This document shows positions 1 to 59,514 of a stretch of 59,514 nt of DNA, in pieces. The stretch's first letter is position 1. Each line of letters begins with the position of its first letter. The DNA is from Anaerotignum sp. (lineage in GTDB: Bacteria; Bacillota; Clostridia; Lachnospirales; Anaerotignaceae), in contig NZ_DAOUQB010000018.1 of the NCBI RefSeq assembly GCF_030625865.1, forward strand, positions 1 through 59,514, read 5' to 3'. The notes below the pieces were generated by a model. That model had not been told where the DNA came from and made no database searches. It saw nothing but the letters and a program-made list of their open reading frames with translations. The translations under genes were made by a program, and so were the position numbers.

Positions 1-65
1 CTACTTAATTTAACCTTATAATCACATGAATTTGTTGTTTCATTACTTAATCTTAAATAAGACAT
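1..65 (-). CDS. 5' end of an unidentified gene, cut by the window edge
   Basis: A reverse-strand ATG at 65-63 follows an excellent ribosome binding site (AGGAGG, 7 bases upstream) and opens a frame beginning MSYLRLSNETTNS that runs off the left edge after 21 codons. Only the start is visible, so no family can be named. The strong binding site and short spacing make a real start likely. Confidence 0.55.
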   Translation of the reverse strand, partial: MSYLRLSNETTNSCDYKVKLS

Positions 66-553
66 TTTATTTCCTCCTATGATTTCCCTTGATTTTTTAG
101 TTTTGCATTAGCTAATACATATGTTAAAGATAAAAAAGAAAGGGATTTGTCAACTTAAATATAAAAAAATATATTTTTTAATTTGCGTTGACTGTATTTT
201 AAAGGATTGAATATCGTTCAAAGTTTTTATTGGCACTATAAAAAAGACAACACATAAAAACAAAAATGAGAACAATGATGCAGTGCTATCTGAGTTCATA
301 ATCCCTTGTAAACAAAAACAAAGTGGCAAGAAATTGATAATCAATTTTCTTTACCACTCTGTTATAAGAAATACTTTAAAAAACACATTAAAATTACCAG
401 TACATTTAATTCCATATCTGCATTCTCTCTTAATGTTTTAATTCATTAAACTATGTTATGTACATCCTTTTACATGTCGTTTATTTTCATTTCACTAAAA
501 TTTTTTTGTAAACCTTAATTTGTAAATAAATCAAAAGCCTTAGATATAGTTAA

Positions 554-1104
554 TCAAATCCTTTTTCCCATAAATTTATCAACTAACAATTTTCGTATTT
601 TATTGATTTTTTTATTTATTGCCTGCCTTGAAATATTGTATTTATGAGCAATCTCTATTTCTGAATAGTTATTAAAAAGCGTAATTTAAAAAGCTCAAAC
701 TCCTCTTTATTTAATATTGCCTCAATAGCAATTAATAATAAGTTATATTCTATCTCATTTGATTGATATTTAGATTTTACACTGTCATCAAATTCGTCTT
801 TTGAATCATGCTTCCTATTGTACTTACTAAGCTTTATATATTCGGACTTAATTGACTTATAGATATAATTAACTATATACTTATCCTCTTTAAAGTTAGC
901 ACATTCGTAGGGTATTTTTAAAAGTGCGATGTATAACGCTTCTGCTAAAAAATACTTTATATCTTTCTCTCCTAATTTCCATGCAAACTTTTCTAACAAT
1001 GGCGTAAATCTTACAAAAAATTCTTCAAAAGCTTGTTCCTTTATAGGCCCAGTAGTATTCTTAAACTCTTTTAGAAGTTCATATTGATTGAGATTTTCAT
1101 ACAT
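554..1104 (-). pseudogene. Sigma-70-like/HTH regulator split by a frameshift before its C-terminal HTH
   Basis: The frame from ATG 1104 (binding site AGAGGA) encodes 149 residues of a small sigma-factor-like protein and stops just after FKLRFL. One base out of frame, the reading continues with NNYSEIEIAHKYNISRQ and ends at 554. That part is a classical sigma region-4 helix-turn-helix for promoter recognition. Joined, the protein would be about 180 residues, the size of UviA/TcdR/BotR-type alternative sigma factors, which control toxins or bacteriocins; that family assignment is inference. The shift lies at a CTTTTTA run, so either a disabling mutation or programmed -1 slippage is possible. 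The run is not an ideal slippery heptamer, so decay is more likely. Confidence 0.7.
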
Positions 1105-1324
1105 AGTCCATTCCTCTTTTTCTAAAATGCTTACCGTTTTTTAGAAGAAAGAGAGATTAACCATCTTATTATGCAATCTCAATTTTAATTTTTTTACATT
1201 TTTTCAATATTTTAAGAAATTTGTAAAAAATTTATATATAACTTTTTTGTTCTAAATCGCATTCTATCTAAATCCTATCTCTTGATTTAGAAAAGTAATC
1301 AGGCGGATCCAATTCGCCCAAATA

Positions 1325-1562
1325 GCTTCAGTATTGTTGATTTATTTGTTCATACACACTTTAAGAGCCTCATGAAAAAACTTACGCTTTGCATGTGCCC
1401 AGCATCCGCACAAAGTAACCCCTTATGCCCGTTTGCTGATAATATCTGCCCCAGCCATCTGTATGAAGATAGCCTTTAAACCATACAATTTATAACTTTT
1501 GATTTTTGATTCTTGATATATGCCATTACACTTGGAGATGCCAGGCTTTTTGGAATAATGCA
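1325..1562 (-). pseudogene. IS66-family transposase remnant
   Basis: Reverse-strand fragments in different frames match conserved parts of IS66 transposases: IIPKSLASPSVMAYI (the IPxSxASPSxxAxI block), then GYLHTDGWGRYYQ, then GCWAHAKRKFFHEALK (the conserved CWAHxRRKFxEA block). The segment between the first two blocks, normally well over 50 residues, is deleted, and stops and frameshifts separate the pieces. No terminal inverted repeats were recognised. The gene is non-functional. Confidence 0.8.
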
Positions 1563-1656
1563 CCTCCTTTTTTATTCATTATAAGAAAAGAATCTGCTTT
1601 AATAGGTAGGCATTATTTGACGGCTACCCACTTTCTTTTTCCTACCTAAATTAAAA

Positions 1657-1694
1657 AGATCTTATATGATTTTTATCTAAATCATATAAGATCT
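1657..1694 (-). terminator. Hairpin terminator downstream of SH3-like copy 1
   Basis: A perfect 16-bp inverted repeat (AGATCTTATATGATTT and its complement) surrounds a 6-base loop, with a short T run after it on the reverse strand. It lies 40 bases beyond the stop of the SH3-like gene at 1734. A decayed version is present after copy 2, near 2680-2710. Confidence 0.65.
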
Positions 1695-1733
1695 CATAAA
1701 AACTATTTACAGAAAATTTTGCACGGCTGTTCT

Positions 1734-2299
1734 TTATTGACCAATAAACTCCACATCTTCTTTTTCAATGTATAAGCCAAAAGCCCCAGGAAATGTAACA
1801 TAATAATTTGTATCATTTTCATTCTGAATTTTTCCAATCATTGTACTATCAAATATATATGACGATTGTCCTTCATTATTTTCAAGAATACCCACAGTTC
1901 CTTTTTTTATTCTTACCTCCATATTAATTACAGTACCTAAAGTTGAAAGAACTTCAACAAAGTCTTTTTTTATCCACATTTCCAGAAAGTATCTGCTGCA
2001 TTACTTAATAATTTAATATAATACCACCCGCCGCTTTCCCCAATTACTTCTATAGCCATACCTTCTGATAATAATTTTATTACTCCTGAATTTTCGTTTG
2101 CACCATAGTATGCTTTGTTTCATTTAAAATATATTTTTCTTCATTTCTCAATATGAAATATCAACCCATTTCTGTTTTCCATCTGTTAAATTTTTGTTTT
2201 CATCACCGATTTCAATATAGGCCTTATGTGGGCCATGAGAACCATTAGAGTTGATACTACTACTAATCCCAAGATTTTAACCGTTATTTTCTTCATCAT
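1734..2299 (-). pseudogene. SH3-like secreted protein, copy 1, frameshifted
   Basis: The gene starts at ATG 2299 or 2296 (binding site AGAGG) with a signal-peptide-like start, MKKITVKILGLVVVS. Several frameshifts follow, and then a module beginning near NEEKYILNET. An intact C-terminal frame from 1979 to 1734 includes GTVGILENNEGQSS and YVTFPGAFGLYIEKEDVEF. The repeated pattern of a short beta module plus 'GWYYIKLL' resembles bacterial SH3 (SH3b) domains of cell-wall proteins. Compared with copy 2, one T is missing in the NET(N)AYYG segment, which breaks the frame. The copies differ at only 10 of 81 residues in the C-terminal part. The SH3 assignment comes from motif style alone. Confidence 0.6.
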
Positions 2300-2524
2300 A
2301 AACCTCTTTCATATTGATTATAGCATGATATTTTTAGTAATAAAATAATACCATTGTTTACATTTTTTGTAAATAGTTGCCGATAGTAACAGTCAATGGC
2401 TTTAAGATTTAAGAGAATAATGATTATAATGTAAAAACGAAACTAATGTTGGTGACAAAAAGCCATCTAAAAACAAATTTTAACTTCTCATGCCCATTTT
2501 CAGTTAAATTTATAGTGAATTTAT

Positions 2525-2680
2525 AAACCTAAAAAATATTTCTTCTAAGTCTCCAAATAAAAGAGTTAATATGTAAATCGAGCAGGAAAATTACTCCCGC
2601 TCGATAAGTATTGATCATTTTCTAATACTTTAAAATTAATCTTGTTACTATTTTTTAGGCAAAAAAGACGTTATATAATT
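2525..2680. repeat. Dispersed repeat shared with 38045-38215
   Basis: This segment and 38045-38215 share the stretch GTTAATATGTAAATCGAGCAGG, an imperfect hairpin (ATCGAGCAGG at 2577-2586 with CCCGCTCGAT at 2596-2605), and a following AATCTTGTTACTATT / AATCTTGTCACTATT motif. In both places it sits 250-380 bases upstream of a start of the SH3-like gene family. It therefore looks like the upstream part of one duplicated unit. Confidence 0.65.
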
Positions 2681-2743
2681 TTATCTAAATCATTTAATAT
2701 CTCATAAAAAACTATTTATAGAAAATTTCACACAGACTTTTCT

Positions 2744-3159
2744 TTATTGGCCAATAAACTCCACATCTTCTTTTTCGATGTATACACCAAAAGCCCCAGG
2801 AAATGTAACATAAAAATTTGTATCATTTTCATTCTGAATTTTTGCAATCCTTGTACTATCAAGTATATAAGACGATTGTCCTTCATTATTTTCAAGAATA
2901 CCCACAGTTCCTTTTTTCACTCTTACCTCCATATTAATTACAGTACCTGAAGTTGAAAGAACTCCAACAAAGTTTTTTTTTACCCACATTTCAGGATAAT
3001 TTACTGATGCTTCACTTAATAATTTAATATAATACCAACCATTACTTTCTCCAATTACTTCTATAGCCGTACCTTTTGATAATAATTTTATTACTCCTGA
3101 ATTTTCGTTTGCACCGTAATATGCATTTGTTTCATTTAAAATATATTTTTCTTCATTTT
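2744..3159 (-). pseudogene. SH3-like protein, copy 2, lacking its 5' end
   Basis: The open frame can be read from about 3159 (KNEEKYILNETNAYYGANE) through SNGWYYIKLLSEAS to the stop at 2744. This gives two adjoining SH3-like modules of about 60 and 75 residues. A TAG codon and the tail of an XRE-type gene lie immediately upstream, so the signal peptide and normal start are gone. The only in-frame ATG, at 2989, lacks a good ribosome binding site. DNA homology with copy 1 extends past the stop (to about 2675), so a unit of roughly 0.5 kb was duplicated in tandem. Confidence 0.6.
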
Positions 3160-3281
3160 TCTAAACCCAAACACATTTCATGAATTACTCGAAGTTTTAC
3201 TGAGTCATAGGAGTGGTTAATAACATTGCCTATTGTTGAGCGAGGGACACCACTTTTCTTAAAGAAAACAATCTTGACGAT
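3153..3281 (-). pseudogene. Fragment of an XRE-type HTH regulator
   Basis: The reverse strand reads KKSGVPRSTIGNVIN followed by SYDSVKLRVIHEMCLGLEK and a TGA. This is the second half of an XRE/Cro helix-turn-helix domain (the recognition helix 'GVPRSTIxNVI' plus the closing helices). There is no start codon or first helix. It abuts the truncated SH3-like copy, so this is a deletion or recombination junction. Confidence 0.6.
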
Positions 3282-3319
3282 TAAAAGCTCGACACAACAA
3301 CTGAAGTGTCGAGCTTTTA
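3282..3319 (-). terminator. Terminator of the tryptophan catabolism operon
   Basis: A perfect 14-bp stem (TAAAAGCTCGACAC and its complement) with a 10-base loop ends in TTTTA on the reverse strand. It lies 45 bases past the stop of the symporter gene at 3365. Confidence 0.8.
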
Positions 3320-3364
3320 TTTAAAATTGCGGTTGATTCACTTTTTCAATGTAAGATATTAAAG

Positions 3365-4702
3365 TTAACCAATACCACCGAACATAGCACCTGTAACAAG
3401 TGCGATAAATGCAAGTGGGACAAAAAGAAACTTACCAAGAGACATAAACCAAGAACCGATAAGTTTATTTGCTCCTTCGTTAACTGAATCAAGTGCAAAC
3501 TTGTCACCTGCAACATAGAAGAACATGATGCCTGCCAGCATAGCACCAAGTGGACATACATAAATAGAAACTGCATCCATCCAACCCGATACGATACCCT
3601 GTATGCACAGTGCAACCCCACATCCTACAACTGCGATTGCTCCAACTGCCTGAAGTCTCTTCATACCAAACCTCTCTTGAAGCGTAGCAACAGGTGCTTC
3701 ATATAAGTTAATGAGTGAGCTTATACCTGCGAAGAGTACACAGACGTAGAAAATGATTCCTACAATCGTTCCCCCAGGCATACCGTTGAATACATTAATA
3801 AGGTAGATGAACATAAGTCCAGGACCACCTGATGAGAGTTCTGCACCACCTACTGCCATGGCAGGAATAATAACTAAAGCGGCAAGAAGAGCTGCGATAG
3901 TATCAAATATAGCTACATTACGTGCTGCAGTTATAACATTTTCAGATTTGCTTAGGTAAGAACCATAAATAACCGTTCCGTTACCTGCAATAGAAAGGGA
4001 GAAGAACGCCTGACCAAAAGCGAAAATCCAAACCTTTGGATCAGCCAGACCGGCTGGATTAAGGGTAAAGATATATTTATATCCCTCATGTGATCCATGA
4101 AGTGTGAAGATATAGATTCCAAGTCCTACAAAAAGTGTAAACAATGTAGGCATCATAATTTTGTTTGCTTTTTCTATGCCCCCGGCAACACCAAGAGCCA
4201 TGATGGTAAGGCTGACTACTATTGCAATCATAATCCATAAGTTATTGCCCCATGATATTGCGGTATTTCCAAACATGCCACCGATCTGATCCATATCCTG
4301 CCCCATAGCAGCAAGCTTACCACTAAAAGCAAGAAAAGTATATTTAAAGATCCAACCAACTACGACTGTGTAACCGATTGCTAGTGCCAGTGAACCCAGA
4401 ACCGGGATTGCACCGATTGATTCACCTAATTTTTTATTGCCGTTATGAAGCTGAGTGCATTTTCCAAATGCTCCTATTGGGCCTGCACCCGCTGCACGTC
4501 CAAGTGCCATCTCTTCGATAACGCCGGTAGAAGCAATCAAAATTACAAATAAGAAGTACGGAAGCAGGAATGTCATGCCTCCCCATGCTGAAACCATATA
4601 TGGAAAACGCCATATATTACCCATACCTACTGCTGAACCAATACACGCTAAGACAAATCCCCATTTACTTTTAAATCCATCACGTTGTGTTGTTTCACTC
4701 AT
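3365..4702 (-). CDS. Na+-dependent amino-acid symporter, NSS/SNF family
   Basis: This 445-residue membrane protein belongs to the neurotransmitter:sodium symporter family, the LeuT/MhsT/Tyt1 group. It imports an amino acid with Na+ across the cytoplasmic membrane. The signature GSAVGMGNIWRFPYM lies at residues 18-32, where TM1 forms the sodium and substrate sites. About 11 hydrophobic segments follow, which is usual for the short bacterial members. The ATG has an AGGAGG site 8 bases upstream. It is the last gene of the RidA-tryptophanase operon, so tryptophan (or another aromatic amino acid) is the likely substrate; that is inferred from context and from family members specific for aromatic residues. 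Family assignment is firm and substrate is moderate. Confidence 0.9.
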   Translation of the reverse strand: MSETTQRDGFKSKWGFVLACIGSAVGMGNIWRFPYMVSAWGGMTFLLPYFLFVILIASTGVIEEMALGRAAGAGPIGAFGKCTQLHNGNKKLGESIGAIPVLGSLALAIGYTVVVGWIFKYTFLAFSGKLAAMGQDMDQIGGMFGNTAISWGNNLWIMIAIVVSLTIMALGVAGGIEKANKIMMPTLFTLFVGLGIYIFTLHGSHEGYKYIFTLNPAGLADPKVWIFAFGQAFFSLSIAGNGTVIYGSYLSKSENVITAARNVAIFDTIAALLAALVIIPAMAVGGAELSSGGPGLMFIYLINVFNGMPGGTIVGIIFYVCVLFAGISSLINLYEAPVATLQERFGMKRLQAVGAIAVVGCGVALCIQGIVSGWMDAVSIYVCPLGAMLAGIMFFYVAGDKFALDSVNEGANKLIGSWFMSLGKFLFVPLAFIALVTGAMFGGIG

Positions 4703-4724
4703 ATTTGCCTCCTAAAAATAAAGT

Positions 4725-4772
4725 GATGGTGCCCAACAAAAAAATATATACATATTCTTTGCGGACACCATC
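4725..4772 (-). promoter_or_regulatory. Intercistronic hairpin between tryptophanase and symporter genes
   Basis: GATGGTGCCC and GGACACCATC form a 10-bp stem with one mismatch between the tryptophanase stop and the symporter start. On the reverse strand the stem is followed by ACTTTATTTTTAGGAGG, so it could partly terminate transcription or protect the upstream mRNA end, lowering symporter expression relative to the enzyme. Confidence 0.45.
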
Positions 4773-4842
4773 ATAGTTGCCCGATAATTTTGCGCATTAT
4801 CTATACTATATATGAAAAGCTCTTGATAATAAACAACTTTTC

Positions 4843-6474
4843 TTATTTATTTGGATATGGCTCAAGGAATGCGTGGAAGTGACGCATGGGAAGCTTATGC
4901 CCTAAGGTAATCCTCATATTAGGAATATTCTCTCTGTCTTCATAAAGAGCCTTAACAGCTGCTATAACATAATCCAGATGTTCCTGGCTAAGCTGACTGC
5001 GGTTGATAGCAAAACGAACTACGTTGCAAACCTCGGCCTGCTGCTCCGGCGTCTTAAGATCATACTCCATGGAGTAATCACCAAGCTCAGAAACTCTGAT
5101 TCCGTATCTTCTGATCAATTCAAGTGAGAAGCCCTCTCCCGCAAATGATTCGTGTCCACGTTTACCATGGAAGAATTCGTCCATATTGATATATACACCA
5201 TGGCCGCCAGCAGGAAGCACAACCCCCTTAACTCCAGCCTTGTATAAGCCCTGTGCAAGATATTCGCACTGTTCCACCCTCTCCTTGAGGTAATTTACAT
5301 TGCAGCACTCATAAAGACCAACTGCAAGTGCCATAATATCTCTTCCCGACATACCACCGTAAGAATCATTACCGTAGCAAGAAATCTGTTTCACTTTCAG
5401 AAGCACACCCACATCAGTCTTAACTGTTCCATCTTCGTGAAATTCCGAGAAATTTTTCCAGAAGAGTCCCCTATCACAGAAAGCAAGGATGCCACCCATG
5501 TTAGCATGCCCATCCTTTTTAAGAGACGCACAGAAGCCATCGCAGTAAGAAAACATTTCTTTTGCAATCACAGGGATGGATTTATCTGCATAACCTTCTT
5601 CGTTCATTTTGATAAAATATGCATTTTCTGCCCAACGAGCTGCATCAAGTATGTAAGGAATACCATACTTATGAGCGATCGCACTAACCACACGAAGGTT
5701 AGCCATAGAAACAGGCTGCCCACACACAGGGTTGTTCGTAATACATGTGAAAACGAGGGGAACGTTCTCAGGGCCTACTGCTATAATAAGTTTCTCTAAC
5801 TTATCAGTATCCATGTTACCTTTAAAAGGATTTTTTGCGTATGATCCCCCTTCAGGTACTTCAAAGAGTAGTTCTTTGTTGTAAAGGTTACGAGGAACTG
5901 AACCCATTTGTTTAATATTACCTTCGGTTGTATCAAAATGTCCGTTTGAAGGAATCGTAAATACTTTTCCAGGATGACGAGTGTTCAGAATCTTCTTAAC
6001 GATCTCCATAAGAACCGACTCTGCTGCACGTCCCTGCTGAATAATAAATGTATTTGGTCTCTCCATCTGAGCTGCACCACCATTGAAAAGACCACCTTCA
6101 TATTCACAAAGATACATCTCATCCATCATCTTATTTATATCTTGACAATCTGTACGAACAAGATCAATAATCTTTTTCTGATCATCACCACGTTCAAATA
6201 CATCTCTTAAGGTATCAAGAAGTACATAGTAACCTTTATTACGTCCATAAGCTTCATCACCAAGGAACATGGCTGACCACTGCACATCCGTCATAGCTGT
6301 TGTGCCTGAATCAGAAAGCATATCAACTGTAAGCATGCCAGCTGGAAATGCAAATTCATTATAATGTGTTGCTGCGAGAGCTCTCTCTCTCTGCTCAACC
6401 GTTACCTGTGGGATGTTTCTTTTCACATATGAGAATGAACTAGGTGTTGCTACGTTTAATGGATACTCTTTCAT
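4843..6474 (-). CDS. tnaA: Tryptophanase, long form (beta-eliminating lyase)
   Basis: This is a PLP-dependent cytoplasmic enzyme that splits L-tryptophan into indole, pyruvate and ammonia. The 543-residue product has the family blocks MLSDSGTTAM (52-61), DAARWAENAYFIK (277-289) and SLKKDGHANMGG, with K320 as the probable PLP lysine. Two positions favour tryptophanase over tyrosine phenol-lyase. The C-terminal MRHFHAF places a His (H532) where TnaA has its functional H463 and tyrosine phenol-lyase has Phe. The RVSELG stretch lacks the Arg that binds the phenol in tyrosine phenol-lyase. It is about 70 residues longer than E. coli TnaA, mainly through an insertion around residues 85-135. RidA precedes it and a symporter follows. 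Confidence 0.85.
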   Translation of the reverse strand: MKEYPLNVATPSSFSYVKRNIPQVTVEQRERALAATHYNEFAFPAGMLTVDMLSDSGTTAMTDVQWSAMFLGDEAYGRNKGYYVLLDTLRDVFERGDDQKKIIDLVRTDCQDINKMMDEMYLCEYEGGLFNGGAAQMERPNTFIIQQGRAAESVLMEIVKKILNTRHPGKVFTIPSNGHFDTTEGNIKQMGSVPRNLYNKELLFEVPEGGSYAKNPFKGNMDTDKLEKLIIAVGPENVPLVFTCITNNPVCGQPVSMANLRVVSAIAHKYGIPYILDAARWAENAYFIKMNEEGYADKSIPVIAKEMFSYCDGFCASLKKDGHANMGGILAFCDRGLFWKNFSEFHEDGTVKTDVGVLLKVKQISCYGNDSYGGMSGRDIMALAVGLYECCNVNYLKERVEQCEYLAQGLYKAGVKGVVLPAGGHGVYINMDEFFHGKRGHESFAGEGFSLELIRRYGIRVSELGDYSMEYDLKTPEQQAEVCNVVRFAINRSQLSQEHLDYVIAAVKALYEDRENIPNMRITLGHKLPMRHFHAFLEPYPNK

Positions 6475-6593
6475 TTATTTTTCCTCCTAATATGGCGTCT
6501 TACGCCTTCATGATAGAGGATACCCCGGTCATCGCTTTAGAGTGACTGGCGGACAGTATCTTTTGTGGTTGGTTATGTTTGTTTTGCACGCTC

Positions 6594-6971
6594 TTATTTT
6601 TCTGCAATAACTTCAATTTCAACTAATGCATCCTTCGGTAATCTTGCCACCTCCACTGCAGATCTTGAAGGATAGCTGCCCTCTTTAAAGAAAGTAGCAT
6701 ATACTTCGTTCATAGCAGCAAAGTTGTTCATGTCGCTAAGGAATACTGTAGTCTTAATTACATCCTCCATTGAAGAGCCGGCTTTTTCAAGAATAGCCTT
6801 AACGTTCTCAAGTGATTGCTTTGTTTGCTTTTCAATTCCTTCCGAAAATATTCCGGTTGCCGGATTGAGCGGCAACTGCCCTGATGTAATAATCAGATTT
6901 CCAGTAATAATTCCCTGTGAATAAGGGCCAATTGCAGCTGGTGCCTTATCTGTATTTACAATTTCATTCAT
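6594..6971 (-). CDS. ridA: RidA-family enamine/imine deaminase
   Basis: This 125-residue protein is a complete YjgF/YER057c/UK114 (RidA) member. These trimeric cytosolic enzymes hydrolyse 2-aminoacrylate and related enamines released by PLP lyases, which protects other PLP enzymes. Family blocks include AAIGPYSQGI near the start, SGQLPLNP, and SRSAVEVARLPKDALVEIE with the conserved active-site Arg near residue 102. It is the first gene of the operon, directly upstream of tryptophanase, whose mechanism passes through aminoacrylate. A second RidA (54664-55035) accompanies the C-S lyase operon. Confidence 0.92.
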   Translation of the reverse strand: MNEIVNTDKAPAAIGPYSQGIITGNLIITSGQLPLNPATGIFSEGIEKQTKQSLENVKAILEKAGSSMEDVIKTTVFLSDMNNFAAMNEVYATFFKEGSYPSRSAVEVARLPKDALVEIEVIAEK

Positions 6972-7007
6972 TCTCCCCCTCCTTCCTATGAAAATAATTA
7001 TATCTCT

Positions 7008-7047
7008 AGAAATAATTTATTTCTTTGGAAATAATTTATCTCTTTAA
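7008..7047. promoter_or_regulatory. Candidate operator in the ridA / regulator divergent region
   Basis: AGAAATAATTTATTTCT (7008-7024) is a perfect palindrome with 8-base arms. A similar GGAAATAATTTATCTC copy follows at once. They lie 37-75 bases upstream of ridA and about 200 bases from the divergent regulator, a likely place for that regulator to bind. The surrounding DNA is extremely AT-rich, so chance similarity is possible. Confidence 0.4.
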
Positions 7048-7225
7048 TAATATATTATTTTTATAACAATATATTTTCACGATAAAAAAATATTCCAGAT
7101 TTTCTTTTTATTATCATAAAAGGAAAACTAGGCAAACAGAAAGAAGGAGCACACCATACTTACTGTGGTGTATTTGGAGAACAAGAATATCGTTAAACTG
7201 CAAATTTTTGATTGGAGGTACTTAT

Positions 7226-7966
7226 ATGGCAAATTCATTATTAGCTCCATATATTAAACTAACTGAATTTTTAGGAAATGCTTTAGGACCTGATTACGAA
7301 GTGGCTTTACATGACTTGACAAATAGGAACCAATCCATAATAGCAATCGCAAACAGCAATATAAGTGGGCGAGATATAGGTGCTCCCCTTACAAATATGG
7401 CTTTGCAAATGATTAAGGATAACGTTTATGAGACAACTGACTTTTGCTCTAACTACAAAGGGATTGCTGAAAATGGTAAGGCTCTTCGTTCTTCAACTAT
7501 GTTTATCAAACATGAGGGAAAGTTGATTGGCCTTCTATGTATCAATTTTGATGACAGCAGATATCAAATCATCAGTGAGGAACTTATGCGAATATGTCAC
7601 CCGGATACTTTTATTGGAACCAGTTTTCAATACGGAGGACAACATGTAACATTTTCCAGCAACATCAAAAGTGTATCCTCTGAAAGGTTTCCGGATTCTA
7701 AAGATTCTGTAATTTCTGAAGCGGTTTCAACCGAACTTGCTGTCCTCAACGTCAGCGTAGAAAGACTTACAGCTGATGAACGAATATCTATTATATCTTC
7801 ACTTGAAAAAAAAGGGGTTTTTCTTTTAAAAGGGTCGGTTCAAAATGTTGCTGACAACTTACACTGTTCTTCTGCCAGTGTATACAGATACCTATCTCAA
7901 CTAAAAAACATTGTATTTAAATCTGATTCTGCTAACATTCCACGAAAGGAAGATGAAGAATCCTAA
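7226..7966 (+). CDS. YheO-like PAS / HTH transcriptional regulator
   Basis: A 246-residue regulator with an N-terminal YheO-like PAS domain (about residues 5-115; blocks LGPDYEVALHDL and GKLIGLLCINFD) and a C-terminal DauR-type helix-turn-helix (about 175-235; VADNLHCSSASVYRYLSQLK). Homologues include DauR, which controls D-arginine use, and TnaR-like regulators. ATG 7226 is chosen because GGAGGT lies 6 bases upstream; an in-frame TTG at 7208 has none. It is divergent from ridA-tnaA-symporter and is probably their regulator, sensing an amino acid through the PAS domain (inference). Confidence 0.85.
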   Translation: MANSLLAPYIKLTEFLGNALGPDYEVALHDLTNRNQSIIAIANSNISGRDIGAPLTNMALQMIKDNVYETTDFCSNYKGIAENGKALRSSTMFIKHEGKLIGLLCINFDDSRYQIISEELMRICHPDTFIGTSFQYGGQHVTFSSNIKSVSSERFPDSKDSVISEAVSTELAVLNVSVERLTADERISIISSLEKKGVFLLKGSVQNVADNLHCSSASVYRYLSQLKNIVFKSDSANIPRKEDEES

Positions 7967-8047
7967 TTTGAATTTTTAGATTTATTGCACTGTTTGTAAT
8001 ATTTCTTCGTTCGTTAAGTGTCATTTTCAAACTTCCCACAAGTTTCT

Positions 8048-8078
8048 AGTGGTGTATCTTAGGGTATACCACTTTTTC
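8048..8078 (+). terminator. Probable terminator of the YheO-like regulator gene
   Basis: AGTGGTGTATC and GGTATACCACT form an imperfect stem followed by TTTTT, about 80 bases beyond the regulator stop codon. Confidence 0.55.
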
Positions 8079-8106
8079 TGGTAATACAGGGTACTTTTCA
8101 TACCTT

Positions 8107-8300
8107 AACTAATCATCCATATGAATATAACCGCAATAACCACCCAGAAACTTCTGAGGATAGATTCCGATTTCTTCCGCCTATCCTGTCAATTTTCACA
8201 AGAATGAATCGGCGATCTGTCTCGTCTAAATGAAGCCTTGTGGCATTAATGCCCACAATCCAATCGGCTTTTTGTCTGCAATCAGCACACTCGTATAGTA
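8107..8300 (-). pseudogene. Degenerate coding remnant, possibly IS66-like transposase
   Basis: The reverse strand shows protein-like stretches broken by stops: LIADKKPIGLWALMPQGF, then YPQKFLGGYCGYIHMDD. The last block resembles the 'PxxFLxGFxGYLHxDG' segment of IS66 transposases. Three stops and no start show that it is dead. The assignment rests on one block only. Confidence 0.35.
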
Positions 8301-8326
8301 GGCGAAAATCTTTCCCGTGCTTTAGA

Positions 8327-8536
8327 TTATTTCACTTTACCTACTACAAATCTTATAAACTCATCAGGAGTAGGTACTTCATCTCTTCGAGGCACTTGGT
8401 TTTGATACGCTTTGATAACCCCATTATTTGAATTATTATAGGCATTTTCAAGGACCAACTGCATTTCGCGTTTTACTTCAGCAATAGTTAGCCCCTCTTC
8501 TTTTGCTATTTTTCGATACATCTTTCTGTTAACCAT
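8327..8536 (-). CDS. Small HTH protein resembling the Spo0A C-terminal domain
   Basis: This 69-residue protein (MVNRKMYRKIAKEEG...) has a helical pattern in which IAKEEGLTIAEVKREMQLVL reads as a helix-turn-helix. Small proteins of this type in Clostridia are usually labelled Spo0A C-terminal-domain-like, from memory of the family. ATG 8536 is preferred because GGGGG lies 6 bases upstream; the ATG at 8551 has no binding site. It is divergent from an XRE repressor gene, and a long palindrome lies between them, as in small regulatory switches of mobile elements. Function unknown. Confidence 0.6.
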   Translation of the reverse strand: MVNRKMYRKIAKEEGLTIAEVKREMQLVLENAYNNSNNGVIKAYQNQVPRRDEVPTPDEFIRFVVGKVK

Positions 8537-8559
8537 TTTGCACCCCCACATTTATTTCA

Positions 8560-8595
8560 CAAATATGTTGCTCAATATATTGAGCAACATATTTG
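8560..8595. promoter_or_regulatory. 36-bp perfect palindromic operator
   Basis: CAAATATGTTGCTCAATA (8560-8577) is followed directly by its exact complement (8578-8595), with no loop. A further half-site, AATATTGAGCAAAT, lies at 8629-8642, just before the XRE gene start. The arrangement between two divergent HTH genes strongly suggests an operator for autoregulation. Confidence 0.75.
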
Positions 8596-8652
8596 CTATT
8601 TTAGCATATAATAAAGCAAATTGCAAACAATATTGAGCAAATGGAGTGCTAT

Positions 8653-8901
8653 ATGGATAAACTAAGACAAGATATTACTATCGGTAGTAATTTAAAAAAG
8701 TTACGTAATAAAAGCAGCTTTACCCAAGAACAGGTTGTATCAAAACTGCAGCTTATGGGTTCTAGTACCACTCGTTCTATTTATTCCAGATACGAAACAG
8801 GAGAGTTGAATATTAAAATAAGCGACTTGGTTTTACTTACCCAAATATTCAAGTGTGATTACAATAATTTTTTTAACGGTATCGCAGTCCCTAAAAAATA
8901 A
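8653..8901 (+). CDS. XRE-family HTH regulator
   Basis: An 82-residue single-domain protein with a Cro/C1-type helix-turn-helix: IGSNLKKLRNKSSFTQEQVV for helices 1-2, then SIYSRYETGELNIKISDLVL. ATG 8653 is chosen because GGAG lies 7 bases upstream; the in-frame ATG at 8641 overlaps a half-operator and has no binding site. It is divergent from the Spo0A-C-like gene and probably binds the palindrome between them (inference). Confidence 0.8.
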   Translation: MDKLRQDITIGSNLKKLRNKSSFTQEQVVSKLQLMGSSTTRSIYSRYETGELNIKISDLVLLTQIFKCDYNNFFNGIAVPKK

Positions 8902-9048
8902 AATAATTCAAGAACGGTGAGTTCCTCCCCGGGAATTAAGGTTTGCATTATTTCGCTTTAAATAAAAAAGACGGAAACAATACGAATTACCCCGTTCTTT
9001 ACATTTTCTATTCTGCTGTTTGCTGGATAAGCGTCCCCTACAGACACA

Positions 9049-9393
9049 TCAGTTAAAACTACCATTATAGCTTAAAGTATTCTTTATTACTGGCAAATGT
9101 GTAATATCCATAGTCTCGTTCCAAGGATTTGCGTTTGTTAAATCATCAATGCTATATGCCATATATCCCTCAAATCCATACACTATTGCAGGTGATTCAA
9201 GTGTCAACATAGATAACTTAAGATTGGTTATATTACGGTTGGAATTATTCAAAGTAACAATTATTATTGTCAGAGCAAACCAAGCAACAATGGCTGCCCA
9301 TTTATAGGTTTTCTTTTTTGCATAATTCTCTCCTTCTTCTAAAAACTCATTGTCTATATTGTTATTTATTTCAAAACCCTTATCCTCTTTCAT
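9049..9393 (-). CDS. Single-pass membrane protein, unknown, perhaps truncated
   Basis: A 114-residue protein with a charged N-terminus (MKEDKGFEINNNID), one transmembrane segment at about residues 32-50 (WAAIVAWFALTIIIVTL), and a short exposed tail ending NPWNETMDITHLPVIKN. That tail looks like the beginning of a larger extracytoplasmic domain, so the gene may be a C-terminally truncated copy. The start has a weak GGAG site. No family recognised. Confidence 0.55.
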   Translation of the reverse strand: MKEDKGFEINNNIDNEFLEEGENYAKKKTYKWAAIVAWFALTIIIVTLNNSNRNITNLKLSMLTLESPAIVYGFEGYMAYSIDDLTNANPWNETMDITHLPVIKNTLSYNGSFN

Positions 9394-9585
9394 AATGCCA
9401 CTCCTTCATATGCAAAATATTTTATAATTTTCTGGTTCTAAAAAGATTCTACCGTGATCACAATGGGTAATGTTTTGCATAACTTTTTTATTGATTCTGC
9501 AAGCCAGTTTCCTTAAAGAATAACACTACAATCTCTTTAATCTATTTCCTCAAAAACCTAGCATGATGCTTATTTGAGATAGTTA

Positions 9586-9924
9586 TCACTTGCCCACCGG
9601 AAAATAATCCCCATCTTCCAGTTGAAATGCTTGACTCTCTTGCACGATCATAGGAAGCCAACCATTCATCTCCACATATACAATTTGCGATCCATTTATT
9701 CCTTGAACCATATAGCGTGATATCCATTCAAAATCATGATAGGAATGATATCCGATACCCACAAGCTCAATGGAAGTAAATTCATATTGTGGATAATGGG
9801 TGTGAATATAATGGCTTGCAGTCATCTTTGCAAGCACAGACCGGATGGGTGTGGCCAGATAGATAATAACTCCTAGAAATATAATTAAAACCATAAAAAA
9901 AGTCTTGGCCTTTGTTTTTTTCAT
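9586..9924 (-). CDS. Small membrane-anchored protein, unknown (YfjL/DUF3139-like style)
   Basis: A 112-residue product with an N-terminal hydrophobic anchor at about residues 8-29 and an exterior domain of about 80 residues rich in aromatic residues (HTHYPQYEFTSIELV, YHDFEWISRYMVQG). Its size and layout resemble YfjL or DUF3139 small secreted proteins of Firmicutes, but no diagnostic motif is seen. The start is preceded by AGGAGGT at a good distance. Function unknown. Confidence 0.55.
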   Translation of the reverse strand: MKKTKAKTFFMVLIIFLGVIIYLATPIRSVLAKMTASHYIHTHYPQYEFTSIELVGIGYHSYHDFEWISRYMVQGINGSQIVYVEMNGWLPMIVQESQAFQLEDGDYFPVGK

Positions 9925-9963
9925 TCCTATATGTACCTCCTCAAAAACAAAAAATAATTTCCC

Positions 9964-10089
9964 TTAATTGTTTTTATCATCTTTTAGGTATTTTAACATA
10001 CATTTGATTCCCAATATAGCAAGTAGAATTCCTAACCCATAAATAATCAAGGTTGGAATTAAGTACAAAATTGGATATATTGAACCCAT
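9964..10089 (-). CDS. 41-residue membrane peptide
   Basis: ATG 10089 follows TAGGAGGTTTTGTA, an excellent ribosome binding site. It encodes MGSIYPILYLIPTLIIYGLG, then a further hydrophobic stretch and a charged tail (KYLKDDKNN). One long or two short transmembrane helices are expected. It lies upstream of the 9586 gene on the same strand and may be co-transcribed. Function unknown; the binding site is the main evidence that it is real. Confidence 0.6.
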   Translation of the reverse strand: MGSIYPILYLIPTLIIYGLGILLAILGIKCMLKYLKDDKNN

Positions 10090-10291
10090 TACAAAACCTC
10101 CTATCAAAGATAAACCCATTAACAAATGTATCATATTATTCCAATAAATTCCATATTTTTTTGTAAAATAAAAAATTCCTTTATCCCCTATATTAAAAAA
10201 GTTTTGACAAAGCCACGAAGTCTTTTGTTATTTATAACTATATCCGTTCTTGGCATTAATGACATTTACATTTTTTATCTTTCTGTACACT

Positions 10292-10325
10292 AAAAAAGCA
10301 CCTGTTATAAACAAGTGCATTTTTA
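10292..10325 (-). terminator. Terminator of the M3-SLH peptidase gene
   Basis: The hairpin AAGCACCTGTT / AACAAGTGCATT with T/A-rich flanks lies about 55 bases past the stop codon at 10378. Confidence 0.6.
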
Positions 10326-10377
10326 CTAGTATTTTCTTGAAAAAAGTGGTTCAGGAATAACCCTATCCCTGCCTACC

Positions 10378-12645
10378 TCAACATAAAAGCTTATCCAGTC
10401 TATAAATAACAGAAGAAACTTCTGCACGAGTGGCAATCTGCTGAGGGTTAAAACAATTATTTTCATTACCATACATTAATTTTGATTCCTCTACGAAAGA
10501 AACTGCATCTTTGGCCCAAACATCTATCTGATTACTATCCGCAAATTTTTCGGACTCTGTAACTGTAATATCCCTGCCTGTTTGCTCAACATATTTATAC
10601 AGCATTACTGCAAGTTCCTCCCGTGTTATGGTAGAACTTGGACTTGCATCACCACTTTCGGTCAATAGATTATTTGCATCTGCCCATACTATGTATAAAC
10701 TGTAATTTGTGGTTAAATCCTCCACCGAATTTTCCAACTTTAATCCAACTACCTCTGCATCAACGGCTTTTCCCAACATCAATACATACATTCCTAATGT
10801 AGCGCTTTTATCTGGCTCAAACTTTTTATCTCCTGTACCCCTTGCAATTCCTTCATCGGCCAAAGCCTCAATAGAATCTCTAGCCCAGTGATTGGCTATA
10901 TCACTAAAAACAGGCTTCTCTACTTTCTTAAGCTCAATCCCATCAACAACTTCACCTAACGAATGGGCGAGCTCCTTTATCGTTGCCTCATCAAATGTGT
11001 TTCCAAAGCCTAAGTCTGAAAGAGTCTGCATATATGTATCGGCCTGCTCTCTGTTGACTAACTGCAAATATCTTTCTTTTGCTTCTTCAAAGTCTGTTTG
11101 TGCTTGCATCCAAAGCTCCCATGCCGGAATCATAGATACGGCATAGCTTATATAGTATAGCGGATCTGTGAAATTATGAATCGTTTCTGTCCAAGCATAT
11201 GACTCACCTAATTCTGCGTCAGAATATCCACTTGTCGGCGTATAACCGTACTCTAAACAAAGATTGTAGTATAATTGATTCATTTGGGATAACGTCATAT
11301 CAGGATGATGATATATAATCTGCTGAAATTCATCATGCATACATCCATCAATAATGCTTCTAATCCAACTTTTAAGTAATTTTATCTTAAGCAAATCAGT
11401 ACATTTGTCATCGCCAATCATGTCATCATAAAAATCATAAAACAAAAGTTCCAATCCTTGGGAATCTATTTCTGACAATTCCAACATCGGCAAAATATCT
11501 CTGGAGATAAAAAATCTATTATAATGCCCTGTTTCATGAACCAATATCCATACATCATTAAAATCTCCGTAAGGTTTATTGAACATAAATGGAACATTAT
11601 AATCCAGTAATAAAGATGTAAACCCGGTATCCGCCTTATTATCATCTGCTCCAATATCATAAAAACCGTGATCATACATATAGTTAAAACTTTCAAGTAA
11701 TTCAGGAAATTCTTTTTCAATAACTCCCTTTTCTCGGGAAATCAGTGTTTCAGGAGAATAGTCTAACTCATTCAAACTACTAAAATCTATATTGGTAATT
11801 ATCTCGTTTAACTTTTTATTTATTGGAGCGATATACTCCTTAACTAAAGTCGACAACGCTGTCACATCTTCCGAAGTAAAATCTCTAAAATAAGTATTCT
11901 CATAACAATAGTCTGTATAGCTTTCATATCCACAAAGCCTTGCAATCTTTGCTCGTGTTTTAACAAGATTTATATAAACTTCGCCTAGGGCAGAATTTTT
12001 ATTTTTATGGATTTCTCTAATAGCATCTTTATATATGTCTTCCGGAAGCTTTGCATTCTTAATTCCATCTAAAGTCATTGCTTCCCCATTTACAACTGCC
12101 GTATACTCCTTATTTGCAGTTTTATAATATTGGTTTATAAACTCTTTTTCCGCAGACATTAAAGAACTCAGCTCAACATCATCCGCACCAGCATCTACTT
12201 GTTGTAATATGTATGTTAACTCGCTTTCATCTAACACATCATAAACAGTACCTGCACACGGAGATTCCAAAATGATTTCTAAAGTGTCAGCTAAAGAATG
12301 TAAAATTTCCGTGTCAAGATTAAAAGAGTATAAATACTCCTCATTATATGTTGCATCTGAAGCATCCTTAGATTGCAATATTACTGCCAAAGTATATTGG
12401 GTATTAACACGATACCAAAAATCAACAAGTTTGCTGATCAAACTTTCAACGGAACTGTAATTATTCTTGTCCGCCGCTTGCGTAATAACCAAATCGGTAA
12501 CTTTATAAAATTCTGCTGGATCCACATGCTCATATTCAATTTCAGAATAGTTAATATCGGCATGTTCTGCAGCAAAAACCGTTGAAGAAAACGTTGATAT
12601 CGTAAATACCATCGCCAGCAACAGGGATACAATTCTTTTCTTCAT
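10378..12645 (-). CDS. Secreted M3-like zinc peptidase with three SLH modules
   Basis: A 755-residue exported metallopeptidase held on the cell surface. The start shows a signal peptide (KKRIVSLLLAMVFTISTFSS..AA, cleavage near residue 27). The catalytic part (about 190-560) carries HETGH (about 370-374) and a downstream Glu in LSEIDSQG (about 392), the HExxH...E zinc pattern of peptidase family M3 (oligoendopeptidase F/thimet type). Residues 580-752 hold three S-layer homology modules (FSDIANHWARDSIEALADEG; WADANNLL; FADSNQIDVWAKDAV), which bind cell-wall polysaccharide. ATG 12645 has GGAGG upstream. M3 enzymes are usually cytosolic, so a surface-anchored form is notable. It may supply peptides for the amino-acid fermentation genes nearby (inference). 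Confidence 0.85.
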   Translation of the reverse strand: MKKRIVSLLLAMVFTISTFSSTVFAAEHADINYSEIEYEHVDPAEFYKVTDLVITQAADKNNYSSVESLISKLVDFWYRVNTQYTLAVILQSKDASDATYNEEYLYSFNLDTEILHSLADTLEIILESPCAGTVYDVLDESELTYILQQVDAGADDVELSSLMSAEKEFINQYYKTANKEYTAVVNGEAMTLDGIKNAKLPEDIYKDAIREIHKNKNSALGEVYINLVKTRAKIARLCGYESYTDYCYENTYFRDFTSEDVTALSTLVKEYIAPINKKLNEIITNIDFSSLNELDYSPETLISREKGVIEKEFPELLESFNYMYDHGFYDIGADDNKADTGFTSLLLDYNVPFMFNKPYGDFNDVWILVHETGHYNRFFISRDILPMLELSEIDSQGLELLFYDFYDDMIGDDKCTDLLKIKLLKSWIRSIIDGCMHDEFQQIIYHHPDMTLSQMNQLYYNLCLEYGYTPTSGYSDAELGESYAWTETIHNFTDPLYYISYAVSMIPAWELWMQAQTDFEEAKERYLQLVNREQADTYMQTLSDLGFGNTFDEATIKELAHSLGEVVDGIELKKVEKPVFSDIANHWARDSIEALADEGIARGTGDKKFEPDKSATLGMYVLMLGKAVDAEVVGLKLENSVEDLTTNYSLYIVWADANNLLTESGDASPSSTITREELAVMLYKYVEQTGRDITVTESEKFADSNQIDVWAKDAVSFVEESKLMYGNENNCFNPQQIATRAEVSSVIYRLDKLLC

Positions 12646-12699
12646 CAAAATTTTTCCTCCGTTTCAAAACTTATCTCTTTGTCAGAAATTTTTTTATCT

Positions 12700-12868
12700 C
12701 TTCCTACAAATTGAATCGGTCAGCGAATAAAACTCTGTCAATTCACCAGGTTCATATGTGATGTCAGCGTAATGAATCTTGACATGCTCAAAGCATACAT
12801 TGGTAAAGAAAACATGGATACAGAAAATACCATAGCTAGAAACAGGGCTGTCATTCTTTTTTTATCAT
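12700..12868 (-). pseudogene. N-terminal remnant of a paralogue of the M3-SLH peptidase
   Basis: After GGAGG and ATG 12868, the strand reads a signal peptide one frame away (LFLAMVFSVSMFSLPMYA). In yet another frame comes EHVKIHYADITYEPGELTEF, which parallels EHADINYSEIEYEHVDPAEF in the intact protein. At least two frameshifts occur, and everything after about 55 codons is gone. The decayed duplicate sits directly upstream of the living copy. Confidence 0.7.
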
Positions 12869-12875
12869 ATTGTTT

Positions 12876-13147
12876 CCTCCCAGTATAATAATCTAAAAGT
12901 GCACTAACATTACTATTCCATTATATAAAGTGATTCAAGCATCAATAAAATGGTTAATTTATAATACTAACTTATAAAATAATACCTGAAATGTCAACAA
13001 AATTCGACCATTTTCGCCCAAAAAATGGATTGAATAACGAATTTTATCCCATTCAAATATTAATTTTCTTCTACGCTTTTAAGCTTAAAATAAAAAGTAT
13101 TTGGTCATCTCAATAGGAATATCTGATTTTTTCAAAAAACAAAATAA
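12876..13147. other. AT-rich intergenic stretch
   Basis: About 270 bases with no recognisable gene, repeat or RNA. It probably holds the promoter of the former tandem peptidase genes; no clear -35/-10 pair stands out among the many AT-rich candidates. Confidence 0.4.
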
Positions 13148-13188
13148 AAAAGGACGGAAATTTTTTTTAAAAAATTATTCCGCCTTTT
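13148..13188 (-). terminator. Terminator of the SSAT-like acetyltransferase gene
   Basis: AAAAGGACGGAA and TTCCGCCTTTT form a stem around an AT-rich loop, with T's on the reverse strand. It lies about 57 bases after the stop at 13245. Confidence 0.7.
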
Positions 13189-13244
13189 CAAAATTAGTCG
13201 TAAATTTTCATCCTGAGCAAATGTACATTATGGATATTCCCATA

Positions 13245-13724
13245 TTATTCAGCCAGATCTTTAAGGGTGTTCCCAGCAATGCGATAAACCGTCCAATCAC
13301 TCATAGGTTCGGCACCAAGGGATAGATAGAAATCTATGCTGGGCTTATTCCAATCAAGACACCACCACTCTAACCTGCCACACCCACGGGCAACCGCTAT
13401 TTTCGCAAGTTCCTTCAACAATGCCTTTCCATAATTTTTCCCCCTATATTCCGGCAAAACATATAAATCCTCTAAATATATTCCTGCACGGCCTAGGAAC
13501 GTAGAGAAGTTATGAAAAAACAGCGCAAAACCAACTTCTTTTCCCTCTTCCATGGCAAAAATCACTTCTGCTTTTTTCTTTTCGAATATCCATTCCTGAA
13601 TCAATTCTTCCGTGGCAATCACTTCACCTAACATCTTTTCGTATGTCGCAAGCTCTTTTATAAAGTATAAAATCTTTGCGCCATCTTTTTCGTCTGCAAA
13701 TCGAAAACCTAATTCTCTTTTCAT
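13245..13724 (-). CDS. GNAT acetyltransferase, diamine (SSAT-like) type
   Basis: A 159-residue GNAT enzyme that transfers acetyl from acetyl-CoA to an amine. The acetyl-CoA loop is LPEYRGKNYGKALL, and the C-terminal block LEWWCLDWNKPSIDFYLSLG is very like spermidine/spermine or thialysine N-acetyltransferases, including the WN..SIDFY segment. ATG 13724 (MKRELGFRFADEKDG) is chosen because GGAAC/AGAG precedes it and family N-termini begin here; an upstream frame extension to 13820 is hydrophobic and unlike the family. The true substrate may be a polyamine or a lysine analogue. Confidence 0.8.
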   Translation of the reverse strand: MKRELGFRFADEKDGAKILYFIKELATYEKMLGEVIATEELIQEWIFEKKKAEVIFAMEEGKEVGFALFFHNFSTFLGRAGIYLEDLYVLPEYRGKNYGKALLKELAKIAVARGCGRLEWWCLDWNKPSIDFYLSLGAEPMSDWTVYRIAGNTLKDLAE

Positions 13725-13900
13725 CTCTCGTTCCTTTCTTTTAACCTCAAATTCAACTATATATAAGGATATTTTACCATAATATTCCGTTATAGTAAAA
13801 CACAGTAGCACGGTAAACAAAATGGGGATACCTTAATGAAATAACTAACTGAATTTTCAACATATTTAAAAAACAAAGGGATACTTGGTCTATTGTCAAA

Positions 13901-14389
13901 TTATTTATTGAAATTCTTACTTCTTATACAATCTATAAGAATGCTGTATACGGTTTCACAAAAGCCTTCATCCTGATACCTTTCTTTTTCTGTGATTGTC
14001 CCTTGCAAATCTTGCACCAATTTTTCAACCATGTGCCTACAAGAGCTGTTTTTATCATTAATTGCAATCTCCAGCTGCATAATCCCCATATCCCCGGCTG
14101 TTAGCAAAACACTCTGCAAAAGCTTTCTCCCAATCTGTCTGCCTCTTTCCTCTGATTTTACAGCAATTTGCCAAATAAATATTTTTCGTTTTTCTGCGGA
14201 CAGGAGTGCTCCGATGTATCCCAAAACTTGACCATTCTCCTCTGCTACAAGACAAGTGGACGGAAAATACTTTCCAAGCATCCAATAAATATAATTATTA
14301 TATGATGCCACAAAAGGCTCCCCCTGTATTAAAATCTCTCTTACGGCCTTGATATCTTCTTTTTTTTACGTTCTAATGTACAAAAGCAT
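13901..14389 (-). pseudogene. GNAT acetyltransferase with an in-frame TAA at codon 8
   Basis: A GNAT domain with YIYWMLGKYFPSTCLVAEEN, IFIWQIAVKSEERGRQIGRK and LEIAINDKNSS resembles EctA-type diaminobutyrate acetyltransferases and related GNATs. An ATG at 14389 (binding site GGGAGAGG) reads MLLYIRT, then TAA at 14368-14366, then KKEDIKAVREILIQGEPFV in the same frame, which is a proper GNAT N-terminus. So a single nonsense codon interrupts the natural frame. Translation could restart at GTG 14311, which happens to follow GGGGGAG, giving 136 residues without the first helix. Probably inactive or impaired. Confidence 0.65.
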
Positions 14390-14416
14390 CCTCTCCCTTA
14401 AATACTCACTTTTCTT

Positions 14417-14660
14417 CTACATTTGTAAATTTTCACCATACCAAATCAATACACAAAGGGTAGAGAATACAAATAATATAAGGCTAAATGAAACAATGTA
14501 CCCACCAAAGGCACCTGCCACCTCTTGGAATGCAATTGATGCTACGATGTATATTGTTGCCATAAAAGGAACTAGTTTTTCAGTAAAGCTACCGAGCCTC
14601 TTAACTCCTCCGATTACAACGATACCTGTAATTACCATAACAGCTAATATGTTGTCAACT
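14417..14660 (-). pseudogene. AGCS-family Na+/alanine symporter remnant
   Basis: The 73-codon frame MVITGIVVIGGVKRLGSFTE...KLVPFMATIYIVAS matches the central 'GGLKRISxVxEKVVPFMA' block of AGCS symporters; compare the intact gene at 24190-25623. It then jumps to a late segment, AFGGYIVSFSLILFVFSTL. Roughly 85% of the protein is missing, including the N-terminal signature, so this is a deletion product. Confidence 0.75.
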
Positions 14661-14746
14661 AAAAAATTCTTCTTTGCTCTTTAAAAAAGGGCGTGGCAAA
14701 TTAACTAGGCTAAATTAGAAAGCCCAGCTAGATTGTTTTGATGCGA

Positions 14747-15045
14747 TTAGGCAGCGTAAGACTCTAAGACTCTGGCATAGTAAATTCTAAGGAACTTATT
14801 CATGGCTGCCACTTTTGCAACCATTTTAGGTTTTCCTTGGGCTTCTTTCTTTAGCATAAAATCAAATACAGCGGTATCTTTCTTTGGTGGCTTCAATTTC
14901 AATGCCATCATTGCCTCAAAGCATAATTTTCTCAACTGAGACGAGCCACGCTTAGAAATATGTCGTTTTGTTCCATCGTATATACCAGATTTATTTGGTG
15001 GGGCATCAAGGCCGGCATAGGCAACAAGAGCACTTCCGCTATGAA
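14747..15045 (-). mobile_element. IS110-family transposase, 3' fragment
   Basis: An uninterrupted reverse frame reads SALVAYAGLDAPPNKSG, HISKRGSSQLRKLCFEA, and a tail with MNKFLRIYYARVLES. This is the C-terminal Transposase_20 domain of IS110/IS1111 elements, which includes the conserved AGLxP and SKRGxxxLRxxL motifs. The N-terminal DEDD catalytic domain (about 200 residues) is absent. At about 15050 it joins DNA carrying an unrelated GGGAGG-ATG start. Confidence 0.8.
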
Positions 15046-15174
15046 AGCATCGTACATCAAACGAACCTCCCTTCCTTTAAAATAACAAAATTCAAGAATA
15101 TTTCATTGCAAAATCCTATCAAATTTAAGTTAACTTATATAACCCTTTTTAACAATGCAAAAAAAGTAAAAAAG

Positions 15175-15203
15175 TTGCCATAAATTTTTCTTTTTGCTAT
15201 AAT
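15175..15203 (+). promoter_or_regulatory. Sigma-A promoter of the XRE-cupin regulator
   Basis: TTGCCA (15175-15180), 17 bases and TATAAT (15198-15203) form a near-consensus promoter 57 bases upstream of the regulator ATG at 15260. Confidence 0.7.
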
Positions 15204-15259
15204 AAAAGCATTTGAAATAGCATTTTATAACCATACTTCGTAAGGCAGAGGAGATTGAA

Positions 15260-15811
15260 ATGTATAGTATACCGCCGGATATCGGAAAAGAAATGAAAAG
15301 AATACGAACAGAAATGAGAATCAGCCTTGATACCGCAGCCAGACTTACGGGTGTTTCTAAGGCTATGCTTGGACAGATCGAAAGAGGAGAATCTGTCCCT
15401 ACCATATCAACCCTTTGGAAAATATCAACCGGATATAAAGTTACTTTTTCCAATTTTATTTCTCAGCCATCAGATGAAAATAACATATTAAGTATTGGTG
15501 ATATCTATCCAATTAAAGAGGAAAATGGAGAAATGCTCCTCTACAATATTTTCCCCTTTGATCCTATTTCAGGTTTGGACTTTTTGCAAATACACATGAA
15601 CCCCCATTGTCGGCATGTGTCTTTTCCACATACAAACGTATTAAACGAATACATTGTTGTAATTAAAGGACAGTTGGAAATGACAATAAACGAAAATGTA
15701 TATTTATTAAAAGAAGGCGATGCCATGTCCTTTCATGGAGATGTGAACCATATCTATGCTAACCCTTCCAATGATGAAACTATATTCCATAATATAATCA
15801 GATATAAATGA
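15260..15811 (+). CDS. XRE HTH - cupin transcriptional regulator
   Basis: A 183-residue protein with an XRE helix-turn-helix at residues 9-65 (SLDTAARLTGVSKAMLGQIE, then VPTISTLWKIS) and a C-terminal cupin_2 barrel at about 108-180 (SFPHTNVLNEYIVVIKGQLE, GDAMSFHGDVNHIYAN). This PuuR/SinR-like type senses a small ligand in the barrel. GCAGAGGAG precedes the ATG. It lies 380 bases upstream of the glycyl radical enzyme on the same strand and is its likely regulator (inference from position). Confidence 0.88.
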   Translation: MYSIPPDIGKEMKRIRTEMRISLDTAARLTGVSKAMLGQIERGESVPTISTLWKISTGYKVTFSNFISQPSDENNILSIGDIYPIKEENGEMLLYNIFPFDPISGLDFLQIHMNPHCRHVSFPHTNVLNEYIVVIKGQLEMTINENVYLLKEGDAMSFHGDVNHIYANPSNDETIFHNIIRYK

Positions 15812-16042
15812 AAAATGTTGAAAGTGGCAGAGAACAATATAAATGTTCTTTGCTCTTTTTTTGTTAAGTCACCATTAAATTATAAAAATAATTTACTCAC
15901 CCCTTAGTTTTTAAATCTTATAGCAGCATTTCTTTTCATTTTTCGCAACTTTCTACATTATGCGATAAAATATTTTTTATGTATTTCTCATAAAAATCAC
16001 TAAGTTTTTTAAAAATAATTATAGATATTGCAAGTATTTATA

Positions 16043-16073
16043 TTGACATTTCTGTAAATCTGTGTCATATTAA
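16043..16073 (+). promoter_or_regulatory. Candidate promoter of the glycyl radical enzyme operon
   Basis: TTGACA at 16043-16048 is a perfect -35 box. CATATT (17-base spacing) or TATTAA (19-base spacing) could serve as -10. The start codon lies 120 bases further on, leaving a leader that contains the palindromes at 16087-16130. Confidence 0.5.
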
Positions 16074-16086
16074 AAATAGATTTTGA

Positions 16087-16130
16087 GCGTTATAGCATAC
16101 ATATATATTTTAAAATATTCGTTATAACGC
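16087..16130 (+). promoter_or_regulatory. Candidate operator: paired GCGTTATA / TATAACGC sites
   Basis: GCGTTATA (16087-16094) and TATAACGC (16123-16130) form an inverted pair. The second is part of the perfect palindrome CGTTATAACG (16120-16129). They lie just downstream of the likely promoter, where a bound repressor such as the XRE-cupin protein would block transcription. Confidence 0.5.
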
Positions 16131-16194
16131 AAAGTTTTAAATAATATTTCTATTGTTGTTCTCGTTTATTTCATTTCAAATTAGGAGGGTCACT

Positions 16195-18567
16195 ATGAAT
16201 ACAACACCACGAATTGAACGGTTAAGACAAAATTACGTAAATTCAAAACCGTCTGTGTGCATTGAAAGAGCTCGAATTTTCACCGAATCCCATATGTGTA
16301 CAGAAGGTATGCCTACCCCTATTCGCAGAGCACAGGCCTTTTATGATTTTTGTAATGAATTTGAAATTAAAATATTTGAAGACGAGTTAATTGTTGGTAC
16401 CGCCGGCAAATTTAGAAGAAGCGGTATCTTAACACCTGAATTTTCCTGGAAATGGGTGGACAAGGAAATGGATATGTTTGATAAACGCCCCCAAGATCCT
16501 TATGAAATGACAGATGTTCAAAGAGATTATGTGCGAAATAATATTTTTCCATATTGGAAAGGGCAATCCTTAGAAGAACATTTTCTTTCCATTCTTCCAA
16601 AAGAAACAGCGAAAATTGCCGTTGACACCGGAATTGTAGATAATGACTCAAAGTGGCGCCAAGCAGTTGGTGAAACAACTCCGGACTATCAGGACGTTCT
16701 GTTTCCTTCTGGCTTCCAAGGGATTTTAAAGGAAGCAGAAGAAAACTTGGCAAAATTAGACTATGCAAATCCTGATGATTTAGAGAAAATCATTTTCTAC
16801 AAATCAACCATTTTAACAAGCAAAGGCATCATGCGCTTTGCTGAAAGATATGCAGATTTAGCAGAACGAATGGCAAAAGAAGAAAAAGATAAAGAAAGAA
16901 GCAATGAGCTCCTTAAGATTTCAAAGGTTTGCCGTAATGTTCCTGCAAATCCGCCAAAATCTTTCCACGAGGCAATTCAATTTGTTTGGTTTGTTCAATT
17001 GGGTGCAATTATTTCCGAAAACCCATTGGCTCTTAACCCCGGAAGATTCGATCAATATATGTTCCCTTATTATGATGCAGATATCAAAGCAGGTACAATG
17101 ACTAAGGAAGATGGGGAAGAACTGGTACAGGCTCTTTGGCTGAAATTTTCCGAATGGGTATGGACTATTTCCGCAAACACAACAGGTTATTTTGCAGGCT
17201 ATAATCAGTTCCAAAACCTTACAGTTGGGGGTAGAAAAAGAGATGGCTCTGATGCTACCAATGCGCTTTCCTATATTTGCCTCGAAGCCACGGATAAGGT
17301 TAGAACCCATCAACCCGGTTTAAGTGTACGGATTCATTCTGATTGCCCGCAAAAATTCTTAGACGCCGTAACTGATCTTGTAAGCAAAGGCACCGGCTTC
17401 CCCGCAATCCACAATGACCAAGCAGGTGCACAAATGCTTCTTCAGGCAGGCTATGAACCAGAAGATGCCAGAGATTGGAGCAATTGCGGTTGCGTAGTCC
17501 CCCATTTCCGTAAAACAGGGCAATGGACAGCGGCGGTAAATATTAACTTTGCAGCTGCATTGGAATATGCCTTAAATGAAGGAAAAAGCAGGCTAACCGG
17601 AGAAAAAATGGGTCTGGATGCAAAGCCAGTTTCTGAATATAAATCCTACGAAGAAGTAAAAAACGCAACTTTGGAACAAATGAAAAATTTAATTTATCAT
17701 AGTGTAGTCGCTACCGTTGTAGCTCAAAAACTACATACACAACTTGTTCCCCGCCCCTTCCTTTCCACTTGTGTTGAAGATTGCATGAAAAACGGAAAAG
17801 ATCTTTCACGGGGTGGCGCTCATTATAACGTGGGTCCTGTTCTTACAGGGATCGGCCTTGCTGTAGTCGCAAACTCCCTTGCTGTAATAAAAAAGCTCGT
17901 TTTTCAAGATAAAATTATAACTATGTCTGAATTAAACGATGCTTTAAATGCCAATTGGGTAGGCTATGAAGATTTAAAAGCAAAAGCCTTAAGCGTTCCA
18001 AAGTACGGCAACGATGATGATTATGTGGATGCTATTGCAAGAGAAATTGCCAACTATTACTACGAAGAAACCAGAGCCCATAAAGATATTTTTGGTTCGA
18101 AATTTAACTCTGCTTTCATGGGCATCTCCAATTATATCCCAACAGGTAAGGTTGTGGGTGCAACCCCTTGCGGAAGAGAAGCAACAAAGCCAATTACAGA
18201 AGGTGTTTCTCCTTATGCCGGAAGTGATATCTCAAGCCCTCTTGCGGCAATGCGTTCCAGCGCAAAAATGAATCACGATGTACATACAGGCGGTACACTA
18301 CTTAATCTTCGCCTAAGCGAAGATATGGTAAAAACGCAAAAAGGCAAAAGAGATCTTGGAAATATCATCCGTGCATATTTTTCACTTGGCGCTTTCCATG
18401 TTCAGTTTAACACGCTTTCTACAGAAGTACTTCGTAAAGCCCAGAAAAGTCCGGAAGATTACAAAGACCTTTTGGTACGTGTTGCAGGATACAGCACGCA
18501 ATTTGTAAATCTATCCCCAGAGATGCAAGAAGCAATCATTGCAAGAACAGCACACACAAACATGTAA
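16195..18567 (+). CDS. Glycyl radical enzyme of unassigned substrate (pyruvate formate-lyase superfamily)
   Basis: This 790-residue anaerobic radical enzyme starts at ATG 16195, after AGGAGGG. The barrel fingertip loop NCGCVVPH places the thiyl Cys at 433 (a second Cys is at 431). The glycyl motif RVAGYS places the radical Gly at 765. The Cys-Gly spacing of 332 and the length match CutC, propanediol dehydratase and 4-hydroxyproline dehydratase. In those eliminases, and in hydroxyphenylacetate decarboxylase, a Glu follows two residues after the Cys (CxE). Here that residue is Val435, so the usual general base is missing. No proC, microcompartment or decarboxylase small-subunit gene adjoins. 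Nearby aromatic and amino-acid genes do not settle the substrate. The activase is next. Confidence 0.85.
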   Translation: MNTTPRIERLRQNYVNSKPSVCIERARIFTESHMCTEGMPTPIRRAQAFYDFCNEFEIKIFEDELIVGTAGKFRRSGILTPEFSWKWVDKEMDMFDKRPQDPYEMTDVQRDYVRNNIFPYWKGQSLEEHFLSILPKETAKIAVDTGIVDNDSKWRQAVGETTPDYQDVLFPSGFQGILKEAEENLAKLDYANPDDLEKIIFYKSTILTSKGIMRFAERYADLAERMAKEEKDKERSNELLKISKVCRNVPANPPKSFHEAIQFVWFVQLGAIISENPLALNPGRFDQYMFPYYDADIKAGTMTKEDGEELVQALWLKFSEWVWTISANTTGYFAGYNQFQNLTVGGRKRDGSDATNALSYICLEATDKVRTHQPGLSVRIHSDCPQKFLDAVTDLVSKGTGFPAIHNDQAGAQMLLQAGYEPEDARDWSNCGCVVPHFRKTGQWTAAVNINFAAALEYALNEGKSRLTGEKMGLDAKPVSEYKSYEEVKNATLEQMKNLIYHSVVATVVAQKLHTQLVPRPFLSTCVEDCMKNGKDLSRGGAHYNVGPVLTGIGLAVVANSLAVIKKLVFQDKIITMSELNDALNANWVGYEDLKAKALSVPKYGNDDDYVDAIAREIANYYYEETRAHKDIFGSKFNSAFMGISNYIPTGKVVGATPCGREATKPITEGVSPYAGSDISSPLAAMRSSAKMNHDVHTGGTLLNLRLSEDMVKTQKGKRDLGNIIRAYFSLGAFHVQFNTLSTEVLRKAQKSPEDYKDLLVRVAGYSTQFVNLSPEMQEAIIARTAHTNM

Positions 18568-18580
18568 TAAAAAAATAATT

Positions 18581-18606
18581 CGCCTGCTCCCACTTCGGGG
18601 CAGGCG
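18581..18606 (+). promoter_or_regulatory. Intercistronic hairpin between enzyme and activase
   Basis: CGCCTGC and GCAGGCG (with further CCC/GGG pairing) form a strong GC stem just after the enzyme stop. There is no T run after it, so it looks like an mRNA-stability or differential-expression element: the enzyme is needed in far larger amounts than its activase. Confidence 0.55.
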
Positions 18607-18626
18607 TCTAAAAATAGGAGATCTTT

Positions 18627-19535
18627 ATGGGAGAATGTTCAAATACCGGTGTAGTTATCCAAATGCAAGACTATTCTATTCATGACGGTGATGGCGTAAG
18701 GACAACCATATTTCTTGCAGGCTGCAAACTGCGCTGTCAATGGTGCGCCAATCCCGAATCTTGGACACCTAAGAGAAAATTAGTATATTACAAACATAAA
18801 TGCACTAATTGTATGAAATGCTCCCTTGCTTGTCCAATGAATTTAGTTCCTTGCAAAATGGAACGTCCCAACGATGTATGTATTACCTGTGGAAAATGTG
18901 TAGATGTTTGTCCCCAAAAGGCCCTGGATATCGCCTGTGTCGAAAAAAATTCAGAGGACTTGTTAAAAAAAATTGAAAGAGATGCTCTGTTTTTTCGATT
19001 TACAGGAGGTGGCGTTACTTTTTCCGGTGGAGAGCCTTTTTTGCAGCATAAATTTATGAGAGTTTTATTGGATAGGTTTGAAGAATTGGGTATAGATAGC
19101 TGGGTTGAAACCTGCGGATACTTTGATTTTGAATCAGTGAAAGATTTACTGCCGAAATTCAGCCATATTTTTATGGATATCAAGCATATGGACAGTAAAA
19201 AACATAAAGAGTTCACTGGCTGTGGCAATGAATTGATATTGGAAAATGCAAAAAAAATATATGCTACCGGCGTCCCAATGACAATTCGCATACCAACAAT
19301 TGCAGAGGTTAATTTAGACGACAAAAACCTTGAACAAACGGCACAGTTTATCAATAAAAACTTACCCACAGCTGATGTGGAATTGCTCCCATACCATGAA
19401 CTTGGTAAAGCGAAATATATTTCTTTAGGTATAGAAGATAAATTTGTCAAATTCACAACCCCAACAGTTGAACAACTAAACCATGCATCTGAAATTTTTA
19501 AAAACCATGGCATAGAAATAGTTGAGTATAGATAA
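18627..19535 (+). CDS. Glycyl radical enzyme activating enzyme (radical SAM)
   Basis: A 302-residue radical SAM activase that uses S-adenosylmethionine and a [4Fe-4S] cluster to place the radical on Gly765 of the preceding enzyme. The radical SAM motif is GCKLRCQWCANPE (CxxxCxxC, about residues 31-38). Two extra ferredoxin-type cluster motifs follow at about 54-95 (CTNCMKCSLACP; CITCGKCVDVCP), as in activases of hydroxyphenylacetate decarboxylase, benzylsuccinate synthase and CutC, but not in PflA. A glycine-rich SAM-binding block, TGGGVTFSGGEP, follows. A GGAG site precedes the ATG. Confidence 0.92.
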   Translation: MGECSNTGVVIQMQDYSIHDGDGVRTTIFLAGCKLRCQWCANPESWTPKRKLVYYKHKCTNCMKCSLACPMNLVPCKMERPNDVCITCGKCVDVCPQKALDIACVEKNSEDLLKKIERDALFFRFTGGGVTFSGGEPFLQHKFMRVLLDRFEELGIDSWVETCGYFDFESVKDLLPKFSHIFMDIKHMDSKKHKEFTGCGNELILENAKKIYATGVPMTIRIPTIAEVNLDDKNLEQTAQFINKNLPTADVELLPYHELGKAKYISLGIEDKFVKFTTPTVEQLNHASEIFKNHGIEIVEYR

Positions 19536-19661
19536 AATTTGGAAATAAGCTAGTCTTTTCTTATATTTAAAAAAGGGTTCGATAAAAGGACTCTTTTTCT
19601 TTTTCACAATTTTGCAATCGCAATCAGCCCACAAAATCCAATGGATTCTTTAAATAAAAAA

Positions 19662-19710
19662 CCCCCGCTCTTCTTACTCTGCTGAAAAGCAGAAATATTA
19701 TCGGAGCAGG
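19662..19710 (-). terminator. Terminator of the HD-GYP gene
   Basis: On the reverse strand CCTGCTC...GAGCGGG encloses a second hairpin (TCTGCTTTTCAGCAGA) and is followed by GGTTTTTTATTT. It lies just past the stop at 19724. Confidence 0.6.
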
Positions 19711-19723
19711 AAGCTTTCATTGC

Positions 19724-20731
19724 TTAAGTTATTATTTTTACAATAGTCAAATTAAAAACCTTCATTAGATCTATTTTTTCTTTGGTTTTGGTAATGACAA
19801 CCTTGGGTCTTAAGTGATGTACATGGTTTTGCTTAACCACGATCGCCTCTTGCCCATCAGAAAGCTCCACGGTAATTCCAGTGGGATAAGGAGAAATATA
19901 CTCCATGGCTTTTTTCACACAGCTTACGTCAAACATAATGTATGAATTGGACATTAGATATTCAAGAGCATCCGCTGGATTCATGGCTTTTCTATAAACC
20001 CTGTTGGAAACCAAAGCATCATATACATCACATACATGGATAATCTTTGCATATATATGAATATGTTTTCCTATTAGACTACGAGGATACCCGCTCCCAT
20101 CTTCATTTTCATGATGTGAAAGAACAGCATTCTTTACCAGGCCTGAAATCATAAAATTATCTTTGATAATGTTGTACCCCTCTTGGGAATGGGAACGAAT
20201 AATATTCATTTCTTCATCTGTCAATTTTTCTTTTTTATTTAAAATATCAATGCTTATGTTTACCTTTCCAATATCATGAAGCAACGCTGCCTCTGAAAGC
20301 TCTTTCAATTGGGTATAGTTTAAGCCCATACCAATTCCTAAAATAACCGATAAAACCGCAACATTAATGCAGTGTATATAAGTATAGTTATCAAAGGATG
20401 CAATGTTTACCATATCAACGGAAACATCAGATTTATTGAGCAATTCATCTACAATGGAATGCGCCATAAGCCTACAAGAATCAAGATTAAACGATTTCAG
20501 CGCTTGTACGGTACTTCTTTTAAGTTGCTCGGAAAGCAATTCAGTTACAATAATTTCGTTGGAAATGTCATCATAAATATATAGACCCGCATACCCAAGG
20601 ACAGCTAATTTTTGAATATAAGCACGTTTCAAAATCGTATTCGCATTAAGAAGGATGCTTCCGGTATCGTTATACACAGGAATCGCCAATATTGAGTTTT
20701 CTTTTATTTGTTGTAATGGTAAATATCGCAT
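19724..20731 (-). CDS. HD-GYP domain phosphodiesterase
   Basis: A 335-residue cytoplasmic protein with a C-terminal HD-GYP domain, a type that usually hydrolyses cyclic di-GMP. Motifs are LLHDIGKV (HD pair), LSHHENEDGSGYP (the HHExxDGxGYP signature) and CDVYDALVSNRVYR. The first 100 residues form an unrecognised sensory or dimer region (RYLPLQQIKENSILAIPVYND) often found in Clostridial HD-GYP proteins. It stands alone, next to a chemoreceptor gene on the same strand, so it may link environmental signals to motility or biofilm state (inference). Confidence 0.9.
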   Translation of the reverse strand: MRYLPLQQIKENSILAIPVYNDTGSILLNANTILKRAYIQKLAVLGYAGLYIYDDISNEIIVTELLSEQLKRSTVQALKSFNLDSCRLMAHSIVDELLNKSDVSVDMVNIASFDNYTYIHCINVAVLSVILGIGMGLNYTQLKELSEAALLHDIGKVNISIDILNKKEKLTDEEMNIIRSHSQEGYNIIKDNFMISGLVKNAVLSHHENEDGSGYPRSLIGKHIHIYAKIIHVCDVYDALVSNRVYRKAMNPADALEYLMSNSYIMFDVSCVKKAMEYISPYPTGITVELSDGQEAIVVKQNHVHHLRPKVVITKTKEKIDLMKVFNLTIVKIIT

Positions 20732-21150
20732 CTACTGCCACCTAATTACTTTCTCTTATCTACGAATTTGCCTCTGAATATCCACACTAATTTGTTACAA
20801 CAACTGTTAAATACACATCTTGCTCTGGCTTTCTACATATTTCTGTAGTATTACATTAAAAGTTTATAAGTATAACATTTCAAATTTTTTGAAACTTCAA
20901 AATTTGGTAAATATTTTATTTGGCGAACAATAACAAAAGGAAAACCAACTGGAAATCAAAACAAGTTACATTTTCTTATGAAAAAATGTAAACTTTTGTA
21001 AAAATATAAACAAAAATTATTGTACTTTATTATGACTTTTCTGTCGAATCTATTTTACCAAATATCTACAAAAAATGCAAATTACATTTAAATTGTTTTA
21101 AATATAATTCTTATGATATACAGGAGCTCTAATTCATTACTTCCCCTCAT
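20732..21150. other. Intergenic region upstream of the HD-GYP gene
   Basis: About 420 AT-rich bases. It must hold the HD-GYP promoter on the reverse strand, but no convincing -35/-10 pair, riboswitch or repeat was identified. The right end meets the long hairpin at 21151. Confidence 0.4.
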
Positions 21151-21207
21151 AATTGTATCTAATAAAAAATCACCATGTTCGATGGTGATTTTTTATTAGA
21201 TACAATT
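21151..21207. terminator. 57-base perfect hairpin downstream of the chemoreceptor gene
   Basis: Two 26-base arms (21151-21176 and 21182-21207, beginning AATTGTATCTAATAAAAAAT) are exact complements around the 5-base loop GTTCG. The A/T runs inside the arms would give a T tract on either strand, so it can act as a bidirectional terminator. Its length and perfection are unusual for that role alone. Confidence 0.75.
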
Positions 21208-21228
21208 ATCTTAATTTTTAAAAGCTTT

Positions 21229-23271
21229 TCAATTTAAATAATTATCATCCAAACCATCTGATGGAGAATGGGCTTCCTCTTCTTGAATGGGATTGTCTGA
21301 TATATTTCTTAGCCTAAAGCTGCTTACAAGCTCTTGCAGCAATTGAGCTTGACTAGTTAGCTCCTCACTTGCCGCAGCACTTTCCTCAGCGGTAGCACTA
21401 TTTGTTTGCACAACAGCAGAAATCTGCTCAATTCCTGTAGTAATCTGGATAATAGATCTAGTTTGGTGTTCAGACGCAGAAGAAATTTCACCTATCTTCT
21501 GTGATACAAGCGTGGTTTTTTCAACCGCGGAATCCAAAGAATGTGCAGCCAAATCAACAATCTCTTTCCCTTGATTAACAGCTACAATTGCACTTTCAAT
21601 AAGTACTGTTATATTTTTTGCCGCTTCAGAAGATTTTTGGGCAAGGTTACGAACCTCATCAGCCACAACAGCAAATCCTTTTCCTGCTGACCCTGCCCTT
21701 GCAGCCTCAATGGCAGCATTGAGTGCAAGAATATTTGTTTGAAAAGCGATAGCATCAATTGTTTTTATAATATTACTAATTTCAGTAGAAGCTTTTGTGA
21801 TATTACCCATGGCTTCCACAATATCTTTCATATGCTCATTGCTTTGAGCAATACCTTCACTTGCATTAAATGAAAGTGTATTTACAGCCCTTGCATTATC
21901 AGTATTTCGCTTTGCCTGTTCCGAAATTTCTACAATAGTTGCAGATACCTCTTCAATGGAAGAAGCCTGTTCCGTAGCGCCTTGGCTTAGTGACTGCGCT
22001 CCATTGGAAACTTGTTCAGAACCAACGAATACCTGCTCTGCCACATGGGTAATATGGGAAAGTGTTGAATTCTGCTGATTTATTACATCTTTTAAAGCAG
22101 TTAAAATCCCACTATAGTCTCCTTGATACGCATCGTCATTCGTACTACTAACAGTAAAATTACCATCCGCAAGATTACTGAGTATATATTTTATATCGTT
22201 AATCACCATGTTCTGACTTTGGACTATAAATTGCATTGCCTCCGTCAAAATGCGTGTTTCATCTTTAGCCGTTACCATAGGCACTTCTGATGAAAGGTCG
22301 CCCTCACCAAGACATTTCAATCTGTCCGCACAAGCAGTAATTGGTGTTGCAATTTTTGTTCCAAAAGACCTCATTATGAAAAAAGCAATCAATATAAGCC
22401 CAAGGCATATAAGCGTACATATTATGGCATTTGTATATGTAGACTGCAAAAAATCTTTGTCATCAACATATATTCCCAGTGACCATCCATCAGTGGAATC
22501 AATCGGAGTCATAAAAATCATTTTCTTTATATTTGCAAACTCAATCTCTCCAAAACAAGGTTCCCCATTTACAGCAGTTTGCTCAACAACTGCAAGTTTT
22601 TTCATACTGGGGTCATTTGCAGAAAGTTCAATATTATTTTGACCAGAAATCACCTGGTTATAATCACCATTGGCAATGGTGGTTCCTTCTTCATTAATAA
22701 CATAAGCTCTACCACTTTCTCCAAATTCAATTTCATTTGTAATATTTGAAAGATATGTTCCATCCAAAATGCCCATAACGCAGCCTTCGATAAAACCATC
22801 CTGAATGCCATCCTTCCACAAAGGCGCCGATACAAGTATTTGTGCCCCTTTGCCATCAGAAGTAGTTCTTGGATAATCAAAGTATACCTCACCCTTCATT
22901 GCCCGCTGAAACGCTTCCGTATTTGCATAATTATTACCGTCAAGTCCCTTACCATTTTTATCCGTTATGGTTGAAGATAGAAAATCATTTTTTGACGTAG
23001 TGCTGTCCAAAATCTTCTGCTTGTCTGCCACTGCACTATTACTGTCGACAAGAACACTATTAACACCAAGTTCTTCTACGGCATTTTCTACAATAAGTAG
23101 CCTGCCTTCCACAACATTAGCTGCCGTAGCCGTAGTTTCTTCAAAGATCTCTCTTACTGTTTTCTTCGTGTTTGCAATACTTGTTAATGTTAAAATCAAA
23201 GTAATTAACGCCATTGAAATAAACAAAATCAATGACGTAGATAAAACAATTTTCTTTTTTAGGCTATGCAT
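21229..23271 (-). CDS. Methyl-accepting chemotaxis protein
   Basis: A 680-residue transmembrane chemoreceptor. TM1 lies at residues 6-30, followed by an extracytoplasmic dCache-type sensor to about 280 ([14 protein letters not shown]-like ligand pocket motifs; [14 protein letters not shown]), TM2 at about 281-303, HAMP to about 356, and a cytoplasmic signalling domain. The conserved hairpin tip reads [20 protein letters not shown], and [16 protein letters not shown] follows. Ligand unknown; dCache receptors often bind amino acids, which would suit this amino-acid-fermenting neighbourhood. No CheW-binding or methylation partner genes are in the window. Confidence 0.93.
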
Positions 23272-23618
23272 TTTGTACCTCCTCTTAAATTTGAATCATT
23301 TGTCGTGTTTTGTAACTTGAAAAATTTCCCAATAAACATTATCCCATATATGTTATCTCGTCTTTAATTGAAAAAAATAAAGCCTTATTACATTAAAATC
23401 CCAAATAACATGTTAAAATCCCATTAAGTTCTGTTAAAAATGTATAAATTCCCTATTCCCCTTCGTGTCTATGCAAGAAAAAACCTACAGATACCCGGCA
23501 TTTATTTCCTTTAAGCGCTAACAAAAAAAGCCTCTGCCCACGCAAAAGCCCGCATCACACACAATATTGTAAAACATCTAATTCTTGTCTTTCTAAATGA
23601 CAAAAAACGCTCCCAGTA
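23272..23618. other. Upstream region of the chemoreceptor gene with a direct repeat
   Basis: The 347 bases contain TTAAAATCCCA twice (23393-23403 and 23413-23423, 20 bases apart), about 120-150 bases upstream of the chemoreceptor start. This could be a regulator site. No gene or RNA recognised. Confidence 0.35.
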
Positions 23619-23940
23619 CTATTTCCGCAATAACACCCTCTGTGTTGACTCTCTTGGAAAACAAGCATATATGTACGCAGGAAAAATCACCATAACAGGA
23701 ATAGCCAACCCTGTAATCCAAAAATAAATAGTATCTCCTATATTTATTGTAAAAGCAAAACCAAAGGCACCAGACATCATAACTGCAAGTCTAGTCCCAA
23801 AAATTAATCCCTTATCTTCCGCTTCTTTGTTAATAACCCGTTTTATGATATCGTGCTGAAAATTGCATTCCAATCATCGGCACATTGCGGATCATTAAGC
23901 TGATGGCAACAGGTATTCTTATCCATTCATTTTAGTAGGA
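23619..23940 (-). pseudogene. Unidentified membrane-protein remnant
   Basis: An 84-codon frame (23873-23619) shows two hydrophobic segments (LAVMMSGAFGFAFTINIG; IYFWITGLAIPVMVIFPAYI). Upstream, in another frame, NEWIRIPVAISLMIRNVPMI appears to be the preceding part, so a frameshift lies near 23870. It reads like the end of a polytopic transporter, but the family was not recognised. It is probably part of the same decayed segment as the racemase remnant next to it. Confidence 0.4.
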
Positions 23941-23949
23941 CGATACGGA

Positions 23950-24130
23950 ATATGACAATATACCTCTTCTTCGCCACATTGTAAAAACTCTGACATCGCC
24001 GAAGTTATATCCGTTAGCTTTCAAAACAGCCATAACCTTCACGTTTTGTTTAAGTAAGCTTTTTATTTTAAAAGTTATACTTTGAATTTTCAATAGAAAT
24101 TTTTACCCATGCCCTCTTAATGAAATCCAT
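23950..24130 (-). pseudogene. Alanine racemase N-terminal remnant
   Basis: ATG 24130 opens MDFIKRAWVKISIENSKYNF, then TAA. One frame over, KSLLKQNVKVMAVLKANGYN continues to FGDVRVFTM. This is the start of an alanine-racemase-type fold: RAWxxIxxxxxxxNxxxL, then the PLP-lysine block MAVxKANAYGxGD. The rest, about 300 residues, is gone. It lies directly downstream of an Na+/alanine-type symporter, so a D/L-alanine uptake and racemisation pair once existed here (inference). Confidence 0.65.
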
Positions 24131-24144
24131 TATATTCTCCCGCT

Positions 24145-24178
24145 AAAAATGCCCTAAGAAATCCTCTTAAGGCATTTA
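24145..24178 (-). terminator. Terminator of the AGCS symporter gene
   Basis: AAATGCCCTAAGA and TCTTAAGGCATTT form a 13-bp stem with one mismatch, 12 bases past the symporter stop at 24190, with T's beyond it on the reverse strand. Confidence 0.75.
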
Positions 24179-24189
24179 TTTCGTACTTT

Positions 24190-25623
24190 TTAGTTTTTCA
24201 TATCTTGCTCTATAGTTTCAAATGAAACCTTTTCCGGATTTTTTCCTGCTTTTAATTCAGGGATAAATCGTTTCCAGAAATCATTGTATAATCTGAATAT
24301 TTCTTTCCGTTTTGCATAAATAAATGTCAAAGTAATGATTACATACATGGCACTTAAAATATCCGTAACTGCCCAAAGCATGTCCGCTTTTATATTGTAG
24401 AAGACAAGGGCTGGAATTAAGAAATATACCATATAAACCGGAGTGAATTTTTTATTCAGCTCTGTATCTCCAAGGGCATAATTGACTGACTTTGCACAAC
24501 TATAATACATACCAATAATCGTAGTCCATGCAAAAATGGAAATTGCACTGGCCATAAAATAACCGCCAAACTTACCATAAGCTACTTTAAACGCAACTGT
24601 AGTTAACTGCGCACTGGTAATACCGGGGAAATCAATATATGAATTGGTTAGAATAATCGTTAATGCTGTAACTGAACAAACTACAATGGTATCTAAGAAA
24701 ACTTCACCCCATCCCCAAGAAGACTGACGTACAGGATGATCTGTTCGTGCTGCTGCATGGGCAACAATACCATAACCGGTTCCCGCATCATTGGAATAAA
24801 GCCCACGGGCAATTCCGTATCTTACCGCATCTCTAACGGTAGCACCTGCGAAACCACCAACTCCGGCCATAGGACTAAAAGCACTTTTAAAAATCAGTGC
24901 AATACCGCTAGGAACGGCATGAATATTCATAATTAAAATTCCAATTCCAGACAATATGTAAGCCAGAGCCATAAAAGGTACTACTTTTTCCATAACACCG
25001 GAGATTCTCTTTAACCCACCTGCAATTGTTGCAAAGCATGAAACACCAATTACAACAACGGAGATAATGGGAGGAATTTGAAATGCTTCATATAAAGAAC
25101 TGGTTACTGATTCTGTTTGAACCGCGTTCGTCCATGGTCCAAAAACAAATACAAATACAGCAAGTATAATGGAACCTGTTTTCCAGCCAAGGGCATTCTT
25201 CATAACGAACGACCTGTCACAAAGATATTCATCCATTGACTTTTCATACTTTACTCTGTATCTTTGACCTAAAATAATTTCACATGCTTTTGTACTCATT
25301 CCCAACAATCCTGACATCCACATCCAAAAGATTGCGCCAGGTCCACCCATGGTGATTGCAGTTGCTACACCACCAATGTTCCCTACGCCAATGGTATTGG
25401 CCATAGCGGTACATGCCGCTGCAAAACCCGAAACTGTTCCCTCTCCTTCGCCGCCTTTGAACATTTTACCAAATGTGTTTTTGAAATGAAACTTTATTTT
25501 CGTAATGTACGCAAATCTAAATTTAATTGTAAGATAAAGTCCTGTTCCCACCAATGCAATTGTCATAGGTGTTCCCCATAAAAAATCTGAAATCGCCCAT
25601 AATACTTTTAAGATATTATCCAT
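24190..25623 (-). CDS. Na+:alanine/glycine symporter, AGCS family
   Basis: A 477-residue polytopic membrane protein (10-11 TM) of the alanine/glycine:cation symporter family. The signatures are AMANTIGVGNIGGVATAITM (about residues 72-91) and GPGAIFWMWMSGLLGMSTKACE, followed by GGLKRISGVMEKVVPFMA. It imports a small amino acid with Na+. It lies 52 bases downstream of the PLP gamma-lyase-family gene on the same strand, so it may import that enzyme's substrate rather than alanine (inference). Confidence 0.93.
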   Translation of the reverse strand: MDNILKVLWAISDFLWGTPMTIALVGTGLYLTIKFRFAYITKIKFHFKNTFGKMFKGGEGEGTVSGFAAACTAMANTIGVGNIGGVATAITMGGPGAIFWMWMSGLLGMSTKACEIILGQRYRVKYEKSMDEYLCDRSFVMKNALGWKTGSIILAVFVFVFGPWTNAVQTESVTSSLYEAFQIPPIISVVVIGVSCFATIAGGLKRISGVMEKVVPFMALAYILSGIGILIMNIHAVPSGIALIFKSAFSPMAGVGGFAGATVRDAVRYGIARGLYSNDAGTGYGIVAHAAARTDHPVRQSSWGWGEVFLDTIVVCSVTALTIILTNSYIDFPGITSAQLTTVAFKVAYGKFGGYFMASAISIFAWTTIIGMYYSCAKSVNYALGDTELNKKFTPVYMVYFLIPALVFYNIKADMLWAVTDILSAMYVIITLTFIYAKRKEIFRLYNDFWKRFIPELKAGKNPEKVSFETIEQDMKN

Positions 25624-25675
25624 CTTATAAAAACCCCTCCGTTTTAATAAAAACTTGATCTGTAACGCATTATAC

Positions 25676-26845
25676 TTACTTAAATACCTCCAGTGCTTGG
25701 TTTAAGTCCTCAATTAAGTCTTCTGCATCTTCTGCGCCTGTGGAAATTCTAATGAGCCCTTCATGAATGCCCATTTTTCTCAACTCCTCCTCTGTAAATT
25801 CATTCCGAAAGGCTGTTGCAGGGTGAGCTAATGTAGTTCTTATTCCCCCTAAGGTACCTAAATACTTAATTATTTTAAGACGATGGATAAATTCGTCAAC
25901 TTTTTCTCTGTTGTCTTCTACGGAAAAGCTAATCATTGCGCCATAGCCATAGGAAAAAATTTGACAGGCCAACTCATGCTGGGGATGATTTTTTAAACTT
26001 GGATGATATACATACTGAATTTTTGGGTTTTTGCTTAACGCTTGTGCAACAAGAATTGCGTTATCCAATTGCGCTTTCATTCTTAAACCCATAGTTTTGA
26101 TACTTCTTTGCAAAAGCCATGCTGAATTTGCATCCAGTGATGCACCCAATAATAAGTAGCTTGGTTTAATTTTTTTAATCATAGCACTGCTTGAGGTAAC
26201 AGAACCACCGGTCACATCGCTATGTCCGCCAAAAAACTTTGTCAAGCTATGGATTACAATATCTGCTCCAAAATCAAGGGGCTTAATCACAAAAGGTGTG
26301 GTAAATGTACTGTCCACAACAACTATCGCACCATATGAATGCGCAATTTTACTGATTGCTTTAATATCAACAACGAGTGTCAAAGGATTGGCAATGATTT
26401 CTGTATAAACTACTTTCGTATCCTCTTTCATGGCATTTTCAAATTCAGTAATATCTGTAAAATCCACCAAAGAAACATGTACTCCAAAGCCTTCCAGTAT
26501 CTCTATCAGCTCAATTGTTTCTCCATAAATACTTTTATTAAAAACTGCATGGTCCCCACATTTTAAAAGTCCTAATACCGTAGTAGAAATAGCACCCATT
26601 CCAGAGGAACATATTAAGGTGTCCTCACCATTTTCTAAATAAGAGATGGCCTCCGCCAACCCATCTCTATTGGGATTTGCAGTTCTGTTATAAAAATATT
26701 TTCCTCCATTGTTAGCGAAATCATAATCTCTGGTATCATCAATGATATATGCTGAGGAGGGATAAATTGCCGGTGTTTCCGGATGAATTGCCCCTTCCCG
26801 ATCCTCTGTTCCTTTGTAAAGAATTTCTGTATTTTCCTTAAACAA
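25676..26845 (-). CDS. Cys/Met-metabolism PLP enzyme (methionine gamma-lyase / cystathionine lyase type)
   Basis: A 389-residue fold-type I PLP enzyme of the trans-sulfuration family. PLP lysine K203 lies in HSLTKFFGGHSDVTGG. YFYNRTANPN carries the conserved Tyr/Arg phosphate contacts, and SSGMGAIS follows. The residue matching the catalytic Cys116 of Pseudomonas methionine gamma-lyase is Glu here (SIYGETIEL), so that enzyme's specificity cannot be assumed. Likely products are a 2-oxoacid, ammonia and a thiol or other leaving group. It is flanked by a MerR activator gene upstream and an AGCS transporter downstream on the same strand, a compact uptake-and-degradation unit. Confidence 0.85.
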   Translation of the reverse strand: MFKENTEILYKGTEDREGAIHPETPAIYPSSAYIIDDTRDYDFANNGGKYFYNRTANPNRDGLAEAISYLENGEDTLICSSGMGAISTTVLGLLKCGDHAVFNKSIYGETIELIEILEGFGVHVSLVDFTDITEFENAMKEDTKVVYTEIIANPLTLVVDIKAISKIAHSYGAIVVVDSTFTTPFVIKPLDFGADIVIHSLTKFFGGHSDVTGGSVTSSSAMIKKIKPSYLLLGASLDANSAWLLQRSIKTMGLRMKAQLDNAILVAQALSKNPKIQYVYHPSLKNHPQHELACQIFSYGYGAMISFSVEDNREKVDEFIHRLKIIKYLGTLGGIRTTLAHPATAFRNEFTEEELRKMGIHEGLIRISTGAEDAEDLIEDLNQALEVFK

Positions 26846-26918
26846 CTAACCCACCGCTTTCTTGATTTTTCTTTAACAAAATCCTAATTCTTATACCTAC
26901 TATAAGGTCAATTAGTAC

Positions 26919-27722
26919 TTATTGCCAAAGAAATATCTGCACTTCGTACTGGGCATTAGAATAATCCACTAAGTTATCTTCAAATTCCATAGCCAATACC
27001 AACTTGGGTTTGGGTCTGTTGCCAAAAAACTCTGTAAGCATATTAATATCCCAGCTTTCCGATAAAGCCTGGGTTTGAAAACACAAATACTCTCCAGCCG
27101 GAATTACATCATACAATGACTTATCCAAATCAGGCTTTTCTCTAAAGTATACAAAATACTCTCTGGGGTAAAATTCTTTTTTTAATAACGCTTCCACATC
27201 TAGTTTATATCCATACTGCCTTCTAAATTTTGAGTTGACATATTCATTTTTACTTTTTGCCCCTGCCAAGCGAATTTCCATCTGGGGTAATTGTTCTTTA
27301 TAGAAACAAGGAACACTTAAAATATACCTTTCTTCTTTCTGAACTTTATATAGATTGTCTAAAATTTCGCTCTTATTTATATAAGTAAAATAATCAATAT
27401 ACCATTCAATATCTTTGATTCTTTCCTTCGTTTCCTTTAATTCCTGTATTGCTTCTTCTCTTTTTTTCCTCAAATAAGGTAACAGTAATTCAACACTGCC
27501 ACTGTGTATTATTTTTCGAATATCTTCAAGCTGCATACCAAAGCTCTGAAGATACCTTATTCGATCAATATAATGAAATTGGTTATAGTAATAATATCGA
27601 TAACCTGTAATTTCATCGGTAAATCCCGGAGAAAGCAACTTAATTTTATCATAGTAACGTAATGTTTGTGTAGAAATTCCTAACAGGGATGCTGTTTCAC
27701 CAATCGTAAATTTCTCTTTCAC
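26919..27722 (-). CDS. MerR-family transcriptional regulator
   Basis: A 267-residue protein with a MerR helix-turn-helix at residues 5-73 (FTIGETASLLGISTQTLRYY, GYRYYYYNQFHYIDRI), a coiled coil at about 80-115, and a C-terminal effector-binding (GyrI-like/BmrR) region. It lies 73 bases upstream of the gamma-lyase-family gene on the same strand and probably controls that gene and the AGCS symporter from a shared or internal promoter (inference). Confidence 0.9.
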   Translation of the reverse strand: MKEKFTIGETASLLGISTQTLRYYDKIKLLSPGFTDEITGYRYYYYNQFHYIDRIRYLQSFGMQLEDIRKIIHSGSVELLLPYLRKKREEAIQELKETKERIKDIEWYIDYFTYINKSEILDNLYKVQKEERYILSVPCFYKEQLPQMEIRLAGAKSKNEYVNSKFRRQYGYKLDVEALLKKEFYPREYFVYFREKPDLDKSLYDVIPAGEYLCFQTQALSESWDINMLTEFFGNRPKPKLVLAMEFEDNLVDYSNAQYEVQIFLWQ

Positions 27723-27844
27723 GATTTCACCTCTTAATTCCTTAAAATTCCTCTTATTATAACCTTAATAAAAGAAGAATTTCAATAGTAAGCCCTGAAT
27801 TAAAGGCTACCTTCCAGTGCCATTCCCTTTTTGAGAACACAAAA

Positions 27845-27872
27845 AAGACGATATATAAAATTAAATCGTCTT
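27845..27872 (-). terminator. Terminator of the small anchored-protein gene
   Basis: AAGACGA and TCGTCTT pair around an AT loop and are followed by TTTTTTG on the reverse strand, 145 bases past the stop at 28016. Confidence 0.55.
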
Positions 27873-28015
27873 CTTTGCTATAGCTATAAATTTAAACCAT
27901 TTATTGAGGAACAACTTCGCAAACATAAATTCCTTATTAATTTTCTTCATCTCTGATATAAAACCAACTTGTGTATACTCGGATTTGCCGCTGATTTTGA
28001 AAATATTTTTAAAAC

Positions 28016-28438
28016 TTATTGTCCCTCATACACATCTGATATTATCCAACTACCATTTTTAAACTCCGAAGTCACCTGAACATCAGCACCCCAGCTTCCA
28101 TTAGAATTTCCATCAAAAGATACGTCATAAAAATACCAGTAAACTGATTTGGCTCCTGTAAACCAGTGAAAAGTAAGCACAGGAGTACGAAAAGAAATTT
28201 CCCATGCCTCTGGGTATGTATACTTATTTATAGCATATTTATACTTATAACATAATTCCTGAAAATCTTCATCTGAAATCATCTCGGGTTTTGGATTAAT
28301 TTTATCTGGCATTTCATTCCCTATACGTATTAAGTTATCAATTCTTAAACTAATAAATACAGAAAAAAGGCAATAAAAAATAATAAACAAATAGAGACAA
28401 AATAGAATTTTCTTTTTTATTGTAATTGTTTTATTCAT
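28016..28438 (-). CDS. Small membrane-anchored exported protein, unknown
   Basis: A 140-residue protein with a basic start (MNKTITIKKK), a hydrophobic anchor at residues 11-31, and an exterior domain of about 105 residues. That domain holds aromatic-rich strands (TYPEAWEISFRTPVLTFHWF) and a Gly/Asn turn (FDGNSNGSWGADVQV). Layout and size suggest a secreted NTF2-like or similar small beta domain, but no family was recognised. GGAG precedes the start. No operon partner. Confidence 0.6.
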   Translation of the reverse strand: MNKTITIKKKILFCLYLFIIFYCLFSVFISLRIDNLIRIGNEMPDKINPKPEMISDEDFQELCYKYKYAINKYTYPEAWEISFRTPVLTFHWFTGAKSVYWYFYDVSFDGNSNGSWGADVQVTSEFKNGSWIISDVYEGQ

Positions 28439-28589
28439 TTTACTCCTTCTTTTTAAGCAATATAATAACTGAAAATATATGATTATTTCAAATCAATACT
28501 GATGTACCTGGTACATATATAGTATATTTAATACTAAAATAAATGTCAATAAAATTATTTTAAATATAAGTTAGATTGATGAATTGTCA

Positions 28590-28919
28590 AGTCAAGTGCG
28601 CCACTTTTGGCTTACTAAAGCTAAATTGGTTCTCTTAGGATAAAATGCTCTCAAAAGACCATTAGAATTTTCATTGCTACCACATTGCCATGAAGAATAA
28701 GCATTGGGAAAATAAAGGATTAAACCGAGCTGTTCTTCAATATTTTTGCAACAGGCAAACTCTTTGCCACGGTCTGTCGTGCCGGTCTTGAATGCAGTAT
28801 ATAATCGACTTTTTCGTTCTAGAGATGAAGCTTTTGTGGGATTTTCGATGGAAATAGCCCGGTGATAACAATTCTTGTATGCGCCCTCGCTCGTATGTGG
28901 TAAAATAGTGGTAGCCCAT
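28590..28919 (-). pseudogene. IS30-family transposase remnant
   Basis: ATG 28919 starts MGYHYFTTYERGRIQELLSP, the typical IS30 N-terminus ahead of its HTH. Later, in another frame, come YFPNAYSSWQCGSNENSNGL and LLRAFYPKRTN, the C-terminal DDE region with its catalytic Glu (NEN). The middle, about 200 residues, is deleted, so the element is dead. No intact terminal repeats were found. Confidence 0.8.
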
Positions 28920-28986
28920 AATGTTGCCTTCGTTTGAATGTTGTCTCGATAACTCCATTCTACATGATGGTCTCCATTATGGGCTA
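28912..28986 (-). promoter_or_regulatory. Inverted repeat covering the IS30 remnant's start codon
   Basis: TAGCCCATAATG (28912-28923) and its exact complement (28975-28986) are 51 bases apart. In a transcript reading in from outside, they would pair and hide the ATG at 28919. This is a known way for insertion elements to avoid expression from neighbouring promoters; its role here is inference. Confidence 0.45.
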
Positions 28987-29044
28987 TTTTTTTACCCTAT
29001 TAGTGTGGTGAATTCATTTTACAATCTAACTTATATGAAACGCA

Positions 29045-29084
29045 TTACGTCGAACAGCACTTTAGAAAGAACCGTTCGACGTAA
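29045..29084. repeat. Inverted repeat between the IS30 remnant and the ferredoxin oxidoreductase operon
   Basis: TTACGTCGAAC (29045-29055) and its exact complement (29074-29084) surround 18 bases. It lies 38 bases past the beta-subunit stop, where a terminator would be expected, but lacks a clear T run on the reverse strand. Confidence 0.5.
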
Positions 29085-29121
29085 GTTTATAAATATTTTT
29101 TATGTGGGTTTTTATAGAATT

Positions 29122-30057
29122 TTATTTTTCGCCGCAAAGAACCAATAAATCAATCCAATGGCGGTTAACTTCTTCTTGCATCTTTTCGACCATCCATTCA
29201 TTACCCGGCTTTAACATATGGGAAAAACGCCCTTGCGCCTTTAAATAATCTTCAACCGGCAATTTTGTTTTCGGTTTATAACTCAAAAAATATTTTCCAT
29301 CAATCACTTCATAAAGGGGCCATACACAAGTATCAACTGCCAACTTTGTAATTGTCATCAATTCCTCTGTCTCATAACGCCAACCTCTGGGACAAGGAGC
29401 CATAACATTTAAAAATGCAGCTCCGGGTGTGTAAATCGCCTTATGTGCTTTTTCAGAAATATCCTTGAAATTACCCATAAACGTTGTCTGCGCAACATAT
29501 GGTACATTATGGGCTACCATAATTTTTGTTAAGTCCTTTTTCTTCTGCAATTTACCGGGGATTACAGCACCAACAGGGCTTGTAGTTGTATCCGCAAAAT
29601 GCGGTGTGGAGGAGGATCTCTGGATACCTGTATTCATGTACGCTTCGTTATCGTAGCATACATAAACCATGTCGTGCCCACGTTCCATTGCCCCACTCAA
29701 ACTCTGGAAACCTATGTCATATGTACCGCCGTCACCGCCGAAGGCAATGAATTTATAAGTATCGTCGATTTTGCCACGCTTTTTCAATGCCTTGTAAGCT
29801 GTTTCCACACCGGATATCGTTGCTCCTGCATTTTCAAAAGCATTATGGATAAAACTATCTTTCCATGCAGTAAAAGGATACATGAAAGAAGAAACTTCCA
29901 AACAGCTTGTTGCAGAACAAACAACAGCCTTGTCCTCAGGGTTTAGGGCACGTAAAACCGTACGTACTGCAATAGGAGAGCCACATCCTGCACACATTCT
30001 ATGTCCACCGGTAAACCGTTCTTCTTTTTTTAATTCTTCTTTTAAATTGTAACTCAT
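29122..30057 (-). CDS. porB: 2-oxoacid:ferredoxin oxidoreductase, beta (TPP) subunit
   Basis: A 311-residue thiamine-diphosphate subunit of a four-subunit pyruvate/2-oxoacid:ferredoxin oxidoreductase. MCAGCGSP (N-terminal) and CSATSC hold cluster-ligand cysteines. GDGGTYDIGFQSLSGAMERG through NEAYMNTGIQRS is the TPP-Mg motif. It makes acyl-CoA, CO2 and reduced ferredoxin from a 2-oxoacid and CoA. It is the last gene in the order gamma-delta-alpha-beta, with GGGGGG before the ATG. Because a gamma-lyase-family gene lies upstream on the same strand, 2-oxobutyrate is a plausible substrate besides pyruvate. Confidence 0.92.
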   Translation of the reverse strand: MSYNLKEELKKEERFTGGHRMCAGCGSPIAVRTVLRALNPEDKAVVCSATSCLEVSSFMYPFTAWKDSFIHNAFENAGATISGVETAYKALKKRGKIDDTYKFIAFGGDGGTYDIGFQSLSGAMERGHDMVYVCYDNEAYMNTGIQRSSSTPHFADTTTSPVGAVIPGKLQKKKDLTKIMVAHNVPYVAQTTFMGNFKDISEKAHKAIYTPGAAFLNVMAPCPRGWRYETEELMTITKLAVDTCVWPLYEVIDGKYFLSYKPKTKLPVEDYLKAQGRFSHMLKPGNEWMVEKMQEEVNRHWIDLLVLCGEK

Positions 30058-30070
30058 GTTTTATCCCCCC

Positions 30071-31243
30071 CTATTCCCTTACATCAAGGTAACGATAGCT
30101 TTCGCCAACATCACCTGTTTTAACAATTTCATCAAGCTGTGCAAAAACTCTTTCAATGCTTTCTACACGAACATCACGACCTCCAAGACCATAAATAATA
30201 TTAATCCCCTTCGGATTATTTATATTGGCAACACACATTGCCGCACTAACCTCCGCAAAAATAGGACCACAATGACTGTTAAAGCTATCAGCTTTATCCA
30301 TCACAGCGAAAACTTTTACATTTTTGAGTGCCCGGGCAATTTCTTCGGCAGGAAACGGACGGAAGGAACGAATTTTAATAAGTCCTACTTTTTCTCCTGT
30401 TGCACGTAAACCTCTAATCGCTTCTTTTGCCGTACCAGCAGAAGAACCAATTATGATTATTGCTCTTTCTGCATCTTTCATTTCGTATTCTTCAATCAAA
30501 TCATATTTTCTTCCTGTCATTTTTTCAAAATCAGCAGAAACACTGCGAATTACATCTTTGGCATCAATCATTGCCTGTGCTTGTTGCCGTTTTGCTTCAA
30601 TATAGAATGCTGGGGTTGCATAAGGTCCAACTGCCATAGAACCTTTTAATAATGAATATTCGGGTTTGTATTCACCAACAAAATCCTTAACTTTATCATC
30701 TTCAACTAATGTTATGTTTTCAATTGCATGGGATGTAATAAATCCATCTTGACAAATCATAATAGGTAAATTAACAGCTTCTGCAATTCGCATTGCTTGT
30801 AAATAGTTATCATATGCTTCTTGATTTGTTTCTGCAAACAGCATCAGCCAACCTGCATCACGCACACTCATAGCATCTGAATGATCATTATTAATGTTTA
30901 TTGGACCTGATAATGCACGGCAAGAAACCGCCAATGTGATTGGCAAACGATCTGACGCTGCCACATAAAGCATTTCATGCATGTAGCTTAATCCGCAAGA
31001 AGAAGTTGCGCTAATTGCACGACAACCTGCCGCTTGAGCACCAATGCATGTAGACATAGCACTATGTTCACTTTCAACAGCGATAAATTCTGTATCAACT
31101 TCTCCATTATCAACGTAACTTGAGAAATATTGTGGTATTTCAGTTGATGGTGTAATTGGAAATGCACCCATTACATCGGGATTAATTTGTTTCATTGCCA
31201 CAGCAATAGCTTCATTCCCTGACAATCTTTCTCTGATACCCAT
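30071..31243 (-). CDS. porA: 2-oxoacid:ferredoxin oxidoreductase, alpha subunit
   Basis: A 390-residue alpha subunit. Blocks are GNEAIAVAMKQINPDVMGAF, PITPSTEIPQYFSSYVDNG (substrate and pyrimidine region), ESEHSAMSTCIGAQAAGCRA and SSCGLSYMHEMLY. ATG 31243 (MGIRERLSG) is preferred because GGGAGG precedes it by 8 bases; an in-frame TTG at 31252 overlaps that spacing. The gene begins 15 bases after the delta-subunit stop and ends 13 bases before the beta start, so the four genes are translated together. Confidence 0.92.
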   Translation of the reverse strand: MGIRERLSGNEAIAVAMKQINPDVMGAFPITPSTEIPQYFSSYVDNGEVDTEFIAVESEHSAMSTCIGAQAAGCRAISATSSCGLSYMHEMLYVAASDRLPITLAVSCRALSGPININNDHSDAMSVRDAGWLMLFAETNQEAYDNYLQAMRIAEAVNLPIMICQDGFITSHAIENITLVEDDKVKDFVGEYKPEYSLLKGSMAVGPYATPAFYIEAKRQQAQAMIDAKDVIRSVSADFEKMTGRKYDLIEEYEMKDAERAIIIIGSSAGTAKEAIRGLRATGEKVGLIKIRSFRPFPAEEIARALKNVKVFAVMDKADSFNSHCGPIFAEVSAAMCVANINNPKGINIIYGLGGRDVRVESIERVFAQLDEIVKTGDVGESYRYLDVRE

Positions 31244-31257
31244 ATATTGCAACCTCC

Positions 31258-31569
31258 CTATTTTTCGTCTTTAATCATTGTAATTGCATCAAACGGACAA
31301 ACTTTTGCACAAATGCCGCATCCTTTACAAAAAAACAAGTTAAATTCTCCACGACGACCATCTTCTTCTACCGGTATTGACATATCAGGACAAACAGGAA
31401 CACAAAGCATACATTGTTTGCATTTTTCCATATCTATAACCGGTTTAATTGTTCTCCAATCACCTGTGTTTACTAATTCAGCACTACCCCCTTCAAAAAC
31501 GCTGCAGCCAAGCGTAATTTCTTTCCAAGTAATTGTTTCATTAATGTCTTTTGCTTTTAAGTTACTCAC
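31258..31569 (-). CDS. porD: 2-oxoacid:ferredoxin oxidoreductase, delta (2[4Fe-4S]) subunit
   Basis: A 103-residue ferredoxin-like subunit with two cluster motifs, CKQCMLCVPVCPD and CKGCGICAKVCPFDA, that carry electrons from TPP to free ferredoxin. It starts with GTG 31569, which overlaps the gamma-subunit TGA as GTGA, a sign of translational coupling. Length and motif spacing are normal for the family. Confidence 0.93.
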   Translation of the reverse strand: MSNLKAKDINETITWKEITLGCSVFEGGSAELVNTGDWRTIKPVIDMEKCKQCMLCVPVCPDMSIPVEEDGRRGEFNLFFCKGCGICAKVCPFDAITMIKDEK

Positions 31570-32144
31570 CCTACTGTCACCTCCTCCATAGAACGTTTTA
31601 AAGCTTCCATATTACCTCCAATAACTTGTGGTTTTGTTGCAAATTTATGATGGAAAGATGCGTCCATATCTTTAATAAATTCTTCAACCGCAACTACACC
31701 TGAAACTTTAACAATTGCTGCAAGCATAGGTGTGTTGGGGAAGTTTTTGCCTAATGTTTCTTGGCTGATTTTGCCTGCATCGATTGTACAGACTTTCCCT
31801 GCATAGCCTCTAAGCAAAGGACGAAGCTCTGCGGGAGTCTTCGCACTATTGATGACAATTGCGCCTTCCGCCTTAAGCCCAGCAGTAACGTCAACAGCAC
31901 TAAGTAAAGTTTCATCTACAACGACCACATAATCAGGGTAATAAATATTTGAATGAACACTGCTTCTTTCTGAACTGATTCGATTATAAGCAGTAATCGG
32001 AGCGCCCATTCTTTCCGGTCCATATTCAGGAAAACCTTGTACAAATTTGCCAGTATTAAAAGCTGCATCTGCTAATAACAATGATGCTGTTTTTGCGCCT
32101 TGCCCACCTCGTCCATGCCAACGGATTTCTACTATGTCTTTCAT
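31566..32144 (-). CDS. porC: 2-oxoacid:ferredoxin oxidoreductase, gamma subunit
   Basis: A 192-residue gamma subunit beginning MKDIVEIRWHGRGGQGAKTA, the characteristic RxHGRGGQG CoA/Rossmann-like motif, with GFPEYGPERMGAPITAY further on. It is the first gene of the four-gene operon. AGGAGG precedes the ATG. The promoter is probably between 32145 and 32190 or further upstream with the gamma-lyase-family gene; the transferase remnant between them does not contain a clear terminator. Confidence 0.93.
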   Translation of the reverse strand: MKDIVEIRWHGRGGQGAKTASLLLADAAFNTGKFVQGFPEYGPERMGAPITAYNRISSERSSVHSNIYYPDYVVVVDETLLSAVDVTAGLKAEGAIVINSAKTPAELRPLLRGYAGKVCTIDAGKISQETLGKNFPNTPMLAAIVKVSGVVAVEEFIKDMDASFHHKFATKPQVIGGNMEALKRSMEEVTVG

Positions 32145-32186
32145 CTTAATCCTCCTTAAACATATTTCTAAATAACGATAAAACTT

Positions 32187-32471
32187 TTATGGATTTTTAT
32201 TATCTATAATTTTCAGAAAATCTATTAATTTATCCACATCTGCCATGTTATTAAAATAATGTAATCCTATTCGTACTAATTTTCCGTTTTTAAAGCAATG
32301 TGCTCTAATTCCATATCTCATTAACATCTCATCTGCACCTATGGCAATATAATACTTAATTACTTGCACTACAGCTTCAAGACACAATATGCTTAATTCT
32401 CCCCATTCAAAACGACTTACATCGGTTTTAAATCTAAAACTTGCAGGGTTATCAATTTCGTTTATAAACAA
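32187..32471 (-). pseudogene. Class V aminotransferase / cysteine-desulfurase-like remnant
   Basis: The 94-codon frame has a segment like DVSRFEWGELSILCLEAVVQ, where class V enzymes read 'RFExGTxNxxGxxxLxxAL'. It then moves to GIRAHCFKNGKLVRIGLHYF and NNMADVDKLIDFLK, their C-terminal 'GIxxxxxNGxxRISxHxYNTxEEIDxLxxxL'. The PLP-lysine half is missing, and an internal deletion joins the two parts. It is non-functional as an enzyme. Confidence 0.55.
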
Positions 32472-32569
32472 TGTAATAAAGAAAAAGGACGGTTAATCTT
32501 CCGTCTCTTCTTCTGTTTTAACTGCTGTATTCCCTTTGCCGAAGCATTTTTAGTGATTACAGAATCTAT

Positions 32570-33748
32570 TTATATTAAATTACAAGCTAGAAATGCTTGC
32601 TGTAAATCTTCAATCAAATCCTCCGCGTCCTCCAAACCTACGCTAAACCGGAAGAAGCCATCTTGAAAAATTTGAGGATAATGGGGCAATTTATCGCTGT
32701 TTTTATCATAATAAACAATCAGGCTTTCAATATCACCTAAAGATACGGCATGAGTAACCAACTTTAATTCATTTAGAAACTGCTGGTGTGCCCGCTCATC
32801 TCCTTTAATGTCAAAAGCAATCATACCAGAATACTGACCGTGCATCAGCTCTTTGGCTCGATTATGTTGTGGATGGCTTTCTAAGCCTGGATACCAGACA
32901 AATCTAACTGCTGGACTCTTCTCTAAAAATTCAGCCACTGCCAAGGCAACACGACTATGTTGCGCCATTCGCATAGGAAGGGTTACCAATCCCCTAGCAA
33001 TTAGCCACGCATTAAAGGGACTTAAAATGCCTCCAAAATTCACCATGGCAATTTCCTTTACCTGTGTTAACAGCTCTTTTTTGCCTAGCACGCAACCCCC
33101 CAGCGAATCACCATGACCATTTATGTACTTTGTCATACTATGAATTTCTAAATCTGCTCCCAAACGAAGAGGAAAGAGGCTTACTGGTCCTGCAAATGTT
33201 GCATCTATAGAAAGCAAAGCACCAGCAGAATGTGCCAATGTTGCAATTGCTTGTATATCACTGATTTCCGTCGTTGGATTTCCAGGTGTTTCTATATGAA
33301 TCAAGCGTGTATTGGGACGAATTGCAGTACGTATCGCCTCCGTATCAGTTGAATCTACAAAAGTTACTTCTATATTATACTTTTCCGGCAAATACTTACG
33401 AAACAACAAATTTGTTGCACTATAGCAGACTTCGGAAACAATTACATGATCACCAGTGTTCAAAAACGGTACAAATACACCAGTAAGCGCCGCAACACCA
33501 CTTGCAAATATTGCGCAGTCTTCTGCACCGGTTAAAGCACAGAGTTTGTCTTGTAAAACCATTTGGTTAACATTGCGATTTCTAGCATAAATATTGCTCT
33601 CCGTTCCACTCCAATCCACAGGAGTGCCATCTGTGGGAATGCGATAATTCGAAGTCATATAAATAGGTTCATTAATGGCTCCAAAGGTGTCGTCTTTTCG
33701 AATACCACCATGTACAGCAGTCGTTTGTGTCCTCATTGATTGATTCAT
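32570..33748 (-). CDS. Cys/Met-metabolism PLP enzyme, second copy (gamma-lyase family)
   Basis: A 392-residue trans-sulfuration-family enzyme. The PLP lysine is K207 in HSMTKYINGHGDSLGG. IYARNRNVNQ supplies the phosphate-binding Tyr/Arg, and FASGVAALTGVF follows. It is only distantly like the copy at 25676. ATG 33748 is preferred because GAGGAG lies 10 bases upstream; the ATG at 33766 has none. Family members split methionine, cystathionine, homocysteine or O-acyl-homoserine. With a 2-oxoacid:ferredoxin oxidoreductase downstream and a divergent LysR gene, a route from methionine or homoserine derivatives through 2-oxobutyrate to propionyl-CoA is suggested, not shown. Confidence 0.85.
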   Translation of the reverse strand: MNQSMRTQTTAVHGGIRKDDTFGAINEPIYMTSNYRIPTDGTPVDWSGTESNIYARNRNVNQMVLQDKLCALTGAEDCAIFASGVAALTGVFVPFLNTGDHVIVSEVCYSATNLLFRKYLPEKYNIEVTFVDSTDTEAIRTAIRPNTRLIHIETPGNPTTEISDIQAIATLAHSAGALLSIDATFAGPVSLFPLRLGADLEIHSMTKYINGHGDSLGGCVLGKKELLTQVKEIAMVNFGGILSPFNAWLIARGLVTLPMRMAQHSRVALAVAEFLEKSPAVRFVWYPGLESHPQHNRAKELMHGQYSGMIAFDIKGDERAHQQFLNELKLVTHAVSLGDIESLIVYYDKNSDKLPHYPQIFQDGFFRFSVGLEDAEDLIEDLQQAFLACNLI

Positions 33749-33842
33749 TACATATTCACTCCTCATCTATTATGTTGGAGAAACAATACTTCATCTCCTT
33801 AAAAGCATCATAGCATGCTATGATTAATCTGTAAAACAAATG

Positions 33843-33856
33843 GTTTTGATTAAAAC
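33843..33856. promoter_or_regulatory. Candidate LysR binding site
   Basis: GTTTT-GATT-AAAAC is a small perfect dyad with the T-N11-A spacing typical of LysR regulators. It sits in the 180-base divergent region between the gamma-lyase-family gene and the LysR gene. Confidence 0.45.
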
Positions 33857-33929
33857 AATCATTTTTTTCGATTGATTTAACAAGCAAAATATTGTATTAT
33901 AAAACCATTGAAAACATCTGGAGGCTATC

Positions 33930-34832
33930 ATGGAAATTCGGAATCTAAACACTTTTTTGAAAGTAGCTGCTTTGCAAAACTTTACACAGGCAAGTCGAGA
34001 ATTAGGTTACTCGCAATCAAATGTCAGTGCACAAATTCAACAATTAGAGCGGGAAGTTGGTGCCCCACTGTTTAACAGAATCGGTCGTAGTGTCTCATTA
34101 ACTCAATACGGAGAAGAATTACTGCCCTATGCACATCAAATCGTGTCCACTGCTTTACGTATGGAAAGCTTCCTAAGATCCGAAGACGCCCTCGGTGGAA
34201 CGATACGAATAGGCATGGTAGAATCGCTTTTTAATTTGGTCATGGAAGACACACTTATTAATTATCATCATCGCTTTCCCCGTGTAAAAATTGAAATAAC
34301 CGTGGATGCTACAGCAACTCTGAAAAATGATTTACAATACGGGCTTTTAGATGCGGCTTGTATTATTGATGACCCATTACCCAAAACTGAATGGCAGTGT
34401 TGGCACATGGTTAACGTCCCTATTGTAATTGTTGCCAATCCATTGCATCCACTTTCAACTCAACGCCAAATAAAACTTGAGGATTTGTCCGGACAAGATT
34501 TTATTTTAATGGAAGAATCCGCACCCTACAGCGTACATTTTCAAGGTATCATGGCAAACCATCACATTGAATTTCATCCTTTTTTGAAGTTACAAAGTGC
34601 AGATATGGCACGAAGGATGGTTGAAAAAGACACTTTCTTATCTGTTCTCCCCCTCTATGCTGTACAAGATTCTATTGCGCAAGGAAAAATCCATATTCTC
34701 AATATCCCGGAATCAAATCAGGCACAATCTGTGCAGATGGTTCTCCATACCAACAAAGTTTTGACCCCACAAATTGAAGGATTTATGGAAGAACTGCGAA
34801 ATATTCTTCAAAGGGTTTTTCCTGAAAAATAA
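33930..34832 (+). CDS. LysR-family transcriptional regulator
   Basis: A 300-residue LysR regulator: N-terminal winged HTH (residues 1-60; FTQASRELGYSQSNVSAQIQ, LEREVGAPLF) and a periplasmic-binding-like effector domain (about 90-295; GGTIRIGMVESL). The start has GGAGG. It is divergent from the second gamma-lyase-family gene and is the likely regulator of it and perhaps of the ferredoxin oxidoreductase; an effector such as O-acetylserine, methionine or a homocysteine derivative is conceivable. Confidence 0.9.
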   Translation: MEIRNLNTFLKVAALQNFTQASRELGYSQSNVSAQIQQLEREVGAPLFNRIGRSVSLTQYGEELLPYAHQIVSTALRMESFLRSEDALGGTIRIGMVESLFNLVMEDTLINYHHRFPRVKIEITVDATATLKNDLQYGLLDAACIIDDPLPKTEWQCWHMVNVPIVIVANPLHPLSTQRQIKLEDLSGQDFILMEESAPYSVHFQGIMANHHIEFHPFLKLQSADMARRMVEKDTFLSVLPLYAVQDSIAQGKIHILNIPESNQAQSVQMVLHTNKVLTPQIEGFMEELRNILQRVFPEK

Positions 34833-34912
34833 AATGTACGGTCATATTTTGTTAAAAAAATTTTTGACTTTTTTATGTAAGTATGATAGATTTTATTTAT
34901 ATTATTATTTTG

Positions 34913-34979
34913 CCGCCGGGTAAACGTCTTGATACCATTCCATTAGGCCTTAGAAGGAATGGTGTTAAGGCGTTTTTTT
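34913..34979 (+). promoter_or_regulatory. Attenuator-like terminator before the NimA-like gene
   Basis: A long stem runs from AACGTCTTGATACCATTCC (34923-34941) to GGAATGGTGTTAAGGCGTT (34955-34973), followed by seven T's. It is a strong intrinsic terminator only about 56 bases before the ATG at 35036. The octamer CCGCCGGG (34913-34920) lies just before it, and the same octamer precedes the terminator of the MATE gene. It may end the LysR transcript or control the downstream genes by attenuation. Confidence 0.65.
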
Positions 34980-35035
34980 GTTTATTTGAGATATATTCTA
35001 AACAACTTGGTGCATCAGGAAGGAGGAAAAGAATC

Positions 35036-35503
35036 ATGTTTAAAGAAATGCGTAGGACTGATAGAAAGCTAACAGAACAGGAATCCGTGCAAATTTTGTA
35101 TGACAATCAATATGGCGTACTATCTACTGTAAGTATGGATGGCTATCCATATGGCGTTCCAATCAGTTATGTTTATGCAGACGGGAAAATATATTTTCAT
35201 GGTACAAACGCCGATGGACTTAAAAAGGAAAATATTGAACACAATTCAAAGGCATGCTTCACAGTAGTTGGAAAGACAGAAATTCTTCCATCAAAATTTT
35301 CAACAAAATATGAGAGTGTAATTGCTTTTGGAAAGATAAAGGTTTCTGAAAATACTCAGGATATACTAAGAAAATTACTTCAAAAGTATAGTCCAGAGTA
35401 CTTGGAAAATGGAGAAAAATATATTTCTGCTTCTATGAAAAATGTAACGGTCTATGAATTTGAGATTGTATCTATGACCGGCAAGGCAAGAAAAAATGGT
35501 TAG
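35036..35503 (+). CDS. NimA-like flavin-binding protein (pyridoxamine 5'-phosphate oxidase fold)
   Basis: A 155-residue split-barrel flavoprotein of the NimA/PNPOx-like family (MFKEMRRTDRKLTEQESVQI; YGVLSTVSMDGYPYGVPISY; YFHGTNADGLKKENI). Relatives bind FMN or FAD, and some reduce 5-nitroimidazoles. ATG 35036 follows GGAAGGAGGA; the longer upstream frame from 34883 runs through the terminator hairpin and has no ribosome binding site. It is followed by a radical SAM gene and a MATE exporter on the same strand, possibly a stress or drug-response set. Confidence 0.85.
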   Translation: MFKEMRRTDRKLTEQESVQILYDNQYGVLSTVSMDGYPYGVPISYVYADGKIYFHGTNADGLKKENIEHNSKACFTVVGKTEILPSKFSTKYESVIAFGKIKVSENTQDILRKLLQKYSPEYLENGEKYISASMKNVTVYEFEIVSMTGKARKNG

Positions 35504-35562
35504 ATCAATTTATATATAATAAAAAATTGCAAAAATAGAGCATTGTTTGAGGAGGCTAAACT

Positions 35563-36258
35563 ATGCAAGGATTTGATTATAAAGATATTTATATTGAGGA
35601 CGGTAAAAGAGTATTGGAAGTAAATATTCTTCCAGAAAAGTATTGTAACTTTGATTGTATTTTCTGTCCGATTGGAAGATCAAAAAACAAGATTGATACT
35701 CAAATTACATTTGGTAATGTGACTGAGTCGTTAACTGAGTTAGAAAAAATTATTGAACAAACAAACGCAGAACTTGTCTTAATTAACTCTAAAGGGGAAG
35801 CTCTTATACATAACCAAATCCGCAATATTATCAGTTTCATAAAAAACAAAGGACTATCTGTTCGATTGTTTTCCAACGGTTATTTGCTCGGTAGAAAAGA
35901 CTGTATGGAAATTGCAAATATGTGTGATGAGGTCGTTGGCGAACTAAAGGTAATTACCGAAGAAACTTTTCAAAAAGCACAAAGACCAATTCAAGGGTAT
36001 ACATTAGACCAATATATTTCCAATATGGTTAACTTTCAAAAACAGTACAATGGGAAGTTTATCTTTGAAGTCACAATTATAAGAGGGTATAACGATGATG
36101 AAGTATCTGTTCAAAAGCTAAAAGATGTTATTGAGGATATTTCTCCTGATAAATTGATAGTCGTAAGGCTTGAGGAAGAAAAGTTTCAAAAAAAGCTTGG
36201 GATCACAGATGAGCGGTTTGCAGAAATTACAAATATGCTTCAAAGTATTGCCCAATAG
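35563..36258 (+). CDS. Radical SAM protein, COG0731-like
   Basis: A 231-residue radical SAM enzyme. The cluster motif is KYCNFDCIFCPIG (CxxxCxxC, about residues 27-34). Following blocks include LVLINSKGEALIHNQI and VRLFSNGYLLG, and IRGYNDDE lies near the C-terminus. This pattern fits the COG0731 group, related to wyosine-type tRNA enzymes, whose small bacterial members have no settled function. GGAGG precedes the ATG by 8 bases. It lies between a NimA-like gene and a MATE exporter gene. Reaction unknown. Confidence 0.8.
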   Translation: MQGFDYKDIYIEDGKRVLEVNILPEKYCNFDCIFCPIGRSKNKIDTQITFGNVTESLTELEKIIEQTNAELVLINSKGEALIHNQIRNIISFIKNKGLSVRLFSNGYLLGRKDCMEIANMCDEVVGELKVITEETFQKAQRPIQGYTLDQYISNMVNFQKQYNGKFIFEVTIIRGYNDDEVSVQKLKDVIEDISPDKLIVVRLEEEKFQKKLGITDERFAEITNMLQSIAQ

Positions 36259-36311
36259 AATTTGGCATTGGAACAGAACCAATATTATTACTTAAAAATA
36301 GCAAAATCAAC

Positions 36312-36369
36312 CCGCCGGGGTTTCTATTGTGTAGTAGGCCTGTGTTACGCAACGCAGGTCTACTTTTTT
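36312..36369 (+). promoter_or_regulatory. Attenuator-like terminator before the MATE gene
   Basis: AGTAGGCCTGTGTT (36333-36346) pairs with AACGCAGGTCTACT (36351-36364) over 14 positions, with two G-U pairs and an ACGC loop; T's follow. The ribosome binding site of the MATE gene comes only about 10 bases later, so there is no room for a promoter between. Transcription of the exporter must read through this terminator. CCGCCGGG (36312-36319) precedes it. Confidence 0.75.
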
Positions 36370-36393
36370 ATTTTTGCATGGAGGTTTCATTTA

Positions 36394-37707
36394 ATGAATA
36401 ATACAAATTGCTTTAAAGATTTTATAAAATATTCATCACTAAACGTACTTGGTATGATGGGGCTATCCTGCTATATTTTAGCAGACACTTTCTTTGTTTC
36501 AAAAGGACTTGGAATAAATGGCTTAACAGCATTAAATCTTGCAATTCCAATATACAGCTTTATTCATGGTAGTGGGTTAATGATTGGCATGGGTGGCGGC
36601 ACTAAATATTCTATTTTAAAAAGTCAAAAGGACAAAGGGGCGGCAAATCGTACATTTACAAATGCTGTTATATTGGCACTTGGTTTTGCAATTGCTTTTT
36701 TTATAATCGGAATTTTTTTCTCTGAAGCAATTGTAGAAATGCTTGGAGCTGATGAGACGGTTTTTCATATGAGTAAAACTTATTTGCAAGTAATCTTACT
36801 GTTTGCCCCTATGTTTATACTGAACAATATTCTCTTATGCTTTGTAAGAAATGATGGCGCACCACAGCTTTCTATGACCGCAATGATTGTGGGAAGCCTA
36901 TCAAATATTGTTTTAGATTATATTTTTATTTTCCCATTTAAAATGGGGATCATGGGCGCAGTTCTCGCTACAGGTCTTGCCCCGGTTATCAGTATATTTG
37001 TACTATCTCCTTTTTTCTTTAAAAAGAAAAATTGCTTTCATTTAAAAAAATGTAAAATTTCAAGCAAGTTGATCATGACTATTTTTTCAAGTGGATTACC
37101 TTCACTTATCACAGAGGTTTCTTCGGGTATTGTTATCATTATATTTAACATTATTATATTAAGACTGCAAGGAAATATCGGTGTCGCTGCATATGGCGTT
37201 ATAGCTAATCTCTCATTAGTAGTAATGGCAATATATACAGGTGTAGCGCAAGGGATTCAGCCAATTATCAGTAGTAATTACGGATCTGGGAATCATGCCA
37301 ATGTTCAAGGGATTTTACGTTATGCTATGACAACCATATTAGTTATATCTGGCATAGTCTACTTCTGTGTATTTTTCGGAGCATCACAGATAGCCAATAT
37401 ATTTAACAGTGAACATAATGCTCTCCTGCAAATTATTGCTGTAACCGGGTTAAAGTATTATTTTACTGCTTGCCTTTTTGCCGGGTTTAATATCATCATG
37501 TCTGTTTACTTTACGTCCACTGAATATGCACTCCCTGCGCATATTATTTCTATTCTGCGTGGATTTGTAATTATCATACCTATGGCTTTCTTATTATCGT
37601 CAATTGGTGACATGATAGGCGTTTGGTGTGCATTCCCAGCAACTGAATTACTTGTATGTATAATTGGATTTACTTTATATCTACTGCATAAAACTTATAT
37701 CACCTGA
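36394..37707 (+). CDS. MATE-family multidrug/toxin exporter
   Basis: A 437-residue polytopic membrane protein (12 TM) of the MATE family, which exports drugs or toxic metabolites with Na+ or H+. Blocks are SSLNVLGMMGLSCYILADTF, GGGTKYSILKSQKDKG, GLPSLITEVSSGIVI and GVAQGIQPIISSNYGSGN. ATG 36394 follows GGAGGT; an apparent in-frame extension to 36262 crosses the terminator and is rejected. Control is probably by attenuation in the leader. Confidence 0.92.
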   Translation: MNNTNCFKDFIKYSSLNVLGMMGLSCYILADTFFVSKGLGINGLTALNLAIPIYSFIHGSGLMIGMGGGTKYSILKSQKDKGAANRTFTNAVILALGFAIAFFIIGIFFSEAIVEMLGADETVFHMSKTYLQVILLFAPMFILNNILLCFVRNDGAPQLSMTAMIVGSLSNIVLDYIFIFPFKMGIMGAVLATGLAPVISIFVLSPFFFKKKNCFHLKKCKISSKLIMTIFSSGLPSLITEVSSGIVIIIFNIIILRLQGNIGVAAYGVIANLSLVVMAIYTGVAQGIQPIISSNYGSGNHANVQGILRYAMTTILVISGIVYFCVFFGASQIANIFNSEHNALLQIIAVTGLKYYFTACLFAGFNIIMSVYFTSTEYALPAHIISILRGFVIIIPMAFLLSSIGDMIGVWCAFPATELLVCIIGFTLYLLHKTYIT

Positions 37708-37789
37708 TGAAAAAGAGATACTTTGTTCAAACGGCACTTTAAGTACAAAAAGTAGAAATTTTAATATTTTTGTGTCTACTTTATTGACT

Positions 37790-38215
37790 ATTGTCCAGCC
37801 AATTCCAAGATTTTAACCATTATTTTTTCATCTTTAATTCCCTATCATGTAGTTTGTTGGTATAATATCTTTTATTGTTATACTAGTATATTTTACATTT
37901 TTTTCAAATAATTTGTCTGTGTATGTGTTCGTCAATCAAATTTAAAAGGGGTAGAATATTTGTTTATTATATTGTTAGTTTATAACAAACACAAATACCG
38001 ATAGAATAATAAAGAAGTGTTCATTCCTTTTTTCTTTTCAGATAATTTTTATCAGTTTTTAAATCCTAAAAATTGCTTCTAAATCTGCACAAAAGCAGTT
38101 AATATGTAAATCGAGCAGGAAGAATTACACTCCTGCTCGATACGTGTTTATTATTTAGTTCTGCCTTACTTCTCTGTTCTGGCTTAATCTTGTCACTATT
38201 CTTTAGCCATAAAAG
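37790..38215 (-). repeat. Third, truncated copy of the SH3-like unit's upstream region and start
   Basis: ATG 37831 reads MKK then TAA; one frame over, MVKILELAG parallels MKKITVKILGL at 2296. The shared DNA CCAAGATTTTAACC(A/G)TTATTTT marks the match. About 260-380 bases upstream, the hairpin repeat at 38108-38145 matches 2570-2610 with the same spacing as in copy 1. Only the upstream region and about a dozen codons remain. Confidence 0.55.
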
Positions 38216-38360
38216 CAAAAATTTTTCGCCTTTATAAATGCTGCTGCTAATGTGATAATGGCAAGACCTGCTATTACAAATACTAAATCTTTATACTTAC
38301 CTTCATCGAAAGTGTAAGAACCACCGTGAAAAATAATGCCATCAAAATTACCATTGTTAC
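38203..38360 (-). pseudogene. Small membrane-protein remnant after the lipoamide dehydrogenase gene
   Basis: Directly after the acoL stop, one reverse frame reads NCNNGNFDGIIFHGGSYTF, then a hydrophobic helix (LVFVIAGLAIITLAAAFIKA) and a stop at 38203. A second frame over the first part is also hydrophobic (MVILMALFFTVVLTLSMK), so a frameshifted two-helix membrane protein is possible. There is no start codon with a binding site. Family not recognised. Confidence 0.35.
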
Positions 38361-38362
38361 AG

Positions 38363-40084
38363 TTAAAAGTGGATCGACCGTTTTTCTACATTTAGGGCTG
38401 CTTCTCGCATGGTTTCTGTAACAGTGGGATGGGAATGTATAGTGGAAATTAATTCTTCCGCCGTTGCTTCCAATCTAATCGCCAAAGCACCTTCTGCAAT
38501 CAAATCTGTTGCTCTTGGCCCTATGATATGCATTCCCAAAACTTCCTCATATTTCACATCGGTAATGATTTTGACCAAACCCTCGCCCCCGTTTAAAATA
38601 AGAGCTTTCCCATTTGCCGACATCGGAAATTTACCAATTTTATACTCAATTTTTTTCTTTTTGCAAGCTTCTTCCGTAAGCCCAACTCCAGCCGCCTCAG
38701 GCATCATATATACGCAAGTAGGACTTGTGTTTTCAATATATTGAGAAGAAATCCCGCATATATTCTCCGCCGCCACTTCACCCATAGCAGAAGCCGTATG
38801 TGCAAGTTGCGCATGCCCCATTACACAGTCCCCTATGGCATATACACCGGGTACATTGGTTTCCATCTTCTCATTGACAATGATACGCCCTCTATCGTGG
38901 CTGACACCGCCCAAGTCTAATTGCAACGCTGCTGTATTGGAACGACGACCGATTGCCACCAATACTTTTTCTGCTTCAAAAGCCACAGTCTTTCCGTCCT
39001 TATCCTTGCAAACGACTTTTGCTCCAACTGAGGAGGGCTCTATTGCCTGTACAGGGCATTCCAAATGGAAAGAAATTCCCATTTTCTTCATATGGGCAAC
39101 ACCAACTGCTGTAATTTCCCCATCCATCATGGGCAGCATATGGTCAAGAGCTTCAACTACAGTAATCTTTGTACCAAAACCAGCGTAGGCACATGCCAAT
39201 TCCAAACCAATTACGCCGCCCCCAATTACCACCATGGATTTTGGTAATGCTTCCAGGCTAAGGGCACCTGTAGAATCGATACAATTTGAATTTTCCTTCA
39301 AACCCGGTATGGGTGGCACAAAATTAACAGAGCCAGTAGCCAAAATAATAGCATCCGCTTTCAATTCTTCCTTTTGACCATCTGCCTTTTGTACCAATAT
39401 GGTTTTAGGCCCAAGAAAGCTTGCTTCACCGTCAATTTTTTTGATTTTATTTATTTTTAATAAGCCCGCAACGCCAGACGTTAATTGTTTGGAAATTGCA
39501 TCCTTATGGGCGATTACCTGAGAAAAATCCACCTTGAGCCCTGTGGCGTTAATCCCCAATTCTTTTCCTTGGTGTTTGATTTGTTCAAATAGCTCTGCAC
39601 TATGCAGCAAACACTTTGTGGGGATACAGCCAATATTCAAACAAGTGCCGCCTAAATATTCTTTTTCAATTACCGTAACGTCTGCGCCTAATTGCGCCCC
39701 ACGAATCGCCGCTACATATCCACCTGGGCCGCCACCCACAATAATAATCGATTTTTTATCAGAACTCTTCGATGCCGTATCCTTGGAAGACTCCTGAATA
39801 GGTGTGGTTTCCTTTTGTGCGCCAGCATTTTCTCCAACGTTTTCTCCCGCCTGCCCAATGTATGCAACAACGCTTTTGCAGGAAACCGTTTCTCCGGCAG
39901 AGCATAGAATTTTCAGCAATACCCCCTCTTTGTCGCATTCCACATCACTGGTTAATTTATCAGTTGCCACGGAAAAAAGCACGTCCCCTGCTTTTACCGT
40001 ATCCCCTTCTTGCTTTTTCCATTCCTCAATGGTTCCTTCAGTCATGGTCAACCCCAGTTTCGGCATCAAAACTTCACTTGCCAT
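38363..40084 (-). CDS. acoL: Dihydrolipoamide dehydrogenase with N-terminal lipoyl domain (E3 of acetoin dehydrogenase)
   Basis: A 573-residue flavoprotein that reoxidises dihydrolipoamide with NAD+. Residues 1-77 are a lipoyl domain, with lipoyl lysine K43 in ATDKLTSD. An acidic, Ser-rich linker follows to about 110. The E3 body then carries IIIVGGGPGGYVAA (FAD), GGTCLNIGCIPTKCLL (redox disulfide), a second Rossmann motif, VVIGGGVIGLELA (NAD), and HSHPTVTETMREAA (catalytic His). It is the last gene of the aco operon. E3 with its own lipoyl domain is common in Clostridial acetoin complexes. Confidence 0.93.
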   Translation of the reverse strand: MASEVLMPKLGLTMTEGTIEEWKKQEGDTVKAGDVLFSVATDKLTSDVECDKEGVLLKILCSAGETVSCKSVVAYIGQAGENVGENAGAQKETTPIQESSKDTASKSSDKKSIIIVGGGPGGYVAAIRGAQLGADVTVIEKEYLGGTCLNIGCIPTKCLLHSAELFEQIKHQGKELGINATGLKVDFSQVIAHKDAISKQLTSGVAGLLKINKIKKIDGEASFLGPKTILVQKADGQKEELKADAIILATGSVNFVPPIPGLKENSNCIDSTGALSLEALPKSMVVIGGGVIGLELACAYAGFGTKITVVEALDHMLPMMDGEITAVGVAHMKKMGISFHLECPVQAIEPSSVGAKVVCKDKDGKTVAFEAEKVLVAIGRRSNTAALQLDLGGVSHDRGRIIVNEKMETNVPGVYAIGDCVMGHAQLAHTASAMGEVAAENICGISSQYIENTSPTCVYMMPEAAGVGLTEEACKKKKIEYKIGKFPMSANGKALILNGGEGLVKIITDVKYEEVLGMHIIGPRATDLIAEGALAIRLEATAEELISTIHSHPTVTETMREAALNVEKRSIHF

Positions 40085-40182
40085 ATACTCAGTCCTTTCT
40101 TTTTTATATTTAACTTATAACCTTGCTATTTCCTCTTTTGTAAAAAACGGATAAAGACGTTTGCCTCCATCCGTTTTGTTTT

Positions 40183-41511
40183 TTATGTAAACAAAAGATA
40201 CGGGTTTTCCAAAAGCTCGCAAAGACGTTTTAAAAATTTTGATGCCATAACCCCATCAACCACTCGATGATCTGCAGTCAAACAAAGGTTCATCATTGGG
40301 CGAATTACAATTTCTCCATTGCGTACCACGGGAGTTTCCACCATATCGCAAACGCCTAAAATTGCCAATTCCGGTTGGTTGATGATGGGTGAAAAATTCG
40401 TTATGCCATAAGGACCCAAACTGGAAATGGTAAAGGTGCCCCCTGTCATATCTTCCATACCGATTTTTCCGCTGCGAGCAGCTTCAATCAGAGCCTCCGT
40501 TTCCTTCGCAACCTCTACCAATGATTTTGTGTCCACACTCTTGACATTGGGAACAATAAGCCCATCTCCCTTTGCCACCGCTAAACCCACATTTGCATGG
40601 ATATGTCTTGTAATCATGTAATCTGTAAAGCTTGCGTTGACATCAGGAAACTCCATCAAAACCTTTGCCGCCATCTTCATAATAATATGGTTATATGTTA
40701 ATTTAACATTGTCTTGTTTGCATGCTTCTTTCAATTTTTGCCGCATTTCTTTCATAGCTGTAGCATCCACAGGGTGTGTGTATGTTACACGGGGAGAGGT
40801 ATTCCAAGATAATGTCATGTTTGAAGCAATACTCCGACGCAAAGCATTTACTTTTATTGGAGGTAAGTCATTTCCATTAACCTTTGCCACTTCACCCATA
40901 TCTACATTAGCCGCTGCTAAAACGTCTTTTTTCATTACCCTGCCGTCTACACCAATTTTTTCAATGTTCACACCCAATTCTTTTGCCAGCTTTTCCGCCA
41001 TCGGGCTTGTTTTTGTTCTTTCATCGCAATTGTCTTGTTTCGGGTTTGCACAATAATCCTCTACATCTTGCAACGTAATTCGACCATTGGGGCCAGTTCC
41101 CGAAACCAGACTAATGTTGATATTTTTTTCTTTTGCCAATTTTTTCGCTGCGGGTGAGGCCAAAATATTTCCTTTTGGAGGTGCCGTAGGAGCGGTTGTT
41201 TTTTGCATGGGTTCCGCTTGTGATTTTTCTTCCGCTTTTTCTTCTGCCGTATAATTTTGAGAAACCGCTTCTCCCTCCTTCCCAAGATAGGCAACAGCAG
41301 CCTTGCACGCTGCTGTTTCACCGGCAGGTACCAGAATTTTCAAAAGTACCCCATCTGCTTCTGCCTCAACATCATTGGTCAATTTATCTGTAGAAACACT
41401 AAATAAAATGTCTCCTTTTTTTACAAATTCTCCTTCTTTAAACTTCCATTCATCAATGGTTCCTTCTGTCATGGTCAGTCCTAACTTGGGTAATAAAACC
41501 TCCTGTGCCAT
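40183..41511 (-). CDS. acoC: Dihydrolipoamide acetyltransferase (E2 of acetoin dehydrogenase)
   Basis: A 442-residue E2 core. It has a lipoyl domain at residues 1-77 (K43 in STDKLTND) and two peripheral-subunit-binding domains: ASPAAKKLAKEKNINISLVS with GPNGRITLQDVEDY (about 112-148), and SPMAEKLAKELGVNIEKIG with GRVMKKDVLAA (about 166-197). The acyltransferase domain ends with TADHRVVDGV, which holds the catalytic His-Asp. It takes the acetyl group from AcoAB to CoA. Two binding domains rather than one are unusual and may let it hold E1 and E3 at once. Confidence 0.93.
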   Translation of the reverse strand: MAQEVLLPKLGLTMTEGTIDEWKFKEGEFVKKGDILFSVSTDKLTNDVEAEADGVLLKILVPAGETAACKAAVAYLGKEGEAVSQNYTAEEKAEEKSQAEPMQKTTAPTAPPKGNILASPAAKKLAKEKNINISLVSGTGPNGRITLQDVEDYCANPKQDNCDERTKTSPMAEKLAKELGVNIEKIGVDGRVMKKDVLAAANVDMGEVAKVNGNDLPPIKVNALRRSIASNMTLSWNTSPRVTYTHPVDATAMKEMRQKLKEACKQDNVKLTYNHIIMKMAAKVLMEFPDVNASFTDYMITRHIHANVGLAVAKGDGLIVPNVKSVDTKSLVEVAKETEALIEAARSGKIGMEDMTGGTFTISSLGPYGITNFSPIINQPELAILGVCDMVETPVVRNGEIVIRPMMNLCLTADHRVVDGVMASKFLKRLCELLENPYLLFT

Positions 41512-41585
41512 AACTCCACCTCCAACTTATATGATTTTTTATGGCAGCACCACACATCTGAATACACAAAATTGTGCGATATTGC

Positions 41586-42581
41586 CTAGATTCTTTTGAA
41601 TAAACCTATTTCAACTGCTTTTTCAAGCGTCCTCTTAATCTGAACTCGCCAAGGTCCTCCTTGTGTAATCGCAAACGCCAGACGATCGCCTTTTTTACCA
41701 CGCAATTCCCGTTCTCCGTCTAACGCCACCATGCAATCCCACTCCATAACCAGTTCCATTGGCGTCCCTAAAGGTAGAAACTCTGCCTTCAAATAGTTCA
41801 AGGATGCCAAAAACCCTGCCGCAATCGGTGCAATGATTTCCTCCCCATTTTCTCCTAGGGTTAAGGCTAAACCATATGGGTCGTTATCCTCCACAATCTG
41901 AATGCACCCCGCCGCTGAAGAAAATCCGATACTTGCCGGATGGCATCGAGTCACAAAAATATGCTTTAATTTTTCCGCATCCCATATGGCTTTCGCTCCA
42001 ACCCAAAGATCATCTGTAATCACCGCATCAATTAAGGCAATATCCAAAAGGCTACCATTTTTATATATTTCAATTCGCTTATCTTTCGTACAACATTCCT
42101 TTGCGTTTGGCATCAGTGCAATTCCCGCTGCTGCCATCCCCGCTACAGTCCCTTCCACCATAGTAGGGTATACGTTATTTGTTCCTGTGGAAAGAGGAAG
42201 AAGGGGAGTGTCCGTTAATCCCTTTGCAACCGCCCGACTTGTTCCGTCTCCTCCCAGAACAATTACACAGCCCACCCCCATTTTTTCCATTTCAGCCGCC
42301 GCCCTCGTTGTATCCTCGGAGGTAGCTGTTAGAGGAATGTCCATCACTCTACAATCTATATGTAATTTTTCATCACAGGATAAGTCAGAAATGGCCGTAA
42401 AACCCATTTGAAACGTGTCCGGCATAATCCAAACCGAATCAACCCCAAGAGATTGAGCAGCCAATATGATTCGTTTTACGATATTCACTTTTTCTTGGTT
42501 GTCGATGGTCGTTGCATAGGAAACCAGCCTGCGAATGTCCTTGCCCGAGGCAGGATTTGCAATGATGCCGATGCTGGACAT
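41586..42581 (-). CDS. acoX: AcoX, NAD-kinase-like protein of acetoin catabolism
   Basis: A 331-residue protein with an ATP-NAD kinase-type fold: IANPASGKDIRRLVSY at the start and CVIVLGGDGTSRAVAKGL (the GGDGT motif). AcoX occurs in many acetoin operons; its exact role is not settled, though homologues are required or helpful for acetoin use. It sits between acoB and acoC, a usual position. GGAGG precedes the start. Confidence 0.88.
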   Translation of the reverse strand: MSSIGIIANPASGKDIRRLVSYATTIDNQEKVNIVKRIILAAQSLGVDSVWIMPDTFQMGFTAISDLSCDEKLHIDCRVMDIPLTATSEDTTRAAAEMEKMGVGCVIVLGGDGTSRAVAKGLTDTPLLPLSTGTNNVYPTMVEGTVAGMAAAGIALMPNAKECCTKDKRIEIYKNGSLLDIALIDAVITDDLWVGAKAIWDAEKLKHIFVTRCHPASIGFSSAAGCIQIVEDNDPYGLALTLGENGEEIIAPIAAGFLASLNYLKAEFLPLGTPMELVMEWDCMVALDGERELRGKKGDRLAFAITQGGPWRVQIKRTLEKAVEIGLFKRI

Positions 42582-42605
42582 AAATACCCTCCTTCCTAAT
42601 ACTTT

Positions 42606-43574
42606 TTAAATCAATGAACGGATAGCACCTAAAATATCTTTTGCATTGGGGATACAAACCTGCTCCAATACCGGTGCAAAGGGAATCGGTGAATCCAAAG
42701 CGCCAATACGAACCACAGGGGCATCCAAGAAATCAAACATTTCTTCTGCAATAATCGCAGAAATTTCTCCGCCAAAACCGCCGCGTCTGGTTTCTTCCGT
42801 CACAATCACAGCTTTATGTGTCTTTTTCAAAGACTGGGCAAGTAATTCTTTATCAAAAGGATATAAGGAACGAGGATCCAATATCTCAACAGAAATACCG
42901 TCAGCTTCCAGTTGTTTTGCCGCTGCCAAGGCTTCATGTACCATTTTGCCTGTGGCAATCACGGTTACGTCATCCCCGGCATGTTTGATATCGCCCTTGC
43001 CAAGGGGAATGGGTTCAAAGCTTTCCACATCACCCTTCATGGTATACATTGCTTTATGTTCGATAAACATAACGGGGTTATCATCGTCAATTGACGCTAG
43101 CATTAAGCCTAAGGCATCCTGAGGTGTAGAAGGATAAACCACCTTCAAGCCGGGTACATGGGTCACCCACGCTTCTAAAGATTGGGAATGCTGTGCCGCT
43201 GCGCTAACACCTGCACCATTTGGTAAACGCACTACCATAGGCATGGAAATTTTACCGCCAAACATATAACGCATCTTAGCTGCTTGGTTTACAAGCTGAT
43301 CCATACCAACGGTCAAGAAATCGCAAAACATTAATTCCGCAATAGGACGTAAACCCGTCGCCGCCGAACCCACCGCAGTACCAATAATTGCACCTTCGGA
43401 AATGGGAGTATCACGTACACGCTTTTCGCCGAATTCGTTAAACATTCCTGCGGAAACACCGAAACACCCACCAAATGCACCAACATCTTCGCCAAACAAC
43501 AATACATTGGGATTTTCACGCATCCGGATGCTCATGCCTTCTCGGATTGCCTCTGCATAACTCATCTTTTTCAT
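42606..43574 (-). CDS. acoB: Acetoin dehydrogenase E1 beta subunit
   Basis: A 322-residue transketolase-like beta subunit (LLFGEDVGAFGGCFGVSAGM; RVRDTPISEGAIIGTAVGSA; VTEETRRGGFGGEI). Together with AcoA it cleaves acetoin with thiamine diphosphate, releasing acetaldehyde and passing acetyl to lipoamide. Its ATG overlaps the acoA stop as ATGA. Gene order with acoX and an AcoR-type regulator distinguishes it from pyruvate or branched-chain dehydrogenase E1. Confidence 0.93.
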   Translation of the reverse strand: MKKMSYAEAIREGMSIRMRENPNVLLFGEDVGAFGGCFGVSAGMFNEFGEKRVRDTPISEGAIIGTAVGSAATGLRPIAELMFCDFLTVGMDQLVNQAAKMRYMFGGKISMPMVVRLPNGAGVSAAAQHSQSLEAWVTHVPGLKVVYPSTPQDALGLMLASIDDDNPVMFIEHKAMYTMKGDVESFEPIPLGKGDIKHAGDDVTVIATGKMVHEALAAAKQLEADGISVEILDPRSLYPFDKELLAQSLKKTHKAVIVTEETRRGGFGGEISAIIAEEMFDFLDAPVVRIGALDSPIPFAPVLEQVCIPNAKDILGAIRSLI

Positions 43575-44557
43575 CTTACCCGCGCCTCCTCTACAATATC
43601 GGAATAGATGTCCTGTACAACGGATGCAACGTCAGGATCAGGACTTTCTTCTGCGAATTGAATTGCTTCTTTAATTTCATTCTTTACTTGATCAACGCAA
43701 GCTGTAAGTTCTTTTTCGCTTAAAATACCATTTTCTTTCAAGAATGCCTCAAATCTGGGAATTGGATCTTTTTTCAACCATGCTGCCTGCTCTTCTTTGG
43801 GCTTATAATTTCCGGGATCCCCTTCAAAGTGCCCTCTCCAACGGTAGGTTTTGCACTCAACCAAAGTAGGTCCTTGCCCTTTTCTCGCCCTTGCCACTGC
43901 CTCAGATGCCGCTTCATAAACAGCCAAAACATCATTTCCATCTACAGCAATCCCAGGAATTCCATATGCCGCACCACGGTCAGCCACATCTTTGATTGCT
44001 TGGTGACGGGATTGACTCATGGAAATACCGTAATTGTTGTTTTCACATACAAACACAATAGGAAGTTTCCAGACTGATGCTAAATTTATTGATTCATGGA
44101 AGGTACCTTGGTTTGTTGAAGCATCTCCGAAAAAACAAATACAAACCTGATCCGTCTCACGATATTGTGCAGATAAACCAGCACCAACCGCAATATTATG
44201 ACCGGCGCCTACGATACCGTTTGCACCCAAAATGCCTTTATCACGATCCGCAATATGCATGGAACCGCCTTTTCCTTTGCAGTAGCCTGTTGCTTTGCCG
44301 TACAGCTCTGCCATCATAAATTTCAGATCGCCGCCTTTTGCCACAATATGTCCGTGTCCTCTATGGGTACTGGTGATGTAATCCTCATCGCTAAGGCAAG
44401 CACAAACCCCTGTAGCAACCGCCTCTTCCCCTAAATATAGATGTACAAAGCCCGGAATCCTTCCATCTGCAAACAAGGTTTGTGCCTTGCTCTCAAATTC
44501 ACGGATGCGCAACATCCGCAGATACATATCCTTCATGACTTCCTTAGGTACTTTCAT
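43571..44557 (-). CDS. acoA: Acetoin dehydrogenase E1 alpha subunit
   Basis: A 328-residue TPP-binding alpha subunit. The TPP-Mg motif runs from GDASTNQGTFHESINLA to NNYGIS. GRIPGFVHLYLGEEAVATG and STHRGHGHIVAKG supply the substrate-site region. AGGAGG precedes the ATG. It follows the Lin0512 gene by 36 bases, so transcription starts at the sigma-54 promoter upstream of that gene. Confidence 0.94.
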   Translation of the reverse strand: MKVPKEVMKDMYLRMLRIREFESKAQTLFADGRIPGFVHLYLGEEAVATGVCACLSDEDYITSTHRGHGHIVAKGGDLKFMMAELYGKATGYCKGKGGSMHIADRDKGILGANGIVGAGHNIAVGAGLSAQYRETDQVCICFFGDASTNQGTFHESINLASVWKLPIVFVCENNNYGISMSQSRHQAIKDVADRGAAYGIPGIAVDGNDVLAVYEAASEAVARARKGQGPTLVECKTYRWRGHFEGDPGNYKPKEEQAAWLKKDPIPRFEAFLKENGILSEKELTACVDQVKNEIKEAIQFAEESPDPDVASVVQDIYSDIVEEARVR

Positions 44558-44593
44558 TTCATAACCTCCTTTAAAATATTGTTCAAGAACGCC

Positions 44594-44956
44594 TTATGGC
44601 TCCAGAATCCAAACCTCCACCGCCGCAATGGCAGCCTCGATACTTTCATCTTTATCGCCAAACCTTGGTATATAAAGTCCCGGTACCTGCAATCCTCCTT
44701 TTACCGCCTTAACCTCAACTTCTCCAATCGGTAAACATTTTACAATTTCCTCAGAATCTGCTTTTTCCGGACTTGACATAGCCACAGTGACTTTAATTTT
44801 TACCGACTTGTCCAAGTCTTCCAACCCCAAAACCTCTGTCAAGCCACACAGACAACTTCGAGAAACTGCATCCCGTACTGCTTTCACTGCTGCCTTTCCT
44901 GCATCCTGACCATGGAAATCCGTGCCGATTCCAAATTCAATAATATAACGCCCCAT
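44594..44956 (-). CDS. Lin0512-family protein, first gene of the acetoin operon
   Basis: A 120-residue protein matching the Lin0512 family (MGRYIIEFGIGTDFHGQDAG; KAVRDAVSRSCLCGL; PGLYIPRFGDKDESIEAAI). The small conserved fold has no known reaction. It is the first gene after the sigma-54 promoter and is co-transcribed with acoA-acoB-acoX-acoC-acoL, which points to a part in acetoin or diacetyl metabolism (inference). AGGTGAGG precedes the start. Confidence 0.8.
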   Translation of the reverse strand: MGRYIIEFGIGTDFHGQDAGKAAVKAVRDAVSRSCLCGLTEVLGLEDLDKSVKIKVTVAMSSPEKADSEEIVKCLPIGEVEVKAVKGGLQVPGLYIPRFGDKDESIEAAIAAVEVWILEP

Positions 44957-44994
44957 ACCTCACCTCCATTCACATATTTCTATCTTATTAATAA

Positions 44995-45009
44995 GCAATC
45001 TTTGTGCCA
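44995..45009 (-). promoter_or_regulatory. Sigma-54 promoter of the acetoin operon
   Basis: On the reverse strand TGGCAC-AAAGA-TTGC (45009 to 44995) matches the -24/-12 consensus TGGCAC-N5-TTGC exactly. It lies 39 bases upstream of the first operon gene. The divergent-upstream dyad TTTGTG (45031-45036) with CACAAA (45049-45054) is a possible AcoR site, though it lies closer than usual. Confidence 0.88.
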
Positions 45010-45106
45010 TAACGGGTAGATGAAATTCTTTTTGTGAATTTCGACAAACACAAATGTTTTTTGAGAGATTACATCAAGTGATTTTTATACATTTTTAATA
45101 AAATAC

Positions 45107-45161
45107 AAAAAACCGTAAGATTTGGGAGGTAAATTTCCCTCACAAATATCTCACGGTTTTT
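45107..45161. terminator. Terminator between acoR and the acetoin operon promoter
   Basis: AAAAACCGT.AGAT.TTGGGAGG and CCCTCACAAATATCTCACGG pair to form a long stem with A and T runs at both ends. It follows the acoR stop at 45197 by about 35 bases. Confidence 0.8.
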
Positions 45162-45196
45162 GATAATTTCTCAAGACTATTTGAGAAATTTGAGAA

Positions 45197-47125
45197 TTAT
45201 AATTTTATTTTCTTCGGCTGTATTCCATATTTTTTACAAATACGGTAAAACGTTGCCCGACTTACTTGCAGAATTTTTGCAGCCTGTTCAGCATTTCCTT
45301 TTGTGCTTAAAAGTGCTTCTACTACCTTGTTATACATTGAATCTCTTTGAGAAAAGCTATCCTGCTGTAATTTTGTATTGCCCGTTACATAGCAAAAATC
45401 CTCTGGTGTCAACATATCTTCACTACAAGCATAAAATGTTCTTTCTATGCTGTTTTGCAATTCACGCACATTCCCCGGCCAATTATACTGCATCAACGCA
45501 TCTAAATACCCCTTAGACATATTTTTTTGTTGCTTGGGATATCTTTTATTGAAACGATCCAAAAATATCTCTGCGCATCCGATGATATCCAGCGGCCGTT
45601 CCCGTAAAGGCGGTATATCCAATTTTAGGACATTTAATCTATAAAATAAGTCTTGGCGAAAACGTCCCTGCTCTGATTCCATACGCAAACTACGATTTGT
45701 AGCAGCAATCACCCGTACATCAAGCTTTCTTTCTTGTGTTCCGCCCAAACGGCGAATACGAAGGGATTCCACCGCTCGCAGTAGCTTGGCTTGAAATTCC
45801 AAGGGCATTTCCCCAATTTCATCCAAAAACAACGTTCCCGAATTTGCCAATTCAAATTTCCCGGGATTTCCTTCCTTTAGCGCACCCGTAAAGGCACCTT
45901 TTTCGTAACCAAATAATTCACTCTCAATAAGATCTCTAGGCAAAGATGCACAATTTACAGCTACAAAAGGCCCCTTGGCACGGCTGCTTTCGTTATGTAT
46001 TGCTTGGGCAAATAATTCTTTACCCGTTCCACTTTCACCTTCAATCAAAACTACGCCATCATAACAAGCAAATTTTTGCGCCAGCTGTATTGTTTTTTTC
46101 ATCAGAGGATCTTGAGCATAAATATGTTCAAAGGTATAATTGGCTCGATTTCCTGAAACCTTATTTACAGAATCAATTAAGTATTCTTGCCGCTTTAACG
46201 TTACGGTAAAGGTTCTGGAATCACCATCCAACGTGGGCAACATAGTTGCACTGCAATCGTAAACATGCCTTCCTACTAAAAGACGTGTATCATTTGTAAT
46301 GTATTGCCTTTCCTGCTCCCAATGCTCCAATTGTGTCCAATCCACATCCGGCATATATTCCCGAAAATCTAAATCTTCCAAAAGGGACATGGTTAGACCA
46401 AAATTTTTTTCCGCTGCCTGATTAATCCAAATAGGAGAAAATGCATCATTTAACACCACAATTCCGTTTTCGCTGCTATCCAGCGTTTTTCTCATTAATC
46501 TTGCGCTATGCTGTTTCTTTATCATAGTTTCGATACTAAATGCAGCGGCTACCACAAGCCCTAAAGTATGAGTATGGGGCGAGGCACTATGGGAATCCCC
46601 TGACAAATCTAAGCAACCGATGATTTCACCATTAACACCATGTATTGGTGCGGCAGAGCAAGTCCATTTATGATGGGGCAAACCATAATGTTCCGGTCCT
46701 ATCATTTGGATGGATGTATCATAATCTAAGGCGATTCCGATGGCATTGGTACCCACTTCTAAGTCGCTCCAAAGGGAGCCCTTGACGAACTCAAGCTCCT
46801 TTGACATTTGCTGCACCGCCAAATCCCCAATGGTTTCTAAAACGTAACCCACGCTGTCTGTCAAGACCAATAAAAAATGTGATTGTTTCACAATTTCATA
46901 AACACTTTGCATAACCGGTAAGGCTATTTCCAATAGTTCTTTATTCCCTGCTCGAATGCTTTGAAATACCTTTTCATCCGCACGACGTCCTCTGCCTTTC
47001 ATGGGGTCTAACCCATTTCGCTGACATTTTAACCATGACTTTTCTATGATTGGATTCATTCTTACATCTGTCTCACCTGTTTTGACAAAATGTTCCCATA
47101 TTCCCTGTAAAATCTCAAGTTCCAT
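45197..47125 (-). CDS. acoR: AcoR-type sigma-54-dependent activator
   Basis: A 642-residue enhancer-binding protein that activates the acetoin operon with sigma-54. It has an N-terminal GAF sensor (about 50-200; [30 protein letters not shown]), a PAS-like region (about 215-310), and an AAA+ ATPase (about 335-560) with [21 protein letters not shown] (sigma-54 contact) and [13 protein letters not shown] Fis-type HTH closes the protein ([20 protein letters not shown]). ATG 47125 (MELEILQG) is chosen because GGGGCG precedes it; an ATG at 47149 lacks a site. Acetoin is the expected effector. Confidence 0.92.
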
Positions 47126-47149
47126 CTTATTCGCCCCTTTCTTATCCAT

Positions 47150-47447
47150 TATGTCTCAAAATTCTTATGCTTATTATATAGGAAGATTTCTTTTTCCACA
47201 ACTACTTTACCGCTGGCTATGCTGTATTCAACTGATAAAAACGACTTCGTAATTCTGTATAACGCAAATAGCAATTATAGTGAAAAACAATTATGCCAGG
47301 CTGCTTGTAAATGGGTTTGCTACCATTTTTCTGTGCAATTTTTATGGAATAACTCATCAGTAATGCTTTGGCCTTGGGAATAATTCTCAGTACTTCCAGA
47401 AAAAAAATTCATCTAAACATTAGGGTATCACTCTTTTTCTGAAAAAA
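47150..47447. other. Intergenic region upstream of acoR
   Basis: About 300 bases that must carry the acoR promoter (reverse strand). A TGGCAT at 47293-47298 recalls a -24 element, but the -12 GC is missing. No gene or RNA recognised. Confidence 0.4.
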
Positions 47448-47471
47448 GGAGCCCGTTTTTACACAGACTCC
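47448..47471 (-). terminator. Terminator of the peptide-resistance ABC operon
   Basis: GGAGTCTGTG and CGGGCTCC pair on the reverse strand (with G-U pairs), followed by TTTTTTC, about 40 bases past the permease stop at 47512. Confidence 0.65.
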
Positions 47472-47511
47472 CTAACTTGCTTATATTAAATATTAAGATA
47501 TCATAGTTTTC

Positions 47512-48246
47512 TTATCTGGCCACAACATCCCGTTTTTTCAACCATACGACGGCAAACATAATGCAGAAAATCAGATAGAAAATACCGTTCATAACAAACT
47601 GTTCCGTACTGCACTGCATGGGGCCTCCGGGATGATTGGCGCGCATGCCTAGGCAAAGAAGAGAATACGGAAACCATACTCCGTACCCTTTCACCAACGC
47701 CGCAAGTCCCACGACGCCTCCGATCAGTGCTATCCCCACAGGTATGGCAAAACTGCGGATGACAAACGAGATGCAAAGTTGCAAGGCACAGATGACGATT
47801 CCACCGACAGCGCCATACAAAAGCCATTCCGGAAGCTCTGGCGGAATAGGAGCAGCCAGACCGGAAAGCATTCCGGAAACTACAAACAACACACCAATCC
47901 AGATCTGGGTCAGAAGCACCATAACTGAAGCCGTTATAAGTTTTGAAAGATAAATATACGCGACTGGAACGGGGGCGGTCATAACCGAGTTCCAGTTATG
48001 ATTGATATGCTCCAGACGACACAAATAGGAGCAATAAACGCCGATAATGGCGGGAAGAAAGAAATAGCAGGTGAAGAGGGTATGCTGTGTCCACAGGCTG
48101 TACCACTGATCCTGTAGGATGTCAATGTTTTGCAGATAATTAAAAGTCCCCATAATTGCTGGCAAAACAGGAAGTATAATAAACGCAAGCCAGACCGGAC
48201 TGTGCCGCAGTTTCATCCTCTCTGCCCAAAGAGTTCTAAAAAGCAT
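47512..48246 (-). CDS. Lantibiotic-immunity-type ABC permease (MutG/CprC-like)
   Basis: A 244-residue permease with six predicted TM segments (LFRTLWAERMKLRHSPVWLA; FTCYFFLPAIIGVYCSYLCR; GIALIGGVVGLAALVKG). The layout matches the second permease of lantibiotic self-protection transporters and of CprABC, which gives Clostridioides difficile resistance to cationic peptides. It starts 3 bases after the first permease stop. The DNA here is richer in G+C than the neighbouring operons. Confidence 0.82.
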   Translation of the reverse strand: MLFRTLWAERMKLRHSPVWLAFIILPVLPAIMGTFNYLQNIDILQDQWYSLWTQHTLFTCYFFLPAIIGVYCSYLCRLEHINHNWNSVMTAPVPVAYIYLSKLITASVMVLLTQIWIGVLFVVSGMLSGLAAPIPPELPEWLLYGAVGGIVICALQLCISFVIRSFAIPVGIALIGGVVGLAALVKGYGVWFPYSLLCLGMRANHPGGPMQCSTEQFVMNGIFYLIFCIMFAVVWLKKRDVVAR

Positions 48247-48249
48247 CTT

Positions 48250-49002
48250 TCACATCTCCTTTCGAACGAACAGTGCACGACCAATGATATAGATTACACA
48301 GAACATAACAGCCAGGCTGATAAACCCTGCCCAGTCAACCGGCGTATAATAAAAATCCGTGATGCGTGTCACCCTGTCCCAATCCATACCCACAAACATC
48401 AGCACGCCGTAGTACCCCCAAAGAAAAAGCCTTTCAAGGTTTTGAGGAAAAAACATAATAAAAAGACCAGCAAGTCCACCTATCAGCCCCACAGTAAGCG
48501 GCACCATCTGATTGACAAATAAAAGCGACAGTACCTGCTGCAGCAACAAAATGGTCAAGTTTACAGCCGTGGTGAAAAGGAGGTAATAAAACAACTTATC
48601 AAATGGCGGGGTTCCCATAAATCCAACAGCATACGCCACTGCAACAATAACAACGAGCTGCAAAAGAACGGCGGCGAGCATGTACAAAGCGCCACATAGA
48701 AATTTTGCAGTGAACAGGCGCCCTGCGGGCATTACGGTGTTCAAAAGCTTTAACGTCTGTCCCTTATGTTCATTATCGCAAAGCCGCGACGCCACCACAG
48801 CCGCGATGACCGGCATCATAATGGAGTTCAGCAGCGGGAACTGGTAAAGAAAGAACATCCATCCCTGAGAAAGTTCGTGCGCATCCATTCTCCCAACTCC
48901 TCGAATTGACCAGAGTATCTGCACCAAAATCATGGCGGCGACAATCATCCAAACGCTTCTGCGGTGGATTTTGTGAAATTCCAGGGCAATCGCTTTTCTC
49001 AT
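48250..49002 (-). CDS. Lantibiotic-immunity-type ABC permease (MutE/CprB-like)
   Basis: A 250-residue permease with six TM segments (LEFHKIHRRSVWMIVAAMIL; LNSIMMPVIAAVVASRLCDN; HKGQTLKLLNTVMPAGRLF). The HKGQTxKxLxTxP motif is typical of MutE/EpiE-type permeases. Its start codon overlaps the ATPase stop (ATGA). It forms the membrane channel with the next permease, and the ATPase powers it. The substrate is probably a cationic antimicrobial peptide (inference from family). Confidence 0.83.
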   Translation of the reverse strand: MRKAIALEFHKIHRRSVWMIVAAMILVQILWSIRGVGRMDAHELSQGWMFFLYQFPLLNSIMMPVIAAVVASRLCDNEHKGQTLKLLNTVMPAGRLFTAKFLCGALYMLAAVLLQLVVIVAVAYAVGFMGTPPFDKLFYYLLFTTAVNLTILLLQQVLSLLFVNQMVPLTVGLIGGLAGLFIMFFPQNLERLFLWGYYGVLMFVGMDWDRVTRITDFYYTPVDWAGFISLAVMFCVIYIIGRALFVRKEM

Positions 49003-49913
49003 AAACTCACCGCCGTTCCTGTCAGCTCAAGGAAAATATCTTCCAGGCTCTTCCGGCGTTCTTCGATGCGCACAACATTGATATGTCTATCAAACAGAAG
49101 GGAAATATACCCTGCCAGCTCGTTGTCGCCAAGCTTGGACAATAAAAGGTATCCATCCTGTGTCTGATAGGAAACGCCCTGTTCTTCGAGTATTTTTGCC
49201 GCTGCCTCGTTATTGAGCGTGCGGACAGCGATGCCAGGCCTACTCTTTTCATGAAGTGTTGATAAACTGTCTTGAAAAACAAGTTCGCCGCCGCTGATAA
49301 TTCCGACATTTGTTGCCATCTGGTCAATTTCGCTGAGTAGATGGCTCGAGACCATCACTGTCATTCCATACTGCTGTGGCAAAGAACAAATCAGTTCACG
49401 CATCTCCTGGATACCGGCAGGATCAAGACCATTTGTCGGTTCGTCAAGGATTAAAAGCTTTGGGTTGCCCAGCAGCGCACAGGCAAGCCCAAGGCGTTGC
49501 TTCATACCCATTGAGTATTGCCCAACCTTTTTCTCCTTCTGATTTTCAAGACGTACGATTTGCAGTACCCGGTCTATGTCCTTGGGTGGAACGCCCTTTA
49601 GCGTGCTAATAATCCTCAAATTTTCTGCACCGGTCAGGTGCCCGTAATAACTGGGTGATTCTATAAGCGATCCGACATCTTTCAGGATAGAAAGTCGGTT
49701 TCGGCTATTCATCTCTTTGCCGAATACAGCAATGTTTCCGGCTGTGGGCCTTGCAAGTCCCAGTATCATTTTCATTGTGGTAGACTTGCCCGCACCATTT
49801 GGTCCGAGGAAACCATAAACAACCCCCTCCTGCACCTTAAGATCCAGATCCTTCACCCGCAGAACCTTTCCGTACCGCTTGCAAAGACCGGTCGTTGTGA
49901 TAATATCAGACAT
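48999..49913 (-). CDS. Lantibiotic-immunity-type ABC ATPase (MutF/CprA-like)
   Basis: A 304-residue ATP-binding subunit with Walker A GPNGAGKSTTMKMIL, signature YSMGMKQRLGLACALL and Walker B LLILDEPTNGLDPAG. The C-terminal extension of about 80 residues is usual for BcrA/MutF proteins. An AAGGAGGACAT site precedes the ATG. It is the first gene of the exporter operon, divergent from a two-component system. This arrangement matches CprABC beside CprRK. Confidence 0.9.
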   Translation of the reverse strand: MSDIITTTGLCKRYGKVLRVKDLDLKVQEGVVYGFLGPNGAGKSTTMKMILGLARPTAGNIAVFGKEMNSRNRLSILKDVGSLIESPSYYGHLTGAENLRIISTLKGVPPKDIDRVLQIVRLENQKEKKVGQYSMGMKQRLGLACALLGNPKLLILDEPTNGLDPAGIQEMRELICSLPQQYGMTVMVSSHLLSEIDQMATNVGIISGGELVFQDSLSTLHEKSRPGIAVRTLNNEAAAKILEEQGVSYQTQDGYLLLSKLGDNELAGYISLLFDRHINVVRIEERRKSLEDIFLELTGTAVSL

Positions 49914-49957
49914 TTCGATGTCCTCCTTTTTTTAAACTGGAAACATCATAGCAAGGC

Positions 49958-50042
49958 TACCTTACATAAGTCTGTACCTAAGCTTACATTTACCTTAATC
50001 TTAAGAAAAATCACCCATTTTGCCCCATATCTACGTTATAAT
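49958..50042. promoter_or_regulatory. TACCTTA repeats and promoter between the exporter and its two-component system
   Basis: TACCTTA (49958-49964), TACCTAA (49975-49981) and TACCTTA (49991-49997) are spaced 16-17 bases apart. CTTACAT occurs twice (49961 and 49983). Such tandem half-sites are typical of OmpR-type response regulators. TATAAT (50037-50042) is a plausible -10 for the regulator gene. Confidence 0.6.
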
Positions 50043-50052
50043 GACTGTGGTG

Positions 50053-50778
50053 ATGAAAATGAAGGATATTTTTGACTGTAAGCTGCTGATGGTGGATGAC
50101 GAACCAGAGCTGCGTAAGATGGTGAATGAAATACTACGGCGGGAAGGCTTTGTGAAAATCATTTCCGCCTCCAATTGCAATGAAGCGCGTCAGATCTTTA
50201 TTCACGAGAAGCCGGACGGTGTGATCCTGGATGTTTCTCTACCGGACGGGGACGGCTTTTCACTGTTGAGTGAAATTCGGACGACGTCAGCTGTACCGGT
50301 ACTGTTTCTTTCCGCGCGCGATGAGGATGAAAACCGTTTGCTCGGTCTGGGACTTGGCGCGGACGATTATATTACGAAGCCGTTTTTGCCCCGTGAACTG
50401 ACACTGCGACTCCGCGCAGTGTTGAGCCGTGCCTATTTCCCTGTTATTCTCAAACGAACGGAAAAACCGATTTTCCGCCTGGGCAAAACGAAAATAGACT
50501 TAAACAGCGGCGCGGTTATAACAAAAAACGACCAACTTATGCTCACCGCAAAGGAATTCGCGTTGCTTGAAAAGCTATATGAAAACAGGGGAAATATCGT
50601 TACCGGCGACAGCTTATGCCGTGCAGCGTGGAGTGACAACCTTTATGGCTATGAAAATACGCTGATGGTTCATATCCGCCGTCTGCGCGAGAAGATTGAA
50701 CCGGAACCCTCTACCCCACGTTACCTTCTTACCGTGCGAGGACTTGGTTACAAGCTGACGGGGGTAGAAGACAGATGA
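50053..50778 (+). CDS. OmpR-family response regulator (CprR-like)
   Basis: A receiver domain (residues 1-120: LLMVDDEPELRKM acidic pocket, VILDVSLPDGDGF with the phospho-acceptor Asp, FLSAR, YITKPF with Lys) is joined to a winged-helix DNA-binding domain (about 130-240: LTAKEFALLEKLYENRG, VHIRRLREKIE). The start is uncertain: ATG 50053 or 50059 lies just after a TATAAT box, while an in-frame TTG at 50020 precedes that box and is unlikely. It should control the divergent ABC exporter in response to peptide antibiotics. Confidence 0.87.
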   Translation: MKMKDIFDCKLLMVDDEPELRKMVNEILRREGFVKIISASNCNEARQIFIHEKPDGVILDVSLPDGDGFSLLSEIRTTSAVPVLFLSARDEDENRLLGLGLGADDYITKPFLPRELTLRLRAVLSRAYFPVILKRTEKPIFRLGKTKIDLNSGAVITKNDQLMLTAKEFALLEKLYENRGNIVTGDSLCRAAWSDNLYGYENTLMVHIRRLREKIEPEPSTPRYLLTVRGLGYKLTGVEDR

Positions 50779-52133
50779 AAAACTTGATGAAGATCCTTAC
50801 TCGCTATGTACTTTCGGCTGCCGGAGTTGCGCTTATCCTACTTGTTGTCAACTTTGCTGCATTAATTACGTGGACAACCCAGTCGGGTAAAACGGTGCGA
50901 AAAAATTATGACATTGCGCAAATTGCAGACAGCCTTCTCCGGTCGGACGGCGGTTACACCCTTCCCGAAACCGCCAGAAACAAGATTGAAACAAACCGTC
51001 AGTGGGCCATGCTGATTGATAACAACAGCGGCACGGTCATCTGGAGTTTGAATCAGCCATCAGAAGTGCCGCAAAGTTACACCGTTTCGGATGTAGCTGG
51101 CTTTACACGCTGGTACTTAAACGGCTATCCGGTCACTGTTTGGAAGCACCCGGACGGACTTTTCGTGCTGGGTAACGAAAAAGACAGTGTTTGGAAATAC
51201 TGTGTTACAGAGCCAATGGCAATCATGGACAATGCCGGAGTATGGATAATAATTATTCTGATTCTGAACAGCCTTGTAGCCGTACTGCTTGCGCTGCTTT
51301 TCGGTCTGCGCCTGTTTCGTTCCCTGAAGCCGCTTGCAAAGGGCATTGAGGACATGGCAGAAAAACGGCCCGTGGAGCTTTCCACCTGTGGTCTTCTCGG
51401 TGATCTTGCCGCCGGGATCAACGATACTTCTGCACAATTAAAAAGACAAGAGGCCGCTCTCAGCAAAAGGGACAACGCTCGCACGACGTGGATTGCTGGA
51501 ATTTCCCATGATATCCGCACACCGCTATCTATTGTGATGGGTTATTCGAACCAACTTGAGGAAGATGCCGAACTACCGCAGTCAAAACGAGAGCAGGCAG
51601 GAATCATCCGCAGACAGAGCGAACGGATTAAAACTTTGGTAAGCGATTTGAGCCTTGCATCGAAGCTAGAATATGATATGCAGCCAATCCGAAGGAGTGA
51701 AATTGCTTTGGCCGCACTTTTGCGGCAAACTGCTGTCGATTTTTTAAATAGCGGACTTTCCGACAGCTATGATCTTGACGTAATAATCAAAGAAGATGCT
51801 CAAAATGCAATGATCAGTGGTGATGAAGAACTTTTGAGACGTGCAGTCTCAAATTTGATCGCCAACTGTATTCAGCACAACCCAAACGGCTGTGCTATAA
51901 AAGTCACTCTGGAAAAGACGCTGGGCAATTGCTCCCTTACAGTTTCGGATAACGGAGTCGGGTTCAAGCAGGAAATGCTTGACGATCTCAATCATCCCAA
52001 AAACTCTGCTCGGTTGGAAAACCATGGTCTTGGACTTACCATTGTCCGGCAGATTATCAAGGCACACGGAGGAATCACGAAGTTTTATAATCTTGCCGAA
52101 GGCGGATGCACAGTTGTACTCAGCCTCCCGTAA
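50775..52133 (+). CDS. Sensor histidine kinase (CprK-like)
   Basis: A 452-residue membrane kinase: TM1 at about 10-31, an extracytoplasmic loop of about 125 residues, TM2 at about 157-180, HAMP, HisKA with WIAGISHDIRTPLSIVMGYS (phospho-His in SHDIRTP), and an ATPase domain with NLIANCIQHNP, DNGVGF and HGLGLTIV. The start overlaps the regulator stop (ATGA). The extracytoplasmic loop is longer than in BceS-type sensors, which suits direct peptide sensing as in CprK (inference). Confidence 0.92.
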   Translation: MKNLMKILTRYVLSAAGVALILLVVNFAALITWTTQSGKTVRKNYDIAQIADSLLRSDGGYTLPETARNKIETNRQWAMLIDNNSGTVIWSLNQPSEVPQSYTVSDVAGFTRWYLNGYPVTVWKHPDGLFVLGNEKDSVWKYCVTEPMAIMDNAGVWIIIILILNSLVAVLLALLFGLRLFRSLKPLAKGIEDMAEKRPVELSTCGLLGDLAAGINDTSAQLKRQEAALSKRDNARTTWIAGISHDIRTPLSIVMGYSNQLEEDAELPQSKREQAGIIRRQSERIKTLVSDLSLASKLEYDMQPIRRSEIALAALLRQTAVDFLNSGLSDSYDLDVIIKEDAQNAMISGDEELLRRAVSNLIANCIQHNPNGCAIKVTLEKTLGNCSLTVSDNGVGFKQEMLDDLNHPKNSARLENHGLGLTIVRQIIKAHGGITKFYNLAEGGCTVVLSLP

Positions 52134-52309
52134 TCAATACTGGCATTTACTGATTACTATTCTTTTTCCGTTATATACCCAAGATGCCCCCAGAGTATCC
52201 TTACAAATAGGTTCTTATAAACAACGTTTTAAACGGAGCAAATTGATTTGCCCCATTTAGTACTTAATACACCTTAAATTATAGATAAAAACCAGAGTGG
52301 AGGTATATT

Positions 52310-53272
52310 ATGATTGAAATAGTATTTAGTGAAAGTGCATGTGGTAGTCTGAAAATGGCACAGCATTACGGCAAAGATGACTATATTGGATGTGGATGTT
52401 GTACCGGAGTATTTATTAGCAAGCATGATGGCAGCCAACCAACACCCGAGGAAATTTATAAAACTGAAAAGAAAGCTGAAGAACAAAATCGTTTAGACTG
52501 GGAAAATTCTATTCCTATGGGAGGGAATCCCGAAGATGTTTTTGGATTTAATTTGATGTTAAGTGTGGGAAATATTTCTTCTGATGATTTTGTTAAAGGA
52601 CGACAAGAAACTATAGAATCTTTGTGGAGCATTTATCCCGACAATCCATCATTTGACCTTGTCAACGAACTCCATAAAGGAATTGCGGCTATTCGCAATC
52701 GGTTGACTCAGAATGATGACGTTCGCATTTGGTATAGCAATCAACCGGATGAGATGTGTGGTTTATACTGGTTTATGTGGGAGCTTGAACATCTTACAAA
52801 AAAGCCCAAGACAATATATATAGTAAAACTACCCGACCACGAATACAGAGAAAATAATACCGTTGTCAGTCATACCGATTGGGGTGAAATTTCTCCGGGT
52901 GAATGGCATCGATACACCCCATTTGCAGAAGTTACAACAGAAGTTTTTCGCAAGCGCTGTGCTTTAAAATGGGAAACTTTGCAATCTGAGAATGCACCTT
53001 TACGAATAGTTCTGAATGGGCAACTTCATAGTGTGTCAGAAAGCATTTACGATGAACTTATCTATCGTGAAATTGATAATCAAAAAGATGTATTTCAAGA
53101 AGCTATGTTAATTGGGACTGTCCTCGGAAAATACCAACTCGGGATCGGGGATGCATGGGTAGCAAATCGTATTCAAAAAATGATCGCTGACGGAAGGCTT
53201 TCTATCGCAAGCCAACATGTTGAAGAAATGCCAAGCTATCATCGAATGTTAAGAAAAAAAAAGTGTTTTTAA
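52310..53272 (+). CDS. DUF1835/DUF3658 protein
   Basis: A 320-residue protein with an N-terminal DUF1835-type region (MIEIVFSESACGSLKMAQHY; DDVRIWYSNQPDEMCGLYWF) and a C-terminal DUF3658-like region (YDELIYREIDNQKDVFQEAM; VLGKYQLGIGDAWVANRIQK). Members are widespread in Firmicutes and have no known reaction. GTGGAGG precedes the ATG. It stands alone, with its own terminator at 53284-53310, after the two-component system. Confidence 0.78.
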   Translation: MIEIVFSESACGSLKMAQHYGKDDYIGCGCCTGVFISKHDGSQPTPEEIYKTEKKAEEQNRLDWENSIPMGGNPEDVFGFNLMLSVGNISSDDFVKGRQETIESLWSIYPDNPSFDLVNELHKGIAAIRNRLTQNDDVRIWYSNQPDEMCGLYWFMWELEHLTKKPKTIYIVKLPDHEYRENNTVVSHTDWGEISPGEWHRYTPFAEVTTEVFRKRCALKWETLQSENAPLRIVLNGQLHSVSESIYDELIYREIDNQKDVFQEAMLIGTVLGKYQLGIGDAWVANRIQKMIADGRLSIASQHVEEMPSYHRMLRKKKCF

Positions 53273-53283
53273 TAGTTTGAAAC

Positions 53284-53310
53284 GAGCCACTACACTCGGT
53301 GTAGTGGCTC
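53284..53310 (+). terminator. Terminator of the DUF1835 gene
   Basis: GAGCCACTACAC and its exact complement surround the loop TCG, 12 bases after the stop; TTGCTTT follows. Confidence 0.85.
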
Positions 53311-53448
53311 TTGCTTTGCCTACATATCCAATATCGTTCAGGGTATCCTTGCAAAAGGACTGTGAGCATTTTTTATTTTCATGATGGTTAGCGCTTTACA
53401 TGAAGGTGCTATGAATTGGAAAAAACTTATTTATCTAAGCATTGTTTA

Positions 53449-54630
53449 TCATTTCTCCGCATTTGCTATAATGTTTTCTACTGCATACTTTATAAAAGCA
53501 GGATCAGTCGCCAAATTCAGGCGGATAAACCCATGATAGTTTTCTCCGAACCATTCTCCATAATCCACCGCTAGTCTGCATCTTCTTTGAACAAAATCCA
53601 TGGTCTGCTCCGGCTCTACATAACTTCGCAAATCAAGCAATACCAGATATGTCCCTTCCAAAGCGCACACTTTCAATTTCGGCAGCCTTTTGTTCAATTC
53701 ATTCCTAAGATACTGATAATTATCGCGAACAACATCAAGTACATGTCCTAACCATTCCTCACCGTATGTGTAGCCTGCCTTTGTTGCAACCATTCCCATA
53801 ACGCTAACTTCTGTCCGGTTCAAAGCAGATGCGAATTTATCATAAATCATTCTAAGCTCATCATTTATAATAATAATGTGCGAATGAAGAAGCGTAGCCA
53901 AATTAAATGTCTTAGATGCTGAATTCAGAGTAATCACTATATCCTGATATTTACCTTTTGACACAACTGCAGCCGGCACAAACGGCTTATCTCCTAATAC
54001 GATATCCTGATGAATCTCATCACTGACAACCAAAACGTTGTGCTTCCGGCAGATAGCCAGCACCTTTTCAAGTTCTTCCTCCGACCACACTCTACCCACT
54101 GGATTATGAGGAGAACACTGAATAAACAGTTTCACCTGATTATTCACAATGGCTTTCTCAATTGTCTCATAGTCCATAGTAAAATATCCGTCATTATAAG
54201 CTAACTCCACTTTTACCAGTTTCCGTTCATTATTGGTAACCACGTTATGAAACGGATAATATACTGGTGTCAAAATCATACAGGCATCGCCCGTCCTTGT
54301 AAATGCATTAATCATCCATGCAATCGCTGTCACACATCCGGTCGAAAACCTTACCCACTCCTTTTGAACAGGAAAGTGATACCGTCGATCCATCCAGTTA
54401 GAAAATATCTGATAATACTCTTCCGACACACAACTATATCCAAATACACCTTGATGCGTCCTCTTGACCATTGCATTCACAATCTCATCGCAGGTTTTAA
54501 ATTCCATATCTGCTACCCACATGGCAATCAAGTCGCTTTCTCCAAACTTCTCTTTCAGACCATCCCACTTTGTACAGTCTGTTCCATGGCGATCCACCAA
54601 GTATCTATGTAAAAACTCCTGTTTATCCAT
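53449..54630 (-). CDS. MalY/PatB-family PLP C-S lyase, copy 1
   Basis: A 393-residue fold-type I enzyme of the MalY/PatB group, which split cystathionine or cysteine conjugates into a thiol, pyruvate and ammonia; some also transaminate. FGESDLIAMWVADMEFKTCD is the typical N-terminus, NPVGRVWSEEELEKV follows, and the PLP lysine lies in LNSASKTFNLATLLHS. RFSTGCVTAIAWMINAFT is the cofactor-loop block. It is the last gene of an operon with copy 2, an NhaC-type transporter and RidA. AGGTTGG is a weak binding site. Confidence 0.9.
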   Translation of the reverse strand: MDKQEFLHRYLVDRHGTDCTKWDGLKEKFGESDLIAMWVADMEFKTCDEIVNAMVKRTHQGVFGYSCVSEEYYQIFSNWMDRRYHFPVQKEWVRFSTGCVTAIAWMINAFTRTGDACMILTPVYYPFHNVVTNNERKLVKVELAYNDGYFTMDYETIEKAIVNNQVKLFIQCSPHNPVGRVWSEEELEKVLAICRKHNVLVVSDEIHQDIVLGDKPFVPAAVVSKGKYQDIVITLNSASKTFNLATLLHSHIIIINDELRMIYDKFASALNRTEVSVMGMVATKAGYTYGEEWLGHVLDVVRDNYQYLRNELNKRLPKLKVCALEGTYLVLLDLRSYVEPEQTMDFVQRRCRLAVDYGEWFGENYHGFIRLNLATDPAFIKYAVENIIANAEK

Positions 54631-54663
54631 GTAACCAACCTTCCTATGTTTTTTTCGGCATTG

Positions 54664-55035
54664 TTACTTTTTCACAGCAACCGCTTCAATCTCACATAAA
54701 ACTCCCTTTGGCAGGGTCTTTACGGCTACACAGCTTCTGGCAGGTTTGGATAGGAAATACTTTGCATATACTTCATTGAATGCCGCAAAGTCAGCCATAT
54801 CAGCCAGAAAACAAGTCGTTTTAAATACCTTTTCAAGCCCGCTTCCCCCAGCATTTAGAATCGCTCCCACATTCCTACAGCTCTGTTCTGCCTGCGCAGC
54901 AATTCCTTCGGGTGTTGTTCCATTTTCCGGATTTACCGGAATCTGTCCTGATGTATAAATCACTCCATTTACTTCAAAGCCCTGAGAGTACGGTCCAATT
55001 GCACCAGGTGCTTTCATTGTCTCAATTACCTTCAT
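54664..55035 (-). CDS. ridA: RidA-family enamine/imine deaminase, second copy
   Basis: A 123-residue RidA with KAPGAIGPYSQGFEVNG, TSGQIPVNPENG, and RSCVAVKTLPKGVLCEIEAV with the conserved Arg. It lies between a transporter and a C-S lyase, both on the same strand with gaps of 21 and 33 bases. It would clear the aminoacrylate released by the lyases. It differs considerably from the copy at 6594, so it is not a recent duplicate. Confidence 0.93.
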   Translation of the reverse strand: MKVIETMKAPGAIGPYSQGFEVNGVIYTSGQIPVNPENGTTPEGIAAQAEQSCRNVGAILNAGGSGLEKVFKTTCFLADMADFAAFNEVYAKYFLSKPARSCVAVKTLPKGVLCEIEAVAVKK

Positions 55036-55056
55036 TCTAAAATCCTCCTTATTTAG

Positions 55057-56394
55057 TCAATTTTCTTTTTCTTCCTTTGTCCTCAATAGTCCGAACTGAA
55101 TAGTAATACATGTAAACAGAAGCAATAAAATGGGATAAAAGGCAAACCGTACAATTTCAAGATACGTCGCTCCTCCATATTGCTGTACCAGAAGAACACT
55201 GCTATCATGTGGAACCAGCATCAGAATTGCGCAGGTGAAAATATCCAGAAGGCTCGCCAATCGCTTAGGGGCAATCTTATACTTGGAACCCAGTTCCTTT
55301 GCAACTGGTGCAGTGATGATAATTGCAACCGGATTGTTTAACGTCGTACCTGATATTACCATACTCACCAATGAAATTAGATATTCACAGCCTTTTCTAC
55401 TCTTTATTTTCTCATTCATTGACTGAACCAACCATGCAATACCTCCATAGTATTTTATTAGTTCAATCAACCCTGATACCAGCATAGAAAATACCGCAAG
55501 GAAAAACATGTCTTCCATACCAGCTCCGATCGCCATTGTCCACTCAAAAAAAGTAACTGTCCCCATGGCCATTCCAATGATTCCTGCCATCAATATCCCT
55601 ATCAACAAAACCATAAGCACATCCAGACCAGCAATTGCAGTAATGAGAACCGTTATATATGGTAATACTTCAAGCATACTATAATGAAGTCCTTCTGTAT
55701 CCACTGGCCCACTCCCATTTGCACCCAAAACTGCATAGAGGATAATCGTAATCACTGCCGCAGGAAATGCTATTAGAAAGTTCATCTTAAACTTGTCTTT
55801 CATCTCCGCACCAACACCCTTTGTAGCACAAATTGTTGTATCGGAAATCATGGACAGGTTATCACCGAAATATGCACCTGCAATCACTGCGGCACCTGCC
55901 ATTGCTACATTCAACCCCGCTCCCTTGGCTACTGCCACTGCAACCGGAATCATGGCGACCTGCGTTCCCATGGATGTACCAATACAGGTAGAAATAAAGC
56001 AGGTTACAATAAAAATACCGGGAATGAGAAAATTGGATGGAATTAAGGTAAGTCCCATATTCACAATAGACTCTTTACCTCCCATGGCTGCAGCCGCAGA
56101 AGAGAATCCTCCGGCCATTAAAACAATAATACCAAGGAGCATAACCCCTGAACTGCCTGCACCTTTACAGTAAATATCAATTTTTTTGCTAATAGATGTC
56201 TTTCTGTCATAAAATATCATTGCAACAATAATGGCTGCCATAACAGCAACGTATCGGGGCATTTTTCCAAATGGGTTTTCTGCTCCCATGATAGTGAACA
56301 CAACTCCGCATCCAACATATAGGCCTAAAAAAATCAACATTGGTAGAAACGCCAGTGCCTTGTAATTTTTGTTACACCTCTCATCCATATACAT
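55057..56394 (-). CDS. NhaC-family Na+-coupled transporter
   Basis: A 445-residue polytopic protein (11-12 TM) of the NhaC / ion-transporter superfamily (CIGTSMGTQVAMIPVAVAVA, GAYFGDNLSMISDTTICATK, SGTTLNNPVAIIITAPVA). Members exchange Na+/H+ or carry amino acids such as methionine, malate or lysine. Within an operon of C-S lyases and RidA, uptake of a sulfur amino acid is more likely than pH control (inference). The family assignment is solid. Confidence 0.88.
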   Translation of the reverse strand: MYMDERCNKNYKALAFLPMLIFLGLYVGCGVVFTIMGAENPFGKMPRYVAVMAAIIVAMIFYDRKTSISKKIDIYCKGAGSSGVMLLGIIVLMAGGFSSAAAAMGGKESIVNMGLTLIPSNFLIPGIFIVTCFISTCIGTSMGTQVAMIPVAVAVAKGAGLNVAMAGAAVIAGAYFGDNLSMISDTTICATKGVGAEMKDKFKMNFLIAFPAAVITIILYAVLGANGSGPVDTEGLHYSMLEVLPYITVLITAIAGLDVLMVLLIGILMAGIIGMAMGTVTFFEWTMAIGAGMEDMFFLAVFSMLVSGLIELIKYYGGIAWLVQSMNEKIKSRKGCEYLISLVSMVISGTTLNNPVAIIITAPVAKELGSKYKIAPKRLASLLDIFTCAILMLVPHDSSVLLVQQYGGATYLEIVRFAFYPILLLLFTCITIQFGLLRTKEEKEN

Positions 56395-56488
56395 TTACCC
56401 CTTCCCACAATTTAAAAAGCCTTGCTAAGACCTCATTTAAATCAAATGTTTTCAATCGTTTCTCCAGTATAAAAATAGTCACGTGTGT

Positions 56489-57706
56489 TTATTCGCCCTT
56501 GTATTTCTCCGTATGTTTCGTATTCACTGCCTCACAGATGCGTTTCATGCCCTCAGCCAGCGTTGCCTTCGGACGTGCTAAATTCAAACGAATAAAACCA
56601 TCCGAATTCTGCACAAACATATTTCCGCCCTCCAGCAGAACGCCTGCCTTATAAGCAAAGAACAACGGCAGTTCCTCATCAGGTTCAAAATATTCATTCA
56701 GATCTACCCAAGCTAAATACGTTGCTTCAGAAATATGATATCTGGCTTTGGGTAAATGCGCCGACAAATACTCTCCTACAAACCGAAAATTTTCATCCAG
56801 ATATGCCCGAAGTTCTTCCAGCCATACATTACCTTTTTCATAAGCAGCTTGTGCTGCTGCAATACTTAGAGGATTGTCAAAATTATAATGCCGACTTAGC
56901 CATACCTCTCTTAACTTTTCATTGCGAATTATAATATTGGAAATCATTAATCCAGCTAGATTAAAGGTCTTGCTGGGTGCCATAGCCGTGATCAGCCTCT
57001 CATAATCCGGCATAATTTTTCCAAGGGGAATGTGTTTCTGATTCAACCGAATTAAATCACAGTGAATTTCATCAGAAATCACCCATAAATTATATTTCTT
57101 AATGATTTCAGCGAGCTTTTTCAGTTCTTCTTCCTTCCATACCCGTCCGCTGGGATTGTGGGGATTGCAGAATATAAACAACGTCGTTTTTTCATCCGCT
57201 GCCTTCTTTTCAAAATCCTTAAAATCAATGGAATACTGTCCATCTTCATTTTTTAAGTCGGAGCATACATAGTCCCGTTTGTTAAAATCTGCCGCATATT
57301 TAAAATATGCATAGGAAGGGGTCAGAAAGAGAACCTTTTCGTCCGTCTTGCAGATATACTCTACCAACTCATACAATGCCGGAATAATACCGTTTGACAT
57401 CACCAATTCTTTTCTATGAAAGGTCCAGTCATAACGGTTTTTACACCATCCTGAAAACGCATCATAGTAACTCTTTTCAAATACTCTGGTATAACCAAAA
57501 ATCCGTTTTTCCAATCGCTCCTTAATTCCATCAATTACTACATCCGGTGTGGCAAATTCCATATCCGCTACCCACATTCTGATAAATTCCTCATCTTTGT
57601 AGGGAAATGTCATACTCTCATCAGCATGAAAAATGTAATCACGAAAACCATCTGTATTCATGGCATTCGTATGCTGCCTGTCAATAACTTCATCAAAATT
57701 GTACAT
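56489..57706 (-). CDS. MalY/PatB-family PLP C-S lyase, copy 2
   Basis: A 405-residue MalY/PatB enzyme (FPYKDEEFIRMWVADMEFAT; NPHNPSGRVWKEEELKKLAE; MAPSKTFNLAGLMISN with the PLP lysine). It is the first gene of the operon, separated from a divergent XRE regulator by 240 bases. It is only moderately similar to copy 1, so the two probably act on different substrates or do different half-reactions (lyase versus aminotransferase). Confidence 0.9.
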   Translation of the reverse strand: MYNFDEVIDRQHTNAMNTDGFRDYIFHADESMTFPYKDEEFIRMWVADMEFATPDVVIDGIKERLEKRIFGYTRVFEKSYYDAFSGWCKNRYDWTFHRKELVMSNGIIPALYELVEYICKTDEKVLFLTPSYAYFKYAADFNKRDYVCSDLKNEDGQYSIDFKDFEKKAADEKTTLFIFCNPHNPSGRVWKEEELKKLAEIIKKYNLWVISDEIHCDLIRLNQKHIPLGKIMPDYERLITAMAPSKTFNLAGLMISNIIIRNEKLREVWLSRHYNFDNPLSIAAAQAAYEKGNVWLEELRAYLDENFRFVGEYLSAHLPKARYHISEATYLAWVDLNEYFEPDEELPLFFAYKAGVLLEGGNMFVQNSDGFIRLNLARPKATLAEGMKRICEAVNTKHTEKYKGE

Positions 57707-57820
57707 ATTTTTTCATTCCTTTCCTATTTTTTTGTGCATTCGCATCTTACGCTTTGTATTCTATCAATATAATCTCAAGACGTCAAAAAACCAATTTTTT
57801 CTTCACAATATATTTTTTCT

Positions 57821-57860
57821 TTGATTTTTTTCTTCTTTGTTGATTTTTTTCTTTTATAAT
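57821..57860 (+). promoter_or_regulatory. Direct repeat and -10 box upstream of the XRE regulator
   Basis: TTGATTTTTTTCTT occurs twice (57821-57834 and 57840-57853, 19 bases apart), directly before TATAAT (57855-57860). The start codon is 87 bases on. The repeat may be an operator; a weak dyad, ACAAAAAT / ATTTTTGT, lies further downstream. Confidence 0.5.
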
Positions 57861-57946
57861 GTTAAAATTTTTGTATACACAAAAATGCAATGAATTTTCG
57901 TGTATTTTTGTATTTTCAGGAAATTTCCCTCAAGGAGGAAAATCTC

Positions 57947-58654
57947 ATGGCAGAAATCAGCATTGAAATAGGAAAACGCATTCGAAATTTTAGAAAAAAG
58001 CGAAATTTAACTCTGGATGAAATGTCAAATATTATTTGTAAAAGCAAATCAACAATTTCCAAATATGAAAAGGGGGAAATTGCTGTAGACATTGAAACGT
58101 TATATGAGTTGGCTGATGCACTCCATATACACGTTGAACAATTGCTATACTGCAACCCGAAAAAAATTTCTTATCTTACATCTACCAGTTGTCCGGCTTT
58201 TTTTAACGGGATTTCACAATTTTTTTCCTATGTCTTTGATGGAAGAACAAATCAAATAATTCGTTGTGTATTTGATCTTTTGTCTGAAGTAGAACATAAT
58301 AGATATAAAATCATAATGTATATGAACTTTTCTGACTATAACCATTACCAGCATTGTGAAAATACCTATTGTGGATACATAGAACATTATGATGCCGTTA
58401 CAAATATTGAACTCACAAACCAGTATATGCCTATGGAAAAAGCCAGCGTTCAAATTTTAGCTTCCCATCTGGATTCCGACACTAAGTGGGGATTATGGAA
58501 TGGTTTGTCATCACGTCCGATGATGCCCATAGCAACGAAAATGCTCTTCTCTAAAATTCTGCTGAAAGAAGATGCCATGCTTGTCAAACAATTAAAGATC
58601 TCAAAAGAAGATATTCGTTTATTTCGACTTTACAATATGCTCTCTGTCACCTAA
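57947..58654 (+). CDS. XRE-family regulator with C-terminal sensor region
   Basis: A 235-residue protein. Its N-terminal XRE helix-turn-helix lies at residues 5-62 (IGKRIRNFRKKRNLTLDEMS, then STISKYEKGEIAVDIETLYE), followed by a C-terminal region of about 165 residues with no recognised fold (YFCNPKK-type linker; RCVFDLLSEVEHNRYKIIMY). ATG 57947 follows AAGGAGG by 9 bases; an upstream in-frame extension to 57890 has no site. It is divergent from the C-S lyase/transporter operon and is its likely regulator (inference). Confidence 0.88.
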   Translation: MAEISIEIGKRIRNFRKKRNLTLDEMSNIICKSKSTISKYEKGEIAVDIETLYELADALHIHVEQLLYCNPKKISYLTSTSCPAFFNGISQFFSYVFDGRTNQIIRCVFDLLSEVEHNRYKIIMYMNFSDYNHYQHCENTYCGYIEHYDAVTNIELTNQYMPMEKASVQILASHLDSDTKWGLWNGLSSRPMMPIATKMLFSKILLKEDAMLVKQLKISKEDIRLFRLYNMLSVT

Positions 58655-58670
58655 TATTTTTGACACATAA

Positions 58671-58741
58671 AAAACTCCCTGAATAATCTCCAAGGTAATA
58701 CTGTCATCTGTATACCTTGAATAATTCGTCAGGGAGTTTAT
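58671..58741 (+). terminator. Terminator of the XRE regulator gene
   Basis: AAACTCCCTGA (58672-58682) and TCAGGGAGTTT (58729-58739) pair around a second hairpin (CAAGGTA...TATACCTTG), followed by TTTTTTC. It forms a cruciform-like double hairpin just after the stop. Confidence 0.8.
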
Positions 58742-58774
58742 TTTTTCAATCAAAAGTATTTAATTGGCTACTCA

Positions 58775-58947
58775 TTACAAATAGCCCAAAAAACCATATT
58801 TCACAGAGACCACTGTTTTTTTGCGTTCATCCGACATGATCCCTACATAAAAATAATTTTTGTTTCTTTCTTTAAAAATCTTAATTTTGTCCCACCAAAG
58901 CCTTGGTCATAATAGGTGGATACTTCTTGCTTTTTATCCTGTACCAT
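58775..58947 (-). pseudogene. Frameshifted small gene, unknown
   Basis: ATG 58947, after GGAGGATGAGAG, reads MVQDKKQEVSTYYDQGFGGT and then LRFLKKETK to a stop. One frame over, KIFKERNKNYFYVGIMSDER and KKTVVSVKYGFLGYL continue to 58775. The second frame is the natural continuation, so a one-base shift in the A run near GGTK breaks a protein of about 57 residues. No family recognised. Confidence 0.5.
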
Positions 58948-58984
58948 CTCTCATCCTCCTAATTTATCTAATCAATATTCTATA

Positions 58985-59380
58985 TCAACGTACCTCAGAA
59001 GGCGGTGCATTATAATCACACTTTTGACATTGCGTTAAAGCATGGTCAATGTCTTTCTTATAAAAAATTCCAGACCAGCCGCAAATGCTCTGTAAGATCG
59101 GAACCACAGACTTTCCCTTTTGCGTAAGACTGTATTCTACCCGGGGGGGTATTTCATCATAGGACTTTCTCTGCACAATCTCATCCTTAATCAGCGCCTT
59201 TAATGCCGAAGCCAGTACCGCATCCGTGATGTTCATCATTTCTTTTCTAATTCCACTATATCGCAAGATTTTCTTTTCATTAAGCACGCAAATAATTCTA
59301 GGCTTCCATTTTCCGCCAAAAATCTCAAGACCGTATTCCAAAGGACAGCGGATATCTTTATCCATTTTTTTTTGATACAT
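58985..59380 (-). CDS. HxlR-family transcriptional regulator
   Basis: A 131-residue winged-helix regulator of the HxlR type (CPLEYGLEIFGGKWKPRIIC; LRYSGIRKEMMNITDAVLAS; ALKALIKDEIVQRKSYDE; PPRVEYSLTQKGKSVVPILQ). The Cys near residue 13 is the typical redox or electrophile sensor of this family. A C-terminal CQKCDY pair is extra. It is followed by the broken small gene at 58775, probably once in the same operon. Such regulators often respond to thiol-reactive compounds. Confidence 0.9.
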   Translation of the reverse strand: MYQKKMDKDIRCPLEYGLEIFGGKWKPRIICVLNEKKILRYSGIRKEMMNITDAVLASALKALIKDEIVQRKSYDEIPPRVEYSLTQKGKSVVPILQSICGWSGIFYKKDIDHALTQCQKCDYNAPPSEVR

Positions 59381-59514
59381 GTTTTTCTCCTCCTCCTTTA
59401 TCTTTATTTATTATACGTAATACTCTCTGCGTTGGCAAGTTACTATGTATTTTAATAGTATCTAATTAATTTGTTAATATCTTGCCGCTCAAAAGTCAAT
59501 TCACTATAATAAGT

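Follow-up and report, generated by a model that had tools for sequence, protein, structure and literature searches.

A glycyl radical enzyme family in which valine replaces the CxE glutamate: a candidate branch of the ammonium-binding enzymes

The 59,514-nucleotide stretch of Anaerotignum sp. DNA analysed here (the window) encodes a glycyl radical enzyme (GRE) in which the glutamate of the CxE motif is replaced by valine, and which belongs to a conserved and monophyletic family, here called the CxV family. The explanation that we consider the most likely, at about an even chance, is that the window enzyme is a catalytically intact GRE and that its family forms an uncharacterised branch among the ammonium-binding GREs, using Glu160 in place of the CxE base to act on a small cationic amine. 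Since the acid thought to be essential for the usual GRE reaction is here a valine, the family probably catalyses a different reaction. The features of the locus are as follows.

15260..15811, + strand: XRE-cupin transcriptional regulator, 183 aa (Pfam HTH_3 and Cupin_2; PDB 1y9q, E 9.7e-32)
16043..16071, + strand: sigma-70-like promoter match, TTGACA-17-CATATT, 5' of the operator (consensus match only)
16085..16098, no strand assigned: second, degenerate operator-like copy, AGCGTTATAGCATA
16118..16131, no strand assigned: predicted operator TTCGTTATAACGCA, with the core GCGTTATAACGC at one mismatch
16195..18567, + strand: GRE of the CxV family, 790 aa (translation; Pfam PFL-like and Gly_radical; AlphaFold; Foldseek)
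16672..16674, + strand: codon of Glu160, at the position of CutC Asp216 and HypD His160 (alignment; E in 47/47 family loci)
17482..17505, + strand: Cys loop NCGCVVPH, residues 430-437, with C431, thiyl C433, and V435 replacing the CxE glutamate (translation, alignment; 47/47 distinct loci)
18487..18489, + strand: codon of Gly765, the predicted glycyl radical, in RVAGYS (translation; G in 47/47 family loci)
18627..19535, + strand: radical-SAM GRE activase, 302 aa, with two ferredoxin-type motifs (TIGR02494 above cut-off; motifs)

The enzyme and its family

The GRE open reading frame starts with ATG at 16195, immediately 3' of an AGGAGG, and ends with the stop at 18567; its product carries the domains PF01228 and PF02901, and its AlphaFold model has a pLDDT of 92.2. 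Translation reproduced the coordinates and motifs of the 790-residue protein described in an earlier note on this DNA, with C433 and G765 in place, and confirmed that the residue two positions after C433 is V435. The hallmarks of the superfamily, the RVxGY loop and the central thiyl cysteine, are present in all 47 family loci, and the CXE motif of the GRE eliminases (GD, PD, CutC, HypD, IslA) is replaced by C433-V434-V435.

The family set comprises 47 distinct loci of 58-100% identity, the window locus included. Both Val435 and Glu160 are present in every one of them, and therefore Val435 is no quirk of a single protein. C431 and C433 are equally conserved (47/47), K153 and R155 are kept in all 46 rows covering these positions, as is S152 in the 46 rows that cover it, and position 449 is never Tyr, being N in 45/47. 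The comparison set was made up of 61 non-family GRE rows, one of them a duplicate, of which 55 have Glu at column 435; of the six others, three are PFL-type rows (a label assigned here from their CC motif) with Ser, two have Gln, and the last is a 514-aa fragment that is misaligned. Residue 160 is H in 48 of the 61 rows, D in the CutC-type rows (n=2 only) and E in 8iof and 8id1, which are named N-methyl-cis-4-hydroxyproline dehydratases from their PDB titles.

Named carriers span Bacillota, Pseudomonadota and Spirochaetota. They include Intestinibacter bartlettii, Terrisporobacter mayombei, Peptoclostridium acidaminophilum, Acidaminobacter and Anaerotignum, anaerobes known from the gut and from amino-acid fermentation, and, among the Proteobacteria, Cohaesibacter and Vibrio sp. 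HA2012. The family is probably isofunctional. Among the top-ranked papers of an open-access literature search, none described a GRE family of the CxV kind; the subscription literature may carry an earlier notice.

In a tree of 31 rows the CxV family (12/12 family rows) is monophyletic with support of 100/100, and it forms a clade with CutC and the N-methyl-4-hydroxyproline dehydratases (100/98), to all of which Asp or Glu at residue 160, and not the usual His, is common. The branching order within this clade has weak support (family with CutC, 63/24; AU p 0.28 for the family with the N-methyl-4-hydroxyproline dehydratases), and the window GRE falls outside the 100/100 branch of the latter. It reached no NCBIfam equivalog cut-off, and passed that of the PFL2/glycerol dehydratase subfamily barely (TIGR01774, 679.1 against 678.2 bits). 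By the CXE criterion this is not a standard eliminase, as had been proposed: it lacks the motif given for these enzymes in PMC7077986, and it lies in a fully supported clade of its own. The best characterised match was CutC, at about 40% identity, which keeps the glutamate; a highly similar characterised cluster without it, which would have told against the earlier note, was not encountered. The suggestion of a new class holds as far as the separate clade is concerned, for which the sets searched gave no member that has been characterised; that the reaction is new is a reasonable inference only.

The active site and its possible chemistry

The N-methyl-cis-4-hydroxyproline dehydratases share E160, C431, D151, K153, W428 and N281 with the CxV family, but keep the CxE glutamate (CGCVETN) and are 35-38% identical to the window GRE. 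The likeness to HypD lies in the GRE fold and in the activase, which scores 302.9 bits with the HypD activase model NF043069, below its cut-off of 425. HypD residues His160, Asp278, Ser334 and Glu436 correspond to Glu, Leu, Phe and Val in the window GRE; the set H160, D278 and D339 of trans-4-hydroxy-L-proline dehydratase is E160, L278 and Q338 here, and the score with NF043068 for that enzyme is 610 bits against a cut-off of 1100. By analogy with homologous structures (HypD; PMC7077986), Glu160 would lie close to Val435. In CutC, as described in PMC12451663, the two equivalent acids, Asp216 and Glu491, interact electrostatically with choline at its cationic group.

In the explanation favoured here, the CxV family would be one of three branches, beside CutC (choline) and the N-methyl-4-hydroxyproline dehydratases. 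Its Glu160 would bind a cationic or methylated amine and might also take a proton from it. The other carboxylate has been lost; this is the CxE base, to which deprotonation of the hydroxyl of the substrate is ascribed. The activase would generate the Gly765 radical, which would then yield the Cys433 thiyl radical; this could abstract hydrogen from the carbon adjacent to the amine. Glu160 would serve as acid and base, and cleavage of a C-N bond (or of another C-X bond) would take place without the usual hydroxyl-derived ketyl step, the hydrogen then being handed back from Cys433. A bolder version, which we put forward tentatively as possible and somewhat unlikely, is a new class of GRE reaction, in which an eliminase fold without the CxE base would use the position-160 carboxylate alone in amine-directed rather than ketyl chemistry, for C-N (or C-S) cleavage of a methylated or zwitterionic amine whose site of hydrogen abstraction has no neighbouring hydroxyl; the system would be controlled by a repressor of its own that senses a metabolite.

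The regulator, its operator and the neighbourhood

Across 43 mapped and 4 added loci, the only recurrent partners of the GRE are the activase and a regulator, usually of the XRE-cupin type. The activase was found near the GRE in 43/43 mapped loci, and by eye in the 4 added ones. The window activase combines a radical-SAM motif, CxxxCxxC, with two ferredoxin motifs of the form CxxCxxCxxxC; the latter, which the earlier note had mentioned, are indeed present, but they carry little weight as a distinguishing mark because they are missing from the activase in 10 of the 43 loci (strict pattern), and most GRE activases hold extra ferredoxin-type clusters according to PMC11528403.

The closest solved structure to the regulator by sequence is 1y9q, matched over its full length, and we presume that the regulator resembles E. 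coli SutR/YdcN. In 33/47 family loci an XRE-cupin homologue is encoded no more than 5 kb from the GRE. The palindrome GCGTTATAACGC (at most 2 mismatches) was found 5' of the GRE or the regulator in 24 of the 33 loci with such a regulator and in none of the 12 without (Fisher p 1e-5, a test that treats related loci as independent, and for which two regions were searched where the regulator is upstream and one elsewhere). It ranks first among all 4,096 12-bp palindromes, matching 15/46 loci at no more than 1 mismatch, where the next unrelated palindrome matches 7; in a further control 30 shuffled palindromes match 0-2 loci, against 15/42 for the operator motif.

The window operator is the only match to TGCGTTATAACGCA with at most 1 mismatch in its genome (reversed control, 0). 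Over 33 genomes or records the motif gave 19 such matches and the reversed control 9. Ten of these 19 belong to the GRE operons themselves, which leaves 9, as many as in the control; 7 of them lie inside predicted ORFs and 2 between ORFs (L175, L169). With 2 mismatches there are 203 places against 215 for the control (28 genomes or records). A second target of the operator is therefore unsupported, since the sites away from the GRE match control numbers. One of the 7 sites inside ORFs, that in L174, falls within a short ORF of doubtful standing, 201 bp ahead of an ORF of 607 aa, and the site in L169 is 336 bp before a short gene that by eye resembles Hfq. The sigma-70-like consensus is found 22 times in the region, with 15.6 expected (sd 4.1), and there was no Rfam match in 12600-24000.

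The two-domain architecture, the palindromic site and the very small predicted regulon are all shared with local XRE-cupin repressors (1y9q; the PauR/PsdR group of PMC7901475), from which the window regulator differs in its putative target, the GRE operon. This dedicated regulator would bind GCGTTATAACGC and would probably release the operon when given the substrate or a related metabolite, and regulator, enzyme and activase would then form a self-contained module.

A comparison of gene neighbourhoods had been suggested as a guide to function. The regulator and activase do recur, but the other neighbours are too scattered to point to a substrate. L041 has ProV/ProW-like genes, with a divergent ABC ATPase of the betaine/proline/choline type (TIGR01186 above cut-off) about 0.8 kb upstream, which would suit the amine reading; a DUF5058 gene with a partner is found in L121 and L135, with an M20 hydrolase in L121 and relatives in L037 and L134; LivKHMGF-like branched-chain ABC genes (mostly by eye) are at L034, L036 and L048 and sugar-type ABC genes (by eye) at L055 and L040; and an NlpA/MetN-type transporter and an AEC-type carrier are near family loci. 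Because transporter types vary in this way, context gives no proof of the amine reading, and the assignment of a substrate from the DUF5058/M20, Liv, Met, NlpA, ProV/ProW or sugar ABC links was dropped.

The earlier note was also right that ProC and microcompartment genes are not in evidence: no such domain was found in 39 window proteins by Pfam (E up to 1e-3 or 1e-6) or in 5 more by NCBIfam only, in a scan of ORFs of at least 100 aa, other than 9049-9393, 9586-9924 and those antisense to called genes. However, since neighbours vary across family loci, these absences carry little weight. No small iron-sulfur subunit gene was recognised among the same ORFs, a size range in which a short subunit gene could be overlooked.

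Alternative readings

A rather unlikely alternative is that the substrate is a zwitterionic amino compound connected with sulfur amino acids, for instance a methionine derivative or a beta-substituted amine like taurine; Glu160 would then deprotonate the amine, and the reaction would require no hydroxyl. It would suit the conserved K153 and R155, and 1y9q is reported with D-methionine bound in PMC7901475; by this analogy the regulator, if it hints at any ligand, would favour an amino acid over a methylated amine, although the same text describes XRE-cupin pockets as differing among regulators. Methionine genes adjoin the operon at L045 (MetF TIGR00676, O-acetylhomoserine sulfhydrylase TIGR01326 and MetA NF047918, all above cut-off) and MetF does so at L050, and an NlpA/NIL-type transporter and a Cys/Met PLP enzyme are nearby at L057. 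These links are few, however: L045 and L050 look like one lineage, the PLP enzyme reaches no methionine gamma-lyase cut-off, and on a rough estimate chance alone may account for about as many Cys/Met PLP genes.

It is also unlikely that the enzyme is a divergent choline TMA-lyase, or another ordinary eliminase, that tolerates Val435. CutC is its closest characterised relative and closest solved structure (PDB 5fau, 5a0u; 38-40% identity; Foldseek TM 0.98, 1.4-1.5 Å, choline-bound structures included), with an acidic residue at 160 and the Cys and Gly loops retained. Of the 13 active-site residues of CutC listed in PMC12451663, the window GRE keeps five (C489, F389, F395, T502, I700), D216 becomes E, and seven are changed (Y208S, H209K, T334L, M487C, E491V, Y506N, L698M), the equivalent positions being invariant across the family except N449 (45/47). 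Thus in the set Y208, D216, E491, T502 and Y506, which becomes S152, E160, V435, T445 and N449, three residues are lost family-wide, T502 is kept and D216 is conservatively replaced. Against this alternative, too, the TIGR04394 score is 761.7 bits with a cut-off of 1050, no microcompartment domain accompanies the gene among the scanned window proteins, and the CXE glutamate is essential in HypD and IslA, according to PMC7077986 and PMC8473560.

A PFL-type C-C lyase (2-oxo acid formate-lyase), with C431 and C433 as its cysteine pair, is more doubtful still. Both cysteines are conserved, PFL-type rows likewise have no Glu, the window contains 2-oxo acid metabolism genes, and PFL, too, needs no partner beyond its activase. 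But the cysteines of PFL are adjacent (C418-C419; PMC10591478), giving CC and not CGC; C431 occurs also in the CxE-bearing N-methyl-4-hydroxyproline dehydratases; where the three PFL-type rows have arginines, at columns 160 and 449, the window GRE has Glu and Asn; the TIGR01255 score is 144.9 against 994.2; and PFL-type rows, used as the outgroup, branch far from the family. An aryl- or alkylacetate decarboxylase (of the 4-hydroxyphenylacetate or indoleacetate type) is very improbable: NCBIfam models match across part of the core and several carriers are presumably amino-acid fermenters, but the scores fall far below cut-off (NF033718, 421.7 against 1100 bits; NF033715, 347.4 against 1150), the known enzymes of this type retain the CxE Glu, and the ORFs scanned (100 aa or longer) included no recognisable small-subunit gene.

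For many of the GREs that abound in the gut no function is known, as a 2024 review states (PMC11574389), and the CxV family may conceal a new anaerobic reaction. A conserved family without CxE in the clade of CutC makes the role of the CxE base directly testable. Furthermore, the regulator-operator pair offers a practical route to the substrate, as the ligand that releases it is likely to be the substrate or a near relative.

The CxV enzyme and its relatives

The earlier note had read the frame, the Cys-loop, the radical glycine and an activase with two ferredoxin-type motifs from the sequence, and all of these proved correct:

16195-18567, + strand: glycyl radical enzyme (GRE) of 790 aa, its translation carrying NCGCVVPH at 430-437 and RVAGYS around G765
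18627-19535: activase, recognised by a radical-SAM motif and two ferredoxin-type motifs

An AGGAGG ribosome-binding sequence precedes the ATG of the GRE, and Pfam places PFL-like and Gly_radical domains in the protein. No NCBIfam equivalog cut-off was reached; the broad TIGR01774 was passed by 0.9 bits.

A scan of genome contigs gave 26 close relatives (loci L034-L057, L076 and L103; 58-93% identity) among the best 80 of 93 relatives. Of 36 genomes from the taxonomic family to which the window belongs, 16 (its own among them) carried members at 60-93% identity (own 100%), and of the 24 genomes of other taxonomic families in the same relatives' sample none did. With strict E-values, the class sample held members in 4/391 genomes and the phylum sample in 5/398, the own genome being included in each; plasmid records contributed Acetoanaerobium noterae and Peptoclostridium acidaminophilum as carriers. 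After removal of duplicates there were 47 distinct loci, counting the window's. V435, E160, C431, C433, L278, N281, F333, F339, T445, M642 and G765 are invariant in all 47, N449 is found in 45, and S152, K153 and R155 are present in each of the 46 loci covering those positions. The missing glutamate is a trait of the whole family and not of a single protein.

The activases are less conserved than the GREs, with 33-45% identity at loci whose GRE identity does not exceed 70%. Ferredoxin motifs are missing from those of 10 of 43 loci (L043, L045, L048, L050, L054, L115, L122, L123, L125 and L130); these activases are 33-40% identical to that of the window, and their GREs 61-69% identical to the window GRE. 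Activases may have been swapped. In Intestinibacter bartlettii DSM 16795 the activase beside the GRE (L047:12382-13284) is split into two ORFs of 132 and 115 aa, and the GRE gene is split into three ORFs in L103 and two in L045; either sequencing error or decay could account for these.

Regulator, predicted operator and gene neighbourhood

The XRE-cupin regulator encoded upstream of the window GRE has as its best solved match Vibrio cholerae 1y9q (full length, E 9.7e-32); the homologue from Vibrio HA2012 matches 1y9q with E 5.6e-58. PMC7901475 reports 1y9q with D-methionine bound, and describes Pseudomonas XRE-cupin regulators as highly specialised repressors that act locally and have palindromic sites. 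In 33/47 loci an XRE-cupin homologue is encoded no more than 5 kb from the GRE. In L051, L114, L135 and L136 the GRE is adjoined by a regulator from one other cluster, annotated as GntR in L114, and by eye a regulator of that cluster is also beside the GRE in L182.

The roughly 260 bp preceding the GRE were scanned with all 4,096 12-bp palindromes, as was the corresponding stretch before the regulator where that gene leads the operon. The palindrome GCGTTATAACGC ranked first, occurring in 15 of 46 loci with at most one mismatch; the neighbouring ACGTTATAACGT followed with 11 loci and the next unrelated palindrome with 7. With up to two mismatches between -150 and +60, the motif was found in 15/42 loci, as against 0-2 for each of 30 shuffled controls. 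At the same tolerance it was found in 24 of the 33 loci with a cupin regulator, being absent from the other 9, and in 0 of 12 without one (Fisher p 1e-5, uncorrected for kinship or for the larger region searched where the regulator comes first in the operon). Loci with the site occur in Bacillota, Alphaproteobacteria, Vibrio and Spirochaetia. In the window it is placed as follows:

16118-16131: predicted operator, 3' of a TTGACA-17-CATATT match

This is the sole one-mismatch site in its genome. Other genomes hold nine additional one-mismatch sites, as many as the control, and these yielded no partner gene, so the regulator-GRE-activase module is most simply taken as self-contained.

No constant pathway gene surrounds the GRE across family loci. 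The Cohaesibacter marisflavi locus has a ProV-type ATPase above its cut-off and a ProW-like permease nearby; methionine synthesis genes adjoin L045, MetF adjoins L050, an NlpA/NIL-type transporter and a Cys/Met PLP enzyme adjoin L057, and by eye sugar-type transporters lie near L040 and L055. These scattered neighbours are in part amino-acid or amine related, and no substrate is drawn from them.

The window itself also holds other gene sets. At 24190-33766 an AgcS-type carrier and two Cys/Met PLP enzymes lie with a 2-oxoacid:ferredoxin oxidoreductase set, and together look like amino-acid fermentation, perhaps of methionine. A 2-oxoacid/acetoin dehydrogenase-type operon (E1, E2, E3 and an NAD-kinase-like gene) with a sigma-54 activator occupies 38363-47149, and a beta-eliminating lyase of tryptophanase or tyrosine phenol-lyase type, an SNF-family transporter and a RidA-like protein occupy 3365-6971.

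Phylogeny, fold and active-site pocket

The family forms one side of a fully supported branch in both a quick tree (94 rows, 37 of the family) and a careful tree (31 rows, 12 of the family). In the careful tree it makes a clade with the choline lyase CutC and the N-methyl-4-hydroxyproline dehydratases (support 100/98), within which the branches can be joined in more than one order (63/24 for family plus CutC, AU p 0.28 for the alternative); the quick tree favours CutC as sister at 84, a join flagged as long-branch, with the N-methyl-hydroxyproline group outside the pair. The AlphaFold model of the window GRE (pLDDT 92.2) has CutC structures as its top Foldseek matches (TM 0.98, 38-40% identity), followed by glycerol and propanediol dehydratases and by 8iof/8id1, named from their PDB titles as N-methyl-cis-4-hydroxy-D- and -L-proline dehydratases. 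The window's genome encodes a second GRE (L031, contig C13, 49490-51832, - strand), which matches 8iof, the N-methyl-cis-4-hydroxy-D-proline dehydratase from Clostridium sp. FS41, at 1701 bits across 781 aa.

Among the 61 non-family GRE rows of the alignment, one of them a duplicate, the CxE column holds Glu in 55, Ser in 3 (PFL-type), Gln in 2 and Asp in 1, a misaligned fragment. The two Gln rows, L025 (GCVQS) and L098 (GCSQI), are on long branches. Columns 160/435 read His/Glu in 47 non-family rows. The N-methyl-hydroxyproline dehydratase group contributes three Glu/Glu rows from two proteins, both CutC-type rows are Asp/Glu and the PFL-type rows Arg/Ser, the rest being single odd cases; among the rows of the alignment Glu/Val is confined to the family. 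Position 160 adjoins position 435 in a homologous structure, since His160 of HypD lies 2.5 Å from the CxE glutamate according to PMC7077986, which also records the H160Q and E436Q variants as being without activity.

PMC12451663 lists 13 residues of the CutC pocket, of which it assigns Asp216 and Glu491 to the cation of the substrate. All 13 were mapped through the alignment, the named residue being found in both CutC-type rows each time; the D. alaskensis numbering is our own assignment from motif and spacing. Five positions keep the CutC residue (F389-F333, F395-F339, C489-C433, T502-T445 and I700-I644) and eight are substituted (D216-E160, Y208-S152, H209-K153, T334-L278, M487-C431, E491-V435, Y506-N449 and L698-M642). 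The family thus retains one of the two pocket carboxylates and loses both tyrosines, which is evidence against an ordinary choline lyase, a reading that we disfavour.

The pocket suggests instead that the substrate would be a different cationic or zwitterionic compound, one offering no hydroxyl to position 435. The best mechanism, to which we give about an even chance, is that of a GRE acting on a cationic amine, Glu160 being the one carboxylate left in the pocket; the bolder reading, in which the family represents a new reaction class, is held only tentatively. That these enzymes form a real and conserved GRE family, uncharacterised and lacking the CxE glutamate, is a conclusion in which we have good confidence.
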